Shown here: positions 1 through 52,052 of the stretch, one piece after another
Numbering within the stretch: position 1 is the first letter of the stretch
Layout: every line of letters starts with the position of its first letter
NCBI RefSeq assembly: GCF_008629685.1
Contig: NZ_VWSF01000033.1
Location: 1-52,052, forward strand
From: Adhaeribacter rhizoryzae
GTDB taxonomy: Bacteria; Bacteroidota; Bacteroidia; Cytophagales; Hymenobacteraceae
Direction: 5' to 3'
Length of the DNA stretch: 52,052 bases
The notes under the pieces: generated by a model
Told to the model about the DNA's origin: nothing
Databases searched by the model: none
The model's input: only the letters and a program-made list of their open reading frames with translations
Program-made: the position numbers and the translations under genes

Positions 1-180
1 GCCAAGCAGCGGAATCCTTACCCCCAAGACTCTTTACAATGGTGCTACTGGATAATAGCCCGATTAGGCGGGTGGAAACCCCACGAAAAGCAGGCGGGGG
101 TGATTACCCTTTTGCGCGGTTGGAATTACTTCCAGCATATCTTGCACGGGTGGACCCTGGCCCAAAAATTTGTGTCCTAA
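1..180 (+). CDS. IS4-family (Tn5-like) transposase, C-terminal fragment cut by the window edge
   Basis: Frame 1 is open from the first base to a TAA at 178-180 and encodes the last 59 residues of a transposase. The fragment contains IARLGGWKPHEKQAG followed by VITLLRGWNYFQ and HGWTLAQ, matching the C-terminus of IS4/Tn5-type DDE transposases, where an IARLGG-type segment precedes a TLxRGW motif. The catalytic residues lie upstream, outside the window. Bases 65-186 recur in inverted orientation at 51931-52052 with three mismatches. The element end appears to be at about 186, because the two copies diverge just after TCGTAG, so the stop codon lies inside the element's terminal sequence, as in IS50. 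The family call is firm; the subgroup is not. Confidence 0.8.
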   Translation, partial: AKQRNPYPQDSLQWCYWIIARLGGWKPHEKQAGVITLLRGWNYFQHILHGWTLAQKFVS

Positions 181-186
181 TCGTAG
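1..186 (+). mobile_element. 3' end of an IS4-family insertion sequence (left copy)
   Basis: Right-hand end of an insertion sequence whose transposase terminates at 180. The boundary is set at TCGTAG (181-186) because the copy at the other window edge is identical up to there and unrelated afterwards. Immediately outside is a palindromic dispersed repeat beginning CCCTAATTTAGGG. The left end, the terminal inverted repeat partner and the target duplication are outside the window. Confidence 0.7.
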
Positions 187-225
187 CCCTAATTTAGGGA
201 AGGTGCCCGGAGGGCGGAAGGGTTA
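187..225. repeat. 39-bp dispersed repeat, copy 1
   Basis: This 39-bp segment recurs exactly at 7772-7810. It starts with the near-palindrome CCCTAATTTAGGG and continues with a purine-rich segment containing GTGCCCGGAGGGCGG. Weaker similarity continues for about 20 bases. It directly abuts the insertion sequence end, so the element appears to have inserted into or beside the repeat. Confidence 0.8.
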
Positions 226-315
226 AGATATTCCAGAATAAAGGTAAATGCTCCTTGCGCCGGCGGAAGCAAACGAATAAAAAAGCTCAAATATTATTAT
301 AAAAAAGGTTTTAAA

Positions 316-825
316 CTAAATCTTGTAACTATCCACAACAACCCAATTAATACGGCCTGTAGCTGGTTGCACTTCGTACTTTAAGATCATGTAACCACCT
401 TGGTGCCCATCTTCGAAGTAGGCCAGGGCATAGCGTTCGTTTAATATTTGTATATCCCGGATAGCCATAGTGCCGCCCAGGGTACCTTTTTGTGGGACAA
501 TATTTTGCTGATTTTCGGTTAAGTTTGTCTTTAAATCGGCTTCCGGGTTTTTTAACCCTTTGGCTTTTAACCGGTTTATTTCACTGGTGCTTAATTTACC
601 AAGTGTGCTGGGGCTAACAACTACTTCGGGTTCTTTATTAAGGGTAGTATCTTTTATGCCGTTTTGTTCAACTTTCTTTTGCAGTCCGTAAATCATCGAA
701 TCACGATCAAGCACCCGCCGGTTGGCTAAAGTTAATTGTCTTTGTGTTTCAGCATATTGCCGGTAATAGTAAATGGCCAGAAATAAACTAAAGGCGCAAA
801 ACAGCAGGAATATTATATTCTTCAT
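316..825 (-). CDS. Membrane-anchored hypothetical protein
   Basis: A 169-residue protein whose family I do not recognise. Residues 1-20 form one strongly hydrophobic segment (MKNIIFLLFCAFSLFLAIYY) with a lysine before it, most simply an uncleaved signal anchor. Residues about 22-55 are polar and probably helical (RQYAETQRQLTLANRR). The C-terminal half, from about 110, looks like a small folded domain with alternating hydrophobic positions (RYALAYFEDGHQGGYMILKYEV). It lies downstream of the E2 gene on the same strand but is separated from it by a clear terminator hairpin, so it is probably transcribed separately. The start follows from the signal anchor. Confidence 0.7.
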   Translation of the reverse strand: MKNIIFLLFCAFSLFLAIYYYRQYAETQRQLTLANRRVLDRDSMIYGLQKKVEQNGIKDTTLNKEPEVVVSPSTLGKLSTSEINRLKAKGLKNPEADLKTNLTENQQNIVPQKGTLGGTMAIRDIQILNERYALAYFEDGHQGGYMILKYEVQPATGRINWVVVDSYKI

Positions 826-846
826 AGCTATAATTTGTTTAAACTC

Positions 847-881
847 AAAAGAGCCTGCTTTTAATTAAAACAGGCTCTTTT
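847..881 (-). terminator. Rho-independent terminator downstream of the E2 gene
   Basis: The 11-bp perfect stem AAAAGAGCCTG / CAGGCTCTTTT encloses the AT-only loop CTTTTAATTAAAA (itself self-complementary in part). It lies 21 bases past the stop codon of the E2 gene on the minus strand, and the flanking A/T runs make it plausible in both directions. Confidence 0.8.
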
Positions 882-901
882 AAGTTTTCTTAATGCTTAA
901 A

Positions 902-2302
902 TTAAATAGTAGTATTAATATCAAACGATTCGAGGTAATGCGCTACCCGCTGCACAAACATACCGCCCAGCGAACCATCTACTACCCGGTGGTCGTAGGA
1001 GTGCGACAAAAACATGAAGTGCCGGATACCAATTAAATCGCCTTCGGGGGTTTCGATAACGGCTGGTTTCTTCTTGATAGCGCCCAAAGCCAGAATAGCT
1101 ACCTGTGGTTGTACAATAATGGGCGTACCCATTACATTACCAAAAGTACCTACGTTCGAAATAGTATAGGTACCATCCGATAAATCATCGCCGGTAAGTT
1201 TGTTTATACGGGCGCGGTTAGCCAAATCGTTTACTTTTTTAGCTAAACCATTCAGGTTCATTTGGTCGGCGTTTTTAATTACCGGCACAATCAGGTTACC
1301 GGATGGTAGCGCTACGGCCATACCAATATTAATATCACGTTTTTTAATAATATTATCTTCTTCCACCGAAACGTTTATCATTGGGAAGTCTTTAATGGCT
1401 TTAGCTACAGCCTCAACAAATATGGGGGTAAACGTGAGCTTTTCACCTTCCCGTTTCTGGTAAGCATCTTTGTGCCGGTTACGCCACAATACCATATTTG
1501 TAACATCGGCTTCTACAAACGAAGTAACGTGAGCCGATATCCGTTTACTTTCTAACATGCGCTGCGCTATCATTTTGCGCATCCGGTCCATTTCAATTAC
1601 TTCGGCGTTACCACTTACCGATACGGCTGGTTTAGGCGCTGCTGTAGCTGGTGCCGATGTTGGTTTTTGCGTTACCGACACTTCTGTTTGCGACGCTGAT
1701 GGGGCAGGAGCGGATTCCGATTGGGGAGCTTTCCGGTTTTCCAGGTAAGCCATTATATCGTGTTTTGTTACGCGGCCTTCTAAACCGGTGCCGGGTACCT
1801 GGTCCAGTTCCCGCATGGCAATACCTTCCTGGCGGGCAATATTCATTACTAACGGCGAATAAAACCGGCCTTCGGTTATTCCCGTGTGGGTGGCTGCCGG
1901 GGTTGGCTCAGGTGCTGACGCTAGTTCTGTTTCGGGTTCTGGTTCCGGGCTTGGTTGGGGCGCAGGAATTGCTGCCGTTTGCGGTTCCTTATCGGTATTT
2001 ACCGGAGCCTGCAGGTTGGCCTGGGTAATGTGGGCAGCCGGGTTTACCAATGTATCACCTTCTTCCGTTTCGATAATAGCAATGGGTTTGCCAATGGTTA
2101 TTACTTCGCCTTCCTGGGCCAATATTTCGTGTAATTTGCCGGCGTGAATAGCCGGTACTTCGGTATCAACTTTATCGGTGGCTACTTCCAGCACCGATTC
2201 ATCTTCTTCAATATTATCACCAACTTTTTTAAGCCATTTCAGAATGGTGCCCTCCATGATACTTTCTCCCATTTTGGGCATCAACATTTCAACCAGTGCC
2301 AT
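902..2302 (-). CDS. 2-oxoacid dehydrogenase complex E2 (dihydrolipoamide acyltransferase)
   Basis: A 466-residue E2 core subunit that moves an acyl group from its lipoyl-lysine to CoA. Domain order is clear. A lipoyl domain (about 1-80) carries the lipoylation site EVATDKVDTEVPA. A long Pro/Ala/Glu-rich linker follows (about 88-145), then an E3-binding domain (about 146-190, FYSPLVMNIARQEGI and GLEGRVTKHDIMAYL), a second linker, and the catalytic domain (about 230-466) with the active-site motif HRVVDG near the C-terminus. No E1 or E3 gene is adjacent, so the substrate (pyruvate, 2-oxoglutarate or branched-chain oxoacids) cannot be read from context. The single lipoyl domain and the DKVDTE context resemble branched-chain or 2-oxoglutarate E2 proteins. 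Confidence 0.93.
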   Translation of the reverse strand: MALVEMLMPKMGESIMEGTILKWLKKVGDNIEEDESVLEVATDKVDTEVPAIHAGKLHEILAQEGEVITIGKPIAIIETEEGDTLVNPAAHITQANLQAPVNTDKEPQTAAIPAPQPSPEPEPETELASAPEPTPAATHTGITEGRFYSPLVMNIARQEGIAMRELDQVPGTGLEGRVTKHDIMAYLENRKAPQSESAPAPSASQTEVSVTQKPTSAPATAAPKPAVSVSGNAEVIEMDRMRKMIAQRMLESKRISAHVTSFVEADVTNMVLWRNRHKDAYQKREGEKLTFTPIFVEAVAKAIKDFPMINVSVEEDNIIKKRDINIGMAVALPSGNLIVPVIKNADQMNLNGLAKKVNDLANRARINKLTGDDLSDGTYTISNVGTFGNVMGTPIIVQPQVAILALGAIKKKPAVIETPEGDLIGIRHFMFLSHSYDHRVVDGSLGGMFVQRVAHYLESFDINTTI

Positions 2303-2402
2303 TTATATTTGGTTTAGAGTTTAGTTCTTCTTGTTCCGCATACGGTTTTAAAGAAAAGTGCGGGTCCGGAAACAGACCAAAGGTATAAAAAATAAAATAT
2401 TC

Positions 2403-3644
2403 TTATACCCCCATTATTTGCTGCCTTACCAGGTTTAAAGCGGTATACGTTGTATATTCGATATTTAGCAGCCGTTCTTTGTTATAAAATATTTTTTTGG
2501 CTACAGTTTTTTCGGCATCGGCGTAAGCTACCCAAATGGTGCCAACGGGCTTTTCGGGCGTGCCGCCGCTGGGGCCGGCAATGCCGCTGGTGGCAACACC
2601 AATATCGGTGTTCAGGAGTTTACGCACATTAGCCGCCATTTGGCTTACTACTTCTTCGCTCACCGCGCCGTATTGCGCCAAATCATCGGCGCTTACGCCC
2701 AACTGATTTATTTTTACATGATTGTGATAGGCCAGCACACTGCCCATAAAATATTCCGAAGAGCAGGCAATACTAGTAAGTTTATGCGCCAGGTGGCCGC
2801 CCGTACAGCTTTCGGCGGTGGCAATGGTAAATCCTTTTTCTTTAAGTAAACGGCCTAAAGCTTCTTCCAGGGGTACTTCGCCGAGCGCAAATATATGTTC
2901 GGGAATCAAGGACTGTAATTTTTGCACTTGCGCATCCATTTGTTCTTCCAGGTTAGTAGCGCTGGTAGCCCGGCCGGTTAACCGTAACCGCACCCCAGAT
3001 AACGATGGCAAATAAGCAAGTTTAATATTGGGCGGTAAAGCTTCTTCCCAATCAGCAATCCGGTCGGCCAGGAAAGATTCGCCTAAACCAACAGTTTGAA
3101 TTACCCGATGAACTATCTGCGTTTTATTAGAACGTTTTTGCAATTCCGGTAAAACAGTATCCAGCATAATGCGCTTCATCTCGAATGGTACCCCCGGCAT
3201 CGAAACAAATATTTTACCTTCTTCTTCGAACCACATACCTGGCGCAGTACCTAAAATATTGGGTACGGGCTTACAGTTGGCGGGTAATAATGCCTGCTGG
3301 CGGTTCAGTTCCGTTAGTTCGCGTCCGCGAGATCGAAATAATTCGGTAACGTGCTGCAAAGAGCCTGCATCTAATATTAACTGGGTGTTAAAGTACTTAC
3401 AAAGCGTGTGTTTGGTTAAATCATCTTTGGTAGGGCCTAAGCCGCCGGTTATTAATATTACATCGCTTTGGGTTTTTACATCATCCAGCGTTTTTAAGAT
3501 GTGCTCGGTGTTATCCGAAATAGAAGTAATTTGCCGGACTTTTATGCCAATTTTGGCTAATTCGGTGCCTAGCCAGGCCGAATTGGTGTCTACAATCTGG
3601 CCATAGAGGATTTCGTCTCCAATGGTAATAATATCAGCAAGCAT
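2403..3644 (-). CDS. cinA: CinA-family protein (nicotinamide-nucleotide amidohydrolase)
   Basis: A 413-residue full-length CinA. The N-terminal half (1 to about 170) is a molybdopterin-binding (MoCF) fold with ITIGDEILYGQIVDTNSAWL and LITGGLGPTKDD. The C-terminal CinA domain (about 250-413) has TAESCTGGHLAHKLTS and GIAGPSGGTPEKPVGTIW, the conserved core of NMN deamidases (PncC activity). In this family the enzyme recycles nicotinamide mononucleotide, and the N-terminal domain is often an ADP-ribose pyrophosphatase; both activities are family knowledge, not visible here. The gene is divergent from the DUF4197 gene with a 69-bp spacer. The E2 gene lies 100 bp downstream on the same strand. Confidence 0.95.
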   Translation of the reverse strand: MLADIITIGDEILYGQIVDTNSAWLGTELAKIGIKVRQITSISDNTEHILKTLDDVKTQSDVILITGGLGPTKDDLTKHTLCKYFNTQLILDAGSLQHVTELFRSRGRELTELNRQQALLPANCKPVPNILGTAPGMWFEEEGKIFVSMPGVPFEMKRIMLDTVLPELQKRSNKTQIVHRVIQTVGLGESFLADRIADWEEALPPNIKLAYLPSLSGVRLRLTGRATSATNLEEQMDAQVQKLQSLIPEHIFALGEVPLEEALGRLLKEKGFTIATAESCTGGHLAHKLTSIACSSEYFMGSVLAYHNHVKINQLGVSADDLAQYGAVSEEVVSQMAANVRKLLNTDIGVATSGIAGPSGGTPEKPVGTIWVAYADAEKTVAKKIFYNKERLLNIEYTTYTALNLVRQQIMGV

Positions 3645-3713
3645 TTATTTGTTTTTTGGTTCGATTTATGCAGAAACAGTAATATTACAGCTCAAAATTA
3701 ATAGTAAGATTTT

Positions 3714-4445
3714 ATGAAGAACTACCTGGTACCCGCTTTGTTTTTTATTGCCATGGGTTTGTTTTCCTGTGCCACTACTTCTCAGGGTATACAAATTCCG
3801 CCTTCAGTTAGCGATGCCGTGCTTAAAAACGTGCCGGTTTCGGATGCCGAAGTTGCCAGTGGCTTAAAAGAAGCATTATCTATTGGTATTTCCAAAGGCG
3901 CTACCACTGCTTCCCAAACCGATGGATATTTTAAAAATTCTTTAATCCGGATTCCTTTTCCGCCAGAAGTAAAAAAGGTAGAATCTACCTTACGGACAGT
4001 AGGCATGGGTAGTTTGGTTGATGATTTTGTTTTATCGCTGAACCGGGCCGCCGAAGATGCCGCCCAGAGTGCCAAACCTATATTTTTAGATGCCATTAAA
4101 AAATTGACTATCCGGGATGTGTGGGGAATATTAACCGGCGGAAAGGATGCCGCTACGCAATACCTGAAACGTACAACCAGCGAAGAATTAACCGCTGCTT
4201 TTACCCCCCGTATTCAAACCTCCTTGGAGAAAGTAAATGCAACTAAATATTATACCGATATTATTACGGCTTACAACCGGATTCCGACGATGCAACGCGT
4301 AAACCCCGACCTGACCGGCTATGCCACCGAAAAAGCCATTGACGGGTTGTTTTTACTCGTTGCCCAGGAAGAAGCAAATATTCGGGAAAATCCGATTGCG
4401 CGCACTACCCAACTATTAAAAAGGGTTTTCGCGAAGCAAGATTAA
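3714..4445 (+). CDS. DUF4197 domain lipoprotein
   Basis: A 243-residue predicted lipoprotein: hydrophobic signal MKNYLVPALFFIAMGLFSCA with a lipobox-like GLFSC (Cys at about 19). The mature part matches the DUF4197 family over nearly its whole length: ALSIGISKGATTASQTDGYFKNS near the start, FPPEVKKVESTLRTVGMG, and a C-terminal segment ending GLFLLVAQEEANIRENP. The function of the family is unknown. It is probably anchored in the inner leaflet of the outer membrane or at the periplasmic face. It stands alone, followed 24 bases later by a strong terminator. Confidence 0.9.
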   Translation: MKNYLVPALFFIAMGLFSCATTSQGIQIPPSVSDAVLKNVPVSDAEVASGLKEALSIGISKGATTASQTDGYFKNSLIRIPFPPEVKKVESTLRTVGMGSLVDDFVLSLNRAAEDAAQSAKPIFLDAIKKLTIRDVWGILTGGKDAATQYLKRTTSEELTAAFTPRIQTSLEKVNATKYYTDIITAYNRIPTMQRVNPDLTGYATEKAIDGLFLLVAQEEANIRENPIARTTQLLKRVFAKQD

Positions 4446-4468
4446 TTGTAATTCCTCTTTTATTCTTT

Positions 4469-4501
4469 AAAAAGGCACTGGCGTAAGTTGGTGCCTTTTT
4501 T
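4469..4501 (+). terminator. Rho-independent terminator of the DUF4197 gene
   Basis: Stem AAAAAGGCAC / GTGCCTTTTT with an 11-base loop, ending in a T run, 24 bases after the stop codon. Confidence 0.85.
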
Positions 4502-4666
4502 ATTTTCTGGCAGGTATATGAAATTTCAACCACATCTAATGTAGGGGCGCTAGTGTCAGGCAATAAAGAAATAGCTTTAGATAATATAAAGATTAGTCTG
4601 TAAATAATTAAATAATTAAGTTTTATATAGGAATTATTATGTACATTTCAGCATACTAGTATTACT

Positions 4667-6445
4667 ATGAAATATTTTTCCTTAATGCTCCTGGTTCTAT
4701 TTCTTTTCGTTTGCTCTGTAATACGGGCCCAAACAACCGAAAAAGAAAATAATAAAGAACTGTATAAATTATTTGCTTCTTATAGTGAAGAAGAATTAAA
4801 GCTCTTTCCCATGCAGGCCACCTCCCGGGGCGACAACCGCTATAATGATTTATTACCCGCCACCTTTACCGATAATTATCAATTTGAACTGAAAGCCTTT
4901 AATACAAATTATTTAAACGCGTTGTCCAAATTCAAAAGAGCGGACCTGAATGAAAATGACCGGCTTAGCTATGATATATTTAAATGGAGCCTTAACATGA
5001 ATGTAGAAGGGCTTAATCAGAAAAACAACCGCCTGCCCTTTGACCAATCTGTTTTTAGCTTTCCTTTACAATTTGCTCAATTGGGCAGTGGCACCGTAAC
5101 ACAACCCTTCAAAACCGTAAAGGATTACCATAATTGGATTAGCCGCGCAACCGCTTTTTCTGCCTGGGCCGACAGTGCCATTGTTTATTTTAGAAAAGGG
5201 ATGGACGAGGGCATCGTACTGCCCAAAGCATTGGTAACCAAGATGATTCCGCAGATGGAGAGTTTTGTCACGGCTGATGCTACCAAGAGTGTATTCTATG
5301 GCCCAATCACTAATTTACCTCAAGATTTCAGTGCTGCCGAAAAGCAGCAACTAACCACGGCTTATATAAAACTGATTAAAGAGCAGCTCGTGCCGGCTTA
5401 TAAAAAGCTCCATGCTTTTTTACAGAACGAATATTTGCCCAAAGCCAGAACCACTAGTGGTTTAAGCACTTTACCCGGTAGCGCGGCCTGGTACAATTAC
5501 CAAGTACGCTTGATGACCACTACGGATAAAACGGCCACTGAAATATATACCACCGGTCTGGCGGAAGTAAAAAGAATCAGAGCCGAGATGGAGAAAGTAA
5601 AAAACTCGGTGGGCTTTAAAGGTGATTTAAAAGCTTTTTTTGAACACCTGCGCACCGACCCTAAATTCTTCCCCTATAAAACCCCGGAAGAAGTATTAAC
5701 AGCTTACCGGGCTATCCAGCAGAAGATTGACCCAAACCTGTCCAAAATGTTTCGGCAAACGCCTAAAACTTCTTTTGAAATACGGCAGACAGAAGCCTTC
5801 CGGGCCGCTTCCGCCGCGGCGCAGTATAATGCTGGTTTAACTGATGGGAGCCGCCCAGGTATATTTTACGTTCCGATTGTAGATGCTACCAAACAAAGTT
5901 ATGCCCGGGAAAGCCTTTTTATTCATGAAGCTATTCCGGGTCATCATTACCAGATTATGTTGCAGCGTGAAAATAAAAGTTTACCAGATTTTAGACGCTT
6001 TGGTCAATTTATTGCTTATTTGGAAGGCTGGGGATTGTATAGTGAAAGTTTAGGAAAAGAATTAGGCTTATACACAGACCCTTATCAGCAGATAGCTGCT
6101 CTGGGAGATGAAATCCACCGGGCCATCCGGCTGGTAGTTGACCCAGGCCTGCATAGCAAGGGCTGGACCAGAGAAAAGGCGATTAGTTATATGCTGGAAA
6201 ATGAACCCATGTCGGAACAGGAGGTTACGGCGGAAATTGAAAGGTACATGGCTATGCCGGGCCAGGCCCTCGCTTACAAAGTAGGGGAGTTGAAACTGCA
6301 GGAACTAAGAAAGAAATATACCAGGCAATTAGGCGTGGCTTTTAATCTGGCCGACTTTCATGAGCAAGTGTTGAAAGATGGTGCCATGCCCCTTGGCATA
6401 CTGGAAAAAAAAATTGATGAATGGGCGAAACGGCAAAAGAAATAA
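4667..6445 (+). CDS. DUF885 family protein, predicted secreted metallopeptidase
   Basis: A 592-residue protein with a cleavable signal peptide (MKYFSLMLLVLFLFVCSVIRAQT, cleavage probably after RAQ). The rest is the DUF885 family, whose members are mostly helical and carry a zinc-peptidase-like HEAxPGHH motif. Here HEAIPGHHYQ occurs at about residues 420-427 and is followed by FIAYLEGWGLYSE, whose glutamates are the likely third metal ligand region, and by the MSEQEVTAEIERYMAMPGQALAYKVG block typical of the family C-terminus. Length is normal. Peptidase activity is inferred from motif similarity to gluzincins. The gene is monocistronic, with about 165 bp of AT-rich spacer upstream. Confidence 0.88.
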   Translation: MKYFSLMLLVLFLFVCSVIRAQTTEKENNKELYKLFASYSEEELKLFPMQATSRGDNRYNDLLPATFTDNYQFELKAFNTNYLNALSKFKRADLNENDRLSYDIFKWSLNMNVEGLNQKNNRLPFDQSVFSFPLQFAQLGSGTVTQPFKTVKDYHNWISRATAFSAWADSAIVYFRKGMDEGIVLPKALVTKMIPQMESFVTADATKSVFYGPITNLPQDFSAAEKQQLTTAYIKLIKEQLVPAYKKLHAFLQNEYLPKARTTSGLSTLPGSAAWYNYQVRLMTTTDKTATEIYTTGLAEVKRIRAEMEKVKNSVGFKGDLKAFFEHLRTDPKFFPYKTPEEVLTAYRAIQQKIDPNLSKMFRQTPKTSFEIRQTEAFRAASAAAQYNAGLTDGSRPGIFYVPIVDATKQSYARESLFIHEAIPGHHYQIMLQRENKSLPDFRRFGQFIAYLEGWGLYSESLGKELGLYTDPYQQIAALGDEIHRAIRLVVDPGLHSKGWTREKAISYMLENEPMSEQEVTAEIERYMAMPGQALAYKVGELKLQELRKKYTRQLGVAFNLADFHEQVLKDGAMPLGILEKKIDEWAKRQKK

Positions 6446-6874
6446 ATATTAGCGGTTTGTCTTTGTACATTCTTGCCCTTTAGGTTTGCCCAAAGTAGTT
6501 ACAGCTCAAAGCCAAATACTTTATGAAAAAATATGTGTAGGCATTAATGCTCTTCTTTGTCTGTAAAGATGCAATCGGACAAACTAGCGCTCTTGATGTA
6601 AGTCTTGTACAACTGAATAAGCAAAATAAGAGTGCAAAAGCACCGGCCGACACTATCGTACTAATGCCTATTGCTCTCTTCAACGGTATTCATTATTAAT
6701 ATTGGAGTTGATATTTTTCAATAACACCATGGTAGTTAGTTTGCTGACTGGCCCAACACTTTTGAGGGTGCTTTATTACGGTTATTGATGCGGCACGAGC
6801 TTCTTCCCGGATGCTCTTGCACCATGTAGGAAATTTAATAACTTAGCCCCTAGAGAAACGCAAAATCACTCTTC
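6446..6874. other. 429-bp spacer with one decayed short reading frame
   Basis: No intact gene is supported. The only coding-like signal is the plus-strand frame at 6523-6699, annotated separately. A minus-strand open frame at 6480-6683 lacks family resemblance and looks like the complement of that frame. No strong terminator follows the DUF885 gene. Confidence 0.5.
6523..6699 (+). pseudogene. Possible remnant of a small secreted protein
   Basis: Reading from ATG 6523 gives MKKYV, then a TAG stop at 6538-6540, and then in the same frame ALMLFFVCKDAIGQTSALD, a composition like the second half of a signal peptide followed by GQTS, and a further 30 residues to TAA at 6697-6699. An intact gene would have been a signal-bearing peptide of about 58 residues. 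A start at ATG 6547 would give only 50 residues with a weak hydrophobic N-terminus. I do not recognise a family. Confidence 0.25.
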
Positions 6875-7345
6875 ATGAAAAAAGAAATCTATTTTGTCTT
6901 AGCATTCCTTTCTGTGGTAGGCGGCTGTTCCGACAATACTTCCACCAGGGTACAGGATTCAAATAACAGTCAACGGGTGGAGGCGCCTAACCCTATAAGC
7001 GAGGATAAGACCAAGCAGGTACTCGATCACCATTGGGACGCTTTTACCCAGAATAATATGGAAGCCGTAATGGCTGATTATACCGAAGAGTCAGTTTTAA
7101 TTACGCCCGATGCAACATTTAAAGGGTTAGATGAAATCCGGAAGAACTTTGAAAATGCTTTCATCACCTTCCCCAGAGATATAACTTCCTTTCAATTAAA
7201 TAAATCCGTAGTTGATAGGGATGTGGCCTATATTCTTTGGCAAGCCAAAACGCCTACCCTTAATCTCTCTTACGCCACCGACACCTTCGTTATTAGAGAC
7301 GGAAAAATTATTCGCCAGACCTATGCCGGAGTTGCTAAAGATTAA
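6875..7345 (+). CDS. NTF2-like (SnoaL/DUF4440-type) lipoprotein
   Basis: A 156-residue predicted lipoprotein: signal MKKEIYFVLAFLSVVGGC with the lipidation Cys at 18, then a short Ser/Asn-rich spacer. Residues about 45-156 form one NTF2-like cone domain: the HHWDAFTQNNMEAVMADYTEESVLITPDATF opening is the usual helix plus first strand of SnoaL/DUF4440 proteins, followed by the EIRKNFENAF helix and strands ending FVIRDGKIIRQTYAGV. Such domains bind small ligands or act as small enzymes; the substrate cannot be predicted. It stands alone between two long spacers. Confidence 0.82.
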   Translation: MKKEIYFVLAFLSVVGGCSDNTSTRVQDSNNSQRVEAPNPISEDKTKQVLDHHWDAFTQNNMEAVMADYTEESVLITPDATFKGLDEIRKNFENAFITFPRDITSFQLNKSVVDRDVAYILWQAKTPTLNLSYATDTFVIRDGKIIRQTYAGVAKD

Positions 7346-7771
7346 CCTGTAGCCCTGGAATTATAGATGGTGCTAATACAGTTTTCCCTGTTTTCATATG
7401 CGATTTAATGGATTGAATATTTAAGAAGGTGGTGTTTTATGTCAATGCTTCTTTACGATATTCCTTAAATAGCTTGGTCTTCCTGTTTATCTTTTGAAAG
7501 ATTACATCTTTCAATGCCTAAGAGCTAACTCTCTTTATAAGCCTAAGTTTGCTCCCGGCCGCGGGGCCCCGTTTGGTCATTCGGGCTGTTGATATTTCTT
7601 TTCCTCGTACCTCGGAATGCTAAAGCACCACAACCTTAGAAGGTCCTCATCGCCCAAACTGCTGTAGTTTGCTCCGTAGCTACTGCTTTTCTAAGCCTAA
7701 ATTATTGTTAATAATTAACAAGCCATCTCAACAAAGCAAATCCGCAACTTTCCGGTTCGGCCGAGTTCCTT

Positions 7772-7810
7772 CCCTAATTTAGGGAAGGTGCCCGGAGGGC
7801 GGAAGGGTTA
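7772..7810. repeat. 39-bp dispersed repeat, copy 2
   Basis: Exact copy of 187-225. Here the upstream half is intact: CCTTCCCTAA at 7768-7777 pairs with TTAGGGAAGG just after it, making a 10-bp perfect palindrome with a single central base. Copy 1 lacks this upstream half because the insertion sequence sits there. Confidence 0.8.
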
Positions 7811-7992
7811 GAGCTACTCCAGCAGAAAAGCCGCACCGGCAAAAGCTAAACAGGTCGCAGAAGTACTACAGCTTACCAAATTGTACTGAATACACAACAA
7901 AGAACTTTAATTTTAAAATAATGCCTGAACAGCCTTCCTACGGAATATTGATTATTTGAATTGGTATTATATTGTATCTTACAATTTAAAGT

Positions 7993-8025
7993 AAAGCCCT
8001 AACTACAATGACTAGTTAGGGCTTT
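7993..8025 (-). terminator. Terminator of the RCC1 gene
   Basis: Perfect 13-bp stem AAAGCCCTAACTA / TAGTTAGGGCTTT with a 7-base loop, 44 bases past the minus-strand stop at 8069. Confidence 0.75.
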
Positions 8026-8068
8026 ATTAAATATTCAAAAATATACTATATCTGAACTTTATTTAAGC

Positions 8069-11000
8069 TTAGCGTTCTACTACCAGGCGTTTAGAGGAAA
8101 TACCTTTGTCTGTAATGAGCCTGAGTAAATAAATACCTTTAGAGTATCTAGCTACATTTATTTTGAGTTCAACTGTTTTATCAGCTGCAGCTTTTCCGGT
8201 AGCAAGAGTTTTTACTTTGGCACCCCGAATATCATACAACTCTAAGCTATACGCGCCAACTGGTAAATGTAAAGCTATAGTAGTATGGTTTTGGGTAGGA
8301 TTAGGATAAACAGCTAAGCCGCTTACTTCTTCGGCAAACGTCTCTGTTAAAGTTGGCTTTTTGGTTGTAGTTAAGTGGGTTGTACCTGGTTCAAGTACTT
8401 GCACGGTTAAGGTTGCAGTTCGGCCAAAAGCATCGGTTACCACTACCGTATAAGTACCGGCGGCCAGGTTGGTTAAATCTTCGGTGGTGGCGCCATTGCT
8501 CCAGCGGTAAGTAGCCGGTACTACTCCGCCCATTACACTTAAATCAATAGACCCATCCTGCTGGCCTGTTCCGGAAACATTAATAGGCGAAGCAGCTAAA
8601 GTTAAAGGGCCATTTTTACGACCAACGTATACCGTAGTAGTGGCCGTGCAGCCTTTGGCATCGGTTACCGTTACGACGTACTTGCCCGGCGATGCAGCCG
8701 GAATATCCTGGGTAAAGAGCCCGGCATTCCAGCGGTAAGTATAAGGCGCGGTACCACCACTAACGCTTAAATCTATAGAGCCCGCTCCAGAAAAAGCACC
8801 CCACATGCCGTACCAGGGTTCGGCTTGCGTAACTTTAGAGGTAAGCACTAATGTGCAAGCTAAGTCCTTTATGGTAAGATTAACGCCATTGTCGGTGCCC
8901 ACTACTACCGGATCATAACTTACTACCCTGATGCGATAATTATTTCCTGCCGGCGTATTAGCCGGAATAATGGCATCTATTGTACCGGACGTTGTACCCG
9001 CAATTGTTCCTATGTCTATCGGCGCATTAAAATTACCGGCGGCATCCGATAATTGGGCGGTAAAAGTGTTCCACGAACGGAAATTCCCGTTAGCGGCAAA
9101 AGGAACTGCAATGGCCTGGCCTTTACTGAAAACATTCCCGGACAAAGCAGACGTAGCGACTAAGCTTTGCGGTACAAAAGAATAAGAAATATCATCTATG
9201 GCAACACCTCTAATGGCAATACCTGAACCTGATCCCGAACCGCCACTATTAGCATATCTTGACTTTAAATAAGCTAGTTCTGTTACGCCATCTGAATCAT
9301 AAACTCTGCCTTCAATAAACCCTGGAATAAAAGTTACTTCCAGCCGATACCATTTACCGGGTTGGGTATTAAATTCTGCCGCTGCCAATTGCTGCCAGGA
9401 ATAATCTAAATACCCTGGAATAGAATGAAACGATATTCTATTGCCTCTTAATCCAAAGTAATAAGTCTGTAAATAAGATGATAAAAATCCCAGAGAGGCA
9501 TTATCCTTCGCCCACATCGAAATTTTGTCTCCGGTCGCACCAATCGAAACATCAGTTCTTTGGGCCCAATCACCAATACTAATTCCATAATTACCAGAAT
9601 GTGCCGCAGCAGAATTAAGGGTTCCGCTTACAGTACCAATATCGCCGGGAGCACTCCACGGTGACCAGGGCCAGGAATTTGATTGCTCAAAATCTTCCAG
9701 TATTTGCCACGAAATATTAGCCGGCGAAGCAATAACATGCAGGTCAGCGCCATTGTTAGAAACAATTACCCCTGCATTGGAATCTATTACCCGGATGCGG
9801 TACCCGGAGCCCGGAGGAGTGTTAGCCGGAATAGTGCCGCTGAACTGAAAATAGTTGCCGGAGTAGCCTAAAGAAGTACCAATATTTACCGGTGAACTAA
9901 AACTTCCCGTAGCATCGGATAACTGAGCAATAGGTTTACCTTTTACCTGGTAGTTGTTTGCTTTTACATTAGTCATCAGCTTTTGACCAGCGTAAAAAAT
10001 GCTACTCGACAAAGAAAGAACCGGCGTGGCAGTAGCAGTGCCTAGTTGTACAGCTGCCTGAACTGGCACGGCGCTATCGGTAGTAGTTCCATTCCCCAGT
10101 TGACTGTAACGATTAGAGCCCCAGGCATAAACACGACCATCCGACTTAAGAGCCAGAGAATGAAAAAGTCCTCCCGCAATATCAGTTATGTCCGAAAGTC
10201 CTATTACCTGTACCGGTGTGTAATTAGATTTTGAAATACCATCATAACCCCAGTTATAAACTGTTCCATCCGATTTAATGGCTAAGGAATGCGATGAGCC
10301 TGCAGCAATAGCCCTTACACCTGACAAGTTAATAACCTTCACTGGTACTTGGCTACTTATGTTTGTGCCATTACCCAATTCTCCAGATTGGTTGCCGCCC
10401 CAAGTGTATACCGTACCATCTGATTTTAGGGCTATAAAATGATTATAGCCACTAGCAATAGCAGCAACTTGAGATAGGGTGTTTACTTTCTGGGGCACTG
10501 CCGTGACCGAAGCTCCCCAGAAATACACTGTACCATCTGATGTAAGCGCTAAAGAATGGTTAGAGCCAGCGGAAATGGCAATAACTTCTGAAATTCCCAC
10601 CAGTAAGGGTGTTGAACTGGAAAATGCCTCATACTTATCATTAAATATACCTGTTCCTAACTGACCATCACCACCGAATCCCCAGGCGTAAACAGAACCA
10701 TCTGATTTTAAGGCTAAGGAATGGGATAGACCAACCGCTATGGCGGTTATTCCGGAAAGGCCGGCCACTTGCTGTGGTAAAACCTTGTTGTTCTCTCCCC
10801 AGGAATACACATTGCCTTCTGCATCTAAAGCCAGCGCCCGGTAGCGTCCGGTAGCTACGCTTACAATTTTTTTTCCGGCCAGAGCGCCGGACGCCGAAAT
10901 ATCAACGGGGGTTGTACTGCTAGCAGTACCATTTCCCAACTGGTCGTTAGGTCCAGAGCCCCAGCCATAAACTTTTCCATCGGCCGATACGGCATAGGAA

Positions 11001-11167
11001 CTTTCGCTCAAAGCGCCGCCGCCCTGGGCTAAAGATTGGGCAAACAGCAATTGCCCCGAGGTAAAGAAACACAACAAGATTGCTAAATCAAAGAATATTA
11101 AATTTTGTAGCGATTTTTTAATATTTAAGGTAAATGCATTAAAACTGAGTAAAAATTTTATTTCCAT
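8069..11167 (-). CDS. Large secreted RCC1-repeat protein with SprB repeats and T9SS sorting tail
   Basis: 1032 residues. The N-terminus is an export signal with a hydrophobic core around residues 23-43 (FFDLAILLCFFTSGQLLFAQS), after an unusually long preceding stretch; cleavage probably after FAQ. Residues about 50-385 hold seven RCC1-like blades, each with a SLALKSDGTVYAWG-type core. Two related beta domains share the phrase IPANTPxGxxYRIRV (about 385-480 and 670-770). Between them is a LamG-like jelly-roll with FEQSNSWPWSPWS and DDISYSF. Two SprB-type repeats (GGTAPYTYRWN and GGVVPATYRWS) follow. The last 80 or so residues are a type A T9SS sorting domain (LAVYPNPTQNHTTI to KRLVVER). It is therefore predicted to be exported and attached at the cell surface or released. 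Its ligand is unknown. Confidence 0.92.
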   Translation of the reverse strand: MEIKFLLSFNAFTLNIKKSLQNLIFFDLAILLCFFTSGQLLFAQSLAQGGGALSESSYAVSADGKVYGWGSGPNDQLGNGTASSTTPVDISASGALAGKKIVSVATGRYRALALDAEGNVYSWGENNKVLPQQVAGLSGITAIAVGLSHSLALKSDGSVYAWGFGGDGQLGTGIFNDKYEAFSSSTPLLVGISEVIAISAGSNHSLALTSDGTVYFWGASVTAVPQKVNTLSQVAAIASGYNHFIALKSDGTVYTWGGNQSGELGNGTNISSQVPVKVINLSGVRAIAAGSSHSLAIKSDGTVYNWGYDGISKSNYTPVQVIGLSDITDIAGGLFHSLALKSDGRVYAWGSNRYSQLGNGTTTDSAVPVQAAVQLGTATATPVLSLSSSIFYAGQKLMTNVKANNYQVKGKPIAQLSDATGSFSSPVNIGTSLGYSGNYFQFSGTIPANTPPGSGYRIRVIDSNAGVIVSNNGADLHVIASPANISWQILEDFEQSNSWPWSPWSAPGDIGTVSGTLNSAAAHSGNYGISIGDWAQRTDVSIGATGDKISMWAKDNASLGFLSSYLQTYYFGLRGNRISFHSIPGYLDYSWQQLAAAEFNTQPGKWYRLEVTFIPGFIEGRVYDSDGVTELAYLKSRYANSGGSGSGSGIAIRGVAIDDISYSFVPQSLVATSALSGNVFSKGQAIAVPFAANGNFRSWNTFTAQLSDAAGNFNAPIDIGTIAGTTSGTIDAIIPANTPAGNNYRIRVVSYDPVVVGTDNGVNLTIKDLACTLVLTSKVTQAEPWYGMWGAFSGAGSIDLSVSGGTAPYTYRWNAGLFTQDIPAASPGKYVVTVTDAKGCTATTTVYVGRKNGPLTLAASPINVSGTGQQDGSIDLSVMGGVVPATYRWSNGATTEDLTNLAAGTYTVVVTDAFGRTATLTVQVLEPGTTHLTTTKKPTLTETFAEEVSGLAVYPNPTQNHTTIALHLPVGAYSLELYDIRGAKVKTLATGKAAADKTVELKINVARYSKGIYLLRLITDKGISSKRLVVER

Positions 11168-11730
11168 ATAATATATTAAATAGAGGTAGAAAAATTTGAA
11201 TTAACTAAATTATGAGGGGTGACAAAAGCCTGTAAAATATTGCTTTTTACATATTAACAGCTTTGCCAAACTATCTTAACCATCTCTGATTGAAGCAGGA
11301 GGAGCATTAGGAGACATGTTTTTGTAATTATAGTTGTATTTTTAAATAGGCGTGAAGTAATTCTCTATTTAGCCAGAATAGTTACTTCTTAAGTAGTAAA
11401 CAAGTATTAATGCAAATTATGGAATATGTTATAATTAGCAATTAAATATTTAAATATTTTAATAAAAAATATTGTATTTCTATTAGCTAGTATTTAAAAG
11501 GGAATTTATTTATAATGCTTATTTATCTTACTTTTCGCAGAAAGTCTATTTAATAACCGGGATTACTTTGATTATTTGCAAGTTCGCTGTTTCTAATAAG
11601 CAATATTCAGATAGGTTGCTTTTAAAAACAGAGCAATAGAGTTATTAATAGTCATGCAATAAGCTGGTGTTTACAAAGCCGCCATCATCACTTCTTGGGA
11701 TATGCAAAATAGCTATAGAAATATATCCAT
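11168..11730. other. 563-bp AT-rich spacer
   Basis: Very AT-rich DNA between the start of the RCC1 gene and the amidohydrolase remnant. It must hold the RCC1 promoter, but I could not assign a convincing -33/-7 pair. The missing 5' half of the amidohydrolase would be expected here, but no trace of a metal-binding HxH segment is readable in the right frame. Confidence 0.5.
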
Positions 11731-12432
11731 TTGCTATATGAGCTTATGTTCCCTTGCCCCAATGGGAAAGTGCCGTATAGTTTGCAGCCATGTTATAGTA
11801 ATGGCGAAACCTGGCGTGCGGTTAATTGGGTAGAACAGCAAATTACCGAAGGCATGATTAACTACTTTGGTGAGATACTGTATCAATATTGCGGTATTTC
11901 TCCTTCCGATTCTTTGTTGTTTACTTATTATCGGTTAGCGCAAAAATATAATTTACCGGTTGGTATTCACACAGGAGGGGCCGGGCCCGATCATGGCAGC
12001 CCAGACATTAAAATGGAGATGGGTAAACCTTTGTTAATGAAAGCTGTGCTAACTCTCTTTTAAAAGTTAAAAGTTTGAATTATGCACAGCGGTGATCAGT
12101 AAACTAAAGAAACAATCAGCATCATGAAAGAAAACAAACAGGTGTATGCTGATATATCGGTTATTTCCAATCCAGATATTCTGCCCCCGGAGAAATTCTC
12201 CGTTATTATGAAAGCATTTCTGGACGCTGAACTTGCAGATTGCTTAATGTTTGGCACCGATAACGGCGATATAGCAAAAGTGATCAGCGCAGTTGAGTCA
12301 CTTACGTTTATGTCAAAAAAGCAGAAAAAGAAGGTATACTATCAGAATGCCGAACAATTCTTTGGGCGTATAAAAAAATTAAATTATTATGAAACCACTT
12401 CTCATGTATTTGCCTTGCCGGGCCAGTTGTGA
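11722..12432 (+). pseudogene. Decayed amidohydrolase (TIM-barrel metal hydrolase family)
   Basis: Two open stretches in the same frame encode pieces of one amidohydrolase. The first (to 12060) includes GKVPYS, the LPVGIHTGGAGPDHGSP active-site strand and MEMGKPLLMKAVL. The second (from 12124) has KENKQVYADISVISNPDILP and LMFGTDNGDIAKVI, with the late metal-ligand Asp, followed by QKKKVYYQNAEQFFGR. The 63 bases between carry three in-frame stops (TAA 12061, TGA 12076, TAA 12100), yet still read as KLKV and IMHSG, which fit the family at that point. No frameshift is needed. The N-terminal barrel strands with the first metal ligands are missing. It is clearly inactive, and its tail overlaps the DUF423 gene by 31 bp. 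Confidence 0.82.
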
Positions 12433-12797
12433 AAAATACCGTGTCCAAGGCTAAGCCATCCGGCAATCATAAACAATCCGCCAATAGGAGTAATGGCACC
12501 CAGCCAGCCAATATTGGTGAGGCAAAGAATATACAACGAACCGGAAAATATGAGCAAGCCAATCGTAAAAAATAAACCAGCCAGGCGCAGCGGTTTAGCC
12601 GGTATATGAAACAGCAAAGCACCGGTTAGCAGTAAAGCCAGCGCGTGATATAGGTGGTATTTAACGGCTGTTTCAAACGTATCGGCCCGGTTGTAGCTTT
12701 CCAGTAAAGTAGCTAAGCCGTGCGCACCAAAAGCCCCAATCATTACTCCCAGGGCACCAAATAATGCTCCGGCTATTAATATTCCTTTATGCGACAT
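12402..12797 (-). CDS. DUF423 family small membrane protein
   Basis: 131 residues with four predicted transmembrane helices: ILIAGALFGALGVMIGAFGAHGL, ALALLLTGALLF, LAGLFFTIGLLIFSGSLYIL and ITPIGGLFMIAGWLSLG. The GAFGAHGL motif in helix 1 and the FSGSLY and TPIGG segments are the family signature (YgdD/YwdK-like). The function is unknown. It starts 4 bases after the stop of the YggS gene, so the two are almost certainly cotranscribed. Normal length. Confidence 0.92.
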   Translation of the reverse strand: MSHKGILIAGALFGALGVMIGAFGAHGLATLLESYNRADTFETAVKYHLYHALALLLTGALLFHIPAKPLRLAGLFFTIGLLIFSGSLYILCLTNIGWLGAITPIGGLFMIAGWLSLGHGIFHNWPGKANT

Positions 12798-12800
12798 TTT

Positions 12801-13478
12801 TTATTTAGCGTAGTTTCTGGCCCCAAATATAGAACTTCCTACCCGAATCATGGTGCTGCCTTCTGCAATAGCCAACTGATAATCGGAACTCATACCCATT
12901 GATATTTCTTTAAAAGCTGCCTTATCCGGGAAAAAAATGGTTTTTAGTTCTTCGAAACATTTTCTTAAATATCGGAATTCTTTGCGCAATTGGGTTTCGG
13001 AAGAAGTGTTGGTGGCAATACCCATTACCCCGGTAATATTTACGTGCTGCATGGCCTTAAATTCTTCTGATTGCAGCAAAGCTTTAGCTTCTTCCGGCGA
13101 TAAACCAAATTTACTTTCCTCTTCGGCAATATATATCTGCAGCAAACAATTTATTCCGCGTTCGTGTTTAGCCGCTTGCTTTTCTATTTCCTGCAATAAT
13201 TTTAAACTATCTACCGATTGTATAGTGTGCACGAACGGCGCAATATATTTTACTTTGTTGGTTTGCAGGTGCCCGATTAAATGCCACTCAATATCTGCTG
13301 GCAAAGTTTCTTGTTTAGAAACTAGTTCCTGCACTTTATTTTCCCCGAAAACTTTTTGACCGGCTTCATAGGCTTCCAGAATGGCTTCGTTGGGCTGCGT
13401 TTTGGAAACCGCAATTAACCGGCAATTGGTATTTTTAAGTATTTCCTGAAACTCGGCAATATTTTGGGCAATCGACAT
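12801..13478 (-). CDS. YggS-family PLP homeostasis protein
   Basis: 225 residues, a complete single-domain YggS/PROSC protein with the alanine-racemase N-terminal barrel fold. The PLP-binding lysine is in LIAVSKTQP (about residue 26), and family marks include FGENKVQEL, WHLIGHLQTNK and MGMSSDYQLAIAEGSTMIRVGSSIFG (phosphate-binding end). It controls the free PLP pool and has no known catalysis. First gene of a two-gene unit with the DUF423 protein. A 17-bp imperfect inverted repeat lies just upstream. Confidence 0.95.
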   Translation of the reverse strand: MSIAQNIAEFQEILKNTNCRLIAVSKTQPNEAILEAYEAGQKVFGENKVQELVSKQETLPADIEWHLIGHLQTNKVKYIAPFVHTIQSVDSLKLLQEIEKQAAKHERGINCLLQIYIAEEESKFGLSPEEAKALLQSEEFKAMQHVNITGVMGIATNTSSETQLRKEFRYLRKCFEELKTIFFPDKAAFKEISMGMSSDYQLAIAEGSTMIRVGSSIFGARNYAK

Positions 13479-13493
13479 AATGTTTTATGTTTT

Positions 13494-13731
13494 ATGTGGT
13501 ACTTTTTACGTTGTCCGCTTTAAATATTATTAGGTGTTAGTCTAAGTTTAAAGGAGAGGCAGATCGCCAGGTAATGCATCGAAATTTAAACTTTAATATT
13601 CCTTTTCTCTTTAAAATCTAAAAATTGTGTAAAAGTAATGTTTTTGATAGAATTTGGCTGCTTCAGCCCAATCTTAGCAAATAAAGCCTTGACTTTGCCA
13701 CGTACAAAGTATCACGTAAAACGTACCACAT
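13494..13731. repeat. Inverted-repeat pair bounding the yggS/batA spacer
   Basis: ATGTGGTACTTTTTACG at 13494-13510 is matched on the opposite strand by CGTAAAACGTACCACAT at 13715-13731, with 16 of 17 positions complementary. The pair fills the spacer from 15 bases beyond the yggS start to one base before the batA stop codon. The interior (about 200 bp) has no gene. It could be a small MITE-like element or a paired intergenic motif. Confidence 0.4.
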
Positions 13732-13732
13732 C

Positions 13733-14782
13733 CTAATCTTCTAAGGCATTAGCTAAAAAAGTACTTTTTAGAAACAGCCAGATCAAAAAAAGTAAAATGG
13801 CCCATTTTAAATAAACCTGGTAATAATCCTGGGTGTTGCGGAAGCGGCTTTCTTTTATTTCGGCTTTCTCCAAACGATTAATGCGCTGAAAAACTAACTC
13901 CAGGGAGTTTTTATCAGAGGCGCGGTAAAAAGCGCCAGTAGCCGTTTGGGCAATTTCGCGTAGCGTGGTTTCATCGAGGCGGGTTTGCATATAATTTACC
14001 TGACCGTTCTCCTCTTGAAAAGGTACGATGCCGTCTTTACCTATGCCAATGGAGTAAATTTTAATATTAAAACCAAAGGCCAGTTTAGCGGCCGTAGCCG
14101 GGTCAATGTTGCCGGCTGTATTTTCGCCGTCGCTAATTAAAATAATTACTTTAGATTTAGTTACGGATTCGCGCATCCGGTTAATGGCCACGCCTAAAGC
14201 GCTGCCAATGGCCGTACCATCGTTTGAAATTAAGCCAAGCTTAACCGATTTGATATTTTCGCGCAACAAATTATAATCGGAGGTAAGCGGGGTAAGTGAG
14301 TAGGCGTCGCCGGCAAAAACCACCAGCCCAATACGGTCCTGGGCACGGCCGTTAATAAAATTAAGGGCGACTTCTTTGGCCGCTTCGAGGCGGTTGGGTT
14401 TAAAATCCTGTAACTCCATCGAGCCCGAAGTATCCAGCACCAGCATAATATCAATACCTTCGGAATATTGCGTTATCAGCTCATCGGTGCGCTGCGGACG
14501 GGCCAGCGCTACCAGCACCAGCATAACGAAAGCTATCAGGTAAATATCCGGAATAAACCGCAGCAAACTGCTCCAGTGCCAGGTAATGCCACCCTTAAAA
14601 AAAGCAATTTCGAGTTTCCGGCGCACGTCTAAAGCCAGCAGCCAGCGTATGATTAAAAGCAGCGGCACAGCCGGAATAAAATACAAAAATATTGGTTCGG
14701 CCCATTCAAAAGAATTAAAAGTGCTGAACCGGAACCAGTCTGGGTTAATCCAATTGAACAGGGTTTTCAGGGGTTGCAGCAT
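13733..14782 (-). CDS. batA: BatA: VWA-domain membrane protein of the Bat cluster
   Basis: 349 residues. The N-terminus has WAEPIFLYFIPAVPLLLIIRWLL (first membrane helix) and a second helix around IYLIAFVMLVLVAL before ARPQR, the usual BatA/B start. A von Willebrand A domain follows with an intact MIDAS: DTSGSM at about 116, a later Thr in the TPLTSD segment, and LISDGENTAGN. A last helix lies at the C-terminus (WAILLFLIWLFL). Bat proteins are membrane and periplasmic components linked to oxygen and stress tolerance in Bacteroidota and spirochaetes. Translation starts 38 bp inside the end of the upstream gene, so the two are coupled. There is no batB, batC or batD downstream; yggS follows. 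Confidence 0.92.
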   Translation of the reverse strand: MLQPLKTLFNWINPDWFRFSTFNSFEWAEPIFLYFIPAVPLLLIIRWLLALDVRRKLEIAFFKGGITWHWSSLLRFIPDIYLIAFVMLVLVALARPQRTDELITQYSEGIDIMLVLDTSGSMELQDFKPNRLEAAKEVALNFINGRAQDRIGLVVFAGDAYSLTPLTSDYNLLRENIKSVKLGLISNDGTAIGSALGVAINRMRESVTKSKVIILISDGENTAGNIDPATAAKLAFGFNIKIYSIGIGKDGIVPFQEENGQVNYMQTRLDETTLREIAQTATGAFYRASDKNSLELVFQRINRLEKAEIKESRFRNTQDYYQVYLKWAILLFLIWLFLKSTFLANALED

Positions 14783-15680
14783 ATTTAGTTAAATCTTTTA
14801 CAAATTCGTAACGTCGGTCGGCGAAATGGTGGAGCAGGAAAAAAGCAATAATGGTTTCGGAAGATTTATCCGAAACAATATTGCCGTAAATGGCTTTATC
14901 GAAAAGGCGCAGGGCGGTGGTTACATCTTCGTCGTCGTTGTAGTAAGCGGCAATTTCGCGGGTGGTAAAGCTGTTAATGGCATTGCCTTCGAGGTTAGTT
15001 AAATAATTTTTCCAAAGGGTAATCGCCTGTTCTACAATCTGCAACGATTCTGATTTATTAAATTTTTCGATGTAGGCATTAAATTTATTAATAAAGGAAT
15101 TGTGGTCTTTCTTTAAAATATACAGCCGGTATTGAATAATAATTTTTCTGCCGAACAAAATCCAGACTAAAACCGCCACCAACACCAAAATGCCGGAAGC
15201 AATAAGCCAGTAAGCAAAATTAACCCGTTCGGGAATAGGGGCCAGTTGGGTTTGGGCTTTTAACTGGGCTAAGTTGGCGGGCCCTTTTACCAATTGCTTC
15301 AGGTATATTTCGGCGGGTTGGGCTTTAATTTGGAGGGTATCCTGGTTTTGCAGTTTAAAAATTGGCAAAGCCAAGGTTTGTACCGGCGCAATACTAAAGG
15401 TGCGCAACGTATAAACCACGCTGTCGCGACTAAGGTTATTGCGGGTGCGTGTCGGGAAATATTGCCGGCTTACAAATTCAAAAGGAGCAAAGTTATAGGT
15501 AGAATCCGGAAAAATAATTTCTTCGGTGGCGGGGTGGCGGTAATAAAACAAGAAATTTATTTCCTGCCCTATTTTAACAGAGTCGTCCTGAAACAAGCCC
15601 TGCGGCAAATTAGATTCGGGGGTTTGTGCCAGGCCAAATAGCGGCAAGAGCGTTATAAAAAAGAATATTTTCTTAAGCAC
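14745..15680 (-). CDS. BatD/DUF4381-like membrane protein of the Bat cluster
   Basis: 311 residues from a GTG start at 15680. This start is chosen because VLKKIFFFITLLPLFGLAQT is a proper signal peptide, an AGGAAGA ribosome-binding site precedes it, and it overlaps the DUF58 gene by 8 bp in the usual coupled fashion; the 44 further residues available upstream only read through that gene. The mature region (about 20-145) is a beta-rich periplasmic domain, followed by one membrane helix (YWLIASGILVLVAVLVWILFG, about 155-175) and a cytoplasmic helical tail. The position between DUF58 and BatA and this topology are usual in Bacteroidota bat operons. The exact family is less certain. Confidence 0.82.
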   Translation of the reverse strand: MLKKIFFFITLLPLFGLAQTPESNLPQGLFQDDSVKIGQEINFLFYYRHPATEEIIFPDSTYNFAPFEFVSRQYFPTRTRNNLSRDSVVYTLRTFSIAPVQTLALPIFKLQNQDTLQIKAQPAEIYLKQLVKGPANLAQLKAQTQLAPIPERVNFAYWLIASGILVLVAVLVWILFGRKIIIQYRLYILKKDHNSFINKFNAYIEKFNKSESLQIVEQAITLWKNYLTNLEGNAINSFTTREIAAYYNDDEDVTTALRLFDKAIYGNIVSDKSSETIIAFFLLHHFADRRYEFVKDLTKYAATPENPVQLD

Positions 15681-16551
15681 TCTTCCTGATTTTATTCCGG
15701 AGCCTGAACAAATTAACCAGTTGGGGCACATAATCATCGTCGGTGTTAATGGCCAGATAATTGGCTTTTTGCTTCCGGCAAATTTTAACAATTTTTTCCT
15801 GGTTTTGGGCATTGGTAGCCAGGTACGTTTCCTGGAAATGCGCCGATGAGGTATTTACCCAAACAGTACGGCCGGTTTCTTTATCCAACAAAGGAATAAT
15901 ACCCATGGGTGGCAAGGCTTTTTCCCGCTTATCCATTAAATGAATAACCACTAAATCGTGTTTGCGGGCCAGCATGCTCATTTCACGTTCGTAATTTAAA
16001 TCTATAAAATCCGAAATTAATAAAATCAGGCTCCGGCGCTTTATCAGGTTTAAAGCTTGCTTAATGCCGCCGGCTAAATCGGTTTTATCGGAAGCTGGCG
16101 TTAACTCAAACAAGGCTTTAATCATCGAAAAAGCATGATCGTTGCCCCGGCCGGGTTTTATATATTTTTCTTTCTGGTCGGAGATGCAAACCATGCCGAT
16201 CTGGCTGGTTTGGCGGGCCGCTGCCAGCGCCAGTACGCCGCAAATTTCTTTACCCACGTTTATTTTTTGCTGCCCCTCCGGACCAATGGCTTGCGACGCG
16301 CTCACGTCCAGAATCAGAAAAACTGATTGTTCTTTTTCTTCTTTGTAAGTTTTAACAAAGGTACCGTGGCCTTTGGCCGATACGTTCCAGTCAATAGCCC
16401 GCACGTCGTCGCCGTACTGGTAAGCCCGCACATCGTCGAACTCCAGCCCGGTACCTTTAAAAACCGAGTGGAAATCGCCGTGCATCTGGTCGTTGATTAC
16501 CTTCCGAATGCGAATTTCGTATTTTTGTAATTTTTTTATTAACTCCTTCAT
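15673..16551 (-). CDS. DUF58 domain protein (Bat/MoxR-associated)
   Basis: 292 residues, a full DUF58 protein. The hallmark FDDVRAYQYGDDVRAIDWNVSAK lies at about 37-60, followed by a degenerate VWA-like domain (LILDVSASQ, about 80-87, and LLISDFIDLNYE). It is cytoplasmic. Members are encoded with MoxR AAA+ ATPases and VWA proteins and probably present substrates or act as scaffolds. It is the first gene of the unit here. No moxR gene is upstream, where the next gene diverges 61 bp away, which is unusual. Confidence 0.92.
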   Translation of the reverse strand: MKELIKKLQKYEIRIRKVINDQMHGDFHSVFKGTGLEFDDVRAYQYGDDVRAIDWNVSAKGHGTFVKTYKEEKEQSVFLILDVSASQAIGPEGQQKINVGKEICGVLALAAARQTSQIGMVCISDQKEKYIKPGRGNDHAFSMIKALFELTPASDKTDLAGGIKQALNLIKRRSLILLISDFIDLNYEREMSMLARKHDLVVIHLMDKREKALPPMGIIPLLDKETGRTVWVNTSSAHFQETYLATNAQNQEKIVKICRKQKANYLAINTDDDYVPQLVNLFRLRNKIRKSA

Positions 16552-16612
16552 ACTAGCAGCGGGCGGCAGCGTTAATATTTTAAAATTAGTCTAAATTCTG
16601 TAATTTTCCTCC

Positions 16613-17005
16613 GTGAAAAACGCTTTCTTCTTACTACTTGCCAGTTTACTCTTTTATACCTGCACGTCTCCCATTAGTCCGCCGCCGCCAAATTTAATTC
16701 CGGAAAAGAAAATGACCGGTATTTTATTTGATTTACACGTGGCCGAAGCTCGGATTGAACGCATGGGCATAATGTTGGATACTGCGGCTATTTATTACAA
16801 ACAACTGCAAAGCCGCATCTTAAAAAAACACGGCGTAAACGAAAAGCAATTTTACAGAAGCTACGATTATTATTTACATAACGTAAGCGAGCTGGATAAA
16901 ATATACGAAAAGGTAATTGACAGCCTGACAGTGCAGGAAGTAGAATTTGACAAGCGTCAGGATACCTTACGGAAAGCACAAGATACTTTACGGGTATCAA
17001 AATAA
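16613..17005 (+). CDS. DUF4296 lipoprotein
   Basis: 130 residues from a GTG start; no in-frame ATG gives the signal peptide. Lipoprotein signal KNAFFLLLASLLFYTC with Cys at 17. The body matches DUF4296: PPNLIPEKKMTGILFDLHVAEARIE then YKQLQSRILKKHGVNEKQFYRSYDYYLHN and a Glu/Asp-rich coiled end. The function is unknown; the family is confined to Bacteroidota. It is divergent from DUF58 and converges on csaA with a 9-bp overlap of the two 3' ends. Confidence 0.88.
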   Translation: MKNAFFLLLASLLFYTCTSPISPPPPNLIPEKKMTGILFDLHVAEARIERMGIMLDTAAIYYKQLQSRILKKHGVNEKQFYRSYDYYLHNVSELDKIYEKVIDSLTVQEVEFDKRQDTLRKAQDTLRVSK

Positions 17006-17335
17006 TTTAACGCCGTTGGCTACCGGGGCCGCCGGCTGCGCCAAAACCACATTCCCGCTAGCATCCGGAAAACCTGTAATTAAAACTTCAGATACATAAT
17101 TTGCAATTTGTTTGGGTTTAAAATTAACAACGCAAATTACCTGCTTGCCTATTAATTCTGCGGGGGTATAATTGGCCGTTACTTGCGCACTCGATTTTTT
17201 AATGCCTAATTCGGGACCCATATCTACTTTAATTTTATAGGCCGGCTTCCTGGCCTCGGTAAATTCAGTTGCCTCCACAATGGTGCCTACCCGCAGGTCT
17301 ACTTTCTCAAAATCAGTCCAGTTAATATATTCCAT
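16997..17335 (-). CDS. csaA: CsaA-type tRNA-binding protein
   Basis: 112 residues, a complete stand-alone tRNA-binding OB fold of the CsaA/EMAP-II type. Family marks are FEKVDLRVGTIVEA, KPAYKIKVDMG, LGIKKSSAQVTANYTPAELIGKQVICVVNFKPKQIA and the C-terminal SEVLITGF. CsaA dimers bind tRNA and have been assigned a chaperone-like role linked to protein export in Bacillus. Isolated gene, overlapping the DUF4296 tail by 9 bp. Confidence 0.95.
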   Translation of the reverse strand: MEYINWTDFEKVDLRVGTIVEATEFTEARKPAYKIKVDMGPELGIKKSSAQVTANYTPAELIGKQVICVVNFKPKQIANYVSEVLITGFPDASGNVVLAQPAAPVANGVKLF

Positions 17336-17545
17336 TCTAATTTTTATTCTTTTTCTTTTTTGCTGGTGTCAGTCAGGTTTGCTACAACCTTGGTAAAATT
17401 CAGGTGGTAATATTAGCCATACCACATACAACGCGAGAGCGGGTTTATACCGTATAACGTGTAAAAGTGCCGGTTAATGCTAAAACCAAAGCTTGCTTTG
17501 CCGGTTGTAAGATGCAGGAAACAAAACTAACCCAAAAATAAAACT

Positions 17546-19099
17546 ATGAAAAGCAATACAGGTTCAACCCAGTCGGTGTGGATGCACGGCATAGAAATGC
17601 CTTATACTGCCGATTTAACCGAAAATATTACCTGCGATGTATGTGTGGTAGGAGCCGGCATATCGGGCTTAACAACGGCCTATTTACTCGCCAAAGAAGG
17701 TAAATCGGTGGTGGTCATCGATTCCAAAACTATTGGCGGTGGCGAAACAGGCCGCACCACGGCGCACCTTTCCAATGTTTTCGACGACCGGTATTACGTG
17801 ATGAATAAATTACGCGGCGAAAAAACATCCCGCTTAATTGCCGAAAGCCACACGTATGCCATCCGGAAAATAGAAGAAATTGTAAAAGAAGAAAATATTG
17901 ACTGCGACTTTGAACGCGTAAACGGTTATTTGTTTGCCCAGCCCAGCGATTCGGAAGAATATTTAGATCAGGAACTGGAAGCTGCCCGGCAATTAGGTTT
18001 TCAGGATTTGGTAAAGCTGCAAAAATGCCCGGTACCGTCCTTGTCAGAAGGGGCGTGTTTGTGTTTCCCGAACCAGGCTATTTTTCATCCGCTCCAATAT
18101 TTGGCCGGCCTAAGCCAGGCAATATTAAATAATGAAAAATGCGCTATATTCACTTATACCCACGCACAGGAATTTTCTTCGGAAAACGAGCTAAAACAGG
18201 TGAAAACCGCCGAAGGCTACACCATTACAGCCAATCAACTGGTGGTTGCCACCAATACTCCAATTAACGATCGGGTTACTATCCATACCAAACAGGCGCC
18301 GTACCGTACTTACGTAATTGGGGTAAAAATATTGAATGATGCCGTACCCAATGCTCTTTATTGGGATAATTCCGATCCTTACCACTACATCCGGTTAGTG
18401 AAAGACCGGCACCCAGATAGTTTAAACGCCGGCGAAGACGGTTACAATGTAATGATTGTAGGCGGCGAAGATCATAAAACCGGGCAGGAGCAAAGCGAGC
18501 AGGAGCGGCTGGATTGCCTGGAACAATGGATACGCGAAAAATTCCCAATGGCCGGCGATGTGGTATACCGTTGGTCGGGGCAAGTAATGGAACCCACCGA
18601 CTACGTGGCTTTTATTGGCCGCAACCCCGGCGATGATAATGTTTATATAGCCACCGGTGACTCAGGACAAGGCATGACCCACGGTACCATTGCAGGCGTA
18701 TTAATTACCGATTTAATTATGAACCGGCCCAATGCCTGGGAAGAAGTTTATGATCCGGGGCGGGTAGTTTTAAAATCGGCACCGGAGTTTATAAAAGAAA
18801 ACCTGAACGTGGCGGCGCAGTACAAAGATTATGTTACGCCCGGCGAAGTGAGCGATGCCTCCGAAGTGGCACCTGGTACGGGTAATGTAATCCGGCGTGG
18901 TGCAACCAAAGTAGCCGTTTACTGCGATTTAAATGGTACGCGGCACGAAATGTCGGCGGTTTGCCCGCACCTGGGTTGTATTGTGCGCTGGAACGAGGTA
19001 GAAAAAAGCTGGGATTGCCCTTGCCACGGCTCCCGGTTTGATGCCACCGGCGAAGTTCTGGCTGGTCCGGCTCTTACGGGTTTAAGTAAGCCAGCTTAA
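17546..19099 (+). CDS. FAD-dependent oxidoreductase with C-terminal Rieske domain
   Basis: 517 residues. The DAO-type FAD domain starts with CDVCVVGAGISGLTTAYLLAKEGKSVVVID (Rossmann GxGxxG, about 30-60) and GGGETGRTTAHLS, and closes with VYIATGDSGQGMTHGTIAG (about 370-390). A Rieske [2Fe-2S] domain occupies the last 85 residues with both ligand boxes intact, CPHLGC and CPCHGS. The architecture matches the YhfW/glycine-oxidase-like Rieske fusions; the physiological substrate is unknown, and the Rieske centre presumably passes electrons to or from the flavin. No signal peptide, so cytoplasmic. Single gene followed by a strong terminator. Confidence 0.92.
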   Translation: MKSNTGSTQSVWMHGIEMPYTADLTENITCDVCVVGAGISGLTTAYLLAKEGKSVVVIDSKTIGGGETGRTTAHLSNVFDDRYYVMNKLRGEKTSRLIAESHTYAIRKIEEIVKEENIDCDFERVNGYLFAQPSDSEEYLDQELEAARQLGFQDLVKLQKCPVPSLSEGACLCFPNQAIFHPLQYLAGLSQAILNNEKCAIFTYTHAQEFSSENELKQVKTAEGYTITANQLVVATNTPINDRVTIHTKQAPYRTYVIGVKILNDAVPNALYWDNSDPYHYIRLVKDRHPDSLNAGEDGYNVMIVGGEDHKTGQEQSEQERLDCLEQWIREKFPMAGDVVYRWSGQVMEPTDYVAFIGRNPGDDNVYIATGDSGQGMTHGTIAGVLITDLIMNRPNAWEEVYDPGRVVLKSAPEFIKENLNVAAQYKDYVTPGEVSDASEVAPGTGNVIRRGATKVAVYCDLNGTRHEMSAVCPHLGCIVRWNEVEKSWDCPCHGSRFDATGEVLAGPALTGLSKPA

Positions 19100-19109
19100 G
19101 AATAAAAAT

Positions 19110-19150
19110 TAAACTAAAAAGCCCACCGGTTTGGTGGGCTTTTTAGTTTA
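19110..19150 (+). terminator. Terminator of the FAD/Rieske gene
   Basis: Stem of 18 bp, TAAACTAAAAAGCCCACC with its complement, separated by a short loop (GGTTT) and ending in a T-rich arm, 10 bases after the stop codon. Confidence 0.88.
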
Positions 19151-19218
19151 TACATGCGGTTAGTTATTTCTTGCTGTTACACAAAGCCTAAGAAATATTT
19201 AACATAGCATTTTATCCT

Positions 19219-19288
19219 ACCATCACCGTCATTCTGAAAGAATCTTATTTGCAAGTAGCCGATAAGATTCTTTCAAAATGACGATGGT
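19219..19288. repeat. REP-like palindrome of the GTCATTC type
   Basis: The arms, beginning ACCATCACCGTCATTCTGAA and ending TTTCAAAATGACGATGGT, pair over about 29 bases with two or three mismatches around a 13-base loop. The core GTCATTCTGAAAGAATCTT is of the dispersed intergenic type common in this group; a related hairpin core lies at 47473-47523. It sits between the convergent FAD/Rieske and DUF922 genes. Confidence 0.65.
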
Positions 19289-19334
19289 CAGTGGTTTTAT
19301 TTTTGCATTTTTATTTTTAGCCTATCACTGTTTA

Positions 19335-19907
19335 CTATTTAAGCGCGTAAGTTTTGTAGCTAAAGGTCTCCAGTTCGGCTAAGCGGTTGGCTATTTTTTC
19401 TTCCCAGACTTTTTGTTGCTCATCCAGCAGGCCGTGGTTGGTTTCGGCATCGTACTGGTCTTGTTCTTTTTTCCAATCGGTAAAATATTTTTCTACAATC
19501 GGATCGAGTTTGATACGGCTGGTGCCGCAAATATTGGCCGTTTCGTTTAATTTCTGGCGGAGCAAACGGGCGTGTACTTCGGTCAGGTCGAAATGCATTT
19601 GTTCGTGGGCAAGCAATTTTTTAGACAACCGGTTTTTAGTCCAGGAATCTTTGGTAACAAACACGCATTTTACATCAAAACGCATTTGGTTACCGGTGCA
19701 ATTAGCCTTCACCGCAATATTGGTAGAAGTCATGGCGTGGAGTGTTTCTTTCTCATCGGCCGGCGATTTAAAATCGTCCCAGGTTAGCCGGCGGTTATTT
19801 GTCCAGAGAATACCATGCTCTTCGTTGGCCTTAACAACAGAATTTTTTGAATCAGAAATAAATGGGTTTAGTAATAAAAGGATCAGGAGGAGCAAATTTG
19901 TTACCAT
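19335..19907 (-). CDS. DUF922 predicted secreted zinc protease
   Basis: 190 residues. The N-terminus has a hydrophobic export segment (VTNLLLLILLLLNPFISDS). The DUF922 domain (about 30-150) has WTNNRRLTWDDFKSPAD, followed by the metal motif HEQMHFDLTE at about 95-104, an HExxH variant with a downstream acidic residue as in zincins. DUF922 proteins are predicted Zn-dependent proteases; activity has not been shown here. Length is normal. The promoter lies in the 60-bp spacer to the MATE gene or further up. Confidence 0.85.
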   Translation of the reverse strand: MVTNLLLLILLLLNPFISDSKNSVVKANEEHGILWTNNRRLTWDDFKSPADEKETLHAMTSTNIAVKANCTGNQMRFDVKCVFVTKDSWTKNRLSKKLLAHEQMHFDLTEVHARLLRQKLNETANICGTSRIKLDPIVEKYFTDWKKEQDQYDAETNHGLLDEQQKVWEEKIANRLAELETFSYKTYALK

Positions 19908-19967
19908 GCAGTCTACACAAGTTTCTTTTTCGGAACCTAAAATATAAAAATATTCTATTCCTAAAAA

Positions 19968-21302
19968 CTATTTTTCTAAACTTAGTTTCCTAAATCTAAA
20001 AAAAAGTAAAATAGCGGCTACTGTCAGGCCAAATAATAAGCCGGTCCAGATGCCGCTGGCACCACCATTTAAAACAAAACCAAACACATATCCAATGGGC
20101 AAAGCCACTACCCAATACGCCAGCAACGAGATCATACTGGGTATTTTTACGTCTTCCAGACCACGCAAAGCGCCCAAACCTACTACCTGCACGCCATCCG
20201 AAATCTGAAATAACGCCGCAATTATTAATAACCCACCGGCCAATTTTATAACTTCCGGATCTTTTACATACAGGTGCGGAATAAAATTATTGAGTAAAAT
20301 TAATATTAAACCGGCCGAGGTCATGAACACAACGGCCATCAACAGGCTGCTGTAACCTGCCTTCTGCATTTCTGTAACCTGGCCCCGACCAAATAAATTA
20401 CCTACCCGGATGGTAGCGGCGGTGGCAATGCCGCCGGCCATCATGTACGTTAAAGAAGCAATGCTAATAGCTATTTGGTGCGCCGCGAGGGCTTTGGCAC
20501 CCAGCCAGCCAATCATTATAGCCGAAAAACTAAAAGCACCCACCTCAAAAGCCATTTGCAGCGAAATAGGCCAGCCCAATTTTATAATCCGGATCATGTG
20601 CTTCCCCGAAATAAATTTACGTTTCCAACGCAAGCGATAGGTTTTAAGTATTTCGGCATTTAGCACAAAATAACCCATAATAAAAGCCATTACTACGCGC
20701 GATAACATGGTAGAAATGGCCGCTCCGTTTAAACCCAGGGCCGGCGCACCCCATTTCCCGTAAATCAGCATGTAATTACCAACCACATTTAAGGCATTGG
20801 CGAATATAGAAATATACATCGACTGCTTCGTGAGCGACAAGCCTTCGGCAAATTGCCGGAACCCTTGGAATACCATTAAGGGCAGCATCGAAAAACAAAG
20901 AATATGTAAGTACGGAATAGCCAGTTCTACCACGTTTGCCGGTTGATTTAAATGCAGCAGCAACGGCGAAATCAGGTAGCCCGATAAAAAAAGCAGCAAG
21001 CCGGCGGCGCTACACACCAATACGCTGTTTATCATAAGCAGCGAAATGCGTTTTTTATTATTGCGGCCGTGCGCACCAGCAACCAGGGGCGTAATGCTTA
21101 AAGATAAGCCCATGCCAAATACCATAACTACAGTAAAAATACTGTTGCCCAGCGAAGCCGCCGCCAGCGGCAACGTACCGGTCCGGCCCACCATAATGCT
21201 ATCTACTACGCTAACTAAAATATGCCCAAGCTGGCTTAAAACCACCGGATAGGCCAAAAAGAAGTTTTCGCGGAAATGTGTTTTGTAATCAGAAGAAAGC
21301 AT
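19968..21302 (-). CDS. MATE-family efflux transporter
   Basis: 444 residues from ATG 21302. A start 51 bases further upstream is possible but only adds MAAKSLLLLQPQFKSHL, which is not MATE-like; family N-termini begin shortly before FFLAYPVVLSQLGHILVSVVDSIMVGRTG. There are about twelve transmembrane helices in two repeats with family marks LAAASLGNSIF, GLNGAAISTMLSRV, GWLGAKALAAHQIA and the second-repeat IRVGNLFGRG. These proteins export cationic drugs or metabolites using a Na+ or H+ gradient in the inner membrane. Substrate unknown. Monocistronic. Confidence 0.92.
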   Translation of the reverse strand: MLSSDYKTHFRENFFLAYPVVLSQLGHILVSVVDSIMVGRTGTLPLAAASLGNSIFTVVMVFGMGLSLSITPLVAGAHGRNNKKRISLLMINSVLVCSAAGLLLFLSGYLISPLLLHLNQPANVVELAIPYLHILCFSMLPLMVFQGFRQFAEGLSLTKQSMYISIFANALNVVGNYMLIYGKWGAPALGLNGAAISTMLSRVVMAFIMGYFVLNAEILKTYRLRWKRKFISGKHMIRIIKLGWPISLQMAFEVGAFSFSAIMIGWLGAKALAAHQIAISIASLTYMMAGGIATAATIRVGNLFGRGQVTEMQKAGYSSLLMAVVFMTSAGLILILLNNFIPHLYVKDPEVIKLAGGLLIIAALFQISDGVQVVGLGALRGLEDVKIPSMISLLAYWVVALPIGYVFGFVLNGGASGIWTGLLFGLTVAAILLFFRFRKLSLEK

Positions 21303-21579
21303 AAGGTGGCTTTTGAATTGGGGTTGCAAAAGTAGTAAGCTTTTCGCAGCCACCCTAGTTTTGGTAAAGCCTAATCTTTTAAACCAGCGGCAAATTTGGA
21401 GGAAAGCAGTAATTTATAGAAGCAGTTTAGTATTTTGCCTAAAAGTAAAGTTGGTTGCCTTTGCTGGCATTATCATTACCAATTCTTCACGTATCGACAA
21501 CCTACTTGCTGGTGAAAACACCGAGCAAGGGCAGCGGCTTCATTCATTTTTTAAATACACAACAGGTTCTTATTTTACT

Positions 21580-22554
21580 TTAAATCACCTCGAATAAAAC
21601 ATCGGCGAAATAATGTTTGGGGTCGGTAAAAACCTGGTTAATTTTTAAACCTACCGAGTTGCCTAATTGCTCTATTTCGGGTAAAGTAAATTTATGCGAA
21701 GTTTCGGTGTGGATGGCCTCCCAGGCCTGAAAAGCTATTTCCTGATCTAAATCGGCCAGGTATATTTTTTGAGCCCTTGTGCTCAGTAAATAACTTTTCA
21801 TGTTGCCGGTAACGGGATTATATTCGGCAAAATGCTTAAAATATTCCGGGTTAAAATCGGCTGCAAATTCCTGGTTAATGCGGTGCAGCAGGTTGTAATT
21901 AAAAGCCGCTGTAATACCGGCTGCATCGTCGTAAGCCTGCCGGATTACGTGCGGATCTTTCTGCAAATCGAAACCAATAAAAACTTTATCCTGGGCTTGT
22001 AAATATTGCCGGAGCTTTTGGGTAAAATGATTAATGGCTTTGGTTTCGAAGTTGCCGATATTGGAACCTAGAAAGAAAACTACTTTAGGATTAGTTTCTT
22101 TTTTCGTGAGCCAATCCAGCGCCGCAAAATATTCGGAGGCCAGCGGCCGCACCTGTAAGTGGGGCAATTCGGTTTGCAGTTCGGTTTGCAGGTGCTCCAG
22201 GGCATCTGCCGAAATATCGACGGGCACGTACGTAAAATCTATTTTTTGCTGCAGTAATTCCCGTAGAAGCAAGCGGGTTTTGGTAGCATCGCCGGCACCT
22301 AAATCAATTAAATTAAAAGCGGTAGCTTGCCCCAGTAGGCTGTATATTATTTCGCGGCATTGGGTCCGGAATATTTCGGTTTCGGTGCGGGTAAGGTAAT
22401 ATTCGGGCAAGTCCATAATTTGCCGGAAAAGCTTACTACCGGTACCATCGTAAAAGTATTTGGAAGACAGCTTTTTCGGGTGGCTCGTTAAACCTTTAAC
22501 TACATCGGTCGCAAATTGGTTTCTTTGCTTTTTTTCGTCCTGGGTATAGGTCAT
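21580..22554 (-). CDS. egtD: L-histidine N-alpha-methyltransferase EgtD
   Basis: 324 residues, full length for EgtD. It trimethylates histidine to hercynine using SAM, the first step to ergothioneine. Visible marks are LSSKYFYDGTGSKLFRQIMDLPEYYLTRTETEIF (substrate-side N-terminus), FNLIDLGAGDATKTRLLL (SAM motif I, about 82-99), and VVFFLGSNIGNF (about 155-166). It lies 31 bp downstream of egtB in the same direction. It ends in DPKHYFADVLFEV, the typical family terminus. Confidence 0.96.
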   Translation of the reverse strand: MTYTQDEKKQRNQFATDVVKGLTSHPKKLSSKYFYDGTGSKLFRQIMDLPEYYLTRTETEIFRTQCREIIYSLLGQATAFNLIDLGAGDATKTRLLLRELLQQKIDFTYVPVDISADALEHLQTELQTELPHLQVRPLASEYFAALDWLTKKETNPKVVFFLGSNIGNFETKAINHFTQKLRQYLQAQDKVFIGFDLQKDPHVIRQAYDDAAGITAAFNYNLLHRINQEFAADFNPEYFKHFAEYNPVTGNMKSYLLSTRAQKIYLADLDQEIAFQAWEAIHTETSHKFTLPEIEQLGNSVGLKINQVFTDPKHYFADVLFEVI

Positions 22555-22585
22555 TTTTTTTATCTTACGGGTTGGGTAGCGGGGT

Positions 22586-23860
22586 TTATTTGGTCCCTAA
22601 GCGGATGCCGCTAAATTGCCAGCGCTTATCGGCCGGAAAAAAATTGCGGTAAGTAGCACGAATGTGGCTGATAGGCGTGGCACAGGAACCACCCCGCAAA
22701 ACCATTTGGTTTATCATAAATTTGCCGTTGTACTCGCCCAAAGCGCCAGGGGCAGTTTCAAAACCCGGGTATGGCAAATAAGCGCTGTTGGTCCATTCCC
22801 ATACTTCGCCTAAATATTGGTGTAAGTTATTTGCCGGTTGGTTAGTAGCTGGTTGCGGATCATAAAAACCTGCTTCTAAAAAGCTTTTGGCTTGCGGTTC
22901 CGGCCGATAAACCTGGGCGGCGGCTTCCCACTCAAACTCGGTTAAAAGCCGGTGCCCGGCCCAATTAGCATACGCCGCTGCTTCGTAAAAACTAACATGC
23001 ACCACCGGCGCGTCCCAATTTATGGGCTGCAAGCCATTAAGGGTAAACCGAAACCACTCGTTTTGCTGTTTAACCCAATAAAGCGGGGCATCCCAATTAT
23101 TTTGCCGGGCTAAATCATAACCTTCGCCTAACCAATATTTAAAAACCTGATAACCGCCGGCTTCCATAAAAGCTAAATATTCCTGGTTAGTTACGAGCCG
23201 GTTCTGCACCTTAAATTCAGGTAACCACACCTGATGCGCCTGATGCTCGTTATCGAAGCTAAAGCCTGCGCCCGTGTAGCCAATGGTATAAAACCCGGCC
23301 GGCACCGGTAAAAATGCTGGCTCTGGTAGTTGGGTATTAGCTGCCTGCTTGGTAGCTGGCGTATAAACCGGCAAAAGCGGATTGGTGCTCAGAATATATT
23401 TAATATCGGTAACTAATAATTCCTGGTGCTGCTGTTCGTGTTGTAAGCCAATTTCCAATAGGGGCCAAATTTCTTCCGGTAAGCTTTCGGATTGCTCGTG
23501 CAGCAATATTTGCATTTGCTGGTTTATGTAACTTCTGTACTGGTAAATCTCCGCTAAAGGTGGCCGCGAGAGGGTGCCGCGCTGATCGCGCATTACCCGG
23601 CTGCCAACGGCATTGTAATAAGAGTTAAATAAATAGCTGTAAAGCGGGTTAAAAACCTGGTAAGCCTGCAAATATTTTTCCAGAATAAAAACTTCAAAAA
23701 ACCAACTGGTATGGGCCAAATGCCACTTGGGCGGACTCACATCCACGATGGGTTGTACCACCGTATCTTCGGGTAAAAGCGGCTGACAAATTTTTTCGGT
23801 TTCGGCCCTTATTAAAGTAAACCGTTGCCAATATTCCTGAATGTTAAACTTATTAGCCAT
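22586..23860 (-). CDS. egtB: Ergothioneine sulfoxide synthase EgtB
   Basis: 424 residues. An N-terminal DinB-like helical domain supplies the iron-ligand histidines: HTSWFFE (about 50) and HEQQHQE (about 139-145). The C-terminal formylglycine-enzyme/sulfatase-modifying fold (about 185-424) has GFSFDNEHQAHQVWL, VHVSFYEAAAYANWAGHRLLTEFEWEAAA and a terminal GSCATPISHIRATYRNFFP. The enzyme couples hercynine to a thiol with O2. No EgtA, EgtC or EgtE is next to it, so the thiol donor (gamma-glutamylcysteine or cysteine) and the C-S lyase are not settled by this locus. Confidence 0.95.
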   Translation of the reverse strand: MANKFNIQEYWQRFTLIRAETEKICQPLLPEDTVVQPIVDVSPPKWHLAHTSWFFEVFILEKYLQAYQVFNPLYSYLFNSYYNAVGSRVMRDQRGTLSRPPLAEIYQYRSYINQQMQILLHEQSESLPEEIWPLLEIGLQHEQQHQELLVTDIKYILSTNPLLPVYTPATKQAANTQLPEPAFLPVPAGFYTIGYTGAGFSFDNEHQAHQVWLPEFKVQNRLVTNQEYLAFMEAGGYQVFKYWLGEGYDLARQNNWDAPLYWVKQQNEWFRFTLNGLQPINWDAPVVHVSFYEAAAYANWAGHRLLTEFEWEAAAQVYRPEPQAKSFLEAGFYDPQPATNQPANNLHQYLGEVWEWTNSAYLPYPGFETAPGALGEYNGKFMINQMVLRGGSCATPISHIRATYRNFFPADKRWQFSGIRLGTK

Positions 23861-24019
23861 TTTTCTTAAACTTTGGCATTGATGTAGCTCTTAAACCCAA
23901 ATTAATCTTAAAGGTTTTAGGGTTTGTTCTGTATGCGCAGTAAGCAAATATTTTAAGCTTAATATTAATTTGTGCGTAAGTTATAGTTTTGCCTTGTTTT
24001 TAGAATTAATTTTTAGCTG

Positions 24020-25108
24020 ATGTCTTTAAAACTGGAGGTAATTCCGCACACGCTTAATTTTAAATTTGATGCCCGCACATCGCGCGGCGCCATGCAACAG
24101 CACCAGGTTTATTATTTTAAACTTTATAATACCCGGCAAAAAGAAATATTTGGGCTGGGGGAGTGCGCACCGTTACCGGGTTTAAGTCTGGAGCATCATC
24201 CGGACTTTAGAAAGCAGGTATTTAGACAAATTGAATATTTAAACCGAAATATTCAGGAAGTAGATTTACCAGATTTAAAATCAATAATTTATAATTCAGA
24301 TTTAAAGAGTTTTCCTTCGGTTGTTTTTGGTTTGGAATCGGCTTGGCGGGATTTACTAGCCGGCGGCAAAAGAATACTTTTTAATAATGCGTTTACCCAA
24401 CAAAAAAACGGTATTCCCATAAATGGCTTAATCTGGATGGGCGATAAACATTTTATGCAGGAGCAAATAAAGAAAAAACTGCAGGAAGGTTATGCGTGCC
24501 TGAAACTTAAAATTGGCGGCCTGGACTTTAACACCGAACTGGAAATATTAAAGGCAATCAGGAAAGTAGCCGGCGCCGAACATTTAACAATAAGGGTTGA
24601 TGCCAACGGCGCTTTTTCCCCGGCCGAAGCTTTACCAAAATTAGAGAAACTAGCCGCTTTTAACTTACATTCCATTGAGCAGCCCATCCGGGCCGGACAA
24701 GCAGCCGAAATGCAGCGGCTTTGTAAAGTAACACCCGTTCCTATTGCTTTGGACGAAGAATTAATTGGTGTTACTGGCATAGACCAAAAAGAAATATTGC
24801 TGCGGGAGATTGCCCCGGCTTACATTATATTAAAACCTACCTTGTTGGGCGGCCTGCAGGCTACCGAAGAATGGATAAATATTGCCAGTCAGCTAGGAAT
24901 AGATTGGTGGATTACTTCGGCTTTGGAATCAAATATTGGCCTGAATGCCATTAGCCAGTTTACGGCGCAGTATCCGGTTACCCGCGAGCAAGGTTTAGGA
25001 ACCGGCCAGTTATACCATAATAATATTTCTTCGCCACTTTCTATTAAGCAGGGCAAGTTATATTATGAAAGAGAAAAAAAATGGGATTTAGATTTATTCA
25101 GGAAATAA
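24020..25108 (+). CDS. menC: o-Succinylbenzoate synthase (enolase superfamily)
   Basis: 362 residues of the muconate-lactonizing/MenC branch of the enolase superfamily. The N-terminal capping domain (to about 115) has GLGECAPLPGLS. The barrel carries the catalytic pieces in order: KLKIGG (KxK base, about 162-165), RVDANGAF (first metal Asp, about 191), SIEQP (metal Glu), ALDEEL (metal Asp) and ILKP (second Lys). This matches MenC, which dehydrates SHCHC in menaquinone synthesis, the sole quinone of most Bacteroidota. No other men gene is adjacent, so an epimerase-type relative cannot be entirely excluded, but spacing and motifs favour MenC. Confidence 0.88.
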   Translation: MSLKLEVIPHTLNFKFDARTSRGAMQQHQVYYFKLYNTRQKEIFGLGECAPLPGLSLEHHPDFRKQVFRQIEYLNRNIQEVDLPDLKSIIYNSDLKSFPSVVFGLESAWRDLLAGGKRILFNNAFTQQKNGIPINGLIWMGDKHFMQEQIKKKLQEGYACLKLKIGGLDFNTELEILKAIRKVAGAEHLTIRVDANGAFSPAEALPKLEKLAAFNLHSIEQPIRAGQAAEMQRLCKVTPVPIALDEELIGVTGIDQKEILLREIAPAYIILKPTLLGGLQATEEWINIASQLGIDWWITSALESNIGLNAISQFTAQYPVTREQGLGTGQLYHNNISSPLSIKQGKLYYEREKKWDLDLFRK

Positions 25109-25174
25109 ATTATTTAATATTAGTTATTTAAATACAAGTAATTAATTTGATTGTTTAGCTTTAAATTGGATCAA

Positions 25175-25873
25175 TTATATAGCTTCTTCCATTAATTTTT
25201 GCGCGAGTTGAGGTAAAGCCTCGCCGGATTTTACTGGTATTAAATGCAGATTGGGCCGTTTACTCATCGGTGGCAAGTTTGGGTCTATAACGTAAATAGT
25301 TGCTTTGGCTGGCACGTAATGTACCAAACCTGCTGCCGGATAAACTACCAGCGACGTGCCCACCACCATGAAAATATCCGCTTGTTGCGCTTCGGTAATC
25401 GCCAGGTCCATTAGCGGTACCATTTCGCCGAACCAAACAATATTGGGTCTTAACTGCGAACCTCTTTCGCATTTATCGCCCAATTTCAGTTCCCAACCTT
25501 CTATCGGGTAAACTAAACTTTCGTCGGCGGTGCTCCGCGACTGAAATAAACTGCCGTGCAGGTGAATTACTTTGGTAGAACCGGCCTGTTCGTGCAAGTG
25601 ATCCACGTTTTGGGTAATAATGGTAACAGCGAATTTTTTTTCCAGCTCGGCCAGCGCCAAATGGCCCGGATTTGGTTTGGCTTGGGCGGCTTGTTTACGG
25701 CGCTGGTTATAAAAATCTAACACCAAGGCTTGGTTATTTCGCCATCCTTCCGGTGATGCCACTTCCATTACATCGTGGCCTTCCCATAAACCATTGGCAT
25801 CTCTAAAGGTAGCAATACCGCTTTCGGCGCTAATACCAGCTCCGGTTAACACAACCAGTTTTTTTCTTTGCAT
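25175..25873 (-). CDS. Sirtuin (NAD-dependent protein deacylase, class III-like)
   Basis: 232 residues, a complete Sir2 fold: GAGISAESGIATFRDANGLW (NAD binding), ITQNVDHLHEQAG, the catalytic His in HLHGS, WFGEMVP, and VVGTSLVVYPAAGL. FYNQRRK supplies the Tyr-x-x-Arg pair that in class III sirtuins (CobB, SIRT5) recognises acidic acyl groups, so desuccinylase activity is likely. The small zinc module is degenerate: the segment between HGSLFQ and GSQLRPNIVWFGE contains only one Cys. It lies 92 bp downstream of topA on the same strand, but a hairpin terminator intervenes. Confidence 0.93.
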   Translation of the reverse strand: MQRKKLVVLTGAGISAESGIATFRDANGLWEGHDVMEVASPEGWRNNQALVLDFYNQRRKQAAQAKPNPGHLALAELEKKFAVTIITQNVDHLHEQAGSTKVIHLHGSLFQSRSTADESLVYPIEGWELKLGDKCERGSQLRPNIVWFGEMVPLMDLAITEAQQADIFMVVGTSLVVYPAAGLVHYVPAKATIYVIDPNLPPMSKRPNLHLIPVKSGEALPQLAQKLMEEAI

Positions 25874-25891
25874 GTTGGGTTATTTTAAATA

Positions 25892-25949
25892 AAAATGCCT
25901 CTAATGTTTCTATTCTTCGGCAGAAAAACAGAAAGGTTAGAGGCAAAAA
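25892..25949 (-). terminator. Terminator of topA
   Basis: TGCCTCTAA (25896-25904) pairs with TTAGAGGCA (25937-25945), with further inner pairing and flanking A/T runs, 17 bases past the topA stop on the minus strand. The loop region contains TTCTTCGGCAGAAAA (25913-25927), also found in the hairpin behind parA. Confidence 0.7.
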
Positions 25950-25965
25950 GGTTATTTAAAAGAAA

Positions 25966-28416
25966 TTATTTCTTTTTGGCCGTAGCTGTTGCTTTTTTGG
26001 TAGTTGTTGCAGCTTTTTTAGTAGTTGCGGCCGTAGTTTTTTTAGGAGCAGCTTTTTTCTTGGGCGCTTCTTTTTCCGGTTTTTCGGCTACCGCTTTTTT
26101 CTTAAAACCACCACGCGTTGGTTTATCGGGAGTTTGCTCCGCCAACGTTAAACATTCTTCTAAGGTCAGTTCACTAGGCTCTTTGCCTTTCGGAATTTTA
26201 ACGTTTTTCTTACCCACTACTATGTACGGGCCGAAGCGGCCATTCAGCACTTGCACTTCCGGGTTTTCCTCAAAAGTTTTGATGCTTTTCTCGGCATCCG
26301 CTTTCCGTTTAGCTTCAATTATGGCAACGGCTTCTTCGGTATTAACGGTGTACGGGTCGTACTGTTTGCCCAAAGAATAAAATTTATTGTTGTGCTTAAT
26401 AAACGGACCAAAACGGCCAATGGCTGCACTCATTTCTTTCTCTTCGTAGGTGCCTAAAACGCGGGGCAGCTTAAATAATTCCAGCGCATCTTCTAAGGTA
26501 ATGCTTTCCAGAAACTGGCCTTTGCGTAAGCTGGCGTAAATTGGTTTTTCTTTAGTTTCTTCGTTTTCTTCGCCTAATTGCACGTAAGGTCCAAAGCGGC
26601 CAAGCTTGGCAGAAACTTTCTTACCGGTATTGGAATCAACACCCAAATCGCGGGCACCACTTACCGCAGAGCGTTCAATATTCTGGCTCGATTCTACAGT
26701 TTCGTGGAAAGGACCGTAAAAATTCTGAAGCATTTTATCCCATTCCTTTTTGCCGGTTGCAATCTGGTCGAATTCTTCTTCTACTTTAGCCGTAAATTTA
26801 TAATCAATAATTGCCGGGAAATAATCTTCCAGAAAGTCGTTCACCACCATAGCCATATCGGTCGGGAATAATTTTCCTTTTTCGGCGCCGGTAATTTCGG
26901 TTTTTGTTTCGGGTTTTATTTCGTCGTTAACCAGGGTAAGTACCTGGTAAGCTCTTTCTTTGCCTTCGCGGTTATCTTTTTCTATATAGCCGCGCTTCTG
27001 AATAGTAGAAATAGTAGGAGCGTACGTAGAAGGCCGGCCAATGCCCAGTTCTTCGAGTTTCTTCACCAAACTAGCCTCGGTATAGCGGGGAGCGGGCCGG
27101 GTAAAGCGTTGGGTGGCTTGCAGGCGCTCTAAATTTAAATTTTGACCTACCGATAATGGCGGCAACATGCCTTTAATATCGTCGTTCTGTTCGCCGTCGT
27201 CCTTCGATTCAATGTATACTTTCAGGAAACCTTCAAACGTAACAACCTCGCCGGTAGCAATTAATTTAGCGCTGGGCTGGGTAGAAATGCCAATGGTAGC
27301 CGTTGTTTTTTCAATTTCTGCATCGGCCATTTGGGAAGCAATGGCGCGTTTCCAGATTAATTCGTACAAACGTTGTTCACTGCGGTCAGAACTGGCTTGT
27401 TTGGCGTTAAAGTCGGTGGGCCGGATGGCTTCGTGGGCTTCCTGCGCCGAACTTGATTTGGTGCGGTATTGCCGGGTTTTCGCGTAATCGGCCCCAAAGG
27501 CTCTGGTAATTTCGGTAGCAGCACCGTTTATGGCATCTTCCGATAAGTTGGTAGAGTCGGTACGCATGTACGAAATTTTACCGGCTTCGTAAAGCTTCTG
27601 GGCTACCGTCATGGTTTGGGCAACCGAATATCCTAATTTACGGCTGGCTTCCTGCTGCAGGGTAGAGGTGGTAAAAGGCGCGGCCGGACTTCTTTTAACC
27701 GGTTTTTTCTCCAGGTTTTCGATGGTATATGCAGCGCCTTTGCAATTTTCTAAAAAGGCTTGCGCTTCGGGTTGGGTTTTAAACCGCGTCGGCAATTCGG
27801 CTTCCAGTTGCTTGCCGTTAACCAATAAATAAGCTACTATTTTAAAAGCCGAATCGGCCTTAAATTTTTCTATTTCGCGTTCCCGCTCTACTACCAGGCG
27901 CACCGCTACCGACTGGACCCGGCCGGCCGAAAGCCCGGTTTTTATTTTTTTCCAGAGTACCGGCGAAAGCTCAAAACCAACCAGGCGGTCGAGTACCCGG
28001 CGGGCTTGCTGCGCATTAACCCGGTTTATATCTATTTTACGCGGCGATTCAATAGCGTTTAGAATGGCATTTTTGGTTATTTCCCGGAATACAATGCGCC
28101 GTGTTTTGGCATCGTTCAGGTTCAGGGCTTCGGATAAGTGCCAGGAGATGGCTTCACCCTCCCGGTCATCATCGGATGCGAGCCAGACCGTGTCGGCTTC
28201 TTTGGCAAGTTTCTTTAATTGGGCAATTACCTCTTTTTTATCGGCCGAAACCACATAAGTAGGTTTAAAACCATTTTTAATATCAATGGCATTATTATCC
28301 TTGGGTAAATCGCGTACGTGGCCAAAGCTAGACTTAACTATAAAATCTTTACCCAGGTAACCTTCTATTGTTTTGGCTTTTGCCGGTGACTCAACTATAA
28401 CTAAATTCTTAACCAT
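25966..28416 (-). CDS. topA: DNA topoisomerase I (type IA)
   Basis: 816 residues from ATG 28416; the 12 extra upstream residues are non-conserved, while MVKNLVIVESPAKAKTIEGYLG is the standard TopA start. The TOPRIM domain has SDDDREGEAISWHL. The active-site Tyr is in ISYMRTDSTNL (about 275-285). Zinc fingers are replaced by repeated cysteine-free TopA C-terminal domains with GRFGPYVQLGE, GRFGPFIKHNNKFYSL and GRFGPYIVVGKK. The last 60 residues are Lys/Ala/Thr-rich, like a histone H1 tail, probably for DNA contact. It relaxes negative supercoils. A plausible promoter lies 45-75 bp upstream. Confidence 0.96.
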   Translation of the reverse strand: MVKNLVIVESPAKAKTIEGYLGKDFIVKSSFGHVRDLPKDNNAIDIKNGFKPTYVVSADKKEVIAQLKKLAKEADTVWLASDDDREGEAISWHLSEALNLNDAKTRRIVFREITKNAILNAIESPRKIDINRVNAQQARRVLDRLVGFELSPVLWKKIKTGLSAGRVQSVAVRLVVEREREIEKFKADSAFKIVAYLLVNGKQLEAELPTRFKTQPEAQAFLENCKGAAYTIENLEKKPVKRSPAAPFTTSTLQQEASRKLGYSVAQTMTVAQKLYEAGKISYMRTDSTNLSEDAINGAATEITRAFGADYAKTRQYRTKSSSAQEAHEAIRPTDFNAKQASSDRSEQRLYELIWKRAIASQMADAEIEKTTATIGISTQPSAKLIATGEVVTFEGFLKVYIESKDDGEQNDDIKGMLPPLSVGQNLNLERLQATQRFTRPAPRYTEASLVKKLEELGIGRPSTYAPTISTIQKRGYIEKDNREGKERAYQVLTLVNDEIKPETKTEITGAEKGKLFPTDMAMVVNDFLEDYFPAIIDYKFTAKVEEEFDQIATGKKEWDKMLQNFYGPFHETVESSQNIERSAVSGARDLGVDSNTGKKVSAKLGRFGPYVQLGEENEETKEKPIYASLRKGQFLESITLEDALELFKLPRVLGTYEEKEMSAAIGRFGPFIKHNNKFYSLGKQYDPYTVNTEEAVAIIEAKRKADAEKSIKTFEENPEVQVLNGRFGPYIVVGKKNVKIPKGKEPSELTLEECLTLAEQTPDKPTRGGFKKKAVAEKPEKEAPKKKAAPKKTTAATTKKAATTTKKATATAKKK

Positions 28417-28459
28417 TCTTACTTTTACTATAACTCCGACCCTACAAGCCAATTTTTTT

Positions 28460-28491
28460 CAAAGATGAATATTTTTTTTTTAATAAAACAA
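28460..28491 (-). promoter_or_regulatory. Candidate topA promoter
   Basis: On the minus strand, TTG (28491-28489) and CATCTTTG (28467-28460) are 21 bases apart, close to the Bacteroidota TTTG-N19/21-TAnnTTTG consensus with one mismatch in the -7 element. The predicted transcript would start about 40 bases upstream of the ATG. Confidence 0.35.
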
Positions 28492-28573
28492 CTGGCTATA
28501 ACATTTGAAAGTTCTATAAAATTTAAATAAAACTTTATTTAGTACTGTTATATATAAACTGTAGTTGTTATTT

Positions 28574-29050
28574 ATGCCTAAAAATTTATTTCTGTGCCGC
28601 CACGCCCACACCCCAGAGGCTTTAAAAAATCAATTGGATTTTGACCGGGCGCTTTCGCCAACCGGTGTACAAGAGGCAACAAAAGCTGGTTTTTTTATTA
28701 AAGCGTTCGGCCTTATCATCGACGAAATTATTTGCAGCGCCGCTGTCAGAACCCGCCAGACTGCTTATAAAATAGCAGAAGTGCTTAGTTATGAACAAAG
28801 TAAGCTAAAATCGAGCCAGGAATTATATAATTCGTCCGCCGCTTATATATTACACGAAATTGCTTCTTTGCCCGAATCGGCCCAGACCGTAATAATAGTG
28901 AGTCACAATCCGGCGGTTTCGCAAGTAGTTAGTAAATTAATCAACAGTAAAGTATACGTGCCAACCGGCGGTTGTAATTATTTTATTTCGGAAGCTACCG
29001 AATGGGCCTTGGTAGAGCACGAGCCGTTTAAACTGCACCTTAATTACTAA
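28574..29050 (+). CDS. SixA-type histidine phosphatase
   Basis: 158 residues from ATG 28574; the TTG three codons upstream gives no family residue, while MPKNLFLCRHAHTPEA is the usual start. The phosphoglycerate-mutase-like catalytic set is present: RHA at the N-terminus, CSAAVRTRQTAYKIAE (second Arg), and VSHNPAVSQ (second His). The size and absence of extra helices match SixA, which dephosphorylates phosphohistidine on proteins; the target here is unknown. It is divergent from topA and followed by a 304-bp spacer before the chemosensory operon. Confidence 0.9.
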   Translation: MPKNLFLCRHAHTPEALKNQLDFDRALSPTGVQEATKAGFFIKAFGLIIDEIICSAAVRTRQTAYKIAEVLSYEQSKLKSSQELYNSSAAYILHEIASLPESAQTVIIVSHNPAVSQVVSKLINSKVYVPTGGCNYFISEATEWALVEHEPFKLHLNY

Positions 29051-29354
29051 TATTTTTAAGCTAATTAAGAGATACAATTAAGGCGGGCAAATGTACTTGC
29101 ACATTTTAGTACCTCATGTGCTTGCATAAGCCAAAATAAACCTGAATATTATTCCGCTGGATTTCAGATTATTAATATTTAGCTTTCCGGCATGCAGATA
29201 AATTTTTGTAATATTATAGTAAATTACAGGTTTCAGGTATTGGTAAGTAATTCAAAAATGATAAAATTTGTAGTTACTTACGCAATAATTTAGTTCCTTT
29301 AAAGCTTTACCAACCAAATCAGCAATATTTAATTAAATACTTTTCTGCATAAGA
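29051..29354. other. 304-bp spacer ahead of the chemosensory operon
   Basis: AT-rich, no gene. It contains the candidate operon promoter with a flanking inverted repeat (29240-29281), annotated separately. No terminator of the phosphatase gene was recognised. Confidence 0.5.
29240..29281 (+). promoter_or_regulatory. Candidate promoter and operator of the parA-che operon
   Basis: TTG (29240-29242) is followed after 19 bases by TAAAATTTG (29262-29270), a near match to the Bacteroidota -33/-7 pair with one extra base in the -7 element. GTAAGTAA (29243-29250) and TTACTTAC (29274-29281) form a perfect 8-bp inverted repeat that brackets the -7 element, a common arrangement for a repressor or dimeric regulator. 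It lies about 75 bp before the parA start. Confidence 0.4.
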
Positions 29355-30104
29355 ATGGCGCCAAAAATAGTATCTGTGATTAACCAAAAAGGTGGCACAG
29401 GGAAAACTACTACCACAATAAATTTAGGAAGTGCCTTAAGTAAAACCGGGAAAAAAATATTACTGATAGACCTCGATCCGCAGGCCAATCTTTCTTATTC
29501 GTTAGGAGTGGAAGAACCGCAGGGTACCCTGGCCGATGTTTTTAGCGGCAGTAAAAGTTTAAACCAAATAATACTTAAACAAGAAAACTTAAGCATTGCC
29601 CCGGGTTCTAATGAGTTGGTAGATATTGAAATATCTTTGGTTACCCAGCCGCAACGCGAAAGTTTTCTGAAAAATATATTAGCCGAGGCCAAAGGCTATG
29701 ATTTTATTTTAATAGATTGCCCGCCTTCGTTGTCGCTGCTGACGGTAAATGCATTGGCAGCTTCCGACGAAGTGTTAATTCCATTGCAAATGGAAGTATT
29801 AACCTTGCAGGGGTTAAGCCAGATTTTAAATACGGTTAAGCAAGTACAATCGGCTTTTAACCCTAAATTAAAGGTAAAGGGCATCGTGGTGGTTATGTTC
29901 GATAAAAGACGAAAACTTAGTTCGGAAATTCAGGAATATTTAGAGCAAAATATTGCCGAAAGAATATTTAAAACCCGGATTCGTCTGAACGTGAAGTTGG
30001 CCGAAGCGCCTTCGTTTGGCAAAAGCGTGCTGGACTATGACCCGGGTTCTTACGGCGCCCAGGATTACCAGGCACTGGCTGCCGAATTTTTAAATACAAA
30101 ATAA
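29355..30104 (+). CDS. ParA-family partition ATPase of a chemosensory operon
   Basis: 249 residues, a small ParA/Soj ATPase without a DNA-binding HTH extension. The deviant Walker A KGGTGKTTTT with both signature lysines lies at about 13-20, Walker A' is ILLIDLDPQANLSYSLG, and Walker B is FILIDCPPSLSLLTVNAL. Such ATPases bind DNA nonspecifically when ATP-loaded and position plasmids, chromosomes or protein clusters. No ParB or parS-like sequence is next to it. It is followed after 80 bp by a soluble receptor and che genes, so a role in distributing chemosensory clusters, like PpfA of Rhodobacter, is the best reading. Chromosome partition remains possible but less likely in this context. Confidence 0.92.
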   Translation: MAPKIVSVINQKGGTGKTTTTINLGSALSKTGKKILLIDLDPQANLSYSLGVEEPQGTLADVFSGSKSLNQIILKQENLSIAPGSNELVDIEISLVTQPQRESFLKNILAEAKGYDFILIDCPPSLSLLTVNALAASDEVLIPLQMEVLTLQGLSQILNTVKQVQSAFNPKLKVKGIVVVMFDKRRKLSSEIQEYLEQNIAERIFKTRIRLNVKLAEAPSFGKSVLDYDPGSYGAQDYQALAAEFLNTK

Positions 30105-30105
30105 T

Positions 30106-30136
30106 CCGTTTAGTTTTCTTCGGCAGAAAATAACGG
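30106..30136 (+). promoter_or_regulatory. Intercistronic hairpin between parA and the receptor gene
   Basis: CCGTT pairs with AACGG, and inside that TTTTCT pairs with AGAAAA around the loop TCGGC, starting two bases after the parA stop. No T run follows, so it is more likely an mRNA stability or processing element than a terminator. Its core TTCTTCGGCAGAAAA also occurs in the topA terminator. Confidence 0.45.
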
Positions 30137-30184
30137 TCTTACAGTTACATTCCATTAGTTTATAATATACACAGGGTCAAGCAT

Positions 30185-33100
30185 ATGGCTTTAGGAAAAA
30201 ACATGAAGTTGAATAAAGATAAACTGATTGCAAAATCGGAACAAGAAGAAACAGCACCGATGCAACCAGCGGAGAAGAACCTTACCAACGAGGCAACTGC
30301 TCCACCCGAGGCGCCGGTAACAGCTTCTAATCCGGAAGCAACCCCCAAACGCGCCGGAACCCGGGCCAAAGCTATACCGGCCGCTATAGCCACGGTAGCC
30401 GAACCGCCTGCCGATAAAAATGGTAAAATCAAGCTTCCGGCAGAAAACCCTGTGAACGGTGCTAATGGAAAAAACGGCTTTAAAGGCTTGGACGATGAAT
30501 ATGTAAACGAACAGCTTAACCGGGTATTATTTGCATTAGATGCCTTTAAAAAAGGCGATGTTTCAGTTAGGTTAACCAAGCAGCACAATGATATTTTTGC
30601 CGACATTGCCGAAGCCTATAACTCTATGGTAGAGATGATTGGGGGTGTAGGTGGCGAAGTATCGCGGATTTCGAAAGTTGCCGGAGTAGAAGGTAACCTG
30701 AAAGCCCGGGCCTCGGCCGAAAACGCGGCCGGCTTCTGGAAAGACATGATCAATAATATTAATGGTCTGGTCGATTCCATTGCGGTTCCGGTTTTAGAGG
30801 TAGGTAAGGTATTAAAGAATATTTCGCGGGGTAACCTCGACGAAAGCTTCCAGATTCCGGTATCCGGTGATTTTAAAGTAATGGCCGAAACCATTAACCG
30901 CACCATTGATAACCTGAATATTTTTGCCGGTGAAGTAACTCGGGTGGCCTTGGAAGTAGGCTCGGAAGGTAAATTAGGTGGCCAGGCGGGTGTGCCTAAC
31001 GTAGCGGGTGTTTGGAAAGAACTCACCGACAACGTAAACACCATGGCCAGTAACCTGACTTTACAAGTTAGGGATATTGCCAACGTAGCCACCGCCGTTG
31101 CCCGCGGCGATTTAAGCCAGAAAATTACGGTAGATGTAAAAGGCGAAATGCTTTTATTAAAAGAGAACATCAACCAAATGGTGGACTCTTTAAATATTTT
31201 TGGCGATGAAGTTACGCGGGTAGCCCGCGAAGTAGGTTCCGAGGGTAAACTGGGTGGCCAGGCCAATGTGCCCAACGTGGGTGGTACCTGGAAAGTGCTG
31301 ACCGACAACGTAAACACCATGGCCAGCAACTTAACCTTACAAATGCGCGATATTGCCAACGTGGCTACTGCGGTAGCCAAAGGTGATTTGCGGCAAAAAA
31401 TTACGGTTAATGTAAAAGGCGAATTCCTGGAGTTAAAGGAAAATATTAACCAAATGGTTGATTCGCTTAACGTATTTGCCGGAGAGGTAACCCGTGTGGC
31501 TTTAGAAGTAGGAACGGAAGGTAAACTGGGCGGCCAGGCTAAAGTGCCCAATGTAGCCGGGGTTTGGAAAGACCTGACGGAAAATGTGAACGCCATGGCG
31601 GGTAACTTAACCAGCCAGGTGCGCGATATTGCCAATGTTGCCACCGCCGTTGCCCGCGGCGACTTAAGCCAGAAAATTACGGTGGATGTACGGGGCGAAT
31701 TATTGCAATTAAAAGAGAACATCAACCAAATGGTGGACTCTTTGAATATTTTTGGACGGGAAGTTATTCGGGTAGCCCTGGAAGTGGGTGCCGAAGGAAT
31801 ATTAGGCGGCCAGGCCAAAGTGCCGAACGTGGCCGGCGTGTGGAAGGATTTAACGGATAACGTTAATTTTATGGCGGGTAACTTAACCAGCCAGGTACGC
31901 GATATTGCCAACGTAGCTACCGCCGTGGCAAAAGGCGATCTAAGTCAGAAAATGACCGTTAATGTAAAAGGCGAAATCCTGGAACTCAAAAATATTCTGA
32001 ACCAGATGGTAGACTCGCTGAACGTGTTTGCCGGTGAGGTTACGCGGGTGGCTTTAGAAGTAGGAACCGAAGGTAAACTGGGCGGGCAAGCCGAAGTGCC
32101 GAATGTAGCTGGCGTTTGGAAAGAACTTACGAATAATGTAAACGCCATGGCGGGTAACTTAACCAGCCAGGTGCGCGATATTGCCAATGTAGCCACCGCC
32201 GTTGCCCGCGGCGACTTAAGCCAGAAAATTACGGTGGATGTACGCGGCGAATTATTGCAACTAAAAGAGAACATCAACCAAATGGTGGACTCTTTGAATA
32301 TTTTCGGCGATGAAGTTACGCGGGTAGCCCGCGAAGTAGGTTCCGAAGGTAAACTGGGTGGCCAGGCCAATGTGCCCAACGTGGGTGGTACCTGGAAAGT
32401 GCTGACCGACAATGTAAACACCATGGCCAGCAATTTAACCTTGCAGGTGCGCGATATTGCCACCGTAGCTACTGCCGTTGCCAAAGGTGATTTAAGTAAA
32501 AAAATTACGGTAGATGTACGGGGCGAAATGCTGCTGTTAAAAGAGTACATTAACCAAATGGTGGACTCCTTAAATATTTTCACCAATGAGGTAACCCGCG
32601 TAGCGCTGGAAGTAGGCTCGGAAGGTAAATTGGGTGGCCAGGCGGGTGTGCCTAACGTAGCGGGGGTTTGGAAAGAACTTACCGAGAACGTAAACACCAT
32701 GGCCAGTAACTTAACCAGCCAGGTACGCGATATTGCCAATGTTGCTACGGCCGTTGCCCGCGGCGATTTGAGCCAGAAAATTACCGTTGATGTAAAAGGC
32801 GAACTCTTGCAGTTGAAGGACAACATCAACCAAATGGTAAACTCCCTGAATATTTTCGCCGACGAAGTTACCCGGGTATCCCGTGAGGTAGGTTCCGAAG
32901 GTAAACTGGGCGGCCAAGCCAATGTACCTAATGTAGGCGGGGTTTGGAAAGAGCTTACCAATAATGTTAATACCATGGCTACCAACTTAACCAGTCAGGT
33001 ACGCGATATTGCCAACGTAGCCACGGCCGTGGCCCGCGGCGATTTGAGCCAGAAAATGACGGTAGATGTTAAAGGCGAAATTCTGGAACTCAAAAATATT

Positions 33101-34900
33101 CTGAACCAGATGGTAGACTCGCTGAACGTATTTGCCGGTGAGGTTACGCGGGTAGCCCAGGAAGTAGGTTCCGAAGGTAAGCTGGGTGGACAAGCTGCCG
33201 TGCCAAACGTAGGTGGGGTTTGGAAACAGCTTACCGATAACGTAAACCGGATGGCGACCAACCTAACGGTTCAGGTGCGGGGCATTGTAAAAGTAGTAAC
33301 GGCGGTATCGAAAGGTGACCTTACCCAAAAGCTGACGCTCGAAACCAAAGGCGAAATGGCTGATTTGGCCGAAACTATTAATAACATGGTGGATGACCTG
33401 AACCGTTTAGCCGGTGAAGTAAGCCGGGTAGCCAGAGTGGCTGGGGTAGAAGGAAAACTTACCGAGCGCGCCACAGTACTGGGTGTAAGCGGAAGCTGGA
33501 AAGAATTAGTAGATACCCTCAACGACCTGCTAGAATCAATTGTATCGCCGGTACTCGAAGTATCGCGTATTGTACGCGCTATTTCCGAAGGTGATTTAAC
33601 CCAAAAAGTAGAAATTCATACGGCCGGCGATATACTGGCCATGGCCAACGCCGTTAACCTGGCGGTAGATAACCTGAACTCCCTTTTGGGCGAAATTAAC
33701 GACAGCTCTTTGGTTGTGGGCAGCTCTTCCGAAGAAATGGCGAATAAAGGTTTAGACATGAGCCGCGTAATGGTAGATGTGGCTTTATCGATGCAGCAAA
33801 TGGCAGAAGGTGCTGCTAACCAGGCCCTTAAAACCGACCAAGCGTTTAAGCTGATCGAGGAAATTATGAAAGCCACGAAAGAAACCGCCAACAAAGCCGA
33901 TGTGGTAAACCGGGCGGCCATCATGGGTGAAGAAACTTCCCAGTTAGGCTTAAAAACTGTGGCTGAAGTGGTGAAGAACATGGAAGAAATTTCGACGGCA
34001 GCGGCCCTGACAGCAAAAACCATTGAAGTACTAAGTACCCGTTCGCAGGAAATATCTAAATCGTTGGGCGTTATAACCGATATTGCTTCGCAAACCAACT
34101 TACTGGCCTTGAATGCCGCCATTGAAGCGGCCCGGGCCGGTGAAGCTGGTCGCGGTTTTGCCGTAGTAGCCGAAGAAATCCGGAAACTGGCGGAAGGCTC
34201 CCGTAAATCAGCCAATGAAATTGCTACGCTGGTAGACGATGTTAAAAAAGATACTTCATCGGCGGCGGCGGCGATCTCGACCATGGAAGGCCGGGTATTA
34301 AAAGGAAAAAATGCCACCTTCGAAGCTTCCGGCGCCTTTAAAAATATTGCCAATTCCACCGGCGAAACCTTGCGTTCTTCACAAGATATTTTAACTGCTA
34401 CCGAAGTACAAAAATCATCTATTTCGGATGTGGTGAAATACGTGGAAGAGGTGGTAGCTATTGCCGAACAAACGGCCAATGGTACCCAGCAGGTGGCAGG
34501 TACGGCCAAGCAATTATCCGGCTCGATGCAGGAACTTACCGCGTCTAGTCAGCAACTGAACGAAATTGCCGATGATTTACAAATTGCTATTTCGGCCTTT
34601 AAGTTAATTAACGGTAGCTATATACCGCACGGCCGCACTATTCGCCGCATGGGCTTCCCGGCCAATAGCCGCGATTATTTAGTTACTCCGCCGCGCATGC
34701 AGGAATTAAATAGAATTCCGGATGTAAGAAATTCAGGATTTAACAGCGCTCCCGACGATAGGTTTACCGGCAGTGGCAATTTTTCTAACGGGCGCTCGGG
34801 TGGGTTAAACACGGGTAATACCGGCGGCAGTAATTCATCCTTATCTGATGATGCTAAAAAATCGCCAGCCAAAAAAGGTTCTCCTAAATCTAAATCTTAA
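30185..34900 (+). CDS. Giant soluble poly-HAMP methyl-accepting chemoreceptor
   Basis: 1571 residues with no transmembrane segment and no recognisable sensor domain. Residues 1-105 are Ala/Pro/Lys/Glu-rich and probably disordered. From 107 the protein is an array of 92-residue units, each two HAMP domains: units at 107-198 and 199-290, eight nearly identical units at 291-1026, a divergent unit at 1027-1118 and a half unit to about 1165, in total about 23 HAMPs. Typical unit text is [19 protein letters not shown] and [19 protein letters not shown], the type known from Nik1-class histidine kinases. The signalling hairpin (about 1166-1476) has a canonical tip ([20 protein letters not shown], then [16 protein letters not shown]) for CheA/CheW. 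The tail (1477-1571) is disordered and ends [14 protein letters not shown], without a CheR-binding pentapeptide. Confidence 0.95.
31055..33262 (+). repeat. Eight 276-bp tandem units encoding double-HAMP modules
   Basis: Each unit encodes 92 residues and begins with an L-T-x-Q segment; the period of 276 bp was checked at successive GATATTGCCAACGT sites (31073, 31349) and at the boundary to the divergent ninth unit (33263). Units differ at few positions, and half units are shared in mosaic fashion: second half of unit 1 with unit 5, first half of unit 3 with unit 5, first half of unit 4 with unit 8. This suggests recombination between repeats and makes copy number a point to verify in the assembly. 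Confidence 0.92.
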
Positions 34901-34905
34901 AAAGA

Positions 34906-35424
34906 ATGGAACTGGAAGAACGGCGGGAAAAACGCGACCGGAAAATGGAACCCATGGTTCACCTGATAGTATTTAAGTTAGGTTCTGAAGAATACGGTAT
35001 CCGGATTGAGCAGGTAAAAGAAGTAACGGTTACGCCCGAAATTACCCGCATGCCCAAAACACCTAAGTTTATAAAAGGTATTGCCAATATTCGGGGCGAT
35101 ATTATAGCTATTATGGACCTGGAAGAACGGTTTAATGTGGCGCCCCCGGCCGATGTAAACAACCTGAATTACTACAAGAATACGTTTACACTGGCCCTGG
35201 AGGCCAGCGATTATACCATGGGTTTAATTGTGCGCGAAATGCCCCAATCCTTAACCATTCCGGTATCGCAGATAGATAAAACGCCTGCTTTTATACAGGA
35301 TTTAAATATTAACGAAAACTTTATTGAGGGAATTGGTAAAATAAATGGCCGATTAATAATTGTGCTGGATATTTTACGTATTCTCACCAGCGATGAAGTA
35401 CAACAATTAAAAATGTCTTCCTGA
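34906..35424 (+). CDS. cheW: CheW coupling protein
   Basis: 172 residues; starts 5 bp after the receptor stop. After a short charged N-terminus (MELEERREKRDRK) comes a single CheW domain: HLIVFKLGSEEYGIRIEQVKEV, ITRMPKTPKFIKGIANIRGDIIAIMDLEERF (the conserved P-x-x-x-x-G-x-x-N-x-R-G strand) and a C-terminal GIGKINGRLIIVLDILRIL. It links the receptor tip to CheA in the array. Only one cheW is present. Confidence 0.97.
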   Translation: MELEERREKRDRKMEPMVHLIVFKLGSEEYGIRIEQVKEVTVTPEITRMPKTPKFIKGIANIRGDIIAIMDLEERFNVAPPADVNNLNYYKNTFTLALEASDYTMGLIVREMPQSLTIPVSQIDKTPAFIQDLNINENFIEGIGKINGRLIIVLDILRILTSDEVQQLKMSS

Positions 35425-35463
35425 ACCAAGACTTTTTTGTTTTAAAACTGCCTTATTTAATTT

Positions 35464-35829
35464 ATGAAAAAAAGAATATTAATCGTTGATGATTCCTTTT
35501 ACATGCGCACCATGCTCAAAAATATGCTCACGGACGCAGGTTACGAGGTAGTAGGCGAAGCGCCTAACGGGCAAACCGCTTTGCAAATGGCCAAAGAAAC
35601 CAACCCGGATTTAATAACCCTAGATGTTATTTTACCGGATAATACGGGTTTAGATGTGTTAAAAGGCATCCGGAAAGACCAACCCGATATGAAAGTGGTT
35701 ATTGTGAGTGCTGTGGGGCAGGAAGTAATTGTAACCGAAGCCATAGAAAACGGTGCGCTGGCTTATATTGTAAAGCCTTTTTCTGAAGATAAAGTGTTGG
35801 AAGTAGTTGGCAACGCGCTGAAAGACTAA
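35464..35829 (+). CDS. cheY: CheY-like single-domain response regulator
   Basis: 121 residues, a stand-alone receiver. Acidic pair D9-D10 (LIVDDSFYMR), phospho-acceptor D54 (LITLDVILPD), the Ser in VIVSAVG, and the Lys in IVKPF near residue 106 are all present. It is presumably phosphorylated by the CheA of this operon. The output partner is unknown: no flagellar or pilus gene is in the window, and relatives of this organism move by gliding or pili, or not at all. Confidence 0.95.
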   Translation: MKKRILIVDDSFYMRTMLKNMLTDAGYEVVGEAPNGQTALQMAKETNPDLITLDVILPDNTGLDVLKGIRKDQPDMKVVIVSAVGQEVIVTEAIENGALAYIVKPFSEDKVLEVVGNALKD

Positions 35830-35940
35830 AACCTGGGTTAAGCGGTTTTTATTTAACTGATTCAGGAAGTAAGCGCATTTGGGAGTGGGGTTATCAAGAA
35901 AATAAAAATAATAATTGCGGATTTCTCGGGTTTTTCGCGT

Positions 35941-36978
35941 TTGGTATTAACCAATATTTTAAACGCCGAAGTAGACCTGGAGGTGCTGGATACAGCCGAA
36001 AATGGCGATGATTTGCTCCGGAAATTGAAAGCCACAAGGCCCGATTTGGTAATTGCCGATTACGATTTGCCGAAGAACAGCCGTTTATTTTGTTTCAGGC
36101 GCATTAAGTTGGAGTACCAGATACCCATTTTGTTGCTGGTTAGCCGCGACAACGTGGCCGAGGATTTTATATTTAAAGCCATGCAGGTAGGCGTTTACGA
36201 TTACGTAAAAATTTCGACGCATACCATGTTGCCGCAGCTCCGGCAGATTCAGGAAGAAATTGTGCTGAAGGTTAGATCGGTAATGGAAATTAAAAATTAT
36301 CAGCAGGCATTGGTTAAACCAACTCACCTGGCTCATAATTTACGTTTTCGGGCCCATCGTTTACCAACAAAGCAATTACAGCGGCAGCCGCAGTCTGTTG
36401 TTGTATTAGGGGCTTCAACCGGCGGCGCCAAAGCCATTGAATATATTTTAAGCCGGATTAAACCCGACTTAAAAACAGTAGTGTTGGTAGCCTTGCATTT
36501 GCCGGTTAGGTTTACGGGCATTTTTACCGCGCGCTTACAAAGTTTAACCAGTTTAAAAGTACTGGAAGGTAAAGCCGGTATGCGTTTAGAAGCCGGTAAA
36601 GTAATTATTGCTCCCGGAAATAAAAATATGGTAGTTAACCAGCATTTAGGCCAGCATCACGATTTTCGGATTAATTTTTCCGATGAACCCGCCGATGAAT
36701 TTGATTGTCCGTCAGTGGATATTCTGATGCGTTCGGTAGCTGAACTGGCCGGGCCGTTTACGTTGGGGGTAATACTCACCGGCATGGGAAAAGACGGCAC
36801 CACGGGCACGCAGGCTATTTTACAAAATGGCGGCGATACCGTGGCCCAGGACGAAGCTTCGTCGGCTATTTTTGGAATGGCCAAATCAGCAATTGAAAAC
36901 GGAAATATTAAAAAAATATTAAGCTTAACCCAAATACCAGATTACATTAACCGGTTTGCCGAGTACCATCAGATTTAG
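35941..36978 (+). CDS. cheB: CheB-type methylesterase with degenerate receiver
   Basis: 345 residues from the first conventional start, TTG 35941. The receiver probably begins earlier: bases 35893-35940 in the same frame encode IKKIKIIIADFSGFSR, the missing first strand and helix, but no ATG, GTG or TTG precedes them before the stop at 35854. The receiver keeps the phospho-acceptor Asp (LVIADYDLP, D40) and a late Lys (YDYVKIS), but one of the two acidic-pair Asps is Ala. The C-terminal esterase is intact: VLGASTGG (Ser about 159), ALHLPVRFTGIF (His about 186) and GVILTGMGKDGTTG (Asp). It would demethylate or deamidate the receptor, yet no CheR is encoded here. Confidence 0.9.
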   Translation: MVLTNILNAEVDLEVLDTAENGDDLLRKLKATRPDLVIADYDLPKNSRLFCFRRIKLEYQIPILLLVSRDNVAEDFIFKAMQVGVYDYVKISTHTMLPQLRQIQEEIVLKVRSVMEIKNYQQALVKPTHLAHNLRFRAHRLPTKQLQRQPQSVVVLGASTGGAKAIEYILSRIKPDLKTVVLVALHLPVRFTGIFTARLQSLTSLKVLEGKAGMRLEAGKVIIAPGNKNMVVNQHLGQHHDFRINFSDEPADEFDCPSVDILMRSVAELAGPFTLGVILTGMGKDGTTGTQAILQNGGDTVAQDEASSAIFGMAKSAIENGNIKKILSLTQIPDYINRFAEYHQI

Positions 36979-36996
36979 GCCAGCCGACTATTACGG

Positions 36997-38649
36997 ATGA
37001 AATCGAGAGAACAAGAATACAAGGAAATATTTATTGGCGAAGCGCTGGAATATTACGATGCCCTAAACCGGCACATCAGCGATCTGGAGAAAAATCCGGA
37101 AAACGAAACGCTGCTAGCCGAAATATTTCGCTTGCTTCATAACCTGAAAGCGAATGCGAAAGCAATTGGTTACCTCCCGATTGCCGATTTATCGCATAAA
37201 CTCGAAACCGCTTTTGAGCTGATCCGGAATAAAAAAATTGCTTTTGCCGATGAAACCGTAACCGTATTATTTGACGGCATTGATTTGTTAGGCGAACTTA
37301 TTCATAACCTGGACCGGGAAGGTTATCAACCCCAGGACGAACCCATCATCCGTAACCTGGATCTGGTAGTAGAATCGGCGGATAAAGGCAGTAAACCCAG
37401 CGAACGCGCCGTTGAAGTGGCCAAAGGTCCCAAATACCTGAATGCCAAAAATATTCAGTTATCCGACCTGATTTATATTCAGATTAAAAAACTGGATCAT
37501 TTATTAAACCTGGTGGGCGAATTAATTATTGACCGAGACCGGATTATTTCTATTAGTAAAGAACTGGACCATCCGGATTTGGCTACGGTTAGTTCGCATT
37601 TATACCGGCTTACCGAAGATTTGCAATTTAGCGTAATGGATGCGCGGCTGGTAACCATTGGTTCTTTGTTTAACAAATTTCCCAGGATTGCGCGCGACAT
37701 TGCCGTTGCCGAAAAAAAGGAAATTCATTTGGATATAAGCGGCCAGGACATTCAGATTGACCGGAATATATTGCAGATAATTACCGATTCGCTGCTGCAC
37801 ATTATGCGTAATGCCATTTCGCACGGCATAGAACCGGCCGAAACCAGGGTAGCGGCTGGTAAACCAGCCGTAGGTAATATTAAGTTATCGGCGCAAAGCG
37901 ATCGCGAGCTGGTACAGATAAGGTTAAGCGACGATGGCAAAGGCATTGATTTAGACGATGTGCGCCGCGGCATTGTGCAGAAAGGGTTTTTACCGGCCGA
38001 AGCTGCTAACGAACTGCGCGATTCGGAGGCGTTATCGTATATTTTTGAACCGGGCTTTTCGCTGGCCAAGCAAATTACCGAAGTTTCGGGGCGGGGAGTT
38101 GGGCTAGATGTTGTAAAAAATGCCATTGACAGCATTGGCGGCCGCATTCGGATTGATTCGGAAAAAGGCAAAGGCACTACGTTTACTTTGCATTTGCCCA
38201 CTTCTATTGCGGTAAAAGGCGCTTTGTTGTTTGAGGTAGATAATAGTTTTTACGCCATTCCGCTGATGCATACCGATTCGGTGGTGGCTTTGGATAAAGA
38301 CGAACTACACGAAATTGGCGGCTTGCTGGTGGCCGATATTAAAAACGAAACCATAACGGTAATATCGTTAAATCAGTTTTTAACAGCCAGCGAGGCCACC
38401 ATGAACCTGGGCAGCAAAGCAAAACTGCAGGGCGTGGTCCAGAATATTATTATTGTTACTTATAACAACCGTAAACTGGGTCTCATTGTCGATAAATTAT
38501 ACCGGCAACAAGATATTGTAATTAAACCCCTGAATAAACCGGTTGATAGTATTGAAATTTACGGTGGGGTAACCTTATTGGGCTCCGGCAAAGTTTGTTT
38601 AGTGTTGGATGTACCGGCACTCACTCGTTATTTTTTAACTAAAAAGTAA
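36997..38649 (+). CDS. cheA: CheA histidine kinase lacking a P2 domain
   Basis: 550 residues; starts 18 bp after cheB. The P1/Hpt domain (1 to about 115) has the phospho-acceptor H48 in FRLLHNLKANAKAIGY. A short linker of about 40 residues stands in place of P2. The P3 dimerisation helices (about 157-215) have KLDHLLNLVGELIIDRDRI. The P4 kinase domain (about 225-395) has HIMRNAISHGIE (N box), LSDDGKGI (G1), GRGVGLDVVK (G2) and GKGTTFTLHLPTSIA. P5, CheW-like, runs from about 400 to the end. It is a functional-looking soluble kinase that would dock with CheW and the receptor. Without P2 it would phosphorylate CheY and CheB from P1 directly. Confidence 0.96.
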   Translation: MKSREQEYKEIFIGEALEYYDALNRHISDLEKNPENETLLAEIFRLLHNLKANAKAIGYLPIADLSHKLETAFELIRNKKIAFADETVTVLFDGIDLLGELIHNLDREGYQPQDEPIIRNLDLVVESADKGSKPSERAVEVAKGPKYLNAKNIQLSDLIYIQIKKLDHLLNLVGELIIDRDRIISISKELDHPDLATVSSHLYRLTEDLQFSVMDARLVTIGSLFNKFPRIARDIAVAEKKEIHLDISGQDIQIDRNILQIITDSLLHIMRNAISHGIEPAETRVAAGKPAVGNIKLSAQSDRELVQIRLSDDGKGIDLDDVRRGIVQKGFLPAEAANELRDSEALSYIFEPGFSLAKQITEVSGRGVGLDVVKNAIDSIGGRIRIDSEKGKGTTFTLHLPTSIAVKGALLFEVDNSFYAIPLMHTDSVVALDKDELHEIGGLLVADIKNETITVISLNQFLTASEATMNLGSKAKLQGVVQNIIIVTYNNRKLGLIVDKLYRQQDIVIKPLNKPVDSIEIYGGVTLLGSGKVCLVLDVPALTRYFLTKK

Positions 38650-38693
38650 AAAATACGCTTAAAGCAAAGTTACCTATATTTAAAAATTAGTAC

Positions 38694-39326
38694 ATGGAAC
38701 TTAGAATAAGTGAACTGGAAAAAGACATTATTAAGGAAATCCTGAATATAGGGTTGGCGCGGGCGGCAGATTCTTTTGCATCCATCTCCCGCGACCGGGT
38801 TTTGCTGAAGGTGCCCAACATGGAGCTTATTAGCGCCAAAGAAGTAATAGATACTTTGGAACAGTTCGAACAAAATCACGAGATTATTCAATCAGATATT
38901 AAAGGTGATTTTAACGGCACCACCCTGATGAATTTTTCCCGGTTACATATTCAAAAGCTTTCCGAGGTTTGTTTAAACATGAAGCCTCCCTTTCCGGAAG
39001 AACTGAACGACATGCAGGAATCGTTGCTGCTGGAAATCAGTAATATTATTACGGGGGCTTTTGTAACGCAATTAGCCAATATTTTAAAAGCCAATATTTA
39101 CGGTTCGCCGCCGGTACATCCCGAAAAAGGTAACCTGGGCAGCTCGCTGAATCATATTTTTGACAGCCATCCTTTTTTTCAGCCCATTATTTTTACGGTA
39201 ATTACGCATTTCACCAATTTTGAAGAAATGGTAGAATTGCCGTTGTTCCTGTTCTTCGATACCGAAACTTTTACCAAAATTCTGGAAATTATTCGGTCCT
39301 ATAACTTTTATGAACTTAACAATTAG
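38694..39326 (+). CDS. cheC: CheC/CheX-type CheY-P phosphatase
   Basis: 210 residues. Two copies of the CheC active-site pattern E-x-x-N are present: EILNIGLARAADSFASIS (E15, N18) and EISNIITGAFVTQLANIL (E114, N117), so both phosphatase half sites look active. This is the CheC layout rather than the single-site CheX. It is probably the signal-termination enzyme of this pathway. CheD, the usual CheC partner, is not encoded here. It is the last gene of the operon; 385 bp of spacer follows. Confidence 0.9.
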   Translation: MELRISELEKDIIKEILNIGLARAADSFASISRDRVLLKVPNMELISAKEVIDTLEQFEQNHEIIQSDIKGDFNGTTLMNFSRLHIQKLSEVCLNMKPPFPEELNDMQESLLLEISNIITGAFVTQLANILKANIYGSPPVHPEKGNLGSSLNHIFDSHPFFQPIIFTVITHFTNFEEMVELPLFLFFDTETFTKILEIIRSYNFYELNN

Positions 39327-39711
39327 GTTTTTAATAAATATTTAACCCTTAACCAGATATAATATTAACCTTTAAGCTTAATGCTTTTCATAGCTATTTA
39401 AACTAAAGAATTATTGCCTGGCTTTTCTGTTAAAACTAAAGTTTTGCTTAAATATTTGTAACTGGTGGTGCTATCTGGCAGCGTTATAGTAGCACATACA
39501 AAAGTTAAAGGCAGAAAGAAGCCCGCTAGATTGGTGCTTTGGGTTTTGTTGTTTAAGCCGAAAGAAATAATTTGTAAAAACCCGGAGCTTTAAAACCAAG
39601 TAATATTCTACAACCAATAACCAAACTGGGTTGGCAATACCTTTGTTTTAGCGCCTTAAAGCCCCAATTGGCCGGGGAGTGCTGCCCAATATTATATTTA
39701 CAGAACCACTT
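39327..39711. other. 385-bp spacer
   Basis: No gene is supported. No clear terminator follows cheC. A TACCTTTG at 39638-39645 is an exact match to the Bacteroidota -7 consensus and may drive the ureohydrolase gene. Confidence 0.45.
39638..39645 (+). promoter_or_regulatory. Candidate -7 element for the ureohydrolase gene
   Basis: TACCTTTG matches TAnnTTTG exactly, about 65 bases before the preferred ATG. No good -33 TTTG is found at the expected distance, so the support is partial. Confidence 0.3.
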
Positions 39712-40821
39712 ATGTACGATAAATCAGCAATTGCAACATCCAAAAAACAAAAAATAGAAAAGTTTGATCCAAGCGGAGTTGGCAATGTTACAGGTGGTAT
39801 TTTCGGGTTACCGTTTACCCCCGATGAAGCCGAAGTGGTGCTGATTCCGGTGCCCTGGGAAGTTACTGTTTCGTATAATGCTGGTACGGCGCATGGTCCT
39901 GCAGCCATCAAAGAAGCCTCTTACCAGTTAGATTTATATGATCCGGCTATCGAAAATGCCTGGCAACTAGGAATTGCCATGGACGAAATATCGGAAGAGT
40001 GGCTACAGGAAAACAGCAATTACCGACATAAAACGCAAACGTATATTAACTGGCTCGAAGGTGGTGGCAGCAATATTTCGGAAGCAACGGCAACCGAATT
40101 AACGCAGGCCGTAAACCAAAAAGGAGAGGAGTTATTGCACTGGCTAAAAAACAAAGCCACGCATTATTTAAACCAAGGCAAATGTGTGGGCGTGATTGGC
40201 GGCGACCATAGTACGCCCTTGGGTTTAATGCAGGCCTTAGCCGAGCAGCACGAAGAATTTGGCATTTTGCAGATAGATGCACACGCCGATTTACGGAACG
40301 CCTACGAAGGTTTTGAATATTCGCATGCCTCAATTATGTACAATGCCTTAAAAATAAAACAAGTAAAAAAGCTGGTGCAGGTAGGTATTCGCGACATGGC
40401 CGAATCAGAAGCCGAACTGGTACATTCTTCTAATGGCCGGGTAATTACTTTTTACGATGCCATGCTAAAAGAAAATTTGTACGAAGGCGATACCTGGAAA
40501 AAGCTGTGTAAAAAAATTATTGCTCAACTTCCACCAAAAGTTTACATTAGCTTCGATATTGATGGCCTCGATCCCAAATTATGTCCGGGTACCGGAACCC
40601 CGGTAGCCGGCGGCTTACAGTTTGAAGAAGCAATTTACCTGATTAAATCGCTGGTGCGGAATGGCTGCAAAATAATTGGCTTTGATTTATGCGAGGTGGC
40701 ACCTGGTTCTGACCAATGGAACGGCAACGTAGGCGCCCGCTTGTTGTATAAATTGTGTAACTGGATGGCCGTATCGCAGAATAAATTAAATGCTGCCGGC
40801 TATAATACCAGCGAAAAATAG
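39712..40821 (+). CDS. Agmatinase/formimidoylglutamase-type ureohydrolase
   Basis: 369 residues from ATG 39712; a GTG at 39679 would add 11 residues but reads non-conserved sequence. The binuclear Mn site of the arginase superfamily is complete: GGDHSTPLGL, QIDAHADLR and SFDIDGLDP. The N-terminus includes VLIPVPWEVTVSYNAGTAHGPAAI, typical of agmatinases, and the C-terminus has GFDLCEVAPGSDQWNGNVGARLLYKL. It hydrolyses a guanidino or formimidoyl substrate to urea or formamide. About 60 residues inserted between the first lobe and GGDHS (SNYRHKTQTYINWLEGGGSN onward) mark the Bacteroidota agmatinase-family subgroup, whose true substrate is not established. Confidence 0.92.
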   Translation: MYDKSAIATSKKQKIEKFDPSGVGNVTGGIFGLPFTPDEAEVVLIPVPWEVTVSYNAGTAHGPAAIKEASYQLDLYDPAIENAWQLGIAMDEISEEWLQENSNYRHKTQTYINWLEGGGSNISEATATELTQAVNQKGEELLHWLKNKATHYLNQGKCVGVIGGDHSTPLGLMQALAEQHEEFGILQIDAHADLRNAYEGFEYSHASIMYNALKIKQVKKLVQVGIRDMAESEAELVHSSNGRVITFYDAMLKENLYEGDTWKKLCKKIIAQLPPKVYISFDIDGLDPKLCPGTGTPVAGGLQFEEAIYLIKSLVRNGCKIIGFDLCEVAPGSDQWNGNVGARLLYKLCNWMAVSQNKLNAAGYNTSEK

Positions 40822-40886
40822 CAAACCGGGCAGCCGTTTGTTTTAAGTTTTAATATTAAATTAACTTTAATCTAACAGATAAAGCG

Positions 40887-41225
40887 ATGGGGTTTATTAT
40901 TAAACTTTTATTTACGGCTATTGCGGCGGCTATAACCGCCTTTGTTTTACCGGGTGTAAAACTAGATGGCGCCGTTAGCGCGCTTTTACTAGCGTTGGTC
41001 TTAGCCTTATTAAACGCAATCGTGAGGCCTATTCTGGTATTGCTTACTATTCCGGTAACAATTTTTACGTTGGGGTTATTTCTGCTGGTAATTAATGCGG
41101 TAATTATTTTACTGGCCGATTACCTATTGGATGGCTTTCAGGTAAATGGTTTTATCTGGGCCTTAATTTTCAGCCTGATCCTTTCGGTTGTAACCGGTGT
41201 AATAGATTTAATTCGCGGATATTAA
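40887..41225 (+). CDS. Phage-holin-family (DUF360-like) four-TM membrane protein
   Basis: 112 residues, almost entirely four hydrophobic helices: LLFTAIAAAITAFVLPGV, AVSALLLALVLALLNAIVRPIL, LLTIPVTIFTLGLFLLVINAVIILLADYLL and IWALIFSLILSVVTGVIDL. The NAIVRPILxLLTxPVTxxTLGLFxxVINAxxL core is the signature of the holin_4_2 family. Despite the name, members are chromosomal inner-membrane proteins with no known lysis role. It is 66 bp downstream of the ureohydrolase gene, possibly cotranscribed, and followed by a terminator. Confidence 0.9.
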   Translation: MGFIIKLLFTAIAAAITAFVLPGVKLDGAVSALLLALVLALLNAIVRPILVLLTIPVTIFTLGLFLLVINAVIILLADYLLDGFQVNGFIWALIFSLILSVVTGVIDLIRGY

Positions 41226-41228
41226 ATA

Positions 41229-41276
41229 AATAAAGCAGCGCAGCCGACATTAAATTACCAGCAGCGCTGCTTTATT
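41229..41276. terminator. Bidirectional terminator
   Basis: 13-bp perfect stem AATAAAGCAGCGC / GCGCTGCTTTATT with a 22-base loop, followed by a T run. It lies between the convergent holin-family and copper-storage genes and can serve both. Confidence 0.8.
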
Positions 41277-41301
41277 TTTTGTAAACGTAAATTTATTAAT
41301 T

Positions 41302-41649
41302 CTAAAAAGTAATATTTTTTTCCCGCAGCCAATTTCGGCAAGCATCCGCACATTCCTGGCACGCTTCGGCGCACTTCTGGCAATGGTCATGTTCGTGTTT
41401 AACGCACTCGTCGTGGCAAGCCTGGCAAATTTCAATACACTCCCGCATTACATGGGGGGCATGCACCGAGTTGCGCGCCACAAACCTAGAAGTTAAGGCG
41501 CAAATATCGGCGCAGTCCCGGTCCAGTTGAATACAAGGCACCATCATTTTAACGTCATCTTCCTGCAAACACATGGTAATGCAGGTTTCGCAAGCGGTAA
41601 TACATTTAATGAGCACATGCTCCAGGTTATTCGTTACTTCCGATTTCAT
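41302..41649 (-). CDS. Cytosolic four-helix-bundle copper-storage protein (Csp3-like)
   Basis: 115 residues with no signal peptide. About 15 Cys are spaced along helices in C-x3-C and C-x2-C patterns (CITACETCITMC, CADIC, CIEICQACHDEC, CQKCAEACQECADAC), plus HEHDHC. This is the four-helix copper-binding (DUF326/Csp) family; Csp proteins line the core of the bundle with Cys and store many Cu(I) ions, and the signal-less form is Csp3. A role in copper storage or detoxification is inferred from the family. Isolated gene. Confidence 0.9.
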   Translation of the reverse strand: MKSEVTNNLEHVLIKCITACETCITMCLQEDDVKMMVPCIQLDRDCADICALTSRFVARNSVHAPHVMRECIEICQACHDECVKHEHDHCQKCAEACQECADACRNWLREKNITF

Positions 41650-41755
41650 AGCTTATTTTTTTAGTTCAATTATTTAAAAATACGGCCCTAACCCTGATTA
41701 GTTATTTTTAGTGCGCTTTGCCTTAGGTAGGTATTATAGAACGGGCAGTTTTCTG

Positions 41756-41763
41756 TATTTTTG
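41756..41763 (+). promoter_or_regulatory. Candidate -7 element of recQ
   Basis: TATTTTTG matches TAnnTTTG 24 bases before the recQ ATG. No clear -33 element at the usual distance. Confidence 0.3.
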
Positions 41764-41786
41764 TAATTCCTACCCGCACTAAAATA

Positions 41787-43919
41787 ATGAGAGAGAATCC
41801 GCAGTTGGTATTAAAAAAATATTTTGGTTACGATGTTTTCCGACCGATGCAAAAATCCGTTATTCAAACGGTGCTGGCCAAGCAGGATTGCCTCGTACTG
41901 ATGCCAACGGGCGGTGGTAAATCGTTGTGCTACCAGGTGCCGGCGCTGGTGCTGCCGGGCATTAGTGTGGTAGTATCGCCACTGATTGCCCTCATGAAAG
42001 ACCAGGTAGAAGCTTTACTGGCCAACGGCATTGCGGCCGGTTATCTTAATAGTACTTTAGCAGCGCAAGAACAATACGAACTCGAAAATAAATGCCTGGC
42101 CGGCGAAATAAAACTGCTTTATGTTTCGCCCGAAAAATTATTGTCGGCGGGCTTTTTTTCTTTTTTAAAACGGCTCCAGGTTAATTTATTTGCCATAGAT
42201 GAGGCACATTGTATTTCGGCTTGGGGCCACGATTTCCGGCCTGAATATACCCTGTTGCGCCATATAAAAGAGCAGTTTCCGGCAGTACCCATTATTGCCT
42301 TAACTGCCACCGCCGACCGGCTTACCCGGCTGGATATATTAAAGCAGCTAGGTTTGCCCCAGGCGCAGGTATTTGTTTCTTCTTTCGACCGGCCCAACCT
42401 GAATTTAGCTGTAATGCCTGCTAAAAATCGTTTTAAGGCCATTCTGGATTTTTTGCAAACTCATAAAAATCAACCTGGTATTATTTATTGCCTCAGCCGG
42501 AACAGTACTGAACAACTGGCGCAGAAATTAATGGGCGAAGGTTACAAGGCAATTGCTTACCACGCCGGCTTACCAGCCCCCACACGTTCGCGGGCTCAGG
42601 ATGCTTTCCTTAAAGATAACGTACAGATTGTTTGTGCTACCATTGCGTTCGGGATGGGCATTGATAAATCTAACGTGCGATGGGTAATTCATTATAACTT
42701 GCCTAAAAACATAGAAAGTTATTACCAGGAAATTGGCCGGGGAGGCCGTGATGGTGCGCGAGCGGGTGCTTTGTTATTCTATAGCTATGCCGATGTTATG
42801 CGCCTGCGCGATATGTTAAAAGAAGGCAACCCGGAACAAGCTACTTTGCAGTTGGCTAAGTTAGAACGCATGCAACAGTTTGCCGAAGCGGCTACCTGCC
42901 GCCGCAAAATTTTACTGCAATATTTCGGCGAAACAGTAGAGAAAGATTGTGGTAACTGCGATAACTGCCACAACCCGCCTACTACTTTTGATGGCACTTT
43001 GCTGGCGCAAAAAGCTTTGTCGGCGGTGGCCCGCACCCAAGAAAAAGCCAATATGGGCTTACTTATAGACGTGCTGCGCGGAGCCCGCAACCAAGCTGTT
43101 TTGCAGAAAGGATACGATAAAATTAAAACCTACGGTGCTGGCCGCGATTTATCGGCATTGGACTGGCAAAGTTACCTGCAACAATTGCTAAATGCTGGGT
43201 TGCTTGAAATAGCTTACGAAGAAGGCTATGCCTTAAAGTTAAGTGCCCGCAGCCGGGAAGTTTTATTTCAGAACCAGAAAGTTAAACTTGTTAAGTTTCA
43301 GCCAACCACCGAGAAACCAGCAGAAAAAGAAGAACGCCGGCCCAAAAAAGAATTTATCAAAGATGCCTTGTTTGAGCGGCTACGGGCCTTGCGTAAAACT
43401 ATTGCCGATGAAAAGCAAGTACCGCCTTATGTTATTTTCTCGGATAGTACTTTACTGGAAATGGCGGAAGAAAAACCTACCAACCGGATTGCCATGCTGG
43501 CTATTTCGGGTGTGGGCATGGTTAAGTTCGAAAATTACGGAGCTAGTTTTATAAACGAGATTATTGGTTTTATTACCAGCCAGCAGGAGCAAGGTAATAA
43601 GGTAAAAGGGTCCACGCATTTAATTACTTACGAAGCGTACAAACAAGGCCAAAAACCCGAGCAGATTGCGGCCCAACGCAACTTAAACTTAATTACCATT
43701 TATTCGCACCTGGCCACCCTGTACGAACAAAATTACGACGTAAACTTAGGTAAATATATTTCCGTCACAGAGTACCGCACGTTAGCGCATTATTTCGACC
43801 GGCATGGTTATGAGCAGAACTTAAAAGAAATATTCGAATCTTTATCCGAAGCCATAGATTACCATAAAATAAGGTTAAGTATTGCAATTTATAAAAAGAA
43901 AAAACAACACGTTTTGTAA
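41787..43919 (+). CDS. recQ: ATP-dependent DNA helicase RecQ
   Basis: 710 residues. Helicase motifs: FRPMQKSVIQ (Q/motif 0), MPTGGGKSLCYQVPA (Walker A, about 38-52), AIDEAHCISAWGHDFRP (DEAH), ALTATA, ATIAFGMGIDKSNVRWVIH and QEIGRGGRDG (motif VI). The RQC zinc site has CRRKILLQYFGE and CGNCDNC (about 371-393). An HRDC domain follows (LFERLRALRKTIADEKQVPPYVIFSDSTL). The last 110 residues form an extra HTH-like domain (THLITYEAYKQGQKPEQIAAQRNL), common in long Bacteroidota RecQ forms. Unwinds 3'-5' in recombination and repair. Confidence 0.97.
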   Translation: MRENPQLVLKKYFGYDVFRPMQKSVIQTVLAKQDCLVLMPTGGGKSLCYQVPALVLPGISVVVSPLIALMKDQVEALLANGIAAGYLNSTLAAQEQYELENKCLAGEIKLLYVSPEKLLSAGFFSFLKRLQVNLFAIDEAHCISAWGHDFRPEYTLLRHIKEQFPAVPIIALTATADRLTRLDILKQLGLPQAQVFVSSFDRPNLNLAVMPAKNRFKAILDFLQTHKNQPGIIYCLSRNSTEQLAQKLMGEGYKAIAYHAGLPAPTRSRAQDAFLKDNVQIVCATIAFGMGIDKSNVRWVIHYNLPKNIESYYQEIGRGGRDGARAGALLFYSYADVMRLRDMLKEGNPEQATLQLAKLERMQQFAEAATCRRKILLQYFGETVEKDCGNCDNCHNPPTTFDGTLLAQKALSAVARTQEKANMGLLIDVLRGARNQAVLQKGYDKIKTYGAGRDLSALDWQSYLQQLLNAGLLEIAYEEGYALKLSARSREVLFQNQKVKLVKFQPTTEKPAEKEERRPKKEFIKDALFERLRALRKTIADEKQVPPYVIFSDSTLLEMAEEKPTNRIAMLAISGVGMVKFENYGASFINEIIGFITSQQEQGNKVKGSTHLITYEAYKQGQKPEQIAAQRNLNLITIYSHLATLYEQNYDVNLGKYISVTEYRTLAHYFDRHGYEQNLKEIFESLSEAIDYHKIRLSIAIYKKKKQHVL

Positions 43920-43952
43920 CAAAAAAAGCCGCTTAGAGCGGCTTTTTTTGTT
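43918..43952. terminator. Terminator of recQ, usable by the convergent peptidase gene
   Basis: AACAAAAAAAGCCGC pairs with GCGGCTTTTTTTGTT around the loop TTAGA. The first bases overlap the recQ stop codon, and the structure is symmetric, so it may also stop the minus-strand peptidase transcript ending at 43973. Confidence 0.9.
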
Positions 43953-43972
43953 AATGCAATTATTTAAAATTA

Positions 43973-45133
43973 TTAAAATTTGGCAATTCGGTCGGCATTG
44001 CTGTCTTTATCACCAATTACAGTACCATTGGTACCAATAGCATTACCTCTTAACAATAACAAACCGGCTACGTGCGGGGCAGCAAAAGAAGTGCCGTGGC
44101 CGTAAGTATAAGTACCATTTTTACCGGTAGTGGTAATATTTACGCCTGGAGCAGCCCGATCGATTGGAGCGCCAAAGTTAGAAGCATTGTAAAAATATTT
44201 GTTTTGGTCCATGGCCGATACCGTGTAAACATTAGTCGCGTTTACCCGCTGCGGAGAATTATTGCTGCAATCTACCCCGCTATTACCGGCCGCTATAGCT
44301 ACGAATATTCCTTTAGCTGCCACTTGTTTAATATAATTATCTAAAATAGAAGAAGCGCCGGAGGCCAGGCTAATATTTACTACATCGCCGGGTTTGGCGT
44401 AAGTATTTACATGTAAAACTGCTTTAACTAAATAAGATAAGCTACCAGCGCCGTTATTATCCAACACCCGTAAAGCTACAATCTTAGCATTTGGGGCTAC
44501 GCCAACAACGCCTACTGAATTATTTTTAGCTCCAATAATGCCCGCAACCATAGAGCCGTGGCCATAACCATCTTCCACGCCGCTCACATTAGGGTTAAAG
44601 TTTGCGCTACGCGCAACATCTACATTTAAATCAGGGTGGGTGGTGCTTACGCCGCTATCAATTATCCAGGCTGTTTTGCCGGTACCATCGCCGGAGCCAA
44701 CCATTGAAACTCCCCAGGGAACACTTTGGGTTGTGGTTGTAACTGTAGTAGCGGTAACACCTTGCGCCGAAATAATTTGATCAGGCTCAATGGCGGCAAT
44801 TTCAGCATTCCCTTTTAATTCCTGCAACTGCGTTTTAGTAAGTTTACCCGTAAAGCCATTTAGGTTACCTTCCAGTTTAAATTTAATATTATCCTGGTTC
44901 ACCTTTTTAGATGCCACCAATTTATTTAATATATCAGTCGGGTTTCTGCCTTTATCTTTAAAAACAACAATATACTCGCCTTCTATAATTTTACCGGTAT
45001 TGGCAGCTTCTTCAGCAGCAGTTATTTTAGGGGTAGGCTCTTCAACTAAAGCCTCTTTCTGGCAACCAGCCAGGGAAAATGCGGATGCAAGTGCAAAAAA
45101 TGATACTGCTTTTTGAAATTTAGTTGCCTTCAT
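43973..45133 (-). CDS. Subtilisin-like (S8) lipoprotein peptidase with I9 propeptide
   Basis: 386 residues. Lipoprotein signal KAVSFFALASAFSLAGC (Cys at about 24). Residues about 50-120 are an inhibitor-I9-type propeptide (GEYIVVFKDKGRNPTDILNKLV to AAIEPDQIISAQ). The S8 domain has the full triad: Asp in AWIIDSGVSTTHPDLNV, His in GYGHGSMVAGIIGA and Ser in GTSFAAPHVAGLLLL; the oxyanion Asn is in AIAAGNSGVDCSNNSP. Predicted to act at the cell envelope after self-cleavage. Substrate unknown. It ends about 20 residues after the catalytic Ser helix, with no T9SS tail. Confidence 0.95.
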   Translation of the reverse strand: MKATKFQKAVSFFALASAFSLAGCQKEALVEEPTPKITAAEEAANTGKIIEGEYIVVFKDKGRNPTDILNKLVASKKVNQDNIKFKLEGNLNGFTGKLTKTQLQELKGNAEIAAIEPDQIISAQGVTATTVTTTTQSVPWGVSMVGSGDGTGKTAWIIDSGVSTTHPDLNVDVARSANFNPNVSGVEDGYGHGSMVAGIIGAKNNSVGVVGVAPNAKIVALRVLDNNGAGSLSYLVKAVLHVNTYAKPGDVVNISLASGASSILDNYIKQVAAKGIFVAIAAGNSGVDCSNNSPQRVNATNVYTVSAMDQNKYFYNASNFGAPIDRAAPGVNITTTGKNGTYTYGHGTSFAAPHVAGLLLLRGNAIGTNGTVIGDKDSNADRIAKF

Positions 45134-45732
45134 AAAGTATATAAGTGGTTTATAATAAATTTAGCATGTACTGGTTTAGCTTAACTACCAGGTTACTTTA
45201 AAATTATATATTTTTTTTTAATTGTTGATGTCGTGCTAACAATCTTTTTTTTGTATTTAGTTCATAGTAGCTAAAGTATATAAAAATATATATTTAAATA
45301 TTATTAAATTGTTTATACAACTATGTGGCATTTACTTTTATAAATTAGCAACACTTTTTTAAAATAGTATTCTATAAAATCTATTTTTGTTTGTTTAAAC
45401 TTTATTGAAGCTATTTTTAATTAAAATATTATAAAATGGTATTTATAATTAATTATTTTGGACACATAGAAATATGCAATAAAAAAAAGTTTTAAGTTTT
45501 TCACGATTGTAGTTATATCAAGACGCTCACATTCGGAAATATTGAATCTTTTACTTGAAGTTAAGGTAGATTCATAATTATTAGAATAGAATAGGAAGCT
45601 ATAGTGAGGTGGGGTATTACTAAAAAAAGTTACGGATTAGCAATAAACAACTAAAATAATTAGTATTTTAGTAAATTAATTTCTATATTTACGTATAAAC
45701 CTATTTTATTAATTCTTATTTTTTTATGGCTT
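45134..45732. other. 599-bp very AT-rich spacer
   Basis: No gene. A+T is clearly higher than in flanking genes, with long A and T runs. It holds the divergent control regions for the peptidase gene and the XRE/S24 regulator, including the operator candidate at 45651-45671. Confidence 0.55.
45651..45671 (+). promoter_or_regulatory. Candidate operator of the XRE/S24 regulator
   Basis: A 21-bp perfect palindrome: CTAAAATA (45651-45658), five-base spacer ATTAG, TATTTTAG (45664-45671), 61 bases before the start codon. A wider, overlapping inverted repeat, TTACTAAAA (45617-45625) and TTTTAGTAA (45666-45674), shares its right arm. Size and position suit a LexA/cI-like dimer acting on its own promoter. 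Confidence 0.45.
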
Positions 45733-46509
45733 ATGGTTGATGGCAACTTAAAGTTTCTTAGAAAGAAAAATGGCTTAACCCAAGCCCAGTTAGCTGAAAA
45801 GCTAAATATAAAAAGGTCCTTAATTGGAGCTTACGAAGAAGGTAGAGCGGAACCCCGCTTAAGTACCCTGGTAAATATTGCTCGGCTTTTTGATATTTCA
45901 TTAGACCAATTGGTCACGAATGATTTAAGTAAAAATGGCTTAACCTTAGTTAAAGATAATAATAGCGGCGCCGAAAACAACAAACTGCGGGTGCTGGCTA
46001 TTACCGTTGATAAAGAAAATCGCGAAAACATAGAATTAGTGCCATTTAAGGCTAGTGCGGGTTACCTGAATGGGTATGCCGATCCGGAATTTATTGAAGA
46101 GCTGCCTAAATTCAGGTTACCCATGCTCAATACTACCGGTACGCATCGGGCCTTCGAAATTAAAGGCGATTCTATGTTGCCAATTGCTTCTGGTACCGTA
46201 ATTATTGGCAAGTTTATAGAAGACTGGGCGTCTATTAAAGATGGCACCCCTTGTATATTGGTGAGCCAGCAAGAGGGTGTCGTATTTAAAAGGGTGTACA
46301 ATAAAATGAAATCCGAAGCTGTGCTGCGGTTGCACTCCGATAACCCGGTATACCAGCCTTACGAACTAGCCGTTGATAATATTTATGAAATCTGGGAGGC
46401 AAAGGCTTATATTAGTAACAGTTTCCCGATTGCGGATTTCTCTTTGAGTAAGCTTACTTCTATTGTAATGGATTTGCAGCAGGAAGTAATAAAACTTAAA
46501 AAAGCATAA
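45733..46509 (+). CDS. XRE-family LexA-like repressor with S24 peptidase domain
   Basis: 258 residues. The N-terminal helix-turn-helix (about 3-60) has LKFLRKKNGLTQAQLAEKLNIKRSLIGAYEEGRAEPRLSTL. The linker carries an Ala-Gly pair in FKASAGYLNGY (about 105-115), the usual self-cleavage site. The C-terminal S24 domain has the catalytic Ser in IKGDSMLPI (about 147) and the Lys in VVFKRVYN (about 178). It therefore resembles LexA/CI-type regulators that cleave themselves on RecA activation; this phylum has many such HTH-XRE/S24 proteins with unknown targets. Starts with ATG GTT after an upstream ATG GCT TAT; the later start puts the HTH in register. Terminator follows. Confidence 0.93.
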   Translation: MVDGNLKFLRKKNGLTQAQLAEKLNIKRSLIGAYEEGRAEPRLSTLVNIARLFDISLDQLVTNDLSKNGLTLVKDNNSGAENNKLRVLAITVDKENRENIELVPFKASAGYLNGYADPEFIEELPKFRLPMLNTTGTHRAFEIKGDSMLPIASGTVIIGKFIEDWASIKDGTPCILVSQQEGVVFKRVYNKMKSEAVLRLHSDNPVYQPYELAVDNIYEIWEAKAYISNSFPIADFSLSKLTSIVMDLQQEVIKLKKA

Positions 46510-46523
46510 AGCTAAAATTCAAC

Positions 46524-46558
46524 AAAAAACCTCCTGCCTAATCTCAGGAGGTTTTTTT
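46524..46558 (+). terminator. Terminator of the XRE/S24 gene
   Basis: Stem AAAAAACCTCCTG / CAGGAGGTTTTTT, loop of eight bases, T run, 14 bases after the stop codon. Confidence 0.9.
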
Positions 46559-46595
46559 GTTTTTATGTGTCTCTAATCAGGCCAAAATAACCAAA

Positions 46596-46668
46596 GGTTT
46601 CGGTTGCCGTAATTATTATATATTTTTTAAAATATAGGTGCTCATTAATAGCTATAAAATCCGAAACC
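46596..46668 (+). promoter_or_regulatory. Inverted repeats ahead of the pirin gene
   Basis: GGTTTCGG (46596-46603) is complementary to CCGAAACC (46661-46668), which abuts the ATG at 46669. Between them lies an AT palindrome (46619-46636, TATATTTT and AAAATATA arms). In RNA the outer pair could mask the start codon; in DNA they could be operator half sites. Confidence 0.3.
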
Positions 46669-47385
46669 ATGACAGAACTAATAAAAGCCACAGACAGGCA
46701 TTTTACCTCGGCCGGTTGGCTTAAATCACACTTCTTATTTTCTTTTGCCGATTATTACGACCCGAACAATGTTCATTTTGGGCCGCTCCGCGTTTTCAAC
46801 GATGATGTAATAATGGCCAAGAGCGGTTTCCCGCAGCATCCGCACTCCGAAATGGAAATTATTACCATTGTGCTGGACGGAGAAGTAGCCCACGAAGATA
46901 GCCTCGGCAATAAAACAACTATTAGCGCCGGCGAAGTGCAGCGCATGACGGCCGGCACCGGCATTACCCACTCCGAACAAAACAACCAAGACAAAGAACT
47001 GCATTTGTACCAATTGTGGTTTATATCGAATAAAAAAGGTTTACAGCCTTCTTACGAACAAAAGCGCGTTGATTTTTTAGATGCTAAAAACGAATTAATT
47101 CCTTTGGTAACCGGCCAGAAAGTGCTGGAAGATGTGGTGTTTATGAATTCAAACTCCACGGTTTATTATGGCAGTTTAAAGGAAGATAAAGAATATAATT
47201 TTCAAACCTTTAATATTAGGGGAACCCTGCTTTACTTAACCGATGGGGAATTATTTGCTAACGGTCATCAACTTTTCCAAAACGACCAGCTCCGGATTAC
47301 CGATGTAGATTTAGTTACCTTAAAAGCCGTTAAAGACTGCAATTTTATTTTAATTGATGTACCACTGGTGCAGGCTAATTATTAA
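46669..47385 (+). CDS. Pirin-family bicupin protein
   Basis: 238 residues, the short YhhW-like pirin form. The N-terminal cupin has the metal site HPHSEMEIITIVLDGEVAHEDSLG and the matching TGITHSEQNN with the last His/Glu ligands (about 57-105). The second cupin domain is degenerate (FQTFNIRGTLLYLTDGELF). Some members are quercetin 2,3-dioxygenases, others redox-linked regulators; which applies cannot be told. Cytoplasmic, single gene. Confidence 0.93.
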   Translation: MTELIKATDRHFTSAGWLKSHFLFSFADYYDPNNVHFGPLRVFNDDVIMAKSGFPQHPHSEMEIITIVLDGEVAHEDSLGNKTTISAGEVQRMTAGTGITHSEQNNQDKELHLYQLWFISNKKGLQPSYEQKRVDFLDAKNELIPLVTGQKVLEDVVFMNSNSTVYYGSLKEDKEYNFQTFNIRGTLLYLTDGELFANGHQLFQNDQLRITDVDLVTLKAVKDCNFILIDVPLVQANY

Positions 47386-47474
47386 AAGTTAAAAGGCGAT
47401 TAATATTTATATAACTGATACTACACAAAAGTTCACGAAATATTAAATATTAGTACCTCCAATTCAATTCTGTC

Positions 47475-47523
47475 ATTCAGGAGGAAACTATTTGGCTGCC
47501 TGTTAAATAGGTTACTCCTGAAT
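47475..47523. repeat. REP-like hairpin related to the 19219 palindrome
   Basis: ATTCAGGAG (47475-47483) pairs with CTCCTGAAT (47515-47523); the inner AAACTATTT and AAATAGGTT continue the stem with one bulge. The GTCATTC start followed by a purine-rich stretch resembles the left arm at 19229, so both may belong to one dispersed family. Confidence 0.45.
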
Positions 47524-47583
47524 TACAAGGGGGGGCTTAAACCAATATTATTTATAATGTTGCTTAACATCAGATGAATATAA

Positions 47584-47622
47584 AACAGTAAAGAGCCGGA
47601 ATATTTCCAGCTCTTTACTGTT
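47584..47622 (-). terminator. Terminator of the M2 peptidase gene
   Basis: 13-bp stem AACAGTAAAGAGC / GCTCTTTACTGTT with a 13-base loop that can pair further (GGAA/TTCC), about 36 bases past the minus-strand stop at 47658. Confidence 0.8.
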
Positions 47623-47657
47623 AAAGCCATAATGGACTTTTATAATCAATGGTTAAG

Positions 47658-49445
47658 CTACAAGGTATATTTCCGGCCTTTATTTTGTTCTTGCAGGTAA
47701 GTCATTAAAGGCTCAAAATACGCGACCATAGCCCGTGCACTTAAATCTTCGCCGGTTTTCTCTTTTAACATTTTCCGCCAGTCGGCACTTTCGCCCGGCG
47801 ACATAATGCTGGCCAGAAACTTACCTACTTCTTTATTACCGTAATAATTGGTAGCGTGCGGATCTTGCTTTAGAATATTCTTCGCAATATGGTCGTGAAA
47901 TTGAAATAAAATTACGTACGACAGGGCATAATCGTAATATTGCGCCGGGTCGTCGTTGATGTGGGTTTTGGAAGCTGCATCGGCGTACTCGGGTCCGCGT
48001 TGGGTAGGCGGAGCTATGCCCTGGTACTGGGCCGCTAATTCCCACCACCGTTGGTTAAATTTTTCCGGGGCCAGGTTTTTGGCGTATAAATCGTGTTCAA
48101 ATTCACTCATCACCCCGGAAGCAAACGGAATAAATACTACGTAATTTAAAGCTTCTTTCAACAAGGTTTGCACCTCATCGGTTTTGGCATTTTTATCTAC
48201 CAGGTTTAGTTGGGCCAGGAATGGCTTTTGCATAGCGGCCAAGCCCATTAAACTACCCATTGCTTCGTGGTAGGCCCGGTTTGCGCCGCCCCGTAATAAC
48301 AAAGGCACCTCAGGGTTAGAATAGCTCATGTAGTAATACACGTGGCCCAATTCATGGTGGGTGGTTTCGTACCATTCGGCATTCGGCTCTACGCTCATGA
48401 GGCTGCGCACATCTTTATCCAGATCCATGTGCCAGGCCGAAGCGTGGTTGTTTTTCTTGTAAGTGGCATTGGCCGGCACTGGGTACAAACTTGATTTTTC
48501 GTAAAAACTCTTGGGCAAGGCCGGAAAACCCAAACTCTGGTAAAAACGCTCGGCTTGCTGCACCTGCCACTCGGCCCCTTTGGACCGTAATACAGCATCC
48601 AGGTTTATGCCGGCTACTTCTACCATGCTGCTCCAATCCTGACCCCAGCGGTTAGGCAACCAATGCGCCGGCAATAAATCCGGAACCTGGCTCTGCTTGT
48701 ATTTTTTGGCTAATTCGTAACGGGCATAGGTGTGCAACTCCCGGTACAGCGGCATTAATTCTTTGTTAATGCGGCGCATCAGGTTTATCATTTCTTCCCG
48801 CTTCATACCATAGTCCGAAGCCTGGTAACTGAAATAATCATCATAACCCAAGGCTTGCACCGTTTCGTTGCGGAGTTGACGCAAGTTCACCAACCCACCT
48901 TTAAGCCCTTTACCTACTTCTTTACTGGCTTCCCAGGCTTGCTGCCGCTTAGTTAAATCTTTTTCTACCCGCAGAATGGAATCTATCTGGTTAGTAGAAA
49001 TTGGTCTGCCGTTTAATTGATAGTTGAATCCGTATAATTTTTCGGTTTGCTCTGTTTCGGCTTTAATGCGTTTTTTAACTACCTCCGGAATGGTTTGCGG
49101 GTTATTGGCTGCGGCAAAAAGCATATTTTCCAGTTGTTTAACCTGTAAATCGGTTAAATCTGCTTTATGCTCCAGCAACTCGCGGGTCTTTTTAATATTT
49201 TCTTCGCTGCCGGTAAAAGCGGCCATGGCTTCGTTGGCCTTCCGGGTAGCAATGGCATTGGTGGAGTCGCCTTCTACAATCCTAGTGTTAGAGGCCCACT
49301 CAGCTTCGGAGGATTGGGTGTACAGCTTCTGGAACCGCTGAATGTACTCCTTTATATAAGTATCAGCTTCCTGTTGATAGTTTTTTTTATTTCCGCAGGA
49401 CCACACCAGGGTTAAAGCCAAAGCAGGAATGAATAGTTTTTTCAT
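47658..49445 (-). CDS. M2-family metallopeptidase (ACE-like peptidyl-dipeptidase), lipoprotein
   Basis: 595 residues. Lipoprotein signal MKKLFIPALALTLVWSC (Cys 17). The catalytic domain follows over almost the whole length, with zinc motif HHELGHVYYYM (about 360-370) and the third-ligand Glu in GANRAYHEAMGSLMG about 25 residues later, as in angiotensin-converting enzyme. YFSYQASDYGM, ASAWHMDLDKDVRSLMS and GPEYADAASKTHINDD are further M2 blocks. Removes dipeptides from peptide C-termini at the envelope; true substrates in bacteria are unknown. Normal length. 22 bp downstream of the binding-protein gene, so possibly cotranscribed. Confidence 0.95.
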   Translation of the reverse strand: MKKLFIPALALTLVWSCGNKKNYQQEADTYIKEYIQRFQKLYTQSSEAEWASNTRIVEGDSTNAIATRKANEAMAAFTGSEENIKKTRELLEHKADLTDLQVKQLENMLFAAANNPQTIPEVVKKRIKAETEQTEKLYGFNYQLNGRPISTNQIDSILRVEKDLTKRQQAWEASKEVGKGLKGGLVNLRQLRNETVQALGYDDYFSYQASDYGMKREEMINLMRRINKELMPLYRELHTYARYELAKKYKQSQVPDLLPAHWLPNRWGQDWSSMVEVAGINLDAVLRSKGAEWQVQQAERFYQSLGFPALPKSFYEKSSLYPVPANATYKKNNHASAWHMDLDKDVRSLMSVEPNAEWYETTHHELGHVYYYMSYSNPEVPLLLRGGANRAYHEAMGSLMGLAAMQKPFLAQLNLVDKNAKTDEVQTLLKEALNYVVFIPFASGVMSEFEHDLYAKNLAPEKFNQRWWELAAQYQGIAPPTQRGPEYADAASKTHINDDPAQYYDYALSYVILFQFHDHIAKNILKQDPHATNYYGNKEVGKFLASIMSPGESADWRKMLKEKTGEDLSARAMVAYFEPLMTYLQEQNKGRKYTL

Positions 49446-49467
49446 GAAAGCGTTTTAGCGGGTAAAT

Positions 49468-50346
49468 TTAAGATTGTTGAACGCCGGTTAAGTTGGCTAC
49501 CAGGGATGCAGCTTCGGGCTTTTCCGGAATTAAATCTAGAGAATGCAAGGTATCTATTACGGTTTCTACCATATCCAGCGGCACAGTGGCTTCTGTAGCC
49601 CAACGGGTATGGTTAAACCAGGTAGCAGCATCTTCAGGTTTTAAGTTAAATTTTTCGGCTACTAGTTGCGGAGCCTGCGGATTTTGCATAAAGGCCTGGT
49701 TAGCTTGGTGAATTACAGCTAATAATTGCTGCAACTCCGGGGTATATTTATTAATTATTTCCTGGCGGGCGGCTATCACAAAACAAGGCCAGGGCGTCGG
49801 ACATTCGCCCACGCGCCGGAACTCGCCGCTATCTACCAAAGGCTTGGTCATAAATTTTTCCCACATAAATACATCGGCCTCGTTATTCTGGAAGGCCTGG
49901 CGAGCGCCATTAATATCACCTACCAGCACCAATTCCATGTTATTAGGGTCCCAGCCTTGCTGCTGGGCATTTACAAAGGCCATTAAATGAGACCCCGAAC
50001 CCATGCGGCTAATGGCGTAGCGCTTGTCTGCCAGTTGGTTTACTTCTTGTAAGTTGGAATTGGCCGGCACGTGAATACCCCAGATTAAAGGTGAGGCCAC
50101 ATACACACTAATTATTTTACTTTTATTACCTTTTACAATATCGGCCACCATGCCTTCGGTTAACAGCACGGCCAAATCTAAATCGCCGCTGCGCAAATCT
50201 TTGGCCATGGCCCCAGTACCGCCGGGATAGTCCTGCCAATTTATTTGGATTCCTTGTTCCTGGAACAAGCCTTGTTCCATGGCCTGGTGCCAAGGCAAAT
50301 TAAAGTGTTCGGGTACACCGCCTAATTTAAAGGTTATGGGGTTCAT
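49468..50346 (-). CDS. Orphan NMT1/SsuA-type substrate-binding domain protein without signal peptide
   Basis: 292 residues. The fold is that of nitrate/sulfonate/thiamine-precursor binding proteins: FKLGGVPEHFNLPWHQAMEQGLFQEQGIQINWQDYPGGTGAMAKDLRSGDLDLAVL, then VYVASPLIWGIHV and EADVFMWEKFM. The N-terminus MNPITFKLGG enters the first beta strand directly, so there is no signal or lipobox, and it should be cytoplasmic. No permease or ATPase gene is adjacent. It may be an enzyme or sensor derived from a binding protein; THI5-like pyrimidine synthases share this fold, but their active-site signature is not seen. Confidence 0.85.
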   Translation of the reverse strand: MNPITFKLGGVPEHFNLPWHQAMEQGLFQEQGIQINWQDYPGGTGAMAKDLRSGDLDLAVLLTEGMVADIVKGNKSKIISVYVASPLIWGIHVPANSNLQEVNQLADKRYAISRMGSGSHLMAFVNAQQQGWDPNNMELVLVGDINGARQAFQNNEADVFMWEKFMTKPLVDSGEFRRVGECPTPWPCFVIAARQEIINKYTPELQQLLAVIHQANQAFMQNPQAPQLVAEKFNLKPEDAATWFNHTRWATEATVPLDMVETVIDTLHSLDLIPEKPEAASLVANLTGVQQS

Positions 50347-50440
50347 AGTTTTATTTTGAGTTTAGAATATTCAATAGAGTTGTATTCTTTCTAAAAGGAG
50401 AAAAGGTTTTTCCGAAGGTGACCAGCAAAAGTGCCTGAAG

Positions 50441-51790
50441 TTAATTTTCTTCAGAATATTCCGGTAATGCTAATTGGGGATCGTCTTCGGCCGCTCTTAC
50501 CAAAGAAGAATCAAGGGATTTGCTGGTGCGGGCACCTAATTTCTTTAGTTGCTCTACTTTCTTAATCAGGTTGCCTTTGCCTTCGGTTAGTTTACTCAAA
50601 GCGGCCTGATAGCTGGTTTGGCTGTTGTCGAGTTGGCGGCCAATGGCTTTCATGTCTTCTACAAAGCCCACAAATTTATCGTAGAGCAAGCCGCTTTCTT
50701 TGGCAATGCGCAGTACGTTGTTTTTCTGATTTTCCTGTTTCCAAACGCCTTCTACGGTGCGTAAGGTAGCCAGCAGGGTAGAAGTAGTAACAAAAACAAT
50801 ATTGTGGTCGAGGGCCTGAATAAATAATTCACGGTCGTGCTGCATGGCCAAATTAAAAGCCGGCTCAATGGGAATATACATCAGCACAAAGTCCGGGGAG
50901 TTTAAGCCAATTAAATGCTGGTATTCTTTTTTACTTAAATCCTGGTAGTGCGTACGGATTGACTGTATATGGCTAATAAGATGCGCTTGCTGCAAGGTTT
51001 CGTCTTCGCAATTGCAATAAGCATCGTACGCCACTAGCGAAACTTTAGAATCAATAATTAAATGCTTTTCGCCCGGCAGGTTTATAATTACATCGGGGCG
51101 GTAATATTTATTTTCTTCGTTTTTGTAAACCGTTTCGCGGAAATAATGCTCGCCCGGCCGCAAACCCGATTTTTCTAGTAATACTTCGAGTAAATATTCA
51201 CCCCAATTACCTTGGGTTTTGCGTTCACCTTTCAGCGCTCTGGTCAGGTTAATGGCATCCTGGCTCATTTGCTGGTTCAGGCCGGCCAGCATGGTAATTT
51301 GTTCTTTCAAGGCTATATTTTCTTTTAAACTCTTTTCGTAGGTGTTATCTACTTTGGTTTCAAATTCCTTGATGCGTTCTTTTAGCGGGGTTAAAATGGT
51401 TTCCAGGTTTTCGGCCGAAGCTTTTTTAAAATGTTCGGCATTGTGCAGCAATACCTGGTTCGAAACGCTGGAAAACTGCTGCAGAAAAGAACTTCTTAAT
51501 TCTTCGAGTTCGGCTTTTTGCTCGGTCAGTTTTCCTTTCAAATGGTATAAATCAGTTTCGGTTTTGGTAAGTTCGGTTTGTAAACTCAATACCGTAGCCG
51601 AATGTACCCGACCTTGTTCTTTTAATTGCGTGTTCTCCTGTTGTTTTTCCTGAATTTGCAGTTGCAAAACCGATTGCGCCACCTGCGCCTGGTTTACCTC
51701 TTTTTGCAGTTGGGCGGTTTTGCTACGCGATAACAAATAAGTTACGATTATACCTATGGCAAAACCTAAAATTCCAAATAAAATGTCCAT
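50441..51790 (-). CDS. rmuC: DNA recombination protein RmuC
   Basis: 449 residues. An N-terminal membrane helix (ILFGILGFAIGIIVTYLLS), then a long coiled coil (about 25-175), then the RmuC core with GNWGEYLLEVLLEKSGLRPGEHY, PDVIINLPGEKHLIIDSKVSL (nuclease-like PD-(D/E)xK region), NSPDFVLMYIPIEPAFNLA and IVFVTTSTLLATLRTVE. RmuC limits inversion at short inverted repeats in E. coli. Normal length. Single gene. Confidence 0.96.
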   Translation of the reverse strand: MDILFGILGFAIGIIVTYLLSRSKTAQLQKEVNQAQVAQSVLQLQIQEKQQENTQLKEQGRVHSATVLSLQTELTKTETDLYHLKGKLTEQKAELEELRSSFLQQFSSVSNQVLLHNAEHFKKASAENLETILTPLKERIKEFETKVDNTYEKSLKENIALKEQITMLAGLNQQMSQDAINLTRALKGERKTQGNWGEYLLEVLLEKSGLRPGEHYFRETVYKNEENKYYRPDVIINLPGEKHLIIDSKVSLVAYDAYCNCEDETLQQAHLISHIQSIRTHYQDLSKKEYQHLIGLNSPDFVLMYIPIEPAFNLAMQHDRELFIQALDHNIVFVTTSTLLATLRTVEGVWKQENQKNNVLRIAKESGLLYDKFVGFVEDMKAIGRQLDNSQTSYQAALSKLTEGKGNLIKKVEQLKKLGARTSKSLDSSLVRAAEDDPQLALPEYSEEN

Positions 51791-51900
51791 TTGGTGAAGT
51801 TAAGCGAAAATGGGATGGCTCGCAAATGCTCTGATTTCCTAAACCCAATAGTAATGGAAATATTATTCAGTTTAAGAAGATGAGTAAAATTTATCTATAT

Positions 51901-51930
51901 ACCTCACCCTAAATCCCTCTCCTAAAGGCG
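51901..51930. repeat. Half of a palindromic dispersed repeat, interrupted by the right IS copy
   Basis: The segment starts ACCTCACCCTAAATCCCTCT and runs to the IS boundary at 51931. It is of the widespread CCCTCTCC...GGAGAGGG palindrome type; the second arm is absent because the insertion sequence begins in the presumed loop. Confidence 0.5.
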
Positions 51931-52052
51931 CTACGATTAGGACACAAATTTTTGGGCCAGGGTCCACCCGTGCAAGATATGCTGAAAGTAAAGCCAACCG
52001 CGCAAAAGGGTAATCACCCCCGCCTGCTTTTCGTGGGGTTTCCACCCGCCTA
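51931..52052 (-). mobile_element. 3' end of an IS4-family insertion sequence (right copy)
   Basis: Inverted copy of 65-186, with 119 of 122 positions identical. The element end is CTACGATTAGGACACAAATT, read inward from 51931. The rest lies outside the window. Confidence 0.75.
51937..52052 (-). CDS. IS4-family transposase, C-terminal fragment cut by the window edge
   Basis: The last 38 codons of the same transposase as at 1-180, read on the minus strand: GGWKPHEKQAGVITLLRGWL and then YFQHILHGWTLAQKFVS before TAA at 51939-51937. It differs from the left copy by one residue (Leu for Asn after RGW), caused by two of three base changes. Upstream coding sequence is outside the window. Confidence 0.78.
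   Translation of the reverse strand, partial: GGWKPHEKQAGVITLLRGWLYFQHILHGWTLAQKFVS

Follow-up and report, generated by a model that had tools for sequence, protein, structure and literature searches.

The question raised by this locus is how a chemoreceptor built on a long rod of HAMP domains, with no sensor and no membrane region, is positioned and used by the cell. The receptor is encoded by the ORF 30185-34900 (+), 1,571 aa long, within the window, i.e., the whole analysed stretch of 52,052 nucleotides from Adhaeribacter rhizoryzae. The answer that we favour, with moderate confidence, is that it forms a chemosensory array in the cytoplasm, which ParA would keep in place on the nucleoid and in which the HAMP rod would act as a stalk of adjustable length and as a relay.

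The analysis of the repeat register showed 23 consecutive HAMP domains (residues 107-1165), a count backed by the Pfam matches and by alignment with PDB chain 9trk. Residues 107-1118 consist of eleven 92-residue units without gaps, each made of a 47- and a 45-residue HAMP, and residues 1119-1165 form one further 47-residue HAMP. Pfam detected HAMP_2 in 11 stretches (E 1.5e-105) and HAMP in 10 (E 4.8e-102), while TRF reported a single array with a period of 276 bp and 8.5 copies. The AlphaFold model of three units, a single chain where a dimer is expected, reached a pLDDT of 41 and was uninformative; in this model the secondary structure alone is HAMP-like, with helices of ~34 residues and connectors of ~11-14, and Foldseek returned no match for it at E<=0.001. 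The rod sequence is closely related to PDB 9trk (E 1e-71), carried under the name 'histidine kinase,Gcn4p', which has the same double-HAMP sequence and a similarly diverged first unit.

Pfam found no histidine kinase or receiver domains after the HAMPs; MCPsignal (PF00015, 136.5 bits vs a cut-off of 34.6) is present there instead. The hairpin arms measure 22.1 and 22.0 heptads around the tip Glu at residue 1320, and the conserved MCP tip, [14 protein letters not shown], is present. The Pfam scan showed no PAS, including the haem PAS of Aer2, and no other sensor domain in the receptor. Its hydropathy maximum is 1.35 (19-residue window), and none of 74 arrays, this one included, exceeds 1.6, mechanical upstream starts having first been shifted to the likely start; a membrane tether was rejected on this basis, and the absence of a membrane segment is consistent with an array away from the membrane. 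Nor was a membrane sensor seen upstream of the rod in orthologues. The first-pass annotation had described about 23 HAMPs in 92-residue double units plus a half unit, a standard signalling tip, and no sensor or membrane region, and all of these hold; it had also called the HAMP text joined to that tip Nik1-type, and what the PDB match supports is closeness to a histidine kinase. The linker between the N-terminal peptide and the rod varies in length and sequence among orthologues, and the net charge of the N-terminal region is +1 here and -4 to +7 across the 74 arrays.

Table 1. Features of the receptor and its operon in the window.
Feature	Position	Strand	Basis
ParA-type ATPase, 249 aa, first operon gene	29355..30104	+	Pfam AAA_31 E 4.1e-57; PDB relatives ParA/Soj
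N-terminal peptide of 15 residues, [15 protein letters not shown], putative binder and activator of ParA	30185..30229	+	conservation
Linker, residues 16-106, Ala/Pro/Lys-rich, probably disordered	30230..30502	+	sequence, composition
N-terminal cap, double-HAMP units 1-2 (HAMPs 1-4)	30503..31054	+	position-specific; PDB 9trk alignment
Rod middle, units 3-10 (HAMPs 5-20), homogenised	31055..33262	+	unit identity, cross-species matches
C-terminal cap, unit 11 and half unit (HAMPs 21-23), runs into hairpin	33263..33679	+	unit 11 position-specific 16/16
Signalling hairpin of the chemoreceptor, 44H length with about 22 heptads in each arm	33680..34609	+	MCPsignal E 1e-39
Basic C-terminal tail, net +9	34610..34897	+	sequence charge
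CheW	34906..35424	+	Pfam CheW E 4.5e-30
CheY, single receiver domain	35464..35829	+	Pfam Response_reg E 7e-30
CheB	35893..36978	+	start uncertain
CheA kinase: Hpt, dimerisation, ATPase, CheW domains	36997..38649	+	domain scan
CheC-type CheY phosphatase	38694..39326	+	Pfam CheC E 1.3e-11

The operon has the order ParA-MCP-CheW-CheY-CheB-CheA-CheC with intergenic gaps of 5-80 bp. For CheB, no ATG, GTG or TTG precedes 35941, yet the receiver homology starts upstream; CheC also matched the NCBIfam model CheC_Thtogales (E 1.3e-21), under that model's cut-off. CheW, CheY, CheA and CheC are kept in 81/81 loci, and CheB is under threshold in 29/81. The receptor is the sole MCP of its genome, and exactly one MCP per genome was found in 120/120 family genomes, this one included. 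It seems that an entire bacterial family relies on a single rod receptor without a sensor for its one chemosensory system. Methylation-based adaptation of the receptor is doubtful, since CheR is absent from the operon and absent altogether in 9/60 genomes. CheR occurs in the present genome only within two long frames elsewhere, the scanned one being a CheB-CheR-PAS-HisKA fusion, and strict methylation-site-like matches number one here (residue 1445) and two in each of six orthologues. The flagellar gene FlhA (PF00771) was not found in the genome and gldM, a gliding/T9SS motor gene, is present; an output in gliding or secretion is a guess. Among the papers searched, none ties gliding, CheY-like proteins, GldJ and type 9 secretion together and none combines HAMP, Hymenobacter, chemotaxis and gliding; for HAMP arrays and such receptors, no title among the matches listed was on this receptor. 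The first-pass annotation had missed the ParA gene, the receptor's invariant peptide at the N-terminus and its status as sole chemoreceptor.

The ParA-like gene inside the che operon lies 80 bp upstream of the receptor, and its product belongs to a 17-row clade (support 100/99) separate from chromosomal Soj, several of the ParA branches being long. The N-terminal peptide of the receptor is invariant at 11 of 15 positions in 36/36 proteins, with a mean entropy of 0.15 bits vs 2.54 for residues 16-60. Peptide and adjacent ParA are both present in 36/81 loci (35 plus L011, whose frame is split) and both absent in 41/81, all Hymenobacter/Solirubrum, the remaining four being cut off at contig ends. 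ParA orthologues (E<1e-100) were found in 69/120 family genomes and in 0/51 genomes of two genera, and by visual inspection 66 of these 69 share a contig with the receptor and sit no more than about 6 kb from it.

Other families show the same association, and there the HAMP rod is sometimes replaced by PAS arrays. Among 20 such genomes, nine carry ParA of the same clade, and the receptor starts with ALGxN in 8/9 of them vs 1/9 scored without it (Fisher p 0.003), for a motif defined after the data had been inspected and a co-occurrence that is phylogenetically clustered; G240 was scored as motif-less though its frame is without the N-terminal cap, and dropping it keeps p at 0.003. Both states occur inside families f1, f4 and f18. 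The clade ParA is not adjacent to the receptor in G183, G136, G193 and G158, the last of which has a variant receptor start, and G354 shows the ALGxN start without clade ParA. Other families have LGDN or LGGN, with Asp or Gly in place of the Lys of LGKN, so the peptide is no strict ParB-like box. Hymenobacter keeps the rod and operon without ParA or peptide, and thus ParA is not essential to rod function.

Activation by a short N-terminal extension of positive charge is a trait shared by ParA/MinD ATPases, and the available text lists TlpT as one of the proteins with such an extension (PMC7993993, PMC3964821). The TlpT/PpfA cluster of Rhodobacter sphaeroides is alike in combining a soluble chemoreceptor with a ParA-like gene in a che operon, and the TlpT N-terminus is thought to act on ParA, a role only proposed here; however, TlpT measures 567 aa, and the parts of these sources that were available make no mention of a poly-HAMP rod in it (PMC3964821, PMC10924463). 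Moreover, R. sphaeroides is flagellated and has several receptors, unlike the present genome. Similarly, FrzCD of Myxococcus xanthus is cytoplasmic, with HAMPs between an N-terminal tail and the hairpin, and its array is nucleoid-scaffolded, whereas such placement is only proposed here; according to the available excerpt, FrzCD has two HAMPs vs 19-31 in the present receptor group and binds DNA directly with no partner ParA described, in contrast to the adjoining ParA gene of our receptor (PMC12077210).

These comparisons and the co-occurrence suggest that the ParA-type enzyme, a DNA-partitioning ATPase, probably keeps the array of receptors anchored to the chromosome. It is also conceivable, and rather unlikely, that basic tails bind the nucleoid directly and that ParA merely segregates the array or is dispensable. 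FrzCD binds DNA via a positively charged N-terminal tail, according to the available part of the source (PMC5716589). The C-terminal tail carries a net charge of +6 to +18 in 74/74 arrays, and a TRK[KR]-like patch, a pattern picked after inspection, precedes HAMP1 in 39/41 ParA-less receptors. However, basic low-complexity tails are common, and the invariant peptide follows ParA, not tail charge.

The differences in rod length are exact multiples of 92 residues in 76/76 measurable family arrays, and L129 from another family also obeys this rule. The HAMP number, taken in relatives from the distance between HAMP1 and the hairpin tip, is 19 to 31 and always odd; HMM counting with our own A and B HAMP profiles overcounts, as the two profiles cross-match. 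A HAMP survey by Dunin-Horkawicz and Lupas from 2010 reportedly contains arrays reaching about 31 HAMPs, and a record number is therefore not claimed. The earlier statement that other proteins have far fewer modules is not supported, in view of these close relatives and of the myxobacterial kinases AskA, AskB and Amb07, for which extended poly-HAMP regions, without HAMP numbers, are given in the available text (PMC7643160). Units 1-2 are 91-94% identical to orthologues at the same position, which is also the best match in 16/16 cases, and the last unit (11) is likewise position-specific (16/16). The other middle units are 77-96% identical to unit 3, and the best cross-species match of middle units mostly sits at a different position; the middle of the rod evolves in concert. 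No second copy of the rod is present in the genome, and borrowing from another of its proteins was rejected. The odd count of HAMPs was likewise rejected as evidence proving selection on polarity, because the DNA repeat is a double HAMP and recombination gives whole-unit steps anyway.

A second improbable reading, comparable in weight to direct tail binding, is that the rod itself is the sensor in the manner put forward for Nik1-type (group III) kinases, with solute, crowding or small molecules shifting HAMP states and switching CheA. The closeness to the 9trk kinase and the lack of any other sensor domain by Pfam speak for it. Group III kinases are poly-HAMP proteins without membrane segments, tied to osmotic stress and fungicide response, and myxobacterial members have been implicated in ambruticin sensing, as far as the available text goes (PMC7643160, PMC11253588); their output, as in AskA/AskB, is a histidine kinase, whereas here it is a chemoreceptor hairpin in a che operon. 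Aer2 is also a soluble poly-HAMP chemoreceptor, and its model is the best NCBIfam match of the receptor, far under the cut-off (306 of 1200 bits), but Aer2 is described in the available text with five HAMPs and a haem PAS domain (PMC3570549) vs 23 HAMPs and no PAS here. Against a sensing rod, the middle units are interchangeable and differ in number by species, which is more spacer-like, and sister receptors starting MALGDN bear PAS arrays, the usual cytoplasmic sensors, in its place.

In the favoured reading of a ParA-positioned array, the 15-residue peptide on its flexible linker would engage DNA-bound ParA, as modelled on the TlpT N-terminus and PpfA, and would probably also activate it. 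The 23-HAMP rod would be a parallel dimeric stalk of very roughly 55-60 nm that relays conformation between the ParA anchor point and the standard 22-heptad hairpin, whose tip would assemble CheW and CheA, with CheY-P being reset by CheC. The rod middle may be a generic spacer or relay, lengthening or shortening by whole double-HAMP units, steps that would preserve helical register and output polarity, while the end units would carry out specific coupling.

A receptor that is always active or works without a ligand, in an array that serves as scaffold or timer and takes its cue from ParA/nucleoid state instead of a chemical signal, is quite improbable. The missing sensor domain, the single receptor per genome, the operon without CheR and the loci with CheB below threshold fit this, but the invariable retention of CheW, CheY, CheA and CheC implies a regulated output, and Hymenobacter has no clade ParA. 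Slightly less probable still is an input from ParA itself, in which peptide engagement with nucleoid-bound ParA would be sent down the rod to CheA, nucleoid position or cell-cycle state rather than a chemical would be read, and the odd HAMP number would set the signal sign. The rod as a ruler for array spacing, suggested in the first-pass annotation, fits badly and was rejected for in-plane spacing, since the rod lies along the receptor axis and the 12 nm in-plane lattice is common to cytoplasmic and membrane arrays, according to the available text (PMC3964821); it could set layer thickness only, and it varies between species by whole units.

The natural length variants of 19 to 31 HAMPs, together with the absence of ParA and peptide in Hymenobacter, form a natural test set. 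With it one can ask whether a long HAMP chain works as a relay, a sensor or a mere spacer, whether its parity determines the sign of the output, and by what means arrays without a membrane are placed. Sister families supply the matching swap of a PAS array for the HAMP rod: the poly-PAS chemoreceptors L118-L121 have the MALGDN N-terminal peptide and an MCP hairpin 42-50% identical to that described here, ParA adjoins in L118-L120, and 13 (L118) or 10 (L121) PAS_3 stretches and one HAMP replace the rod.

The repeat register places eleven gap-free 92-residue units, each of a 47-residue and a 45-residue HAMP, in residues 107-1118 of the receptor, and one further 47-residue HAMP reaches residue 1165, giving 23 HAMPs in total. 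The Pfam matches to HAMP_2, HAMP and MCPsignal were far over the cut-off, the arms of the signalling hairpin measure 22.1 and 22.0 heptads, and nothing resembling a transmembrane helix was found in the receptor. These results bear out the about 23 consecutive HAMPs and the absence of a membrane region noted in the first-pass annotation; the observation was correct, while its interpretation was correct only in part. The window corresponds to positions 1-52052 of contig C27 in its genome. Among the matches, the nearest named relative was Adhaeribacter aerolatus (best segment 93% identical).

Coordinates of the receptor and of the other loci discussed
Feature	Position	Strand	Type
Receptor (window)	30185-34900	+	open reading frame
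CheB start region (window)	35829-35941		
Receptor, sister family (L118)	4633-10887		
Receptor, sister family (L121)	7642-13308		
Receptor, family f19 (L129)	7643-12577		
Receptor, Pontibacter harenae (L011)	10001-14551		
Second ParA, own contig C29 (L151)	3288-4058		
Neighbour of second ParA (L151)	4438-5373		
CheR frame, own contig C18 (L152)	1-3807		

The orthologue survey of HAMP number proposed in the first-pass annotation was based on the window and on the 80 named loci that ranked best among 179 confirmed ones, with rod length taken from HAMP1 to the hairpin tip. The rod was measurable in 76 of the 81 rows, including L060 and L065; L011 was left out because of its split frame and L057, L067, L077 and L078 because of contig ends. 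Length differences were exact multiples of 92 residues in all 76 arrays, and the HAMP number was always odd: 19 (n = 2), 21 (n = 44), 23 (n = 18), 25 (n = 3), 27 (n = 1), 29 (n = 7) and 31 (n = 1). Outside the family, the L129 receptor also fits the rule exactly, with 25 HAMPs. Since tail length is free to vary within this set of proteins, the register of the rod is under constraint. Recombination between 276-bp repeats would be expected to add or remove whole units, so an unfailingly odd HAMP number does not on its own demonstrate selection. When the window was compared unit by unit with 16 other 23-HAMP proteins (L002 was excluded as too close), units 1, 2 and the last full unit matched their own position in 16/16, and the middle units mostly found their best match elsewhere in the rod, unit 4 being the least clear (own place in 6/16). 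By this comparison, the rod consists of conserved caps flanking a homogenised middle.

The A. rhizoryzae genome contains one MCPsignal match, and exactly one was present in each of the 120 family genomes, this one included; frames were shorter than 1,100 residues in eight of them, and the HAMP counts cover the named loci. Across the order, any MCP was present in 105 of 291 genomes. A hairpin this close (E ≤ 1e-60) occurred in 4 of 395 genomes of the phylum sample, all four Hymenobacteraceae; G340 and G240, the genomes of L129 and L136, were not among them.

The operon runs on one strand in the order ParA, receptor, CheW, CheY, CheB, CheA and CheC, with gaps of 80, 5, 39, 63, 18 and 44 bp if CheB starts at 35893. 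CheW, CheY, CheA and CheC were kept in 81/81 loci; CheB fell under the 100-bit threshold in 29, one of which (L029) was matched in a separate search. No ATG, GTG or TTG lies ahead of 35941, though receiver homology starts near 35890. CheB likely uses a non-ATG start, and its receiver acid pair seems to be down to a single Asp. Classical methylation adaptation is doubtful, since the operon has no CheR, the genome carries CheR only in two long frames (the scanned CheB-CheR-PAS-HisKA fusion kinase of L152 and a 1,355-residue frame on contig C12), and CheR was missing altogether in 9/60 family genomes.

The N-terminal peptide has the consensus MALGKN(L/M)K(L/M)(S/N)K(D/E)KLI in 36 receptors, with 11 of 15 positions invariant and a mean entropy of 0.15 bits, against 2.54 bits for residues 16-60. 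Both the peptide and a ParA within 600 bp were present in 35/81 rows; L011, whose first frame piece begins with the peptide and has ParA upstream, is the 36th such locus. Its frame is broken after 1,197 residues, by a frameshift or an assembly error. Peptide and ParA were jointly absent in 41/81 rows, every one Hymenobacter or Solirubrum. A ParA orthologue (E < 1e-100) was found in 69/120 family genomes; all 51 genomes belonging to genera g4 and g5 lacked it, their top matches being near E 1e-53, at about 42% identity among the matches listed. By-eye comparison of positions placed ParA beside the receptor in 66/69 genomes; the two are on separate contigs in G001, G008 and G100. The second ParA of A. 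rhizoryzae (46% identical to the che ParA) neighbours a gene which we take to resemble an ArdC-type antirestriction protein, and this region may be part of a mobile element.

Outside the family, 20 loci from 20 genomes were read, and nine of their receptors start with ALGDN (n = 7), ALGGN (n = 1) or ALGKN (n = 1). In the ParA tree, the ParA of the window falls in one clade (100/99) with those lying next to a receptor and with the unlinked copies in G193, G183, G136 and G158, separately from Soj and other ParAs, with several branches long and flagged. This ParA occurs in 9/20 genomes, and the receptor has an ALGxN start in 8/9, the exception being G158 (MASGKEIKRDRLIP). Among the 11 genomes without it, some placed by the tree and the rest by E-value and identity, nine were scored (the pattern found no hairpin in G350, and the start is cut in G257) and one, G354, has ALGxN. 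The association (Fisher p = 0.003) holds with or without G240, whose scoring is doubtful as its frame lacks an N-terminal cap, for a motif picked after inspection and genomes that are non-independent. Both states were found inside families f1, f4 and f18. The sister-family receptors L118-L121 are about 1,890-2,090 aa long and start with MALGDN in 4/4; ParA adjoins the receptor in L118-L120. The Pfam scan of ALGxN-start receptors from other families covered L118 and L121, with 13 and 10 PAS_3 stretches, respectively, and one HAMP in each, ahead of the MCP domain.

The same HAMP-rod receptor is present in L129 and in L136 (family f15; the frame without the cap). In the hairpin tree, HAMP-rod receptors including these two form one clade, separate from 18 other receptors. 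The pair (89/88) nests among Hymenobacteraceae, which suggests acquisition by horizontal transfer.

According to PMC7993993 and PMC3964821, ParA/MinD ATPases have in common that their partners activate them through short N-terminal extensions carrying positive charge; in PomX the extension is part of a likely unstructured domain rich in Ala and Pro, and R. sphaeroides TlpT is named as a suggested PpfA partner. We propose that a cytoplasmic array would be tethered to nucleoid-bound ParA, with the HAMP rod as stalk and relay. The chromosomal ParB of A. rhizoryzae starts with MSDNKNILKRKGGLGRGLGALI, loosely resembling LGKNL of the peptide; since LGDN or LGGN takes its place in other families, we do not claim homology. 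If each HAMP adds roughly 2.5 nm (our estimate, taken as half the length of a 34-residue helix), the rod of 23 would be about 58 nm long and the hairpin about 23 nm, compared with 35 nm in all from baseplate to baseplate in the V. cholerae double layer (PMC3964821), a strong, testable prediction. FlhA (PF00771) was not found in the A. rhizoryzae genome; GldM was found there and in 41/41 family genomes. Poly-HAMP receptors, cytoplasmic MCPs and ParA-linked arrays are already known; no report of their combination, with its extent and conservation, was found among the papers listed in the partially covered literature.

Besides tethering through ParA, it is possible that the basic tails bind DNA directly: the C-terminal tail carries a net charge of +6 to +18 in 74/74 arrays, and the positively charged tail of FrzCD serves in DNA binding (PMC5716589). 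It is also possible that the HAMP rod itself senses, as group III poly-HAMP kinases are tied to osmotic stress and antifungals (PMC7643160, PMC11253588). C-terminal tails are mostly longer without ParA and peptide (85-157 residues, n = 41) than with them (40-99, n = 33), and Hymenobacter, which lacks both, has perhaps switched tether. The ParA-less receptors (e.g., those of Hymenobacter loci L049 and L079) have long Ala/Pro/Lys tails, many with a KSKAKAK-like ending, and a TRK[KR]-like basic patch, a pattern picked after inspection, stands right before HAMP1 in 39/41 of them.
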